NCBI GenBank assembly: GCA_007859835.1 | Contig: SJPJ01000001.1 | Coordinates: 1,450,482 to 1,486,967, forward strand | DNA length: 36,486 nucleotides | Direction of reading: 5' to 3' | From: Novipirellula herctigrandis | GTDB lineage: Bacteria > Planctomycetota > Planctomycetia > Pirellulales > Pirellulaceae | Shown here: positions 1 through 36,486 of the stretch, in pieces | Layout of the letters: each line of letters starts with the position of its first letter | How positions within the stretch are numbered: position 1 is the first letter of the stretch | Program-made: the position numbers and the translations under genes | Notes under the pieces: generated by a model | Database searches by the model: none | Seen by the model: the letters and a program-made list of their open reading frames with translations, nothing else | Told to the model about the DNA's origin: nothing

Positions 1-103
1 CACTGCACCGTCGTGGGTGGCTAAGGCTAAACGCCTGTGTATCTGGTACAGGCATATCTGATAGAATGGTCAGTTTGGACCATTATTCTGAATTGAAAAG
101 CTC

Positions 104-1075
104 ATGCCTTCTCCAATCCAAACGCGCGTTGTTTCGCTTGAGACGCTGCCGGAACTATTACCAACGTTTCTGCAGAACCTTTCGATCGCACGCGGGCAGA
201 TCATCGTCGATCAGCTTCACAATATGGTCGATAGCGGGAAAGCGGACGGCATCGACTTGGTCGTGGCGTACGAAGAGCGCGACGGAATCGAGGTCGATAT
301 CGCTGCCGCGATCGCGATTTCATTTCAAGGCAGTGACTCGGCAACGCTGCTGCACGCAACTCAGTTTCAATCGGAATCGCCCAACGCGAACCTGATTGAA
401 GCGGTTCGGTTTCATTTAGACAAACTCCTCACGTTGCGTGGGATGCGGTTTGTTCAATGGGCAAGCGATGTAGACGATTTCTCCGAAGCCGCCGAATTGT
501 GGCGCGAAGCAATGGGGTTCGAGTGGGCTGCGGACTTGGACTATTTAAGTGTTTCGATTGATCCGAAATCAAAACGGGATTCCCCTCAACGGATTCGGCT
601 CGAGCCAACTCGGTGGTTGATGGGATCGATGATCAATGAAGACGACTTTGCGAGGATTGTCGATCAAACCTACATCGACACGCTCGATTGTCCAGCGCTG
701 CTGAACTTTCGCACCGCAGAGCAAACGATCGCGTCGTATCAACAGAGTGGCGCCTTTGCCCCCCACCTGTGGTTCACGTTGCACCGCGCGGAGGCCCCGA
801 CGGACTCAGCGGACACCCCCCCCATCGGAGTGCTGGTTTTGGCGATGCATGGGACCAAAGTGGCTGAATTGGTTTACATGGGTGTGGTGCCGGCAGCGCG
901 CGGCATGTCGCTTGGTAAGGAGGTGATCCAATCGGTGATCGAAACGGTCCAAACCGCGGGTGCGTCGAGACTCATTTTAGCGGTCGACCAACAGAACGTT
1001 TACGCGCGCCGCCTGTACGATGCGTTTGGTCTGAAATGCATGCTTCGGGAATCCGTCGCGGTAAAAAATTTGTGA
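104..1075 (+). CDS. GNAT-family N-acetyltransferase
   Basis: A 323-residue cytosolic protein with no signal peptide. The C-terminal ~100 residues look like a GNAT fold: a beta strand (PPIGVLVLAMHG), a following strand with LVYMGVVPAARGMSLGKEVI that carries the acetyl-CoA pyrophosphate-binding loop (ARGMSLG), and then SRLILAVDQQNVYARRLYDAFG, the usual motif-B ending in which the Tyr commonly serves as general acid. The N-terminal ~200 residues are much less conserved and may be a degenerate first GNAT domain, as in tandem-GNAT enzymes such as mycothiol synthase; this is inference. The substrate cannot be told. The ATG at 104 has no Shine-Dalgarno; overlapping frames here are shadows. The gene stands about 510 bp upstream of dnaA, on the same strand but probably not co-transcribed. 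Confidence 0.8.
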   Translation: MPSPIQTRVVSLETLPELLPTFLQNLSIARGQIIVDQLHNMVDSGKADGIDLVVAYEERDGIEVDIAAAIAISFQGSDSATLLHATQFQSESPNANLIEAVRFHLDKLLTLRGMRFVQWASDVDDFSEAAELWREAMGFEWAADLDYLSVSIDPKSKRDSPQRIRLEPTRWLMGSMINEDDFARIVDQTYIDTLDCPALLNFRTAEQTIASYQQSGAFAPHLWFTLHRAEAPTDSADTPPIGVLVLAMHGTKVAELVYMGVVPAARGMSLGKEVIQSVIETVQTAGASRLILAVDQQNVYARRLYDAFGLKCMLRESVAVKNL

Positions 1076-1588
1076 TGGGCATGTGAAAACATGAACTGAC
1101 TAAAAACGGTTCAAATGGTGATTTCCTCCCCAACGCCCCCGCTAAACCCTTGTCCTAGATGGACTTAGAAACTCGCCCGAGACATGAAGTTCGTGTTGAG
1201 ATTTCGTTACCAACATATTTTCCACCAAGCTATCAAGTTGAGCGGCGTCCATGACGGTCAGACAAGCCTTGTGCGAGGATGCCGTATTGTGGTCTTTTTT
1301 GGGTTGTATGGACGCCCAAGGAAGCTCCCGAAGAAAACTTTTCCGAGAAGCCGCTGAACCATTTGACTTGCTTGCTAGCAATCATAGAATCTGCGTCTCG
1401 CTTGTAGGGAAAAGTCGCGTCGAAAAAGGGCGTGTGAATGAATCCAAGTATGAGCGAGAGTTGTTTCAAGCATGGGAAGGCACTGTCGCCACCCAGCGGA
1501 GCTAGGTTGGTCTTTCCATTAAGCCCACGATCCATCGCCAACATCTTCTCGGCGAAACGTGGCATAATGGTTTGCTCGCGAAATATCC
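1076..1588. other. Intergenic region upstream of dnaA, no convincing gene
   Basis: About 510 bp between the acetyltransferase and dnaA. Short open frames on both strands (for example 1233-1565 and 1142-1381 minus, 1251-1505 plus) overlap one another and encode nothing I recognise. The only DnaA-box-like word I see is TTTTCCACC at 1219-1227, one mismatch from the TTTTCCACA variant box, and it is single. There is no AT-rich box cluster that would argue for oriC. The dnaA promoter presumably lies here, but I cannot place it. Confidence 0.5.
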
Positions 1589-1591
1589 ATG

Positions 1592-1598
1592 AAGGAGG
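1592..1598 (+). promoter_or_regulatory. Strong Shine-Dalgarno that sets the dnaA start
   Basis: AAGGAGG is a full anti-Shine-Dalgarno match, 14 nt before the ATG at 1613. It lies inside the frame opened by the earlier ATG at 1589, so that earlier ATG is unlikely to be the true start. The spacing is longer than the optimum but usable. Strong Shine-Dalgarno sites are rare elsewhere in this window. Confidence 0.65.
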
Positions 1599-1612
1599 AT
1601 TGCGCTACCGTT

Positions 1613-3442
1613 ATGTCTGCATCGCAAGGCTGCATCGATGACACGGCTGTCGTCGAAAAATTCAAGGAAGCTTTGAAAGAGCGTATCGGTGCAGACCGGT
1701 TTCAGATGTGGTTTCACCACGGCGTTTCGTTCTCGCTGCAATCAGCATCATCTGCGGCGATGGAATCCGAGGCGCCCCCATCACCCACGTCGACGTGCAT
1801 GGTCGAGTCTGCTGTAACGTCGGATACTGCTGTGACGATGGATTCTGCTGTGACGTTGGAGACGGACGGTACCAGTGCCCTCGAATACTCACACGACGAG
1901 TCGCCCTCGCGGATTGTCGTATTGGTGAGTGGCCAATTCGCGCTTGATCGACTCAAGCAAAACTTCATGCAACCGATTCGCGCTGCTGCGGCTCAAGTCT
2001 TCGGTACTTCGCTCGGCGTTGCTTTGGAACTTCAACACCAACAAGCGGTTCAATCGGAACTGCCTCTTCAGAGTGAATCCGATGAGTTTGCGGACGCGGA
2101 TGAATTTGATCCGGCCGCTGTGGCAGAGTACAACGCCGCGAAAAAATTGGCTGCGAAAACGCGAACGCGTACTTCCCAACGAAACCGCGGAAACGCCAAA
2201 TCGCTATCGTCGCTTGTGAGTGACGGTGCAGGCACCACCCGCAAACCGACCAAACGTCGGCGCGAACCGTGTGCCGGGCAACCATCGTTACCGAACTTTG
2301 GCGGGGAAGCGCAAGGCAGCCAAAATCAAGCCACCGGAAAACAAGCGATTGGTTCCGGTAGTAGCCACCAATCAAACAAACCGATGTCTGCCGCTGCGGC
2401 CCTGCGGGCGACGATGACATTAAAGACATTTGTTGGCGGCCAATGTAACCAACTCGCTCACACCGCCGCGATGATGGCATGCCAAAGTCCCTCGACCGCG
2501 ACGCCACTGTTTTTGTATGGCCCCTCGGGCATCGGCAAATCGCATTTGATCAACGCCATCGCGGACCAATTTCGTCGCGGACATCGGATGCGCCGTGTCG
2601 TGCAAATTTCGGGCGAAAAGTTTACCAATGATTTCTGCAAATCGGTCGGCGGCACTGGGTTGCCTGAATTCCGCAAACGCTACCGCGATGTTGACGCACT
2701 TTTGATCGATGATGTGCAATTCCTGAGTTCCAAGAGTGCAACGCTTCGCGAAATGCTTTATACCGTCGAAGCGTTGATCGAAGCTGGTCGCCCGATTGTC
2801 TTTTCGGCCAACCAAGCACCATCGGAAATCGAAGGTTTGTCGCGAGAGTTGATCGGACGGATGGCAAGCGGTTTGGTTTGTCCGATGCATTCACTCGACA
2901 ACGCCACTCGCGGAACTGTGCTTCGCGGATTGATTAGCGAACGCTGTTCGGTCGAGTGGCCTGAAGCGACCATCACGGAAGTCAATTCACAATTAGCCGG
3001 CGATGGGCGGGTGCTCAGTGGTGTGGTGAATTTGGTCGCAACGCTGCAGAAAATGCTCTCACGAATGCCGTCAATGGACGAGATTCGCCAATTTGGTGGC
3101 GACTTATTGCGAACCAGTCAACCAACGGTAACGCTCACCTCGATCGAACGAGCGGTGTGCGAAGCGTTTAGCTTGCCTGCGGATGAGCTGCGGGGCACGT
3201 CACAGGCTCGAGCGATTTGTGAACCTCGTATGTTGGCGATGTATTTATCGCGTCAAATGACTTCTTCGGCCTACGCTCAAATTGCTGGCCATTTCGGGGG
3301 CCGGTCGCACTCCACCGCGATTGCTGCTGAACGAAACGTCAACAAATGGCTGGCGGAAGGAAAATCGATCGGCCGCGGAGCCGCAGCGATTTCGGCCCGC
3401 GAAGCGATCCACCGGCTCGAAACACTGCTCCGAACCGGCTAA
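1613..3442 (+). CDS. dnaA: Chromosomal replication initiator DnaA (divergent, with domain I insertion)
   Basis: A 609-residue AAA+ initiator that should bind DnaA boxes and open the origin. Start 1613 is chosen because of the Shine-Dalgarno at 1592; the frame also opens at 1589. Residues 11-40 (EKFKEALKERIGADRFQMWF) and ~100-140 (RIVVLVSGQFALDRLKQNF) form domain I, split by an unusual ~57-residue Ser/Thr/Glu-rich insertion that includes a hexapeptide repeat. A long, low-complexity basic domain II follows (to ~250). Domain III has Walker A GPSGIGKS (Lys near 309) and Walker B ALLIDDVQF (~365). Domain IV ends with PRMLAMYLSRQM and GGRSHSTA. In E. coli the latter reads GGRDHTTV, so two DNA-contact positions differ. 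At 609 residues it is much longer than the usual 450-470. dnaB follows 158 bp downstream, and no dnaN is seen. Confidence 0.93.
   Translation: MSASQGCIDDTAVVEKFKEALKERIGADRFQMWFHHGVSFSLQSASSAAMESEAPPSPTSTCMVESAVTSDTAVTMDSAVTLETDGTSALEYSHDESPSRIVVLVSGQFALDRLKQNFMQPIRAAAAQVFGTSLGVALELQHQQAVQSELPLQSESDEFADADEFDPAAVAEYNAAKKLAAKTRTRTSQRNRGNAKSLSSLVSDGAGTTRKPTKRRREPCAGQPSLPNFGGEAQGSQNQATGKQAIGSGSSHQSNKPMSAAAALRATMTLKTFVGGQCNQLAHTAAMMACQSPSTATPLFLYGPSGIGKSHLINAIADQFRRGHRMRRVVQISGEKFTNDFCKSVGGTGLPEFRKRYRDVDALLIDDVQFLSSKSATLREMLYTVEALIEAGRPIVFSANQAPSEIEGLSRELIGRMASGLVCPMHSLDNATRGTVLRGLISERCSVEWPEATITEVNSQLAGDGRVLSGVVNLVATLQKMLSRMPSMDEIRQFGGDLLRTSQPTVTLTSIERAVCEAFSLPADELRGTSQARAICEPRMLAMYLSRQMTSSAYAQIAGHFGGRSHSTAIAAERNVNKWLAEGKSIGRGAAAISAREAIHRLETLLRTG
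1807..1860 (+). repeat. 18-bp tandem repeat x3 inside dnaA
   Basis: Three 18-bp units, at 1807-1824, 1825-1842 and 1843-1860, share the core CTGCTGTRACG and end in GGA. They keep frame and encode the hexapeptide (D/E)(S/T)AVT(S/M/L) three times within the insertion in DnaA domain I. The period is a multiple of 3, as expected for a repeat tolerated in a coding linker. Confidence 0.85.
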
Positions 3443-3600
3443 ACGGGCCCCTCAAACGAATCGGCCCCTTTCAACATTTACGGTTGCACATCGGCCAATT
3501 GGTCGATCAAATGGGTTCTCAATCATGGACGAGCGATTGATCCCCGAACCGCTTCCCAACCAACGACTCCTTATTCCACGATACTCCACGGATCGGACTG

Positions 3601-5046
3601 ATGAAATCTGACGACCAACCTTATCGAAACGGCAAAAAGAAGAAGCGTGAGGTGAGCGCTAGCGAGATTTTGCAGCGACAACCACCGTTTGATCTTGAGG
3701 CGGAAATGGGAATCCTAGGCAGTATCTTGCTGCTACCGATTGTCTGTGACGACATCGCCAGCTTGCTGCCCGACGACTTCTACGACGAAGCAAACAAGAA
3801 GATCTACGAACATCTTCGCGAGATGCACGACCAGGGCGAAAAGATCGACATCACGCTACTCGTTTCGCGGCTTCGAACCGCCGGTGATTACGAAAAGGTT
3901 GGCGGCGCGCCTTACTTAGCACGACTCAGTGGCGCCGTCCCTAACGCCGCTCACGCCGTCTATTACGCTGGGATCGTTACCGAAAAAGCGGTCTATCGAA
4001 AATTGATCGAATCAAGCACCGAGATCCTCCGTGACTCGTACGATCAAGCAAGCGACGCGAGAGAATTGTGCGCCCAAGCGGAACAAAAAGTGTTCGCGAT
4101 CATGGACGGGCGCAGCGGCAATTCGGTCAGCAGTTTGAATGACGTGCTGCATCAGGCGATGGACCGCATGGAAGCTCGCATGAGCGGCGAACATACCGAT
4201 GGAGGTTGCGAAACGGGCTTCACCGATTTTGATTCGATGACCGGTGGACTGCACAACGGTGAATTGATCATCTTGGCTGCTCGGCCGTCGATGGGTAAAA
4301 CGGCCCTGGCGATGAACATTGGCGAAGAAGCGTCGATTGTTCAACGAACCCCCGTCTTGTTCGTTTCACTCGAAATGTCAGGAATCGAGTTGGCCGACCG
4401 TATGTTGTGTTCGCTGGCACGAGTCAACGGCCATAAACTTCGCAATGGAACGATTTCGTCCGACGACCGCGAACGACTGATTGGCAAAGCGAACGAAATT
4501 AGCGAGGCGCCGCTGTTCGTGGATGACTCACCAAGCCGAACGGTCAGCGAAATTGCTGCGGGTGCTCGGCGGATCAAACGTCGCGAAGGAAGCTTAGGGC
4601 TGATCGTGATTGACTATCTGCAACTCATTGAACCCGATAACTCGCGTGACCCGCGTCAGGAGCAGGTCGCAAAGATCGCCCGACGTTTGAAGGGATTGGC
4701 TCGTGAGTTGGAAGTGCCGCTACTCTGCTTGTCACAACTGAACCGACAAGCCGAAGACAGCAAAGATCACCGTCCACGGTTGAGCCATTTGCGAGAATCG
4801 GGTGCGATTGAGCAGGATGCCGATGTTGTGATGTTTGTGCACCGTGAAGAGTATTACCATCGCGGCGAAGAGAAGGCACAATATGCAGGTCAAGCCGAAA
4901 TCATCATTGCGAAACAACGTAACGGGCCGATTGGTGATGTGGCGCTAACCTGGGAAGGCGATTTCACAAAGTTCAGCGACCGAGCCCCTGACCGCCACAG
5001 CGAATTCGACGACTACGCCGAATTCAACAGTCCCGCTGGATTTTAG
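3601..5046 (+). CDS. dnaB: Replicative DNA helicase DnaB
   Basis: A 481-residue hexameric 5'-3' replicative helicase of normal length. The N-terminal DnaB domain (residues ~25-130) starts with QPPFDLEAEMGILGSILL, the typical entry into this domain. The RecA-like C-terminal domain has Walker A ARPSMGKTALA (Lys233), the following SLEMSGIELADRML, Walker B LGLIVIDYLQLI (Asp near 338), the LSQLNRQ motif and LRESGAIEQDADVVMFVHREEYY near the arginine-finger region. No intein is present. The start ATG has no obvious Shine-Dalgarno, but no in-frame upstream alternative looks better. Placement right after dnaA pairs the initiator with the helicase it would help load. Confidence 0.97.
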   Translation: MKSDDQPYRNGKKKKREVSASEILQRQPPFDLEAEMGILGSILLLPIVCDDIASLLPDDFYDEANKKIYEHLREMHDQGEKIDITLLVSRLRTAGDYEKVGGAPYLARLSGAVPNAAHAVYYAGIVTEKAVYRKLIESSTEILRDSYDQASDARELCAQAEQKVFAIMDGRSGNSVSSLNDVLHQAMDRMEARMSGEHTDGGCETGFTDFDSMTGGLHNGELIILAARPSMGKTALAMNIGEEASIVQRTPVLFVSLEMSGIELADRMLCSLARVNGHKLRNGTISSDDRERLIGKANEISEAPLFVDDSPSRTVSEIAAGARRIKRREGSLGLIVIDYLQLIEPDNSRDPRQEQVAKIARRLKGLARELEVPLLCLSQLNRQAEDSKDHRPRLSHLRESGAIEQDADVVMFVHREEYYHRGEEKAQYAGQAEIIIAKQRNGPIGDVALTWEGDFTKFSDRAPDRHSEFDDYAEFNSPAGF

Positions 5047-5162
5047 TATCTGGGTTTCTGTATGCGGTCATCGTTGGTTTTCGGAAATCGAGATGGGCCA
5101 ATCGGCTGGTCGCTGCGTGCGGCGCGACTTCTGCACATCCTTCCGTAGGGTAACGTCCATTC

Positions 5163-5702
5163 ATGTTTGCCTACACATACCAATGTGACCGTTGCAACCA
5201 AACGGAATCGTATCGCTCGGCGATCGGCTATTATCGCCTCTCGGACGGCACCGACATTCCTCGCTGTGAACAACCCGCATGGTGCAACGACTGTAACGCA
5301 CTGCGATCCGCAGAACGGCTCCCAGATCTTCAGCGTCTCACAGAGATTGTTGCTGACTTGGAAACCACCGGGCTTTCCGAACACGACATTGAGAACGCGA
5401 AATTGATGAAGCAAGACGTTTCCGACTATCTTGCTGAAAGCCTTTTCCGATCCCATGCATTGATGCGTTGGCGAACTGCCCGCCAATCTCCGCCGCGTTG
5501 CCTCGATTGTGAATCGACGAATCTGTTACTGCTCAATCCCCACATCGAACAGGCACTCGATTCGTTCCCCCATCTCGACTGTAATGGTACGTTCCATCTT
5601 TCGGATACTTGGCATGGTAGCCAAGCGTCCTATCAGGTGCTGGACGCCGAGGGACGACACCTCCATGACGATTCGTCGGCCGAGAAACGCTTTCGATCGT
5701 AG
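5163..5702 (+). CDS. Zinc-ribbon-like hypothetical protein
   Basis: A 179-residue protein of unknown function. It has no signal peptide or membrane segment. Four-cysteine pairs are visible: YQCDRCNQ near residue 8, CEQPAWCNDCNA near 37-47, and CLDCES near 117. Such pairs commonly coordinate Zn. The middle section (RLPDLQRLTEIVADLETTGL, ~55-85) is helical and charged. It follows dnaB by 116 bp on the same strand and might belong to the same transcript. The sequence gives no enzymatic motif, so a structural Zn-binding or nucleic-acid-related role is only a guess. Confidence 0.7.
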   Translation: MFAYTYQCDRCNQTESYRSAIGYYRLSDGTDIPRCEQPAWCNDCNALRSAERLPDLQRLTEIVADLETTGLSEHDIENAKLMKQDVSDYLAESLFRSHALMRWRTARQSPPRCLDCESTNLLLLNPHIEQALDSFPHLDCNGTFHLSDTWHGSQASYQVLDAEGRHLHDDSSAEKRFRS

Positions 5703-5792
5703 CGATAGGGCAATCGCGGCCAAAGTTGCAGCCCAGACTTGATATTTCAAAATCGGGTTTGCAGCTTCGGTTACAATGTGGGATGTCCGTCC

Positions 5793-5852
5793 ACTGCCTA
5801 CCAATCTACTGCCTACCAATCTACTGCCTACCAATCTACTGCCTACCAAACT
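5793..5852 (+). repeat. 15-bp tandem repeat x4 next to a start region
   Basis: Four units of ACTGCCTACCAATCT at 5793, 5808, 5823 and 5838, the last ending AAACT instead of ATCT. The block ends 16 bp before the ATG at 5869. If an upstream ATG at 5776 were used it would encode PTNLL repeats, which would push the signal peptide inside the protein, so I read it as noncoding 5' leader. Confidence 0.88.
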
Positions 5853-5868
5853 GTCTCGCGGGTTCATC

Positions 5869-7272
5869 ATGAGTGACACCATCGATCGGCTTTCAAGTTT
5901 CAGATTGTGCCTTCGGATCACGCTTGTCGTCTGCCTTCTTTCAACGAACACGTTGGCAGTGGAACCGTGCCGCATTGAGGTTGTGGATCAAAGCAACGGA
6001 TGGCCAGTTCCGATGGTCGAACTTGAAACGACGAATCATATTCGATTCGTCACCGACAACGCCGGATTAGTTGCATTTGATTTACCCGAGCTCATGAACA
6101 CGCCAACTTGGTTGCATGTGCGAGGCCATGGGTACTCCGTCGCACCGGATGGATTCGGATTTCGCGGCGTTCGCATTATTCCTGTTCCTGGAAAGACATT
6201 TCGCATCGAAGTCCAGCGAGAACTTGCCGCCAAACGCCTCGGACGCTTGACGGGCGGTGGCCTGTTTAGCGAGAGCCAAAAGTTGGGCGAAGCAAACGAC
6301 TGGAGAGAACAAAACTTGCTCGGCTGTGACAGTGTCCAGAACGCGATTTTCAACGAAAAACTATTCTGGCTGTGGGGCGATACAACGCTGGCGGGCTACC
6401 CACTAGGCCGCTTCCATTCAATCGCTGCCACTACCGCGCAAACTCCGTTACCGTCCCTTGTTCCACCCATTGGACTACGATTTGATTACTTCAACGATGA
6501 TCAAGGGACGCCTCGCGATATCGCTCGCATGCCTGGCGACGGTCCGACTTGGTTGTTCGGAATGGTTAGTTTGCCGGACCAAAACGGCCAACACCGCCTA
6601 GGCGCAACTTACTCGAAGATCAAAGGCCCGCTGACCGAATACGAAAAAGGGCTTTGCGTTTGGAATGAGCAAACCGAGCAATTTGATCGCCACCGCGTGA
6701 TTTGGAAAATGTCCGAGCAAGACCCCTCGTCTCCGTTAATGCCGCACGGGCACAGCGTCTTTTGGACGGACCAACATGGCGAGCAGTGGGTTTTGTTTGG
6801 AGATCCATTTCCCACAATTCGTTGTCGTGCGACGTTTGAAGATTGGTCCACACCCAAGCGGTGGGAATCGATCGACACCACCAAGACGGTCGAAATGGCG
6901 AATTCAAAGCAAACCATCCGGCCGCATCGCGGGGCCATTGCGTTTAACGCCTATCGCGATTGTTGGGTAACCATTTTTACCCAAACATCGGGCAATCGAT
7001 CCGAGCTTGGAGAAATATGGTATGCCGAATCAACGTCGCCCATGGGACCTTGGTCCGCTGCGATCAAAGTCGTTACACACGACAAGTACACCTTCTACAA
7101 CCCCCAGATCCACGCTGAATGGGTAGACAAAAACTCGCCCGTTCTACTCTTCGAAGGCACCTACACTTCGACGTTCTCCAAAGCCAAAACGCCAACCCCG
7201 CGTTATGACTACAACCAAATACTATACCGATTGGACCTGGACACACTGCGGAATTCGAAAGACGCTCCCTAA
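5869..7272 (+). CDS. Exported beta-propeller protein, glycosidase-like (DUF4185-like)
   Basis: A protein of 467 residues from the ATG at 5869. I chose this start because it gives a signal peptide (RLSSFRLCLRITLVVCLLSTNTLAV), whereas the longer frame from 5776 translates the tandem repeat. Residues ~30-100 (CRIEVVDQSNGWPVPMVEL) look like a carboxypeptidase-regulatory-like beta sandwich. The remainder has propeller-type blades with WLWGDTTLAGYPLG, HGHSVFWTDQHGEQWVLFGD, WGPW-type MGPWSAAI and FYNPQIHAEWVD near the end, as in five-bladed propellers related to GH43/GH32 and DUF4185. I do not see a certain catalytic triad, so it may bind or cleave a glycan. It is convergent with the GH127 gene and begins the carbohydrate island. 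Confidence 0.65.
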   Translation: MSDTIDRLSSFRLCLRITLVVCLLSTNTLAVEPCRIEVVDQSNGWPVPMVELETTNHIRFVTDNAGLVAFDLPELMNTPTWLHVRGHGYSVAPDGFGFRGVRIIPVPGKTFRIEVQRELAAKRLGRLTGGGLFSESQKLGEANDWREQNLLGCDSVQNAIFNEKLFWLWGDTTLAGYPLGRFHSIAATTAQTPLPSLVPPIGLRFDYFNDDQGTPRDIARMPGDGPTWLFGMVSLPDQNGQHRLGATYSKIKGPLTEYEKGLCVWNEQTEQFDRHRVIWKMSEQDPSSPLMPHGHSVFWTDQHGEQWVLFGDPFPTIRCRATFEDWSTPKRWESIDTTKTVEMANSKQTIRPHRGAIAFNAYRDCWVTIFTQTSGNRSELGEIWYAESTSPMGPWSAAIKVVTHDKYTFYNPQIHAEWVDKNSPVLLFEGTYTSTFSKAKTPTPRYDYNQILYRLDLDTLRNSKDAP

Positions 7273-7296
7273 CACAATCGCGCTAACACAATCGAT
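7269..7296 (+). repeat. 14-bp tandem duplication across a stop codon
   Basis: CTAACACAATCGCG (7269-7282) followed by CTAACACAATCGAT (7283-7296). The first copy contains the TAA stop of the upstream gene (7270-7272). The short gap to the convergent GH127 gene holds no clear terminator hairpin. Confidence 0.7.
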
Positions 7297-7382
7297 GAAA
7301 TCAAAATGACAATCGATCGGCTCTAGGACCGTGCGCAGATGAATCCGCGTTGGACCTGCAAAGCTTCGCAGCAACGCTCACT

Positions 7383-9992
7383 TCATTCTTGACCGTTGCC
7401 GACTCTCCATTCCAGCACTCCGCCGGAAAAGCCGGGTTGCAATTTCACTTGAATGCGAATTGCGGTCGTTTCGACGGGTTCAAACGATGTTCGATTCCAC
7501 TGGTCCGCGACGACCGGCGACATGTCAGATGCGTTAACCGGCTTCCACTGCTCGCCGTCACGAACCAGTACCGTCCATGATTCGGGAATACGACATTCTC
7601 CGATCCCGGTGTCATCGAACCAATAGACTTCGACTTGGGAAACACGACGTTGTTCTGGAAATACATACTGCACCCACTCGCTGGTCCCGCGGTGATCCCA
7701 CCATGTGAATCTTGGAATGCTGCGATCCGCCGATTGGTTGGGAACTAAGCCATCATCGATCGCATCGCACGAATCGCCTTGGTAGACGTGGGACGCCGAT
7801 ATTTCAAAAGTCGACTTGTGTGGTTTGGGTGGCTCAACCCAAGTTTCTGCATCGGCCCCCTCGCCGATAACGGGAAAGGCAGAAATCCGAAGTCGTGCCG
7901 CACCCATTGGAACCAGTGTGACCGTTTCCGTCGGTTGGTCGGATCGAACCGGGCTGTCTTGTAACACCGCACATAATCCATGTTGGTCGATCGTCCACTG
8001 AGGAATCGGCTTGGCACGAGCGGAAAGAGTGATCGGAGCGGAATCGATGGTAAACGGAAAATCATCTTCTGGCCATTCGTGATGTTCAAACTTGAACGAC
8101 TTCTCGACATTGTCCTTGTCGAGAACCAAGCCGTAGTTCCATGATGTCGTTGGATGAATTTCGAACGACGGCCACTGTGACGTATCCACTCCGGCTTGCC
8201 AATGCGAATCACCAATCGCCGTTTCCACACTGCTTTTCTTGACGTATTGCTCACCAATTTTGAGTGAGAACGTCAGCGGCCCATAATCGACACTGACACT
8301 ATCGTGGTTTCGTTTCCACGTTCTTAGCGAAACGCTCATCGGCAGTTGCAGAGTCACAGTATCACCATCGTTCCATTGTCGATTCACTCGCAAGTATCGC
8401 CCACGGGAAGCCGATGTTTCCTCTTGCTTGCCATTGATCGTTAAATGGGCGTCCTTGCACCAAGATGGAACACGAAGATAAAGCGGGAAAGTTGTCGATT
8501 GTTCCGAATGGAACTCAAACACGATCGTATCTTCGAACGGGTACTTGGTTGTTTCAGTGAAGCGGACTGGAACACCCTCGGCGACTTTGACATTCACTTC
8601 ACCGGCGCTGTACATCGACGCACAAACGCCGTTGTCCGGGGTGGCCATCCAGAGGTGTTTGGCAAAATACGGCCAACCGTGCGAATGATTGTGTTGGCAA
8701 CATCGCGAGCTGAACGGATTCATCATCAAGAAGGGGCCTCGGTTTTCGATCCCTGGCGAATGGTTTTCGGCGTCACTTAAAACCATGTTCGGCGCGGTCA
8801 AGTAGCGCAGAGCTCGGAAATCAGGCATGACCGCAGCCGGATAGCTATTGAACGCGACGTCCTCACAGTGATCCGCCCAAAACGGGTCACCACTGATTTG
8901 CATCATGATTGCGTCGGAAAGCATTTGCTCGACGAAGCCACACGTCTCAGTTGCTTGCCGAGGATCATCGAACCCAGGCCGACTGTTTTCATCACCGCCG
9001 AACATGCCTCCGGGAACTTGCCCGAATCGTTTGCGAATCTCGTGAAAATTGTTATAGGCCGCCTGCAAATCATTGGGATCAAGTGACTGTAAATAGTAAG
9101 TTGCCGGCTCGCGAAAACACTCAGCGATGTTGACATTGTGCCAATTGGGTAATGTGCCTTTGAGCCTCCAATCGGCCGTACAACGATGTATCTTTTCGGC
9201 AACCTTCAATAGCTCGGCATTACCGGTTCGATTGTACAGCCAATAGATGCTCTGCAGGTTATCGCCGCCTCGCATGCGTTGCCAATATCCAGTCAGCATT
9301 TGGTCGTCGGGCACGGTCAATTGGTACTCAAAATACCTCGTCATTAAATCCAACACACGATCGTCGGGTTGCCCTGCTGCAACGCTATGCTCGTAGTAAG
9401 ATTGCAGACAAAAAAGCATCACCATGTTGGCCCAGTAATCTCGGTTGCCATCACCAAGACGTTGTTGGGGACCGAAATCGCCATTGGGCCGTTGGCTTGC
9501 CAAAGTGCCCTCAATCCAAATCTGGCTTTCTGCGATCATGTCGGCATCGTCAAAAAGGTAGGCCAATTCGATGTAGCCTTTGAGCCAGTAAGGCAGCTCT
9601 TCCCATCCGTATTGGCCACGGCCGTCTTTGCTCAACCATGCGTTGTCTTCTTTCTGTAACCAAGCACTGATCTTTCCAAGATTCCCAGTCAATCCTTTGC
9701 GTTGGCGATCTAGCATTTCCCGAAGCCATCCAGCAGGCTTAACCGAACCGGGCGGCAAACTAATGAAGCGACTGGGCGCTAGCGGTGCTCGGTTACCAAC
9801 GTAGGAAACATTGCTAACCGATGCGTTGTTAGGGGAATCGGTGGTGAAAAATGGGGCATCCACAACGCTTGTATCCGCTCGCAGAAGCGATGGAGCAAGC
9901 AGAACAACTGCGATACCTGTTGAAAAAACAACCGCTATCCGGGATGCAATCATGGGAAAGAAACTCAGTCGCGTTCTCGACGTGGCAATCAT
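7383..9992 (-). CDS. Exported GH127 family beta-L-arabinofuranosidase with F5/8C domain
   Basis: The frame opens with TTG at 10133, but the ATG at 9992 (or 9953) better fits a signal peptide (MIASRIAVVFSTGIAVVLLA). From 9992 the protein has 869 residues. It matches the DUF1680/GH127 fold: an (alpha/alpha)6 barrel with GWEELPYWLKGYIELAYLF, RDYWANMVMLFCLQSYYEH and WHNVNIAECFREPATYYLQS. The Zn-thiolate catalytic site is intact: ETCGFVEQM supplies the Glu and Cys (about 349 and 351) and SRCCQHNHSHGW the paired Cys (about 431-432), one of which is the nucleophile in HypBA1. The C-terminal ~130 residues (from YQGDSCDAIDDG, with WVQYVFPEQRRVSQVEVYWFDD) form an F5/8 type C galactose-binding-like module. 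Likely role: periplasmic removal of L-arabinofuranose or related sugars from polysaccharide or glycoprotein. Confidence 0.88.
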   Translation of the reverse strand: MIATSRTRLSFFPMIASRIAVVFSTGIAVVLLAPSLLRADTSVVDAPFFTTDSPNNASVSNVSYVGNRAPLAPSRFISLPPGSVKPAGWLREMLDRQRKGLTGNLGKISAWLQKEDNAWLSKDGRGQYGWEELPYWLKGYIELAYLFDDADMIAESQIWIEGTLASQRPNGDFGPQQRLGDGNRDYWANMVMLFCLQSYYEHSVAAGQPDDRVLDLMTRYFEYQLTVPDDQMLTGYWQRMRGGDNLQSIYWLYNRTGNAELLKVAEKIHRCTADWRLKGTLPNWHNVNIAECFREPATYYLQSLDPNDLQAAYNNFHEIRKRFGQVPGGMFGGDENSRPGFDDPRQATETCGFVEQMLSDAIMMQISGDPFWADHCEDVAFNSYPAAVMPDFRALRYLTAPNMVLSDAENHSPGIENRGPFLMMNPFSSRCCQHNHSHGWPYFAKHLWMATPDNGVCASMYSAGEVNVKVAEGVPVRFTETTKYPFEDTIVFEFHSEQSTTFPLYLRVPSWCKDAHLTINGKQEETSASRGRYLRVNRQWNDGDTVTLQLPMSVSLRTWKRNHDSVSVDYGPLTFSLKIGEQYVKKSSVETAIGDSHWQAGVDTSQWPSFEIHPTTSWNYGLVLDKDNVEKSFKFEHHEWPEDDFPFTIDSAPITLSARAKPIPQWTIDQHGLCAVLQDSPVRSDQPTETVTLVPMGAARLRISAFPVIGEGADAETWVEPPKPHKSTFEISASHVYQGDSCDAIDDGLVPNQSADRSIPRFTWWDHRGTSEWVQYVFPEQRRVSQVEVYWFDDTGIGECRIPESWTVLVRDGEQWKPVNASDMSPVVADQWNRTSFEPVETTAIRIQVKLQPGFSGGVLEWRVGNGQE

Positions 9993-10545
9993 GTTGCTGT
10001 GCTTTTGGTGCTTGGTGGGAAAAAGGTGGGGAAGATACACAATCCTATTGGATAAGCTCCACCGGAGTATCGGTGACAACAAACACATTTTCCATGGCAT
10101 TTCACGCAATTCAAACGCCATTTTGCGCATCAAACGGTGTCGCGACGTAACATGCTCCGACCGCAGTTAACATCGATTAAGCTTTCGCGGACCTACCACG
10201 GTTGTCACATCCTTCCGCTCAATCACAAACACTCAAAAAGGATTGTCCAGACACCGCCAAAACGGGACGTTGCGTCGATGCATTGACTCTCTCGATGAGC
10301 CTTCAATAACGTGGTCACGGGATCAACACGTGGTTGTCGTAGTTAATGCACACTATGATGGATGAGCCGTTCAATTGAAAACGGGATTCGGTGTCGCGGA
10401 CCCCGCCACCACAACAGGACGACCCCACACAATAAAAAGTGAAAACGACGCAATACTTTGGCAATGACTTAACAAACCAGCCCTTACAACAAGGTTTGAA
10501 AGCTCACCAAATCGTTTTACTGCGTCCCTCATCAACGGATAACAA
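9993..10545. other. Divergent intergenic region, regulatory
   Basis: About 550 bp between the divergent GH127 and haem/FG-GAP genes. I see no gene: frames here are low quality. Two words resemble parts of the palindrome upstream of the regulator at 22310. They are GCCAAAACGG at 10256-10265 and TTTGGCAA at 10457-10464. They are short and could be chance, but both promoter regions belong to the same island. Confidence 0.4.
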
Positions 10546-12183
10546 ATGACACATTCAAACCATTACAAACCTCTCGCCATTGATTTGCCGCGAATGTGTA
10601 TTGGGTTGTGCATCCCGTTACTCCTTACGGTTAGTGGTTGCAGCGTCGAACCGGCGAAGCCATCACCCACAAAAACGACGGCGGAAACTGCAAAAAGCGA
10701 GGCAGAACATTTTGAAACCAAGATCGAGAATTTCTGCGGCGCGTGCCACGGTGTTCCGCGGCCTAGCAGTTTCCCCAAAGATGCTTGGGCAGAGGAAGTC
10801 AACCAAGGATTTCGGCTGTTCCTAAACTCGGGGCGAACGGACCTGGATCCTCCCACTCCCCAAGGCGCTGTGCTTGAATATTATCAAGACAACGCACCTG
10901 AGACATTGGTGCTTGAACGCCCCCAACACAGCGACACTCCCATGTCCGTGAGTTTCCATCGTCAAGACATACCAATTCTGATAGATGACGCTGCTGTGTC
11001 GGTTGCAACTGTTCGTTGGCTGCCTGAGTCGTCGGGCGAAGTAAAAGTAACGAAGAAAGAGGCTGGCATTCTGCTCTGCGATATGGCCAGGGGCCACCTG
11101 ATGCATATTCCCATGGGTTCGAAAATGGATGGTTCGACGACCGATCACGTCCAACTCGATGCCAAATTGCTCGAAACCTTTCACAACATCGCATCGGTTG
11201 AACCGACCGACTTGGACCGAGATTCAAAACTCGATTATCTCCTTGCAGACCTTGGTTCGTACGCACCCAGCGACCATAGTAAAGGGAAAGTTTATTGGCT
11301 TCACCAAAATTCCGATGGCGAATGGGTGAAGCAAATCCTACTTCATCGCGTGGGACGAGTCGCATTCGTTAAAGCGGCCGATTTTGATGGTGACCAAAAA
11401 ACGGACATCGTGGTCTCGGAGTTCGGTTGGCGGAAAACCGGCAGCGTGATATTCCTACGCAACCAAACCACGGATCCTGACAAACCGAAGTTCGCGAAGG
11501 AAACCATTGACGAACGCTCAGGCGCAATTCAGATCCATACGTGCGATCTCAACAACGACGGCCATCTCGATTTTGTCACCGTACTGAGCCAAGAACATGA
11601 ACTTGTTATGGGGTACCTCAACGATGGCAAAGGCCATTTCAAACCGCAGTTGATCTGGGCAGCCGATTTTCCATCCTATGGTTCCAACGGAGTCGAGCTT
11701 GTCGACTTAGATGACGATGGCGACCTCGACATCCTGTATACCAACGGTGACGCATTTGATGACAATTTCCTCAAGCCGTACTTCGCGATCCAATGGCTTG
11801 AAAATCGCGGAACGTATCCCTACACACACCATCCTATCGCGACCATGCCCGGTGTTCATCGCGCTCTTCCCGCCGACTTTGATGGGGACGGCGACCTCGA
11901 CATTATCGCCTGTGCATTGCTGCCAACCCTGATCAAAAACCGAACCGATTTTTCGTTGGACAGTGTCGTTTTCCTGGAAAACGTCGAAGGCCAATACATG
12001 CGGCACTCGTTGGAAAAAGAGACTCTAAACCACGGGTCACTCGACGTTGGCGACTTTGATGGCGATGGCGATCTCGATTTTGCAACAGGGGAGTTTTGGC
12101 CCCTTTCGAAGGAACGATCGGTCTCGATTTGGTGGAACGATTTGCAGGCGAAGCAACCCCATGCCCAAGAGGCAAGCAAGTGA
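10546..12183 (+). CDS. Lipoprotein with N-terminal haem-c motif and FG-GAP repeats
   Basis: A 545-residue lipoprotein. MCIGLCIPLLLTVSGC is a lipoprotein signal with the lipobox Cys at 32, so the mature protein is probably anchored in a membrane. Residues 64-68 are CGACH, a single c-type haem attachment motif, followed by a short cytochrome-like region. From about residue 220 there are six calcium-binding-type FG-GAP/VCBS repeats with DxDxDxxxD loops: DLDRDSKLD, DFDGDQKTD, DLNNDGHLD, DLDDDGDLD, DFDGDGDLD and again DFDGDGDLD. FG-GAP proteins of this kind form propellers. It is divergent from the GH127 gene, which suggests co-regulation. Electron transfer or protein-protein contact at the envelope are both possible. 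Confidence 0.83.
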   Translation: MTHSNHYKPLAIDLPRMCIGLCIPLLLTVSGCSVEPAKPSPTKTTAETAKSEAEHFETKIENFCGACHGVPRPSSFPKDAWAEEVNQGFRLFLNSGRTDLDPPTPQGAVLEYYQDNAPETLVLERPQHSDTPMSVSFHRQDIPILIDDAAVSVATVRWLPESSGEVKVTKKEAGILLCDMARGHLMHIPMGSKMDGSTTDHVQLDAKLLETFHNIASVEPTDLDRDSKLDYLLADLGSYAPSDHSKGKVYWLHQNSDGEWVKQILLHRVGRVAFVKAADFDGDQKTDIVVSEFGWRKTGSVIFLRNQTTDPDKPKFAKETIDERSGAIQIHTCDLNNDGHLDFVTVLSQEHELVMGYLNDGKGHFKPQLIWAADFPSYGSNGVELVDLDDDGDLDILYTNGDAFDDNFLKPYFAIQWLENRGTYPYTHHPIATMPGVHRALPADFDGDGDLDIIACALLPTLIKNRTDFSLDSVVFLENVEGQYMRHSLEKETLNHGSLDVGDFDGDGDLDFATGEFWPLSKERSVSIWWNDLQAKQPHAQEASK

Positions 12184-12228
12184 GGTCGCTGTCGCTCGAT
12201 TAGCTGTCGTTCTTTTGCCAGAACGGCG

Positions 12229-12285
12229 CATCCACCGATGGATGGGCCGCTCGAAACGATGAAACGCCCTATTTAGCAGGGGCGT
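12229..12285. terminator. Weak hairpins in the convergent gap, terminator candidates
   Basis: CATCCA-ccga-TGGATG (12229-12244) is a 6-bp stem with a 4-nt loop. A second stem, ACGCCC/GGGCGT (12264-12285), spans the stop codon of the minus gene. Neither is followed by a U-run on the right strand. They lie in the 85-bp gap between two convergent genes, which is the expected place for terminators. Confidence 0.3.
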
Positions 12286-14836
12286 AACTGTCAAAACCAA
12301 AGTCAATGAATTGGCCGCCCGAGGTTTGTCGAACGTGAACGGCAACGACATTGGTCCCCGAATGCAACAAGGAAGCTGGCACCTCGTAGACTTCGTAGCC
12401 TGTGGTGTAACCGCCAAGTGAGATTGCAGCCTTGCCATTGATGAAAACGTCGGCGTCTTCGTCATGCCAGATTCGAAGTCCAATTTTGCTGGGCACATCC
12501 CCGCTTATTTCAACGGTTCTTCGAACCCAAATCTCAGGCGTAGCCCAACGGGTTTTGCTGAGAGTCTCCGTTCCTAACCCGCCATTGGCCTCTTTCCATT
12601 GTGCGACGGAATAGTCGGATGCATACCAATCGCCCGTCGGTTGCGACGTCACGTAGTGATAGATCGTTTCCGCCTTTTCGCTAGTTGGGACCAACGTGAT
12701 CGTTTTAGGCGGAACCGGCATCGGCGCCCAATTCGAAGCATCGGTTTGGTTTCGCGACGCATACTTGGACCAAACATTGGAATCGTAAAGCATCTTCAGG
12801 AACACGCCCCCAACAACGGGCCGAGCATCAAAGCCGCGTTTTTCGGCCGTTGAAGTGAAGTACCAATCGGTCATCGGTGTTCGCTGGGGCGTTGCACTGA
12901 GGAATCGATGAACGGGCAACATCAACGCATCAAAGTCCTCTCGGTTTTCCGTCAACGTTGCGGTCCACATCACCCAATCAAGTTTTGTATAGTCCGATCG
13001 GCTGTCCAAAGGCAATCCAAACTCGTTTTGACTTTTGCGATAAAACGCCATTTCCGTTTCCACCACTTCATCAGGAAACAACCCGAGATCCAAAATACGG
13101 TCCCAAACAAGGTTATATTTTTGGCTCCATGTTCCCGGTTGGTCAAACGCCAGGACGTAGTGATCGCCATCGCGAGCAGTCTTGATCCATTGGCTTGCAT
13201 ACTGTCTTGCGACACGACGGTATTCCGTTGCCTCGGCCTCTAACCCACGTATATCACAAAGCATCGCGTAACACCCAAGCCCCATGATCGCTTTGGCACT
13301 CAAGTTGACGTTGTGGGCCATGTGCCCGGCGAAGTCGTCGGTACAGAGTTGATTATCAGGATCGAACCCTTTCTCCTTTAAGTAGTCTGCCCATTGGCTG
13401 AGTTGTGGCCAATACAGTTCCGCGAAATCCGCGTTGCCTTCGATCTTTGCAAGAGCACCAAACAGGGCAAGCATGTTGCCCGATTCCTCGACCGGCATTT
13501 GGCCGTCTTCACTGGTTTCTCCCCCACCGTATCGTTGACCATTGGCCTTGGGATAGGTTCCCAAATCGTGCGGTGCGTAGGGAAATTTCCAGCGATCCGA
13601 AGCAGCGTAGTTCATGAAAGGAACCAACACCGATTTCGTCATCGCTGGGCCAAACAACAAGAATTGGGGCATCATCGGATAGAAAACGTCCGAAGTCGCA
13701 ATGCAACCGTTGGAGTGATTTTCTTTGGAAAATTGCAGCGGTTGGCCGTTCTCGTCAGCGACGAATTTGCCTGCCGCCAAGCATTGACGATACGCGAGAG
13801 CACAAATATCCGCGTACTCTTGCCCACCCGCAGCAACACAGTCGGCCATCAATTCGCGATCGAACGTGTCGCAACGTTGTTCCAGTGTATCGTGTTCACT
13901 AATCGCTGCGACAATCAAATCATCAGCTTCCCAACCGTCTTTGCGCCAATACGGTCGCAACCGCTTTTTCATGTACTCGATCGAGTACAAATCATCGTAA
14001 GCGATCAAGGCGTAACGTGACACGGGATTGTCGCCGACGTTGCCGAGTGACATGGCTACCGACGCAACCACTTGACCTGCATCCGTTGGAAATTCCGTTG
14101 CCGGTGCAACCAAGGCCTTCACGCCCGCTTTTCCGAACGCTTGACGCAGTGTCGGAGCGTCACCCAATGCCGTGACGGGAGAGTATTCATTGGCCGCGAC
14201 AAGGTATAGGTATCCCCAATCGATTCGCAAATCGTCGCCGGATCGACCTAGAATGCGTTGGCTATCGGTACCGAGCTTCAGCGCCTTTGCATTGGCAAAT
14301 GATTCGGTCGAGCCAGAGACCTGCTGATCGAGCACATCGGTAGCCAATTCGCCCCCGGCGTCGACATAGAATTCCACGTCGTGCTGCTTCGAGTCATTGG
14401 ACTTAACGCTGCAATTAACGTAAGTGGTTGGGCGACTCAGGATGGAGATGTCTTCGGGCAACCCAGGCGTCGTAAATATGAGTGTGACGTCAACTCCCGC
14501 GCCGGCGAAGGTGTAAATCGATCGAGTCGGCAAAACTTGCACCGAAAGTTGTTCCATCGTGGCGATCGTTTGCGGTGCGGCACCCATCAAACGATAGGCA
14601 GTCCCATCGACGCGAACGATGGCTCCGAGACGTTGAGTCGTTCCAGTCCAGTGTGTGGTTTCCGTTTCCCAAAGTTTATCGGCTTGCGACCAAACGCTGA
14701 AATAGGGATCACAGGCAATCAGTGGAACCGCAGGCGGCCGAAAACCGGTTTCAGAAGTTTCCGCCCCAAATGCTTGGGATTGACAAAAAGTCACAAGACT
14801 TAGCGTCGTAAAAAAGAGAGAGTACAGAGTTTTCAT
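12269..14836 (-). CDS. Exported glutaminase A-like protein (DUF4964/5127/4965/1793) with jelly-roll module
   Basis: The start at 14836 (855 residues) gives a signal peptide (MKTLYSLFFTTLSLVTFCQSQAFGA); the frame extends to a GTG at 14947. The N-terminal DUF4964-type segment is FRPPAVPLIACDPYFSVWS followed by THWTGTTQRLGAIVRVDG. A DUF5127-like domain follows with GAGVDVTLIFTTP. Then comes an (alpha/alpha) toroid-like region (KENHSNGCIATSDVFYPMMPQ, YAAPHDLGTYP-type residues, ESGNMLALFGALA, WSQKYNLVWD) typical of DUF4965/1793. These proteins are named after a fungal glutaminase but resemble glycosidases, so the substrate is uncertain. The last ~120 residues (from about 737 on) resemble the N-terminal module of the GH2 neighbour, with WHDEDADVFINGK and GTNVVAVHVRQTSGGQ. 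Likely an exported glycan or peptide hydrolase of the same island. Confidence 0.75.
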   Translation of the reverse strand: MKTLYSLFFTTLSLVTFCQSQAFGAETSETGFRPPAVPLIACDPYFSVWSQADKLWETETTHWTGTTQRLGAIVRVDGTAYRLMGAAPQTIATMEQLSVQVLPTRSIYTFAGAGVDVTLIFTTPGLPEDISILSRPTTYVNCSVKSNDSKQHDVEFYVDAGGELATDVLDQQVSGSTESFANAKALKLGTDSQRILGRSGDDLRIDWGYLYLVAANEYSPVTALGDAPTLRQAFGKAGVKALVAPATEFPTDAGQVVASVAMSLGNVGDNPVSRYALIAYDDLYSIEYMKKRLRPYWRKDGWEADDLIVAAISEHDTLEQRCDTFDRELMADCVAAGGQEYADICALAYRQCLAAGKFVADENGQPLQFSKENHSNGCIATSDVFYPMMPQFLLFGPAMTKSVLVPFMNYAASDRWKFPYAPHDLGTYPKANGQRYGGGETSEDGQMPVEESGNMLALFGALAKIEGNADFAELYWPQLSQWADYLKEKGFDPDNQLCTDDFAGHMAHNVNLSAKAIMGLGCYAMLCDIRGLEAEATEYRRVARQYASQWIKTARDGDHYVLAFDQPGTWSQKYNLVWDRILDLGLFPDEVVETEMAFYRKSQNEFGLPLDSRSDYTKLDWVMWTATLTENREDFDALMLPVHRFLSATPQRTPMTDWYFTSTAEKRGFDARPVVGGVFLKMLYDSNVWSKYASRNQTDASNWAPMPVPPKTITLVPTSEKAETIYHYVTSQPTGDWYASDYSVAQWKEANGGLGTETLSKTRWATPEIWVRRTVEISGDVPSKIGLRIWHDEDADVFINGKAAISLGGYTTGYEVYEVPASLLHSGTNVVAVHVRQTSGGQFIDFGFDSYAPAK

Positions 14837-15054
14837 TGAAGTCAAAACCGTTGTAAAGGGAGTGAATTTTTGTTGGAAACAGGGGCTACATCTCGTAACG
14901 GCCTGAGCACCGCCCACCATGGGACATATTTGCACCGCTCGGCGCACTGGGCACGCCGCTTAGCGAAACGATGTAGCGAAAAACTTTCATCACAGCCAAT
15001 CGCAAAGGACGTGGCTGTGACAAATCCGTGTCTTTGAAGAAGACGCTGGTCAGA
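14837..15054. other. Short intergenic gap, nothing seen
   Basis: About 220 bp between two minus-strand genes. I see no gene, repeat or strong hairpin. The gap may hold a promoter for the glutaminase-like gene. Confidence 0.4.
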
Positions 15055-17367
15055 TTATGGCGTGAATAGAACCTCATGCATTTGCTTGAGTTCCTCCGGT
15101 GCGATCTTTTCGACCTTGCGATCGTAACTGATCAAGCCGTTGATCTCGCCTTCCACGTCAGTCGTTTGGGTGTACACGCCTCCGGCAATACCCTTGTGCC
15201 GAAGCTCATTGAGGATATCGAGGGATTTGAGATAGCGATCGCGATACTCGGCTTTCGATTTCGGCAGTCCGCCGTATCCCCAATTATCACGTTCGGCGTC
15301 CCACAAATGACCTGGAACGGGGTAGCCATGACCACCGAATTCGCCAACCACTTTGATGAAGTCATCGAAACGCTTCGCATCGAGCGGGAAGCCCGGATTG
15401 GGATAGGCATGTTGGTCGGCGATGTCGCCCACCGGCCAAAAATTTCCGCCGCTGGCAACATTGACCAACCGTGAAGGGTCACGATTCGAAGTCCATTTGC
15501 CAACTTCGACCGTGCGATGTTGTCCCCACGCTTCGTTAAATGGAACCCACACAACGATCGAAGGATGACTCTCCAAATTATCAATCATGCGTTCCAGTTC
15601 AATCATATACTGAGCGTGATTTTCATCAGACCAGTCGGCGTCAACCGGATTGGGTTCAAGGTGAGTCCAAGGTGGTCCTTGACCTCCGCTGACTTGATCC
15701 TGCCACAACATCATGCCTAGTCGGTCACAGTGATAGTAGTATCGACGGGGTTCGACTTTGATGTGTTTGCGGATCATGTTAAAACCCGCATCCTTGAGCC
15801 ACTGGATGTCAAACAACATCCCTTCGTCCGATGGTGGCGTTAGCAACCCGTCGGGCCACCAACCTTGATCGAGCGGGCCCCAGTGAAAAATCGGTTCGCC
15901 ATTTAGCGTCATCCGCCAATGACCATCCGCATCACGTGTCTTTCCGACGCTTCGAATTCCGGCATAGGAATTGACTTCATCAAGCACGTTGCCTGCGTCA
16001 TCCAGTACTGAGACCTCAAGGGTATAGAGATGAGGAGACTGAGGCGACCAAAGCTTTGCATCATCCACTTGAGCGGAAATTTCGCCGATGGCGGCCTCCT
16101 TCTCAACCACGGTCCTATCACCGTCTTTCACGACCAAACGCAGTTGTTTCGCCGACGCCGAACCTTCCAGTTCAGGATCCAAATGGATCGTGCCGGTTTG
16201 TGGATCGGTTGAAATCGTCAGATCCGTCAAATACGTCTCGTTGACTTGTTCAAGCCAAACCGTTTGCCAGATTCCGGAAACCTGCGTGTAAAAGATTCCG
16301 CCAGGATTGATCACCTGCTTGCCACGTAATTGCCATGCTTCGGTATCGTCTTCGACACGAACCATTAATTCATTTTTGCCGTCTTTCAAAGCGTCCGTAA
16401 CATCAAACGAAAACGGTGTGTTGCCGCCTTGATGTCTTCCAACGGAGGTGCCGTTCACAAAGACTTCGCATTGGTAGTCGACGGCTTCAAAATTAAGCAC
16501 AGTGCGTTGCTTTAGTTGTTTCGTCGCATCGAAATTGCGTCGGTACCAAAGTGCTTCGCGTGCATCAAGCATTCGCTGGACGCCGCCGAGTTTGGATTCC
16601 AAACAGAATGGAACCAAAATTTCCCCGTCCCACTTCGATGGAACGTCGGTTTGATTTTCGCGAGTGACGGCGTAATCCCACATGCCATTTAAATTGGTCC
16701 AATTGTCACGAGCCATTTGAGGCCGAGGGTACTCGGTCCACGCATTATCGGCAGTGAGATCGCTGCCCCACGTCGTGATCAATTCGGACTTAAATGGTGG
16801 AATCGGCGGTAACGGTGGCACATTGTCTGCATCGACTACGTGGATGCCGATGTACTGCCCCCCATCGTCTTGGTGGCAATGAACTGCCAGCAGGTTTTTC
16901 CCCTGCTTAAACGCACTACGATGTTCGTCGGCGACGGGGACCAACTCGTAATTGCTGGTCCAACCCTCGATCGCCGCGATCTGTTTTCCATTGACCGACA
17001 CTTCGACTTCGTCGTCATGATGCATCAACAAGCCGAGGTTTTCAGGGATCGAGTCGAGCGAGAATGATCCACGAATCCAAATATCGTCGGTATCCCAAGT
17101 CGTCCCGACTCGCGCACCTGGGGTCCTGCGGGTTCCGAAACCGCCCTCGCCTTGGTACCAATCGCTGTCGTCAAAATCGGACTGCTGCCATCCGTTGGCG
17201 GGTTGTTCGGTGGTGAAACGCCAAAGTTGAGTCGACAAGACATTCTCAGCGTTTGCATGGCGAGACATGCCAACGGAAACGAAGGCGACCAGCAGCACCA
17301 CGGCTCGCTGAATCAAAGAAGGCTGCATTTTGTTAAGTTTCATTTTCATCGTGAAGGGAAGTTCCAT
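15055..17367 (-). CDS. Exported GH2 family glycoside hydrolase (beta-galactosidase/glucuronidase-like)
   Basis: A 770-residue protein; an ATG is present at 17367. A signal peptide (SLIQRAVVLLVAFVSVGMSRHANA) precedes an N-terminal jelly-roll module (~57-180) also found at the C-terminus of the neighbour. Then come the GH2 sugar-binding domain (WTNLNGMWDYAVT to about 370, with FEAVDYQCEVFVNGTSVG), an Ig-like domain, and the TIM barrel from about 490. The catalytic acid/base is Glu612 in VVWVPFNEAWGQ, and the nucleophile is probably Glu676 in VVGEFGGHGY. FNMIRKHIKVEP and YYYHCDRLGMMLWQD are typical barrel motifs. It should cleave beta-linked terminal sugars outside the cytoplasm. The exact sugar cannot be told. 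The gene runs in the same direction as the ThuA/PVC gene upstream, across a 300-bp gap. Confidence 0.88.
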   Translation of the reverse strand: MELPFTMKMKLNKMQPSLIQRAVVLLVAFVSVGMSRHANAENVLSTQLWRFTTEQPANGWQQSDFDDSDWYQGEGGFGTRRTPGARVGTTWDTDDIWIRGSFSLDSIPENLGLLMHHDDEVEVSVNGKQIAAIEGWTSNYELVPVADEHRSAFKQGKNLLAVHCHQDDGGQYIGIHVVDADNVPPLPPIPPFKSELITTWGSDLTADNAWTEYPRPQMARDNWTNLNGMWDYAVTRENQTDVPSKWDGEILVPFCLESKLGGVQRMLDAREALWYRRNFDATKQLKQRTVLNFEAVDYQCEVFVNGTSVGRHQGGNTPFSFDVTDALKDGKNELMVRVEDDTEAWQLRGKQVINPGGIFYTQVSGIWQTVWLEQVNETYLTDLTISTDPQTGTIHLDPELEGSASAKQLRLVVKDGDRTVVEKEAAIGEISAQVDDAKLWSPQSPHLYTLEVSVLDDAGNVLDEVNSYAGIRSVGKTRDADGHWRMTLNGEPIFHWGPLDQGWWPDGLLTPPSDEGMLFDIQWLKDAGFNMIRKHIKVEPRRYYYHCDRLGMMLWQDQVSGGQGPPWTHLEPNPVDADWSDENHAQYMIELERMIDNLESHPSIVVWVPFNEAWGQHRTVEVGKWTSNRDPSRLVNVASGGNFWPVGDIADQHAYPNPGFPLDAKRFDDFIKVVGEFGGHGYPVPGHLWDAERDNWGYGGLPKSKAEYRDRYLKSLDILNELRHKGIAGGVYTQTTDVEGEINGLISYDRKVEKIAPEELKQMHEVLFTP

Positions 17368-17667
17368 CAGAGGTGGACAAGGAAGGTTTTAGGAGGGAGT
17401 TAGCGTGACAAACCCGGCGTCCGAGATCAAAGTTCAAGTCGATCAAAGGGACTCGACCCGGAGCCAAAGGGACTCGATCCGGAGCCAAAGGGACTCGATC
17501 CGGCGCGGACCGAATGAAAACAGTAGTCGGTCGAAAATGACGACGATACAGATGACGCTCGGCCAGCCGCAAAGTTGCTACACACGGTGGCATTACAAAA
17601 ACCGATTCAAGTTAGGTGGGGGGCATATTCGTTTCCTTCAAGGACCAAAGGACGTATTAGGGTGAAG
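17368..17667. other. Intergenic gap containing a tandem repeat
   Basis: 300 bp between two minus-strand genes. It contains the 21-bp repeat at 17447-17508. An 86-codon frame on the plus strand (17405-17665) is translated repeat with no other support. I see no convincing terminator hairpin or promoter. Confidence 0.5.
17447..17508 (+). repeat. 21-bp tandem repeat x3
   Basis: Three units of AGGGACTCGATCCGGAGCCAA (17447-17467, 17468-17488, 17489-17508), with one C/T difference in the first unit and a diverged end in the third. Intergenic, about 80 bp upstream of the GH2 start on the minus strand. Confidence 0.8.
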
Positions 17668-20600
17668 TTACGGTGATGACGAACTAGGTTCGATGGTGAC
17701 CGCCATTACCACCGGTGCCGATTGATCGGTACCTTTGATGAAATCGATTGTCTCGATTTTCTCACTTCGTTTCGGTTCAATCTTCAAATAGCGAAGTTGT
17801 TGACCCTGAGGAAAACCAAAAGCAAATTCGCTCTCAGGAACATCATTGCGACGCACGTAATCGGCGAAGTGGACACCATTGAGCAATTCATGATCTTCGG
17901 ATCTTCCGTCGGCATAGCGAAAGCGGACAATCATTGAAACGGTCGGTTCGGTATCGAAGGGATATCCCCAACCGGCGACTCCACTAAGCAGATGAATGGC
18001 CTTTGCCCCCGCATTGCACGGCAACGAAACTTCCTTTGGCATCCGTGAAGCTAAAGGGCCGTTGGGGCTATGCAACAAGATCAAATTTGGACGTGATTCG
18101 CCATGTGGGTCGGCCAATTGAAACGGAACGCCGTTGAATTGCTTGGGTCCCCAATCCGGGAACACAAACCGATCCGGACCATCGTCATGAAACAACCCTT
18201 TGGTGCTGATGGCGTTCGCGTAACGGCCGATTGAAATCGGAACGTACCGGCTCTTGAATGTCAGAAATTCCAACAAATCGGTCATGCCATCCACACTGAT
18301 CGACCCTTCATAACCTTCGGGCATCAAGGACTTGGGTGACATGACCCATTCCTCAATTCCTTCTCGTAGCACATTTTGCTTCACTCCCGCCGAATCGACT
18401 AATTCAATCGCCGTCTTCGATTCTGATTGAAGCATCCCCGTTAAGACCATGCCATCGTCCGTCAAAACCGTGTAAGTCCGAAAATTACCCTCCACCGTTC
18501 GACTGGGATCAAGGATATGAATTAACAATTCACTCTTTGGACTAAGGGCCATCCCAGTCAGATCGGGGCCGATCCGGACGCCCAATTCGCCGTGCACATG
18601 GCATTTGGCGCATTCATCCATAAAGACTCGTTGACCTTTCATTCGGTCGCCGGAATGTTGCGTGGACATCTGGTATCGATCAAGGACGATCTTGCGGTCA
18701 TAAGTTGGCAACGTCCCTTCTAAATTCAACAGACGCTCAGCCAACTGCCGAATGGTTTCGTCGGGATGCGCTATCAAAGCCTGTTGTTGCTCAAGCGTTA
18801 GTGTGTCAAGCAAAATGTCACCCTCTATTGCGGCACGCAGCATGACCATCGTTAACGGAGGACGTTTAAGCATCAAAGAAAACGCAGCCTGTTTGACCGA
18901 TGGAGTCAACGCTCCGAGCCGTCCGATGAGTTCGTCACCAAGCCCATCCCAACGACATCCTTCCAAAGCATTGATCAAGCCGATGGCGACGGATGGCGAG
19001 GTGCGTGGCGTGACTTCGTCGAGCAGACTGACGACGACTTCGCGATCGCTGCTAACAAAATCAATGGCTTTCACGGCAGCGGCAATACGCTGCTCATCGG
19101 GCATCGTCTGATCATGAACCGTGCGGAGCATACCGTCGATCAATTCTTGCCCATAGCGTGAAAACTTATTACTGCCCCATCCAGTGGCAAGTTTGATCAG
19201 CCCGCCTCTTGAACCGGCAGGGATACGATCAAGAATCGATAGCAACTTAACATCGGTCATGACGTCAAGTTTGACAGCAGACTCGTGACCCGATGCCGCC
19301 AAAAAACCGTCGATGACCGCACTCAAGATCGGCGGATCCACAGCATTCAAATTCGCTAACAACAGGGCTTGGTCGTTTGCGTCATCACCGTGAGCATGAT
19401 GCTCGGCAACACGACGGATGATTTCCAAGGCGGCCTCAGGCAACTTCGTTTGATTCGCCAAGGAACGCAAAACCGAGCTACTATATTGTGCCGCTGCACT
19501 GGTTAATGCATCGGGAATCCAGCGGTCCGTCATATCCGTATGACTTAGCATCATGCCCATTAGCTCCTCACCGGCCCGATCTCTTGCCATTCGCCCATCG
19601 GCCGCCTTGGTCGCTTCACTGGAGGCCAAATCCGACAATGCCAACAATGCGGCCAAACGCACGACGCGATTGGGATCCCTTAGTAAATTACTGTTGAAGA
19701 TCTCAGCGACCGACTGCGTGCGCGTTGGCAACACCTGTGCTGCGACACGGCGAACACCCGCCGACGGATGCTTGAGCGCCCGGTAAACCGCACGATTTGA
19801 TGCGTCATGCGAACCATCAAGAAGCCCCAAGCCGTGAAGTGTCCACAGTGCATGAATGGCACCTACGTTCAACCCAATGGCATCGGTAGTATGATTGTCA
19901 ACTAAATCGATCAACGAATCGGTAATGTCCCGCACGCCTCGCTCGACAAGCAAACGTTGGGCATGTTTGCGAACAAGCATGGTTGGATGAGCGAGTGAGG
20001 CAACCCGCTGCTTGACCGTTGCACGCTCCAAATCCGGCACTTTTGAGGAATCATTTATTCGATTAGGAGCGTGTAATGGATCAGCAACCACACGATAAAT
20101 CCGTGCCAATTCCTTATCACGCAGAGTCGTTTCGTAAGCGCGTCCCTTACCCTCCTCGAAACCCTCGGCGGCCCGATTATGTTGCAGAATGTAGTTGTAC
20201 CAATCAATGACCCAAACTTGGCCATCTGGACCAACTTCGGCCATTGTCGGCGAAGTCCATTCATCGTCACTCGCAAGCAAGTTAAACGGATTCGTGGAAC
20301 GAAAATCGCTACCACGCTGTTTCAAAACAAACGCGCCGGACAAGTGCCCGGTGGGACCATTGACAAATGCAACACGATTCCAGTACTCCTCGGGGTACGC
20401 GCGAGCCGTATATAACGCATGCCCCGTTGCGGACGTGTAACCGCCTTGCCAATCCACCTGACGAACTTTGTCCGTAATTGGGGAAAAGTCACTCGTGTCG
20501 GCAATCGAAGACAATGTGAGCGAGGGCATCCAACCGCGGACCCGTTCGTAATACCGATTGGCAATCGGCATGTAGACGCTCGGGTTTCCATTGGCCGTCG

Positions 20601-22137
20601 AACCAAAGACAAGCCCTTCTTCGCTAAACCCCAATCCCCATGTGTTGTTGTTGGTTGACCGAATAAATTCAATCTCCGATCCATCCGGGCGCATCCGAAA
20701 GAACCCCATGCGGAACGATTCTTGCGGCTCACCGTTGGCGATCGGCTGCGAGTAGTTGTAACCCTGCGTACCCCAAATCCAATTATCGTGGCCATACTGA
20801 AAGTTACTCACCCCCGCATGGGTATCTTCCATGTTCCAATTCGAAACTAGCACGCTGCGAACATCGGCACGTCCGTCTCCGTTAGTATCCTGTAAAAACA
20901 GCGTTTGCGTGCCGTTTTGCACGATTGCCCCGCCACGCGAAAATGCGATAGCACTTGGAATGCTTAGATTGTCGGCAAACAGCGTAAACTTATCCGCCCG
21001 GCCATCCTTATCGGTGTCCTCGCAAATACGAATCCGGTCATTACCGAAACCATCTTCGTGAAGCTCATTGGGATAGTCCTCGGTTTCAGCAACCCACAAT
21101 CGCCCCGATGCGTCCCATGCCATGCAAATGGGTTTGCCATGAAGATCGGGCTCCGAGGCAAACAATTCGACGTGAAATCCCTTTGGAACAACAAGATGCT
21201 TGATCGATTCTTCGGCGGGCAAAGCCTGTTGCATCGTGCTTTGCCTTTCGTCCAACGACGCAAATTCCGATGCCGAGTTGTAGACGGGAAGTTCACGTCC
21301 GACATCCACGTATTCAAACGGTTTCAAATCATTCGCCAACGAGTTCATTTCCGGAATCGGAAAAGGAGCGTCGGCGACGTAGACCCCCGCATCCTGAGGG
21401 TCTTCACCAGCAGCCCACCGGATGCCCCGCTCAACCAAGTTTTGAAATCCCGGATGAGTCCATGTTCGTTGATCGTGTCCCGACGCGGTATAAAAAACGC
21501 GACCCTTTCCGTGTGTACGAATCCAGGTCCATGGTTCGCGTCCTTCCTGGTCAACGCGGTACTCCAAAATCGTCCGATTCTTTTCGTTGAATTGATCATG
21601 CACATAGGTCTCGTCCCAACTTTCGAAACCTGCGTAACCTTTCATCACTTCGTGATCGGGTTTGTCGATCAGCGCACGAAATACACCTGAATCATGCCGC
21701 ACGAATTCCGCTCCGACTAACGCACCAAACGGAGGCGCATTGCGGAAGCAAGCACTAGCACAATGCAGCGGGACAAACCCACCACCGCCGGCGACGTAAC
21801 CCAACAACGCACTAAGTTGATCAGGGGAAATTTCGTCGATGTCCGCGTAGAGCAAAAACACATCGTATTGGGCGAGTGTGCCGGGATTCAAATCCGCAAC
21901 ACGTTCGGTATAAGTCAGTTCGATCCCCCGGCCTGAAAGCACAGAACGCAATTCGCCGAAGCGTGATTCAGGTTGATGGCTACGTCCGGGGTCCCCCAAA
22001 AACAGCACCTCCAACCCCTCAGCCATTACACACGAGAAGAAGCCACTGCTAGCACCAAACAACACAAAGGCCAATGCCCCAAAAACGAATTCTCGGAACA
22101 GCGATCGGATGCGACTCGCAATAGGGGTGGAATTCAT
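17668..22137 (-). CDS. ThuA + PVC-type dehydrogenase + HEAT + cytochrome c fusion
   Basis: About 1489 residues from the ATG at 22137; a GTG in frame lies just before it. A signal peptide (FREFVFGALAFVLFGASSGF) is followed by a ThuA/GATase-like domain (~40-265: LEVLFLGDPGRSHQ, GGGGFVPLHCASACFRN, RVFYTASGHDQRTW). Next is a PVC-type membrane-bound dehydrogenase propeller (~320-690: GFHVELFASEPDL, MAWDASGRLWVAETEDYPNE, DTDKDGRADKFTLFADNL). Alpha-helical HEAT-like repeats follow (~720-1100), then a single haem-c domain with CAKCH at about 1177-1181 and the IGPDLTGMA and HILDPSRTVEGNF motifs. A galactose-binding-like tail ends the protein. Planctomycetes carry many such fusions; sugar dehydrogenation or epimer handling is plausible, with electrons leaving through the haem. 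Divergent from the XylR-type regulator. Confidence 0.87.
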   Translation of the reverse strand: MNSTPIASRIRSLFREFVFGALAFVLFGASSGFFSCVMAEGLEVLFLGDPGRSHQPESRFGELRSVLSGRGIELTYTERVADLNPGTLAQYDVFLLYADIDEISPDQLSALLGYVAGGGGFVPLHCASACFRNAPPFGALVGAEFVRHDSGVFRALIDKPDHEVMKGYAGFESWDETYVHDQFNEKNRTILEYRVDQEGREPWTWIRTHGKGRVFYTASGHDQRTWTHPGFQNLVERGIRWAAGEDPQDAGVYVADAPFPIPEMNSLANDLKPFEYVDVGRELPVYNSASEFASLDERQSTMQQALPAEESIKHLVVPKGFHVELFASEPDLHGKPICMAWDASGRLWVAETEDYPNELHEDGFGNDRIRICEDTDKDGRADKFTLFADNLSIPSAIAFSRGGAIVQNGTQTLFLQDTNGDGRADVRSVLVSNWNMEDTHAGVSNFQYGHDNWIWGTQGYNYSQPIANGEPQESFRMGFFRMRPDGSEIEFIRSTNNNTWGLGFSEEGLVFGSTANGNPSVYMPIANRYYERVRGWMPSLTLSSIADTSDFSPITDKVRQVDWQGGYTSATGHALYTARAYPEEYWNRVAFVNGPTGHLSGAFVLKQRGSDFRSTNPFNLLASDDEWTSPTMAEVGPDGQVWVIDWYNYILQHNRAAEGFEEGKGRAYETTLRDKELARIYRVVADPLHAPNRINDSSKVPDLERATVKQRVASLAHPTMLVRKHAQRLLVERGVRDITDSLIDLVDNHTTDAIGLNVGAIHALWTLHGLGLLDGSHDASNRAVYRALKHPSAGVRRVAAQVLPTRTQSVAEIFNSNLLRDPNRVVRLAALLALSDLASSEATKAADGRMARDRAGEELMGMMLSHTDMTDRWIPDALTSAAAQYSSSVLRSLANQTKLPEAALEIIRRVAEHHAHGDDANDQALLLANLNAVDPPILSAVIDGFLAASGHESAVKLDVMTDVKLLSILDRIPAGSRGGLIKLATGWGSNKFSRYGQELIDGMLRTVHDQTMPDEQRIAAAVKAIDFVSSDREVVVSLLDEVTPRTSPSVAIGLINALEGCRWDGLGDELIGRLGALTPSVKQAAFSLMLKRPPLTMVMLRAAIEGDILLDTLTLEQQQALIAHPDETIRQLAERLLNLEGTLPTYDRKIVLDRYQMSTQHSGDRMKGQRVFMDECAKCHVHGELGVRIGPDLTGMALSPKSELLIHILDPSRTVEGNFRTYTVLTDDGMVLTGMLQSESKTAIELVDSAGVKQNVLREGIEEWVMSPKSLMPEGYEGSISVDGMTDLLEFLTFKSRYVPISIGRYANAISTKGLFHDDGPDRFVFPDWGPKQFNGVPFQLADPHGESRPNLILLHSPNGPLASRMPKEVSLPCNAGAKAIHLLSGVAGWGYPFDTEPTVSMIVRFRYADGRSEDHELLNGVHFADYVRRNDVPESEFAFGFPQGQQLRYLKIEPKRSEKIETIDFIKGTDQSAPVVMAVTIEPSSSSP

Positions 22138-22309
22138 CACGGGGTCTTAGTTATCGAGCGGGGATCGATACCCACACTCGGGAGCCATGTCTAAGAGAAC
22201 AGCACACGAACAAATCACCCACACCCCCCCTAAAGGGGTTGCACCGGCAAAAAAAATAGCCCATTCTACTGCTCAAAATAATAGCTTTAGAGCATTGTCC
22301 CACTGCGCC

Positions 22310-22322
22310 GTTTTGGCAAAAC
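22310..22322. promoter_or_regulatory. Perfect 13-bp palindrome, candidate operator
   Basis: GTTTTG-G-CAAAAC, two 6-bp arms around one base. It is symmetrical, AT-rich in the arms, and located between the divergent regulator and its probable target. This layout resembles a dimer operator. No factor can be named from sequence alone. Confidence 0.4.
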
Positions 22323-22346
22323 ACCAGACATTCACAGGGAAACTCG

Positions 22347-22381
22347 TCTGAAGCGAGGTTAGCAAGTATAGATCTGAAGCG
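22347..22381 (+). promoter_or_regulatory. Direct repeat TCTGAAGCG x2, candidate AraC/XylR-type site
   Basis: TCTGAAGCG occurs at 22347-22355 and again at 22373-22381, 26 bp start to start, about 100-140 bp upstream of the regulator ATG. AraC-family proteins, including E. coli XylR, bind direct repeats about two helix turns apart, so this suits the regulator encoded next to it. Two exact 9-mers in this short region are suggestive, not proof. Confidence 0.42.
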
Positions 22382-22483
22382 TCTGGCGATAATGGAAAAA
22401 AGCGCATTAAAGATTCGATTTTACGTTACACTGACGGACTGACCTTTCGGCCCCCCGTTCTCAACATCTCTTTTCAGTCCGCT

Positions 22484-23635
22484 ATGCCACCATCCGCCAA
22501 GTCTGTTGCCCTACTCATCGAAACGTCCAATGCGTATACGCGAGGCATGCTTCGGGGCATCGCTTCCTACATGCACGAAAACGAGCTTTGGAAAATTACG
22601 CTGCCTGAGCAAGAACGCGGTGCAGGTCCACCGCCTTGGCTGAGTGCTTGGCAAGGCGATGGAGTCATTGCCCGAATCGAGAACAAAGAACTTGCCAACA
22701 TACTCAAACGCAAGAACATACCGATTGTGGATGTCAGCGCGGCACGAATACTGCCCGATGTTCCTTGGGTAGAAATTGACGAAATGGGGATCGGCCAAGC
22801 GGCGTTTGAACACTTTCGCGAACGAGGCTTTGAACGATTCGCTTTCTGTGGTGAACCGATCTACGACTGGTCGAGACTGAGACAAGAAGGGTTCACCCAC
22901 TTTGTTGAGAAGGCAGGCTTTCCGCTTGAAATCTTCAACGATTCCCCGCGTCCGGGCCAACGCGATTCCGTGAACCAAGCAAGAAAGCGTCTTGAAGCCT
23001 GGATCCAAACGCTCCCCCAACGCACTGCGCTGCTTGCCTGTTATGACGTGAAGGCCCAACAAATCCTGGAAGCCTGTCGCCATTTAGGCATCAAGGTGCC
23101 CGAGCAAATCACGTTGCTAGGCGTCGATAACGATGAAGTGCTTTGTGATCTTTCGACGCCACCGCTATCGAGCGTCATTCCTGCGGCCAAACGCATCGGT
23201 TTCGAAGCAGCCCGACTTCTCGATACGATGATGAACGGCGGCGAAGTCGAAGAACTTTGTCATCTTATCGGACCACTGGGTGTTGAAACGCGTCAATCGA
23301 CTGACATCCTTGCAGTGAAAGACGAAGACGTCGCAAATGCACTGCGTTTCATTCGGGACCACCATTGCGATGGAATCAATGTGGAAGACGTTCTCAAAGT
23401 GGTACCGCTATCCCGCCGGACACTTGAATCTCGTTTTCGGGCATGTGTGGGGCGAACGATGTATCAAGAGATTATCCGAAGTCGGATCGATCGCATTTGC
23501 CAACTTCTTCGCAGCTCCGACTTGCCAATGCGAGAAATTGCGCTACGGACTGGGTTCCAGACCGAGGAATACATGAACGTGGCATTCCGTCGCGCCAAAG
23601 GCATGCCGCCTGGGAAATTCCGCAAGCAACGCTAG
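22484..23635 (+). CDS. XylR-type transcriptional regulator (LacI-like sensor, AraC HTH)
   Basis: A 383-residue cytosolic regulator, close in size and layout to E. coli XylR. Residues ~5-275 form a periplasmic-binding-protein-like sugar sensor: SVALLIETSNAYTRGMLRGIASYM at the start, FERFAFCGEPIYDWSRLRQEGF in the middle, and ITLLGVDNDEVLCDLSTPPLSSV before the last helices. Residues ~300-383 form an AraC-type double helix-turn-helix (VVPLSRRTLESRFRACVG, then LPMREIALRTGFQTEEYMNVAFRRAKGMPPGKFRKQ). There is no separate LacI-type N-terminal HTH, as expected for this subfamily. It is divergent from the ThuA/PVC gene and likely controls it, and perhaps the whole island, in response to a sugar. I give no gene symbol because many paralogues exist in Planctomycetes. 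Confidence 0.9.
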   Translation: MPPSAKSVALLIETSNAYTRGMLRGIASYMHENELWKITLPEQERGAGPPPWLSAWQGDGVIARIENKELANILKRKNIPIVDVSAARILPDVPWVEIDEMGIGQAAFEHFRERGFERFAFCGEPIYDWSRLRQEGFTHFVEKAGFPLEIFNDSPRPGQRDSVNQARKRLEAWIQTLPQRTALLACYDVKAQQILEACRHLGIKVPEQITLLGVDNDEVLCDLSTPPLSSVIPAAKRIGFEAARLLDTMMNGGEVEELCHLIGPLGVETRQSTDILAVKDEDVANALRFIRDHHCDGINVEDVLKVVPLSRRTLESRFRACVGRTMYQEIIRSRIDRICQLLRSSDLPMREIALRTGFQTEEYMNVAFRRAKGMPPGKFRKQR

Positions 23636-23827
23636 ACGCGGTCCGGCAATTTCAGAATGCCCCACAATTGCAGATTCGATTGTCTTTCCTATTCTTTTTG
23701 ATAAAGTGCATATCCAATCGATAGCGTCAACGGCTTCGATCCCATTTTGGATTGAATCAAATAGGCAAGACTTTAGGATTTGAAGTTGAACAAAGGGCAC
23801 ACCCATGTGAGCGATGACGCGGTCGGA

Positions 23828-26800
23828 ATGCGAGGCTTCGATGCATTCGCAAGGACCTTATTATCCTTGTTTTTGCTCCTACATTTGACCGGGTGCTCCG
23901 ATTCGCCCCCCCCGCCGGCAACGGTTCAGACGCCGAGCAAGAATTCGTCTCCCAACAAGCTCGAACCACAGTTGGAAAGCGCCCCGGCGACGCAGACATC
24001 GAAAGAACGAATCGAACAAGCATTACAGGCGGCTTCCGACAACGATTGGCCTACTGCAAACCGAATTCTCCGCCAGCATTTACTGCTGGAACCTCAAGAC
24101 GCACGGCTTCACGAATTGCTCGCTGGCGTTGCCGCGCAGCAGAGAAAAACCGAATTAGCAATTGAGCTCTATCAAGGCGTTTTGGCGATCAACGACGATG
24201 CATCCATCGCCGTCCGTGAACGACTCGCTCAATTGATGATGGCCTCGGGGCGACCGTTTGAGACAATCGCGATTGGACAAGCATTGATTGATAAGCACCC
24301 GTCGGTGATTGAACCACGGTTTGCCTTGACGGGCCTTGCATCCATGTTGGGCCTCGAAAGCATTGCGATCGAACAACTCAAGTGGCTCGCACAACACAAT
24401 CACGGAGATCACGAAAGCTTGACCGTGTTGGCTCAACCGACACAGGTGGAACCCGATGGCGAATTGTGCCAGGAAGTCCTGAAGCGATACCCAAGCGATC
24501 AACGCGCTCAGTATGGATTGGCAAAACTAGACGCACTGAAAATGAAATGGCGGGAAGTCGCTGAGCGATTAGAACCCGTCATTGAGCTTCACCCTCGGTT
24601 TGTGCCGGCGTATGTCTTGTATGGCCGAGCATTGATTGAATTGGGCAAAACAGATTCGCTTGATGATTGGCGTCGTAAGGAGCCCGATGAAGCCCGGATG
24701 TCATCTGAGTATTGGGTGGTCGCTGGATTGTGGGCAGCAGGACAAAATGACCACCAAAGCGCCGCGAGAGCCTTTTGCGAGGCGGCAGTCAGAGAGGATG
24801 CGAACCACTCGGAGACGTTGACCTACTTGATCGCGTCACTTCGCCAAATCGGTCATGATGCAGAAGCCGAATTGGTCTCGGCACATAATGCAAAGCTCGC
24901 CGCGCTTCACGACGCGACCAAAACACTTTACGAACGAGAAACGCGATCGCAAAAGGTCGCAATGCAAGTTGCTGACATCATGGGACAACTAGGGCGTTCA
25001 TGGGAAGCAGAAGCCTGGGCAAGATTCTCGCTCACATTGCCCGATGAGCATGTATCCAACGCACAAAAACGATACCTTGCCATTCGTGACCAACTTTCGC
25101 CCGACACACCTTGGAATGCTTCGCCGATCATTCCTGAGCTTCAGCGTCAGATAGCCGAATTGCCCGCAGTCGCGTGGACCAAGAAAAGCACGTCATCGGG
25201 CCCCCGCATCACGCGAAGCAATGCAAAGCTCCGTTTTTCGGATTCTGCCCAACAGTTGGGACTAAAACACACGACCTCGCTAGCACCAGAAACGACCAAA
25301 CAAGGACATTGGATTTTCCAAAGCAATGGCGGTGGGGCGGCAGTGATCGACTTTGACTTAGATGGTTGGCCTGACTTAGCGATGGCGGACCTGAACGGAC
25401 ACCCCATGAAAGACGATTCCGACACGGACCGCCTTTTTCGCAACATCGCAGGATCATTCTTGGATGTCACGCGACTCACATCAATTAACGACAATGGGTT
25501 CACACAAGGAATCACCGCTGGCGACTATAACGACGACGGATTTCCCGATCTGATGATCGGCAACATCGGGCGCAATCGGATGTTTCGCAATAACGGCGAC
25601 GGCACGTTTGAGGATGTGACAGAACAGGTTGGTTTGATCGGAGAACGCTGGACAACGTCCTTAGTGATCGCCGATTTCAATGCAGACGGCCATGCGGATC
25701 TGTTTGAAACCAACTATTGTGGCGGCAAGCGTCCCTTTGAAAAGGAATGCCGAAGTCGCAGCACGGGCCAATTGGTTGCCTGCACACCGATGGATTTCGA
25801 AGCCGAACCCGATCGCGTTTGGGCAGGACGAGGCGATGGAAGGTTCGCGGACGTCACCGACGATTGGATGACGCTGAGCAGCCCTGGACGAGGCCTCGGG
25901 CTGGTCGTCGGCAAACTTGACGAGTCGCCGGGGCTAGACGTTTATGTCGCAAACGACATGTCCGCAAACCATTTGTGGTCGCCCACAGGAGCCGGCAAGC
26001 AAACGTCCGACGAACTAATGCGCTTGAACGAAACTGCGACCGCACGAGGCGTCGCGGTTAGCGGACAATCATTGTCCCAAGCATCCATGGGAATCGCGGT
26101 CGGCGACCCCGACTCCGACGGCGACTTAGATTTGTTTGTTACTCATTTCGCCGAAGACCACAACACCTACTATGAACAAGTCAGCCGCGGGTTGTGGGTT
26201 GACCATTCGTATCGCGTTGGGCTGTCAGAACCATCGATTATGATGCTGGCGTTCGGAACCCAATGGGCTGACTTTGACAACGATGGCGTGGCGGAACTGA
26301 TCGTCGCCAACGGGCACGTTAGCGATCTCGACCGAGAAGACGTTGCCTATCGAATGCCGCCACAATTGTTCCAACAAACCAGTGAATCAAAATGGGAAGA
26401 AATGCCAGCCAAGGAGCTAGGCGACTATTTCACCAGCAACCACTTAGGACGTGCACTGCTTACCTTGGATGCCAATCGGGACGGCTTGAATGATGTTGCA
26501 ATCACCCACCTTTACGAACCGGTATCGCTGCTGATCAACCAATCAACATCGGGTTCTAAGATGCAGCCTGTAGGGCGTTCGGTAGGCCTTGTCCTTGTCG
26601 CTTCAAAAAGTCAGCGAGACGCAATTGGAGCGGAAGTACGTGCCACAGCCGGAAACCGAACAAGCTATGCTCAATTGACGGCGGGCGACGGTTACCTTAG
26701 CTCGAACCAACGCCGAATTCCGATTGGAATGGGTACGGAACCCGAGCTTCAATCCGTGACAATCGATTGGCCCTCAGGCGGCCAACAAACGTTCAAATCG

Positions 26801-26890
26801 CTGCTGGCAGGCCATGACTATTTGATTGCCGAGGGGGACGCCGAGCCCTTTGAATTGTTTCAACATCTGGCTGGTGAATCCGTGAAGTGA
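23828..26890 (+). CDS. TPR / FG-GAP / ASPIC-UnbV lipoprotein (CRTAC1-like)
   Basis: A protein of 1020 residues from the ATG at 23828; a TTG at 23780 in frame is less likely because it shifts the signal inward. ARTLLSLFLLLHLTGC is a lipoprotein signal with Cys23. Residues ~60-430 are TPR-like helical repeats (ANRILRQHLLLEPQDARLHELL, ELAIELYQGVLAINDDASIA). Then come FG-GAP calcium loops (DFDLDGWPDLAMADL, DYNDDGFPDLMIG, DFNADGHADLFET, DPDSDGDLDLFVTHF, DFDNDGVAELIVA) and an ASPIC/UnbV domain at the end (IGAEVRATAGNRTSYAQL and VTIDWPSGGQQTF). Such CRTAC1-like proteins are enriched in Planctomycetes and have no firm function. A surface-binding scaffold is plausible. It lies 192 bp downstream of the regulator and may be a separate unit. 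Confidence 0.88.
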   Translation: MRGFDAFARTLLSLFLLLHLTGCSDSPPPPATVQTPSKNSSPNKLEPQLESAPATQTSKERIEQALQAASDNDWPTANRILRQHLLLEPQDARLHELLAGVAAQQRKTELAIELYQGVLAINDDASIAVRERLAQLMMASGRPFETIAIGQALIDKHPSVIEPRFALTGLASMLGLESIAIEQLKWLAQHNHGDHESLTVLAQPTQVEPDGELCQEVLKRYPSDQRAQYGLAKLDALKMKWREVAERLEPVIELHPRFVPAYVLYGRALIELGKTDSLDDWRRKEPDEARMSSEYWVVAGLWAAGQNDHQSAARAFCEAAVREDANHSETLTYLIASLRQIGHDAEAELVSAHNAKLAALHDATKTLYERETRSQKVAMQVADIMGQLGRSWEAEAWARFSLTLPDEHVSNAQKRYLAIRDQLSPDTPWNASPIIPELQRQIAELPAVAWTKKSTSSGPRITRSNAKLRFSDSAQQLGLKHTTSLAPETTKQGHWIFQSNGGGAAVIDFDLDGWPDLAMADLNGHPMKDDSDTDRLFRNIAGSFLDVTRLTSINDNGFTQGITAGDYNDDGFPDLMIGNIGRNRMFRNNGDGTFEDVTEQVGLIGERWTTSLVIADFNADGHADLFETNYCGGKRPFEKECRSRSTGQLVACTPMDFEAEPDRVWAGRGDGRFADVTDDWMTLSSPGRGLGLVVGKLDESPGLDVYVANDMSANHLWSPTGAGKQTSDELMRLNETATARGVAVSGQSLSQASMGIAVGDPDSDGDLDLFVTHFAEDHNTYYEQVSRGLWVDHSYRVGLSEPSIMMLAFGTQWADFDNDGVAELIVANGHVSDLDREDVAYRMPPQLFQQTSESKWEEMPAKELGDYFTSNHLGRALLTLDANRDGLNDVAITHLYEPVSLLINQSTSGSKMQPVGRSVGLVLVASKSQRDAIGAEVRATAGNRTSYAQLTAGDGYLSSNQRRIPIGMGTEPELQSVTIDWPSGGQQTFKSLLAGHDYLIAEGDAEPFELFQHLAGESVK

Positions 26891-26896
26891 CCGCTT

Positions 26897-26980
26897 GCCA
26901 TCCAATGGGCGCCATCCAATGGGCGCCATCCAATGGGCGCCATCCAATGGGCGCCATCCAATGGGCGCCATCCAATGGAC
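26897..26980 (+). repeat. 14-bp tandem repeat x6
   Basis: GCCATCCAATGGGC repeated at 26897, 26911, 26925, 26939, 26953 and 26967, the last ending GGAC. Each unit contains the inverted arms CCAT-ccA/ATGG, so the array can form hairpins on either strand. The 14-bp period is not a multiple of 3, so the ORFs predicted through it are unsupported. It begins 7 bp after a stop codon. Confidence 0.92.
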
Positions 26981-27012
26981 TTGGACATGGACATGGACCA
27001 GCGACGACTATA

Positions 27013-27072
27013 GCGCAGTGCCCGAAATCTTTGCGCAGTGCCCGAAATCATAGCGCAGTGCCTGCAATTGCG
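27013..27072 (+). repeat. 20-bp tandem repeat x3 running into a gene's 3' end
   Basis: GCGCAGTGCCCGAAATC plus three variable bases (27013-27032, 27033-27052), then a diverged third unit GCGCAGTGCCTGCAATTGCG (27053-27072). The stop codon of the minus-strand phytase-like gene (27048-27050) lies in the second unit, and its last codons lie in the third unit. The gene's C-terminus therefore appears to have been formed or extended by the repeat. Confidence 0.85.
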
Positions 27073-28322
27073 AAACAATAGATCTCGCTTTTGACGTTGA
27101 CGTCGAAGTCGTTGTCACAGCAAACCCACAGCGTCCGGCGACCATCTTCGAGTGGTTTTCCCCAGCACAACCCTTCGGGTTTTTCGACCGCCAAAGCGCC
27201 GCCAATCCCAAACGCCGGATCGAGCAAATCAATCAGCAACGTTTTGGTTGCCGGCAATACATTCGCTGGGATTTCTTCCGACGGCATCGACTCCAACTGG
27301 CACACGTCCGTTGCCTTTGCTGTATCAATCAAGTAGATCCGTTTGCATTTCGCCGCTTCGCCCACTTGGCCGTCTCGTTCGATTACCAAGAAACGCGTTT
27401 CATCGACTGCCAAGATCTCACTCGTCCCTGACGCGAAACTGTCGAGCCGATAATCAAATTCGTGTTCCACCATCTCTTCGCCGTCGTCGTGGTCCTTCGC
27501 CGTTGCGTCGAGAATGATACCGCGGCAATTTAGCCCGAAGCACTTATGGTCTTCGATCTTTCCGTCTTGAATCAGTGGGCTTTGCAGCATTGAAACAAAA
27601 CGCTTACCGCTGGGCGTCACCGCGATTCCTTCCAACCCACGATTTGGGAAGGTACCTCGACGGTAGGTGCCATCCTCGGTCAATTGAATACGGAATCGGC
27701 CGGGGATAGCCAATTCGGTTTCAATTTGTCCCGATGGGTCGACAATCACAATGTGCGGCCCGTATTCGTCACTCATCAGCAACGCCCCACCGGGAAGACA
27801 ACGTATCCCTTCCGGATCCATCGCAGTCCAATCATGCGAATCACCCATCGCGTGCAGGTCGTTGTCGTGAGCCGCCAACGATCCAACGACTTGCGATCCT
27901 GCTTGGGATGTCAACAATCGAGTGGCGAGCAAATCGAATTGAATCTGTTTCGTTGCCGGATCAACTTTTAAATTAACTTCGTGAAATCGACATGGATAGG
28001 AAACCGCGCCGTCACCCGCACCTCGATCCGAAAGCAAGAAAAAACGATCTTTATCGCCGCTGTAATCCATGCCCGAGAAACCGCCGAACTGGTTCGACAT
28101 CGAACCGTCCTCTAATTTACCGTGCAACCCACTTGCATCCACTGCGTGTCCATCCAACCGTACCACGCCGATCAATTCAATCGGCTTAGGATGCACCAAT
28201 CGACGCGATTCGCTACTGACCAATATCGTTTCTTCGGCCGATACGTTTGCAGTTTGCATGCTGACAAATGACGCGCAGCAGAATACAAGGACTGCAAACC
28301 GAAACGTTGATCGCTGCGTCAT
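27048..28322 (-). CDS. Exported phytase/esterase-like beta-propeller protein
   Basis: A 424-residue protein with a signal peptide (FRFAVLVFCCASFVSMQTANVSA). The body matches the phytase-like / esterase-like family of propeller proteins: GGFSGMDYSGDKDRFFLLSDRG, DPEGIRCLPGGALLMSDEYGPHI, FPNRGLEGIAVTPSGKRFVSMLQS and FLVIERDGQVGEAAKCKRIYLID are the typical blade motifs with acidic calcium- or metal-binding residues. The likely location is the periplasm; the substrate could be a phosphate ester, but this is inference. It is divergent from the electron-transfer cassette across 240 bp. The very end (CFAIAGTAL) overlaps a tandem repeat, so the true last residues in relatives may differ. Confidence 0.8.
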   Translation of the reverse strand: MTQRSTFRFAVLVFCCASFVSMQTANVSAEETILVSSESRRLVHPKPIELIGVVRLDGHAVDASGLHGKLEDGSMSNQFGGFSGMDYSGDKDRFFLLSDRGAGDGAVSYPCRFHEVNLKVDPATKQIQFDLLATRLLTSQAGSQVVGSLAAHDNDLHAMGDSHDWTAMDPEGIRCLPGGALLMSDEYGPHIVIVDPSGQIETELAIPGRFRIQLTEDGTYRRGTFPNRGLEGIAVTPSGKRFVSMLQSPLIQDGKIEDHKCFGLNCRGIILDATAKDHDDGEEMVEHEFDYRLDSFASGTSEILAVDETRFLVIERDGQVGEAAKCKRIYLIDTAKATDVCQLESMPSEEIPANVLPATKTLLIDLLDPAFGIGGALAVEKPEGLCWGKPLEDGRRTLWVCCDNDFDVNVKSEIYCFAIAGTAL

Positions 28323-28562
28323 TCTGTTACCGATTTCTTTCTTGGAACGATGGATTCACTCTAAAAGGTATGTGAAGAGAGGACGCCCGCAGTCGCTTTC
28401 TTGTGCGGCATATTGTCCGACTTTCGACGAGGCCGGAATGATAAACCCCCAACATCAGCGATGTGAGAGGAAATGATGAAGGTTTGATGAAGAAACATTG
28501 CGGGATCGGCCCTGGTTTGCCGTTGGCGAGCTTTCTGGGGACAGTTAGAATGACGCGTACCT
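28323..28562. promoter_or_regulatory. Divergent promoter region of the phytase-like gene and redox cassette
   Basis: 240 bp between divergent genes. A frame at 28463-28750 is a shadow of the following gene. I see no strong hairpin or repeat; promoters for both sides must lie here by position, but I cannot mark -35/-10 boxes with confidence. Confidence 0.4.
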
Positions 28563-29981
28563 ATGAAACACTCACCACTGGCCGTAGTTTTTCCTGCCTC
28601 ACTATCGGCTCTATGCGTTCTTCTATTCCTCAGCTGGAATGCGTTTGCTCCGACGAGCCAAATGGCTCGCCGCAAGCCGGGATTGGATGGAACGCCTCCC
28701 TCGGCAGCCAATTCGGATACCCGCGACCTCATCGCCGTCGGCGTGGTTGATGGTCCAGGCACCCGTTCAACGGTCGCAGGATCGTGGACCTCATTTCGGG
28801 GTGAAAACAACGATGCCATCTCAACGGATCCAACGAAATTAGCACGTTCATTTCCCTCGGCCGATGGGCCCCCGATTGTTTGGGAAATCGAGGTCGAAGA
28901 GGGCTACGCGGCGGCGGCAATTCGTGACGGTTGTGTCTACCTGATCGATTACGACGCCGACGAACAACTCGATACGCTTCGCTGCTTATCGCTCGACGAT
29001 GGCCAGGAAATTTGGCACAACAGCTATCCCGCACAAGTTTCCCCTAACCATGGAATGACTCGCACCATTCCCGCGATCGCGGGCGATTCGGTCGTCACAA
29101 TCGGCCCCCGATGCCACGTCGCATGCTGGGATGCCGAAACGGGAGAGTGCCGTTGGCTGTTCAGCATGGTCGAGCGATTCGGCAGCGAAGAGCGCCAGTG
29201 GTACAGCGGACAATGCCCGCTGATTGACGACGACCGCGTCATCCTTGCCCCCTGCGGCAAAGACGCGATGATGGTTGCCATCGATCTACACAGTGGCGAC
29301 GAAGTATGGCGAACACCAAACCGACATGAATGGAAGATGTCGCACGGTTCGATCTTACCCATGGAATTCGAACAAACACCGATGTACGTCTATTGTGGCA
29401 CGGGCGGAACCGCGGGAGTCTCGGCAAAGGACGGTACGCTACTTTGGGATGAAACATCGTGGGACGAACATTTTGCGACAAGCCCCTCACCGATTGGTTT
29501 GCCCAACAACCAAGTCTTTTTGTGCAGTGGTTACGACTCCATTGGTGCAATGTTCTTGAACATTAGCAAAGAAGGCGACAAATTCATCACCACGCCAGGC
29601 GAGAATCTCGACCGAAAGCAATTCAATTCCGAACAACAAACACCGGTCCTGGTTGATAACCATCTATTTGGCATTCGGAAACACCGGGGCGGCCAATTGG
29701 TTTGTATGGATTTAGAGGGAAATGAAATTTGGAACAGCGGCCGAGACAAGTTTGGCCACGGCCCTTACATGATCGCCGACAACCTAATCTTGACGCTTTC
29801 CGACCGAGGCCGACTTGTTGCTGCCGAAGCAACTACCGAAGCCTACCACCCCGTGTGGGAAACCGAAGTGTTCGAACATGGCAACGAAGCGTGGGGCCCG
29901 ATGGCAATCGCGTCTGGCCGACTAATTGTGCGTGACTTAACTCGAGTCGCCTGTTTGGATTTACGAAGCGAGAACCCATAG
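28563..29981 (+). CDS. Anchored PQQ-like (BamB-type) beta-propeller protein, cassette gene 1
   Basis: A 472-residue protein. The N-terminal hydrophobic stretch (LAVVFPASLSALCVLLFLSW, ~5-25) is a signal anchor. The propeller begins with the Planctomycete-typical SWTSFRGENNDAIST, followed by blade motifs GQEIWHNSYPAQVSPNHGMT, TGECRWLFSMVERFGSE, SGDEVWRTPNRHEWKMSHGS and LEGNEIWNSGRDKFGHGPYM. These are PQQ-like/BamB blades. I see no CxxCH and no recognisable quinoprotein alcohol dehydrogenase active-site set, and it is shorter than methanol dehydrogenase (~600). So it may be a binding scaffold or an unusual dehydrogenase. It is followed 10 bp later by the NHL gene, and the whole unit runs to 35301 on the + strand. 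Confidence 0.85.
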   Translation: MKHSPLAVVFPASLSALCVLLFLSWNAFAPTSQMARRKPGLDGTPPSAANSDTRDLIAVGVVDGPGTRSTVAGSWTSFRGENNDAISTDPTKLARSFPSADGPPIVWEIEVEEGYAAAAIRDGCVYLIDYDADEQLDTLRCLSLDDGQEIWHNSYPAQVSPNHGMTRTIPAIAGDSVVTIGPRCHVACWDAETGECRWLFSMVERFGSEERQWYSGQCPLIDDDRVILAPCGKDAMMVAIDLHSGDEVWRTPNRHEWKMSHGSILPMEFEQTPMYVYCGTGGTAGVSAKDGTLLWDETSWDEHFATSPSPIGLPNNQVFLCSGYDSIGAMFLNISKEGDKFITTPGENLDRKQFNSEQQTPVLVDNHLFGIRKHRGGQLVCMDLEGNEIWNSGRDKFGHGPYMIADNLILTLSDRGRLVAAEATTEAYHPVWETEVFEHGNEAWGPMAIASGRLIVRDLTRVACLDLRSENP

Positions 29982-29991
29982 ACGCATTCCC

Positions 29992-31140
29992 ATGTCCAAC
30001 AAAACCGCCCCAAACCCTCACACCCCGAGCCAAAACACCCCGAGTCGAACCGGGGCACCATCCGACTCGTCGCCCATTCAACACCCCAAGGGAACGGCAT
30101 CGATCGTCTTTTGGTCGATCGCCGTCGTCGTCGCTTTGTTAGCGTTATACGCCGTTTTGCAAGTCGACAATTGGGGCGACAGTGGCAACAACCTGCCGAC
30201 TCGGTTTGGGCTAGACACGGCAAAACTAGCCGCAGTCGACCCGGCGCTTGTCAACTACGCCGAAACCCAACAATATCCCATTGCAATGCAAAGCGTTCGA
30301 GGAATCGCTTCGTTACCCGACGGCGGGTTTGTCGTCGCTGGGGATAAAACCATCCAACGATTTAGCAGGGATGGAGAACCGACCGAGTCCATTTCATGTG
30401 CCGACGAACCGATATGCGTCACCGTCGCAGGCGACGACCACGTGATGGCAGGACACCTGTTCGTCGGATTCGTCGCTCGCATTGACGTTTTCGATACTCA
30501 AGGCCAATTGACCAGGACAATCGATGACGGATTCGATCCCCAAACTCAAATCACTTCGCTTGCCGTTCTCGAAGACTACATCTATGCCGCCGACGCGGGG
30601 AACCGCGTGATTGCTCGGTTCGCCGCCGATGGCAAACGCTTAGGTTCCATCGGCAAAGCCGATCCATCGCGAAAGATTCCTCCGTTCATTGTCCCAAGTG
30701 CCCACTTCGACATTGTCGGCTCGGACGACGGCATCTTGCGAGCGGTCAACCCTGGGGCTCGGCGGATCCAAGCATTCACACTCGACGGTGATTTGCTCGG
30801 TTCGTGGGGCAAAGCTTCGGCAGGGATCGAAGGATTTTTTGGGTGTTGCAACCCAGCGGCTTTGGCGTTGTTGCCGGACGGTCGCTTTGTCACAGCCGAA
30901 AAAGGGATCCCGCGAGTAAAAGTATACGCCGCCGATGGCACCTTTGAGTCCGTCGTCGCAACCACCGACATGCTATCCGCAAACGCTTCGTCCAGCATCG
31001 ACATACGGGACGACCATCGAGCCGACGTCTTAGACGTTGCAACGGATCCAAACGGCCGCGTCTTGGTGTTGGACCCCAACACTCGGGCTGTCCGAATTTT
31101 TGAACTGAAAACGGAAATGGTCTCAACCGATGAATCGTAA
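29992..31140 (+). CDS. Membrane-anchored NHL-type propeller with GCCNP motif, cassette gene 2
   Basis: A 382-residue protein with a Pro/Ser-rich N-terminus (a 15-bp x2 repeat encodes TPSQN TPSRT), then one transmembrane helix (SIVFWSIAVVVALLALYAVL, ~37-56) and a periplasmic six-bladed NHL-like propeller: VRGIASLPDGGFVVAGDKTIQRF, TSLAVLEDYIYAADAGNRVIARF, GILRAVNPGARRIQAFTLDGDLLGSWG and VLDVATDPNGRVLVLDPNTRAVRIF. A paired-Cys motif EGFFGCCNPAALALLPDG appears near residues 280-295, followed by VTAEKGIPRVKVYAADG. A Cys-Cys pair in an extracytoplasmic propeller could bind metal or form a disulfide. It overlaps the next gene by 11 nt. Confidence 0.83.
   Translation: MSNKTAPNPHTPSQNTPSRTGAPSDSSPIQHPKGTASIVFWSIAVVVALLALYAVLQVDNWGDSGNNLPTRFGLDTAKLAAVDPALVNYAETQQYPIAMQSVRGIASLPDGGFVVAGDKTIQRFSRDGEPTESISCADEPICVTVAGDDHVMAGHLFVGFVARIDVFDTQGQLTRTIDDGFDPQTQITSLAVLEDYIYAADAGNRVIARFAADGKRLGSIGKADPSRKIPPFIVPSAHFDIVGSDDGILRAVNPGARRIQAFTLDGDLLGSWGKASAGIEGFFGCCNPAALALLPDGRFVTAEKGIPRVKVYAADGTFESVVATTDMLSANASSSIDIRDDHRADVLDVATDPNGRVLVLDPNTRAVRIFELKTEMVSTDES
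30020..30049 (+). repeat. 15-bp tandem repeat x2 in cassette gene 2
   Basis: ACACCCCGAGCCAAA (30020-30034) and ACACCCCGAGTCGAA (30035-30049). It is in frame, encoding two TPSxx units in the cytoplasmic N-terminal tail. Confidence 0.6.
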
Positions 31141-31357
31141 TATTGACTACCGCGACTCGCGACGCGATCTTTTCGCTGCCATTTATCGGTGGTGCGTTTT
31201 GGCGGTGCTAGGCGTCATTTCCGCCTTGTTTGCGTTTCGCAATCAAAACGGGGATTGCACGCGGAAAACTCCTTGCCAACAGTGCGGTTTACTCCAACGT
31301 TGCGAACTGCCACAAGCGAACCGGACACGTACCGAATCCCAACCGAGGGAACTGTAA
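31130..31357 (+). CDS. Small membrane protein with Cys-rich tail, cassette gene 3
   Basis: A 75-residue protein. One transmembrane helix (IYRWCVLAVLGVISALFAF, ~18-36) is followed by a hydrophilic tail with four cysteines spaced C-x5-C-x2-C-x5-C (CTRKTPCQQCGLLQRC). The spacing suits a metal or iron-sulfur site. It starts 11 nt before the end of the NHL gene (ATG 31130) and its TAA at 31355-31357 shares its last A with the ATG of the ferredoxin gene, so it is fully coupled to both neighbours. This tight placement is why I treat it as real despite its size. The function is unknown. It could deliver electrons or metal to the ferredoxin, or be an assembly factor. Confidence 0.78.
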   Translation: MNRNIDYRDSRRDLFAAIYRWCVLAVLGVISALFAFRNQNGDCTRKTPCQQCGLLQRCELPQANRTRTESQPREL

Positions 31358-32100
31358 TGCCAACGGAGGACCAAAAAGATCGACGTGAATTCATGGCCGA
31401 TGCCATTCGCACTTCGGGCGTGATCGCAATCGCGGGCGGGGGTGGTTTTTTGACAGGCAAGCGAACCACTGCCGAAAACGACGGGGAGCCGATGGTATGG
31501 CAACTTGATCCCGACAAATGCACCGCCTGTGGAAACTGTGCAACCTATTGTGTGCTGGACGTTTCCGCCGTGAAGTGCTTCAACGCTTTCGACATGTGCG
31601 GTTTCTGTGATATTTGCACCGGCTATTTCGAAATGGACTATGAGTCACTCGACACCGCCGCAGAGAATCAAGCGTGTCCGACCGGTGCCATTGTGCGTAA
31701 GTTTGTGGAAGAAAAATCAGGACAACGCTTCTACGAGTACACGATCGACGAACCACTTTGCATCGGATGTGCAAAATGCGTCAAAGGGTGTGCGTTGATG
31801 AATGGATCCATGTATTTGCAGGTTGAACACGATCGATGCCTCGACTGCAACGAATGTGCGATTGCAACGGCTTGTCCAACCGAAGCGTTCTACCGAATCC
31901 CTGCCAGCCAAGCGGAAATCATGAAACGCCGGGGCGCAGCAGTTTTGAATGCTCGCGGCAACCAAATGCTGCGTACCGCTAGCGGTGACCAAGCAAAGCT
32001 CGATGAAGCGAATCAATTGCTATCTCGAACAGCGGTCCAACGTGATTGGCGAGAGCAACAAGCAAACCAAGAAAATGGCGGGAGCACCTCCGATGGTTAA
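31357..32100 (+). CDS. Tat-type four-cluster ferredoxin (NapG/MauM-like), cassette gene 4
   Basis: A protein of 247 residues from the ATG at 31357, preceded by GAGGGA at 31345 (6-nt spacer). The frame extends upstream through a GTG at 31189, but that would overlap gene 3 and hide the twin-arginine signal. DRREFMADAIRTSGVIAIAGGG (8-29) is a Tat-type signal. Four [4Fe-4S]-type motifs follow: CTACGNCATYC (55-65), C..CGFCDIC with the later CP, CIGCAKCVKGC and CLDCNECAIATACP. This is the four-cluster layout of NapG/MauM, which accepts electrons from a membrane polyferredoxin and passes them on in the periplasm. The gene overlaps the next one by 8 nt. No nitrate reductase genes are in the window. 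Confidence 0.87.
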   Translation: MPTEDQKDRREFMADAIRTSGVIAIAGGGGFLTGKRTTAENDGEPMVWQLDPDKCTACGNCATYCVLDVSAVKCFNAFDMCGFCDICTGYFEMDYESLDTAAENQACPTGAIVRKFVEEKSGQRFYEYTIDEPLCIGCAKCVKGCALMNGSMYLQVEHDRCLDCNECAIATACPTEAFYRIPASQAEIMKRRGAAVLNARGNQMLRTASGDQAKLDEANQLLSRTAVQRDWREQQANQENGGSTSDG

Positions 32101-33475
32101 GCAAGGATTGCGGAGGACTCTGAAGGCATCGATGCGTCTGAGCAGGCTGTTTGGACTCGCCGGTCTATTGATACTGGCGATGTCGCAGCTGAGTCACGCC
32201 AGCGACGTCATTCCGGTGCCGGAATTTAGCGATTACGAAGTTCCCATTTCAATGCCCGCGCCGGTGGAAAGCCCGGTATGGGAATGGCTTAACGTGGTGC
32301 TTTTGATCGGTGCGCTGTCGTTAGCGAGTTATTTTTCGATCGTCACGCGCAGTCGCCGTGGATTGTTTACGCTCGCGATTGCGTCGCTGCTTTGGTTCGG
32401 GTTTGCTCGATCAGGTTGCGTTTGTGCGATTGGAGCGACCCAGAACGTGGCATTGGCGATGTTCGATTCCAGCTATGCAATTCCCTGGACGATTGTTGCG
32501 ATTTTCATACTTCCGCTGATCTTCACTCTGTTTTTCGGTCGGACATTTTGTGCGGCCGTTTGTCCGTTGGGGGCCATACAAGAAGTGGTCGCCATTCGGC
32601 CGGTGAAGGTCCCATCGTGGCTCGACCATACGCTGGGGTTGGTTCCTTATATTTACCTCGGCTTGGCAGTTGTTTATGCCGCAACGGGAACAGCATTTAT
32701 CATTTGCCGATACGATCCCTTTGTTGCGATGTTCCGAATGAGCGGCAATGTGAACATGCTTGTTTTCGGCGGTTCGCTATTGCTTTTGGGGGTCTTTGTT
32801 GGTCGCCCCTATTGTCGTTACCTATGTCCTTATGGAGCGGTGCTTGGCGTGCTGTCAAAAGGATCGAAATGGCATGGACGAATCGCACCTGAAAAGTGCA
32901 TCCAGTGTCATCTATGCGAAAACAGTTGCCCCTACGGTGCCATCGCCACCCCGTCTTCGCCCCCACCAAAATCCGAACGAGCCAACGCGCGTCGCCGATT
33001 GGCCAAAACACTTGCGCTCGCGCCCGTGTTGGTGATTGCGGGTGTGCTAGTCGGAATGACGATTGGTACTCCGATGGCAAAGCTTGATCCAAATGTCCGA
33101 TTGGCCGAACGAATCATCCAAGAAGATGCTGGCGAAGTGGAAGGAACCACCGATGCAACCGACGCGTTTCGGAACACCGGACAACCCAAAAGTGAACTCA
33201 TCGATTTGGCGATTGGTATCCGCGATCGTTTTGGAACGATGGGGATGTTGTTCGGCGGTTGGGTTGGATTCGTGATTGGCATCAAGTTAATCTCTCTGTC
33301 GCTGCAACGAAAACGCGTCGACTATGAACCCGACCGGTCCAGGTGTGTTTCCTGTGCACGTTGCTATTGGTATTGCCCTGGTGAACAAGTGCGATTGGGG
33401 CTTGTTGGTGACGTTTCGGACTTGGTGCCATTGAACGTCGATGCAATCGAAGCGGAAAAGGCGGTTTCCAAATGA
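32093..33475 (+). CDS. Membrane polyferredoxin (NapH/MauN-like), cassette gene 5
   Basis: A 460-residue integral membrane protein. The start at 32093 has a GGGAG Shine-Dalgarno at 32080-32084 and overlaps the previous stop by 8 nt (ATGGTTAA); the frame opens at 31949. An N-terminal signal-like helix (LSRLFGLAGLLILAMSQL) is followed by about seven membrane helices. Key motifs are CVCAIGATQN, FCAAVCPLGAIQE and YCRYLCPYGAVLG (paired CxxxCP, as in NapH/NosR-type proteins), then CIQCHLCENSCPYGAI, and near the C-terminus a second ferredoxin site CVSCARCYWYCPGEQ. In NapH/MauN such proteins oxidise quinol and feed electrons to the partner ferredoxin. Ends in ATGA overlap with the next gene. Confidence 0.87.
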   Translation: MVKQGLRRTLKASMRLSRLFGLAGLLILAMSQLSHASDVIPVPEFSDYEVPISMPAPVESPVWEWLNVVLLIGALSLASYFSIVTRSRRGLFTLAIASLLWFGFARSGCVCAIGATQNVALAMFDSSYAIPWTIVAIFILPLIFTLFFGRTFCAAVCPLGAIQEVVAIRPVKVPSWLDHTLGLVPYIYLGLAVVYAATGTAFIICRYDPFVAMFRMSGNVNMLVFGGSLLLLGVFVGRPYCRYLCPYGAVLGVLSKGSKWHGRIAPEKCIQCHLCENSCPYGAIATPSSPPPKSERANARRRLAKTLALAPVLVIAGVLVGMTIGTPMAKLDPNVRLAERIIQEDAGEVEGTTDATDAFRNTGQPKSELIDLAIGIRDRFGTMGMLFGGWVGFVIGIKLISLSLQRKRVDYEPDRSRCVSCARCYWYCPGEQVRLGLVGDVSDLVPLNVDAIEAEKAVSK

Positions 33476-35301
33476 TGACGCCTCGCGATCAATACAATCT
33501 CGCTTTTCGCAGCACCATTGTTTGTGGACTGTTTGCTGCGGTGGTTGCCATAAATCTAGGTTCGGACTACCGATCACGTACGGCCAAAGACCCACTCAAT
33601 TCGGCGGAATACATCGAACTTCGGGCTCAATTACTCGAGGACCCGAAAAACGAAACGCTCCAAGAGTCGTTTCGTGCGCTCGATACTGAATTGCGAGACG
33701 CCTATTTCGACAGCCGCTCGTTCTCCTATTGGGGTGGTTGGCTGCTGCTATTGAGCACCGCCGGAACAATCGGACTCGGCAAATGGGCGGCCGTTCTGCG
33801 CCGCCGCTTGCCCGACCCCACGTTAACGTCATCCGAACGACGTGCCACCGCGGGGGAAACCGACAACCGCATCGGCCGTAACGCAGTGGGCGGTTTTGCA
33901 GGGCTCGCCGTGCTATTGGCATTCGGTTTTTTCATGGCAATCCCAAACCGATTACCGTCCCGCCCAACCGTTGGCCAAGCGGACGAAGACGCCCACTTGG
34001 CGTCATCGGACATTGAAAAAGGCGACACATCCGAACCACCATCCTCCGACGCTCTCGCGACGCAGACGGCGGAACTAACCCCATCGGCGATTCCCGAGGG
34101 ATTTCCAACCGTGGAAGAATTGGCAGCCAATTGGCCTCGCTTTCGTGGCGCCGATGGGTTGGGCATTGTGACTGAAATGGCAATGTTGACTTCGTGGAAC
34201 GTCGAAACCGGAGAGGGCATTTTATGGAAAACCGAAGTTCCGCTGCCCGGGAACAATTCACCGGTCATGTGGGGCGATCGTATTTTCCTTTCGGGTGCAA
34301 CCGAGACGACTCGCGAGGTCATGTGTTTTGACGCCGTCAGTGGCGAGTTGCTGTGGCAAAAGGCTGTGCCCGGGACTCCGGAAAGCACCGCGGAAACACC
34401 GAATGTCATGAAAGCCACTGGTTTCGCGGCACCCACCATGGCAACCGATGGACGGCGAGCGTATGCCATTTTTGCAAACGGCGACGTCGGAGCCTTTGAT
34501 TTTGAAGGGAATTTGGCTTGGTCGCGCAGTCTGGGGATCCCCAACAACGCTTACGGGCACGCCTCGTCGCTAATGACATTTGAAAACTTGCTGATCGTCC
34601 AATTCGACCAGGGGAGCGAAGGAGAGAACTTATCGCGAATATTGGCACTCAACGTCGAATCAGGTGAAACGACCTGGGAAGCACCGCGCGAAGAAGTGCC
34701 CAATTCGTGGCCCACGCCAATCCTAATTTACGTCAACGATCAACCGCAATTGCTCACATGCGGCGCGCCCAACGCGGTCGCGTATGATCCGCGCGATGGC
34801 AAAGAAATATGGCGAGCCGATTGTTTGTACGGTGACGTTGGCCCATCGCCCGTTTATGCCGACGGTATCGTGGTAACGGCAAACGAAGTTCCCGGCGTGA
34901 CTGCAATCAAGGCGGATGGAACGGGTGATGTGACCGAGACCCATATGTTATGGGATGGTTTCATGGGAGTCCCAGATTTATGCAGCCCGCTGGCGACGAA
35001 TCAAATGGTACTGCTTTTGACGTCTGATGGGCTTTTGACGTGTTACGATTTGCACGAAGGAGGCGACCCGCTATGGGAGCATGAAATCGATGCTTCGTTC
35101 TCGTCATCGCCCACGATGATCGGCGAAAACGCTTACCTGTTCGATACAGATGGCCAAGTTTTCATCGTCAAGCCAACGCTCGAGTCTTGCACGGAAGTCG
35201 GCGCAAATGATCTGGCAGAGCCCTGCGTCACCAGCCCTGCGGTAAAAAACAGCCGCCTCTACATCCGAACCGAAACACAATTGATGTGCATCGGCGAGTA
35301 A
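33472..35301 (+). CDS. Three-helix membrane-anchored PQQ-like propeller, cassette gene 6
   Basis: A 609-residue protein. The first ~165 residues contain three hydrophobic helices (TIVCGLFAAVVAINLG, GGWLLLLSTAGTIGLGKWAA, AVGGFAGLAVLLAFGFFMA). A charged linker follows, then a PQQ-like/BamB propeller from about residue 215 (LAANWPRFRGADGLG, WNVETGEGILWKTEVPLPGN, SGELLWQKAVPGTPES, FEGNLAWSRSLGIPNN, DGKEIWRADCLYGDVG, SFSSSPTMIGENAYLFDTDG). The NWPRFRG opening is shared with gene 1, so the cassette carries two related propellers. No CxxCH or other haem site is visible. It starts in an ATGA overlap with gene 5. Its propeller could be the partner of the ferredoxin, or a dehydrogenase of unknown type. 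Confidence 0.84.
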   Translation: MMTPRDQYNLAFRSTIVCGLFAAVVAINLGSDYRSRTAKDPLNSAEYIELRAQLLEDPKNETLQESFRALDTELRDAYFDSRSFSYWGGWLLLLSTAGTIGLGKWAAVLRRRLPDPTLTSSERRATAGETDNRIGRNAVGGFAGLAVLLAFGFFMAIPNRLPSRPTVGQADEDAHLASSDIEKGDTSEPPSSDALATQTAELTPSAIPEGFPTVEELAANWPRFRGADGLGIVTEMAMLTSWNVETGEGILWKTEVPLPGNNSPVMWGDRIFLSGATETTREVMCFDAVSGELLWQKAVPGTPESTAETPNVMKATGFAAPTMATDGRRAYAIFANGDVGAFDFEGNLAWSRSLGIPNNAYGHASSLMTFENLLIVQFDQGSEGENLSRILALNVESGETTWEAPREEVPNSWPTPILIYVNDQPQLLTCGAPNAVAYDPRDGKEIWRADCLYGDVGPSPVYADGIVVTANEVPGVTAIKADGTGDVTETHMLWDGFMGVPDLCSPLATNQMVLLLTSDGLLTCYDLHEGGDPLWEHEIDASFSSSPTMIGENAYLFDTDGQVFIVKPTLESCTEVGANDLAEPCVTSPAVKNSRLYIRTETQLMCIGE

Positions 35302-35536
35302 GTAAGGACAGATCTTCGGCGTCTGTATGGTTGACATTTCGCGCACTTGGCGCTATGTTCGCACACTGCGGCAGGCTGGATTTTTTCGGCCGTTGACAAG
35401 AACCCCCAGCAGAGCCGCTGTGAATCTGAATAAGGCTGCTGGTTTTCCAAGCTCCAAGCGACGTGCGTGCTACGAAATGACGTGTTTATGACGTTCCTAG
35501 CCCACGCATCGCCCCAATGAATGAGACCGACTCGCG
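35302..35536. other. Intergenic gap after the cassette
   Basis: 235 bp with no convincing gene. Near the cassette end, ACAGATC-TTCG-GCGTCTGT (35309-35327) can fold into a short stem with a UUCG loop, but has a mismatch and no U-run, so I do not call a terminator. A promoter for the next gene is expected here. Confidence 0.4.
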
Positions 35537-36486
35537 ATGACCGTCGATCTAGAAGCAATTGCCCGTCGAGGGCGTTGCGAGGAATCCAATTTACGAATCG
35601 CGTTACCTTTGATTGAACAAGGTTACGCACCTCCTTTCCTGGCACGCTACCGGCGTGATGAATTAGGAGGGTTGGAAGAGGGAACACTCTGGGAGCTTTC
35701 CGAGGCATTACACGCCGAAAAAGCCCTCGCCCATCGCCGCGCCGAACTTTTAACGCAGTGGACGGCGACTCCATTGGCCGATCCAGCGCTTGGCCGAGCG
35801 ATCGAGAAAGCAAGCACCAAACGGATGCTTGAGCGACTCGGTCGGCGGATTAAGTTGGAATCGAACGAGGCCGTCGACGGCGGCACCAAGTTGGCCGTCC
35901 GTATTTTGAACCCCGAAAAGGGTGACGGCGACGACTTCCAAACGTTGGCTCAATCCGCCGAAGGAATCACCGATACCGAAGAAGCGATCGGTCATCTCGA
36001 AGAATCGCTCGCGCGTCGCTTGGCTGGCGACCCTCGAATTATCAACGCAGCGGTCCAGTGGCTAAGCAAGCATGCCAGAATCTTGGTGGCCGAGATCAGT
36101 GATCCGCATGTCAGCGGTAATCAAGAAACGGATAATTCTTCGAATAAGAACGAGGAATCAGCAGGCGACAAACCAGGCGCAGAGGAACATGCCAAGGCGA
36201 AGGACAAGCCAGGCGAAGAAGCGGTAACGCCCGCTGAGCCTGAATCGCCCGCTGAGCCTGAAAACGTGACGGCTGAAAATGCGGAACTGGCGGCTACCGA
36301 AACAGCTGGAGGCGAAGAACCCGCTGCGACGGAAACAGTTGCAACGGCACCAGCTGCTGCGGAACCAGTAGCCAGCGAAGAACCCGCGGCGCCAGAAACG
36401 GTTGCGACCGACCCGACTGCTTCCGAAACAACGGAAGGCGAAGCCCCCACGGCCGCCCAACCAGCTACTGCCGAATCCGCTGCAAC
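35537..36486 (+). CDS. Tex-like N-terminal domain protein with acidic linker (runs off the window)
   Basis: The gene starts at the ATG at 35537 and is open to the window edge (316 codons). Residues 1-170 resemble the N-terminal helical domain of the Tex transcription accessory protein: EQGYAPPFLARYRRDELGGLEEGTLWELSE corresponds to the family motif PFIARYRKExxGGLDExxL, and ITDTEEAIGHLEESLARRLAGDPRI resembles the later helix. Residues ~195-316 (nt 36121 onward) are a low-complexity Glu/Ala/Pro/Thr-rich linker with PAEPES- and ETVAT-type repeats, not found in ordinary Tex. The catalytic-like YqgF and S1 domains of Tex would lie beyond the window, so completeness cannot be judged. The role is probably RNA-binding or transcription related; the linker is the odd part. 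Confidence 0.72.
   Translation, partial: MTVDLEAIARRGRCEESNLRIALPLIEQGYAPPFLARYRRDELGGLEEGTLWELSEALHAEKALAHRRAELLTQWTATPLADPALGRAIEKASTKRMLERLGRRIKLESNEAVDGGTKLAVRILNPEKGDGDDFQTLAQSAEGITDTEEAIGHLEESLARRLAGDPRIINAAVQWLSKHARILVAEISDPHVSGNQETDNSSNKNEESAGDKPGAEEHAKAKDKPGEEAVTPAEPESPAEPENVTAENAELAATETAGGEEPAATETVATAPAAAEPVASEEPAAPETVATDPTASETTEGEAPTAAQPATAESAA

Follow-up and report, generated by a model that had tools for sequence, protein, structure and literature searches.

Most of what is known of Bfu-type enzymes concerns cytoplasmic systems of anaerobes. The same picture is given in PMC9304861, in which 57 BfuB clades are distinguished, 17 of them without an assigned function, and the B2, B3 and B4 ligands are described as absent from non-bifurcating relatives. 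A word search of the main text of that paper found no mention of NapH, NosR or the periplasm. Here, we analyzed a window of 36,486 nucleotides, i.e., the whole stretch of DNA under study, from Novipirellula herctigrandis, and compared the six-gene cassette in it (g1–g6) with the corresponding loci of relatives. We consider it likely that the cassette represents one half of a Bfu-type (HydABC/StnABC-like) complex, namely the half in the membrane and periplasm, and that the cytoplasmic half is a BfuC–BfuB fusion (hereafter BfuCB) together with a BfuA-like protein. The system formed by the cassette and the Bfu core is well supported; the direction of electron flow, the substrate and actual bifurcation are proposed from sequence comparison.

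Organization and conservation of the cassette

The six genes are tightly packed (Table 1), with junctions of +10, −11, −1 (TAATG), −8 and −4 nt, the same values that were given in an earlier note on this DNA. The start codons of g4 and g5 were picked within longer frames. Promoter and terminator scans yielded about as many hits as shuffled sequences.

Table 1. Genes of the cassette and their positions in the window
Gene	Position	Strand	Features	Basis
g1	28563..29981	+	PQQ_2/BamB-like propeller, N-terminal signal or anchor	Pfam, alignments, AF2 model, fold search
g2	29992..31140	+	NHL propeller, N-terminal TM helix (residues 38–56)	
g3	31130..31357	+	75 aa, SRRDLF Tat-type motif, one hydrophobic segment, four cysteines C-x5-C-x2-C-x5-C	
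g4	31357..32100	+	Polyferredoxin, Tat-type RREFM motif, 17 Cys	
g5	32093..33475	+	NapH/NosR-type multi-TM iron-sulfur protein with ferredoxin motifs	
g6	33472..35301	+	N-terminal membrane module and PQQ_2-type propeller	

Gene order was compared across 49 loci, which may hold one genome twice under different names (L050 and L051 are one genome). Each count includes the window and omits loci with too little flanking DNA, and n therefore differs between counts. Among the 43 loci with room at the left, g1 was present in 37 and g2 in 41; where there was room, g5 was found in 45 of 46 loci and g6 in 28 of 41. In most loci, the propeller genes were thus kept with the cassette rather than lying apart, and the gene order of the relatives supports the earlier proposal of one conserved system with propeller partners. 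The records bearing the cassette are named as Planctomycetota, Acidobacteria and Bacteroidetes and include the strains Bythopirellula polymerisocia and Aeoliella straminimaris; a Lentisphaerae record carries g4–g5 alone on a short contig. In agreement with the earlier observation that the usual partner is absent, no nitrate or methylamine enzyme recurred beside the cassette among the flanking families, which were inspected at the level of families. No one substrate enzyme recurred among these families either.

Properties of the cassette proteins

A 4Fe-4S ferredoxin domain was identified in g4 by Pfam, and 16 of its cysteines were conserved at 98–100% in an alignment of 49 rows. The 17 cysteines would be enough for about four [4Fe-4S] clusters. 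In g5, Pfam identified Fer4_5 and ferredoxin domains, and the best NCBIfam matches were NosR (44.7 bits) and NapH (42.8 bits; curated cut-off, 213), while g4 scored 21.7 bits against NapG (curated cut-off, 269). On these scores, true membership of g4 and g5 in NapGH was rejected; of the “NapG/NapH pair” described earlier, a resemblance is left, in which g4 is NapG-like by its organization. A putative quinone site in g5 is possible, and the C-terminus of g5 would be cytoplasmic if the fusion in locus L008 (see below) serves as a guide. A flavinylated NapH-like system was rejected because none of the six proteins had an FMN-binding domain among its Pfam hits at E 0.1. A c-type cytochrome wire was also rejected, because the only CxxCH among the eight proteins scanned for haem-c motifs belongs to a ferredoxin motif of g5.

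The small cysteine-rich g3, which matched no domain in Pfam or NCBIfam, is a real gene: a pattern search found a small four-cysteine frame (C-x3-7-C-x2-C-x5-C) at the same place in at least 19 of the 48 relative loci, a count that is a lower bound. All 19 counterparts contain a twin-arginine stretch, which in most of them looks by eye like the RRxF/L Tat type. The protein probably holds a single iron-sulfur cluster.

Among the propellers, g1 and g6 matched PQQ_2 (Pfam E 2.4e-25 and 3e-24) and g2 matched NHL (Pfam E 7.7e-05). The conservation alignments contain rows of 80 bits or more, with over-long N-termini cut back. The invariant residues of g1 (15 rows) include W107, W151, N162, H163, R167, W213, Y214, Q217, H261, Y324, T360, P361, R457 and D458, and the polar ones lie mostly directly ahead of predicted strands. 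In g2 (14 rows), F282, G284, C285, C286, N287, P288, E303, K304 and K310 were invariant. Seven of these 14 g2 rows, which represent a second cassette type, have no TM helix or signal, an observation that sits badly with a periplasmic g2. The AF2 model of g1 had a mean pLDDT of 82.1, and a fold search placed BamB, tetrathionate hydrolase and PQQ-ADH all about equally near (13–16% identity); the nearest folds to g2 were NHL domains, and function was fixed in neither case. As PQQ-dependent dehydrogenases, g1 and g6 were rejected: their scores were far below the curated cut-offs (g1 vs. TIGR03075, 25.1 bits, cut-off 480; g6 vs. TIGR03074, 19.7 bits, cut-off 833), and no PqqE above the cut-off was found in the window's genome, although PQQ could still be taken up from outside.

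The Bfu-type core and its linkage to the cassette

Of the 41 loci with room at the right, 35 have a NuoE+NuoF-like fusion (BfuCB) after the cassette, at most 5 kb away and on the same strand, and a NuoG/GltD-like gene (BfuA) followed in 27 of 30. The six loci without an adjoining BfuCB are the window itself, L003, L004, L050, L066 and L070. In the window's genome, BfuCB and BfuA lie side by side at C1:1576295-1580221, about 90 kb from the cassette and on the opposite strand; for this reason, co-assembly of the two halves in this genome is something that we can only infer. The earlier description of a quinol-ferredoxin module with no known terminal enzyme is not supported in that form: in relatives the cassette runs on into a Bfu-type NADH/ferredoxin core. 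The lack of a known terminal enzyme holds for the window alone, and the cytoplasmic partner sits outside it.

The two halves also occur together when they are not adjacent. At the class level, g4 and the BfuA-like gene were found in the same 8 of 198 genomes, and in three of these (G000, G334 and G447) they are unlinked; in G447, g1–g2, g4–g5 and BfuCB–BfuA are all retained on three separate contigs. In the phylum survey, BfuA was present in 29 of the 32 genomes with g4 and in 7 of the 262 other genomes (Fisher 4e-30, with relatedness ignored); the three genomes with g4 and no BfuA match were G079, G188 and G253. The distances of g5 correlated moderately with those of BfuCB and BfuA (rho 0.39 and 0.48; 0 of 999 permutations), and those of g4 with BfuCB gave rho 0.26 (2 of 999 permutations). 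Furthermore, 8 loci encode a fusion of the TM module of g6 with BfuC (E 8.7e-10 for the profile match, against E 0.015–0.19 for four controls), and a single locus, L008, encodes a g5–BfuC fusion (E 9e-43, with 48% identity over 170 residues). The cassettes of Bythopirellula polymerisocia and Aeoliella straminimaris belong to the second type and carry the fusion of the TM module with BfuC. The L008 fusion comes from a single metagenome contig.

Complex I membrane subunits, as found in Nuo-Bfu, were absent from the Pfam hits of those window genes that were scanned and from the flanking families inspected, i.e., those in at least 4 of the 49 loci. RnfC was enriched, not depleted, among genomes with g4 (19 of 32 vs. 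63 of 262), and the cassette as a substitute for Rnf was therefore not supported. As a guide to direction, 2-oxoacid:ferredoxin oxidoreductase was dropped, since 254 of the 294 genomes have it at E 1e-50 (205 above the cut-off), and it therefore discriminates little.

The BfuB of the window's genome aligned with StnB/HydB end to end in a comparison with BfuB structures. All five B2 ligands (C438, C476 or T, H525, C531 and C536 in 7t2r numbering), including the diagnostic histidine, were kept in this protein by hand count, and the cysteines of B1, B3, B4 and B5 were kept in an alignment judged by eye. Across 39 rows, incomplete ones included, H717, C722 and C727 were present in 87%. The BfuB homologue of G167, 62% identical to the own-genome protein, contains PF01512, PF10531, PF10589 and Fer4_21, which we take to be the Pfam counterparts of the published InterPro entries for BfuB, and the fused homologue carries the BfuC domain PF01257 at residues 31–173. 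The domains that define BfuB are FMN/51K, SLBB, NADH 4Fe-4S and C-terminal 4Fe-4S (InterPro list from PMC9304861); the G167 domains and the own-protein alignment agree with this definition. The 33 BfuA rows included five that were judged incomplete or trimmed and were not counted (L051, L053, L058, L075 and L077). The NADPH-binding Rossmann domain that marks StnC/BfuA of the Stn/Nfn-Bfu transhydrogenases was missing from the own-genome BfuA and from 24 of the 28 homologues judged complete. The long form occurs in L008, L009, L015 and L017, with the NADPH motif GGGNTAMD in all but L008. The FAD fingerprint GxGPxGL was matched by 18 of the 24 short proteins and not by the other six, and the flavin may also have been lost in some of them.

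Electron path, alternative readings and known systems

Because the NADPH domain of BfuA is usually lost, the third electron partner probably comes from the membrane module. With a Bfu-type core after the cassettes of relatives and about 90 kb away here, NAD(H) and ferredoxin, not quinol alone, probably stand at one end of the pathway at least. From family knowledge and the conserved ligands, NAD(H) and ferredoxin would exchange electrons at the flavin/Fe-S core of BfuCB, and electrons would run along the cluster chain of the BfuA-like protein, which has no NADPH domain, to the cytoplasmic ferredoxin motifs of g5, a step that the fusions of BfuC with g5 and the TM module support. They would then cross the membrane by way of g5 and its Fe-S clusters and reach the Tat-type g4 and g3, and the propellers g1, g2 and g6 may be a partner, a docking site or an enzyme at the outer end. 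The most likely net direction, at somewhat less than an even chance, is outward, with NADH and reduced ferredoxin confurcated onto an acceptor in the periplasm or membrane; the rest of the probability is shared by two other options, that quinone is the real third substrate or that electrons flow inward from a donor in the periplasm. It is possible, though rather unlikely, that the whole is a transmembrane bifurcating machine, in which an all-iron-sulfur wire leads from NADH/ferredoxin to a propeller (g1, the CCNP propeller g2, or both) that would itself be a new periplasmic redox enzyme using a metal or thiols, coupling bifurcation directly to chemistry outside the cytoplasm.

A tentative alternative, which we hold to be somewhat improbable, is a Bfu NADH/ferredoxin:quinone oxidoreductase with its quinone site in g5 and with the propellers, g3 and g4 as assembly or regulatory partners. 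The resemblance of g5 to NapH/NosR fits this, and NapH is described as a putative quinone-binding subunit in PMC8238504; Nuo-Bfu is a proposed precedent (PMC9304861), and EtfABCX is described as coupling NADH, ferredoxin and menaquinone (PMC10734219). This alternative would leave the Tat-type g3 and g4 without an obvious role; the g4 cysteines are almost invariant, and no complex I pump subunit was found in the cassette or the recurring flanking families inspected. Inward flow, with g1 (or g1 and g2) as a periplasmic dehydrogenase whose electrons are bifurcated to NAD+ and ferredoxin, is unlikely. The invariant polar residues of g1 and g2 seem to exceed what a purely structural propeller needs, but a donor potential near −400 mV would be required, inward electron movement works against the membrane potential, and a genome with no PqqE above the cut-off makes a PQQ enzyme improbable unless PQQ is taken up. 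Known Bfu enzymes do work in this direction with H2, formate or NADPH, according to PMC9304861.

It is more doubtful still that electrons driven by NADH move outward for the upkeep or maturation of a periplasmic protein, a role that NosR-like proteins may have, with a Bfu core that no longer bifurcates. NosR is the best curated match of g5 and no one substrate enzyme recurs in the families inspected, but the B2, B3 and B4 ligands, which non-bifurcating relatives lack according to PMC9304861, are kept here. The reading of the earlier note, a NapGH-like quinol dehydrogenase pair feeding a periplasmic acceptor without NADH, has the likeness of g4 and g5 in its favor and is very improbable in view of the linkage, the fusions and the co-occurrence with the NADH core. 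If the membrane-wired Bfu complex that we prefer exists, its exported iron-sulfur proteins would bring bifurcation chemistry to the cell envelope and give the carriers a testable route to dispose of, or gain, low-potential electrons; thanks to the naturally occurring gene fusions and the lost NADPH domain, the electron path can be tested directly.

The nearest described system is StnABC (Sporomusa-type Nfn, Nfn-Bfu; PDB 8oh5/8oh9; near relatives 9bov and 9n5u). BfuCB corresponds to StnB over its whole length, preceded by a fused NuoE-type domain, and the BfuA-like protein matches StnC 4–285 and resumes at StnC 450–672, keeping most cluster cysteines and StnC K170 (hand count). In contrast to StnC, the own-genome BfuA-like protein has no NADPH Rossmann stretch, no StnC-R239 and no FdhF-like C-terminus, and the cassette contributes further partners, namely membrane proteins, exported iron-sulfur proteins and propellers. 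With HydABC and other Bfu enzymes (PMC9304861), the BfuB and BfuC here share those Bfu sequence features that were tested. The difference lies in the third-substrate module, which here consists of a NapH/NosR-like membrane protein together with Tat-type ferredoxins and propellers. Flavinylated systems share NapH-like transmembrane iron-sulfur transfer with the cassette, but in the passages of PMC8238504 consulted NuoF-like proteins are paired with MsrQ-like, not NapH-like, systems, and the six proteins here have no FMN-binding domain. NapGH/MauMN and NosR share the combination of a multi-TM iron-sulfur protein with a Tat-type polyferredoxin, and differ in that g4 and g5 score far below their cut-offs and are joined here by an NADH core, not by a nitrate, methylamine or N2O enzyme. 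FixABCX couples NADH and ferredoxin at the membrane, and to our knowledge the FixABCX and EtfABCX proteins are unrelated to those of the cassette and the Bfu core. In function, both could be comparable; EtfABCX is described in PMC10734219 as coupling NADH and ferredoxin at a membrane.

The six-gene cassette and its relatives

The six genes of the cassette lie on one strand, and in the window sequence their junctions measure +10, -11, -1, -8, and -4 nt. A family search gave no match for g3. A pattern search located a small frame with C-x3-7-C-x2-C-x5-C at the g3 position in 19 of the 48 loci of relatives, and all 19 frames carry a twin-arginine stretch, which by eye is of the RRxF/L type in most. 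Because the cysteine-pattern frame and the twin-arginine stretch recur at the same place in relatives, g3 is a real gene, probably encoding a Tat-exported iron-sulfur protein with one cluster.

Features of the window and of contig C1 of the same genome (G000)
Feature	Location	Strand	Description
Replication genes	window 1589-3442 and 3601-5046		DnaA-type protein (617 aa), then DnaB-type helicase
Open frame	window 5776-7272		498 aa, no Pfam match at E 0.001
Large protein	window 17668-22140		1490 aa; ThuA + DUF7133 + HEAT repeats + weak cytochrome c match
Left neighbour	window 27048-28322	opposite to cassette	phytase-like
g1		+	PQQ_2/BamB-type propeller
g2		+	NHL propeller
g3		+	75 aa
g4		+	polyferredoxin, RREFM Tat-type motif, 17 cysteines
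g5		+	NapH/NosR-like multi-TM iron-sulfur protein
g6		+	PQQ_2/BamB-type propeller
Right neighbour	window 35537 on		Tex N-terminal domain
BfuCB and BfuA genes	C1:1576295-1580221	minus	side by side, ~90 kb beyond g6
Oxidoreductase genes (L092)	G000:C1:1570257-1573264		2-oxoacid:ferredoxin oxidoreductase alpha and, by eye, probable beta gene
RnfC matches	G000:C1:536679-537983 and 3779356-3780420		one over cut-off, a second weaker

Matches to g4 were found at 16 loci in genome_contigs, with record names of Planctomycetota, Acidobacteria, Bacteroidetes, and Lentisphaerae, and in 32 of the 294 genomes of the window's phylum, its own included (E ≤ 1e-15). Among the 49 loci compared, including the window, g1 and g2 were upstream of g4 in 37 and 41, respectively, of the 43 loci whose left flank reaches 3.3 kb, and g5 and g6 were downstream in 45 of 46 and 28 of 41. 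There are two cassette types: type A contains the g6 propeller, which type B lacks. Type B, carried by some Acidobacteria, Phycisphaerae, Bythopirellula, Aeoliella, and others, also has a shorter g5. At L003 (Lentisphaerae) and L070, g4 and g5 alone were seen. A second recurring set of neighbours (a propeller protein, a glycosyltransferase, an ABC ATPase, and a large FtsX-type permease) adjoins the cassette in varying combinations at L006, L007, L063, L065, L067, L073, and L074.

A Bfu-type core encoded beside the cassette in most relatives

Family clustering of the flanks revealed two more downstream genes in relatives, both absent from the window. The first encodes NuoE fused to NuoF and ends in a ferredoxin domain (BfuCB), and the second encodes a NuoG-type N-terminus joined to a GltD-like part (BfuA). 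BfuCB occurs within 5 kb downstream in 35 of the 41 loci whose right flank is 4.8 kb or longer (not found in the window, L003, L004, L050, L066, and L070), and BfuA downstream in 27 of the 30 loci whose right flank is 7.5 kb or longer (not found in L004, L066, and L070). At L002, whose right flank is too short, the pair lies upstream on the opposite strand. In the window's own genome, the oxidoreductase genes lie ~3-6 kb from BfuA; the alpha family occurs in 254 of 294 genomes, and this nearness may mean nothing.

The best PDB matches of both proteins were StnABC-type enzymes and bifurcating hydrogenases. In an alignment of own-genome BfuB with 7t2r_B, on which positions were counted by hand, all B2 ligands (C438, C476, H525, C531, and C536 in 7t2r_B numbering) and, by eye, the cysteines of clusters B1, B3, B4, and B5 are kept; the BfuC part was assigned from a Pfam match in the G167 homologue. 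According to PMC9304861, the B2 histidine and clusters B2-B5 distinguish bifurcating Bfu enzymes from non-bifurcating relatives. On the sequence features checked, the core is thus a Bfu family member, with bifurcation itself putative.

In the window's genome, the BfuA-like protein matches StnC (8oh5_C) over 4-285 and again over 450-672, and its alignment to 9bov_A restarts at 424; the NADPH-binding Rossmann domain falls within the skipped StnC stretch. Compared with StnC, the protein also lacks the FdhF-like C-terminus and R239, but retains most cluster cysteines and the lysine ligand of cluster C7 (K170 in PMC10482914). Among 33 BfuA homologues, this protein counted, 24 are short (494-591 aa; FAD fingerprint matched in 18), four are long (663-753 aa; L008, L009, L015, and L017), and five are incomplete or trimmed. 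The GGGNTAMD motif is present in the long forms of L009, L015, and L017, and L008 was classed as long by length and spacing only. Since a third-substrate site was lost and a membrane module gained, this module would most simply be the third partner of a Stn-like enzyme.

Fusions and co-occurrence of the two halves

Two kinds of fusion indicate that BfuC adjoins membrane proteins. In L009-L014, L016, and L017, a two-TM module is fused to the N-terminus of BfuC; it is homologous to the module in g6 (hhalign E 8.7e-10 at a probability of 96.5, against E 0.015 to 0.19 for four controls). At one locus, L008, g5 continues in frame into BfuC, and this part is 48% identical to own-genome BfuC over 170 residues (E 9e-43). 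The BfuC fusions thus place the C-terminus of g5 in the cytoplasm.

In counts that ignore relatedness, g4 was found in 8 of the 198 genomes of the class (E ≤ 1e-15) and BfuA in the same eight (E ≤ 1e-40), and across the phylum BfuA was found in 29 of 32 g4 genomes vs. 7 of 262 others. Neither was found in any of the 20 other genomes of the window's family among the class genomes listed. The halves are non-adjacent in three of the eight (G000, G334, and G447); in G447, the system occupies three places (g1-g2, g4-g5, and BfuCB-BfuA), all kept, the search of its contigs covering these three pairs. In the fragmented, incomplete genome G089, the parts are on separate contigs and g1 is partial. Although relatedness is ignored, it is the cases without linkage that are most informative.

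Proposed electron route, terminal candidates, and known systems

The proposed mechanism builds on the observed gene order, linkage, co-occurrence, fusions, ligands, and NADPH-domain loss. In the Bfu family, FMN is the NAD(H) site, the C-terminal clusters are the ferredoxin site, and BfuA is the conduit. Electrons would pass to g5 and from there across the membrane to g4/g3, with a net outward direction. The membrane potential favours outward movement of negative charge, and outward flow requires no very low-potential periplasmic donor. RnfC over its cut-off is more frequent in g4 genomes (19 of 32) than in the others (63 of 262). This is consistent with an active low-potential ferredoxin pool but does not indicate direction.

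The models of g1 and g2 have mean pLDDT values of 82.1 and 84.5. Many polar and aromatic residues of g1 are invariant, several directly before predicted strands, and g2 has invariant F-x-G-C-C-N-P, E303, K304, and K310; from model summaries, these residues are placed by sequence position rather than in three dimensions. Because this conservation looks higher than a scaffold needs, g1 and g2 are candidates for the true terminal enzyme. g2 may act on either side of the membrane: type B g2 (7 of 14 alignment rows; L009-L014 and L017) has no signal or TM segment and could stay in the cytoplasm or be exported alongside a Tat partner.

Among the matches listed from the open-licence literature, no paper combined a Bfu core with either a NapH-like module or these propellers. 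Passages of PMC8238504 describe flavinylated NapH-like systems and assign NuoF-like partners to MsrQ-like systems, and passages of PMC11406978 describe BfuABC hydrogenases. As far as these passages go, the system here differs from the flavinylated NapH-like and MsrQ-like/NuoF-like systems of the former and from the BfuABC hydrogenases of the latter.
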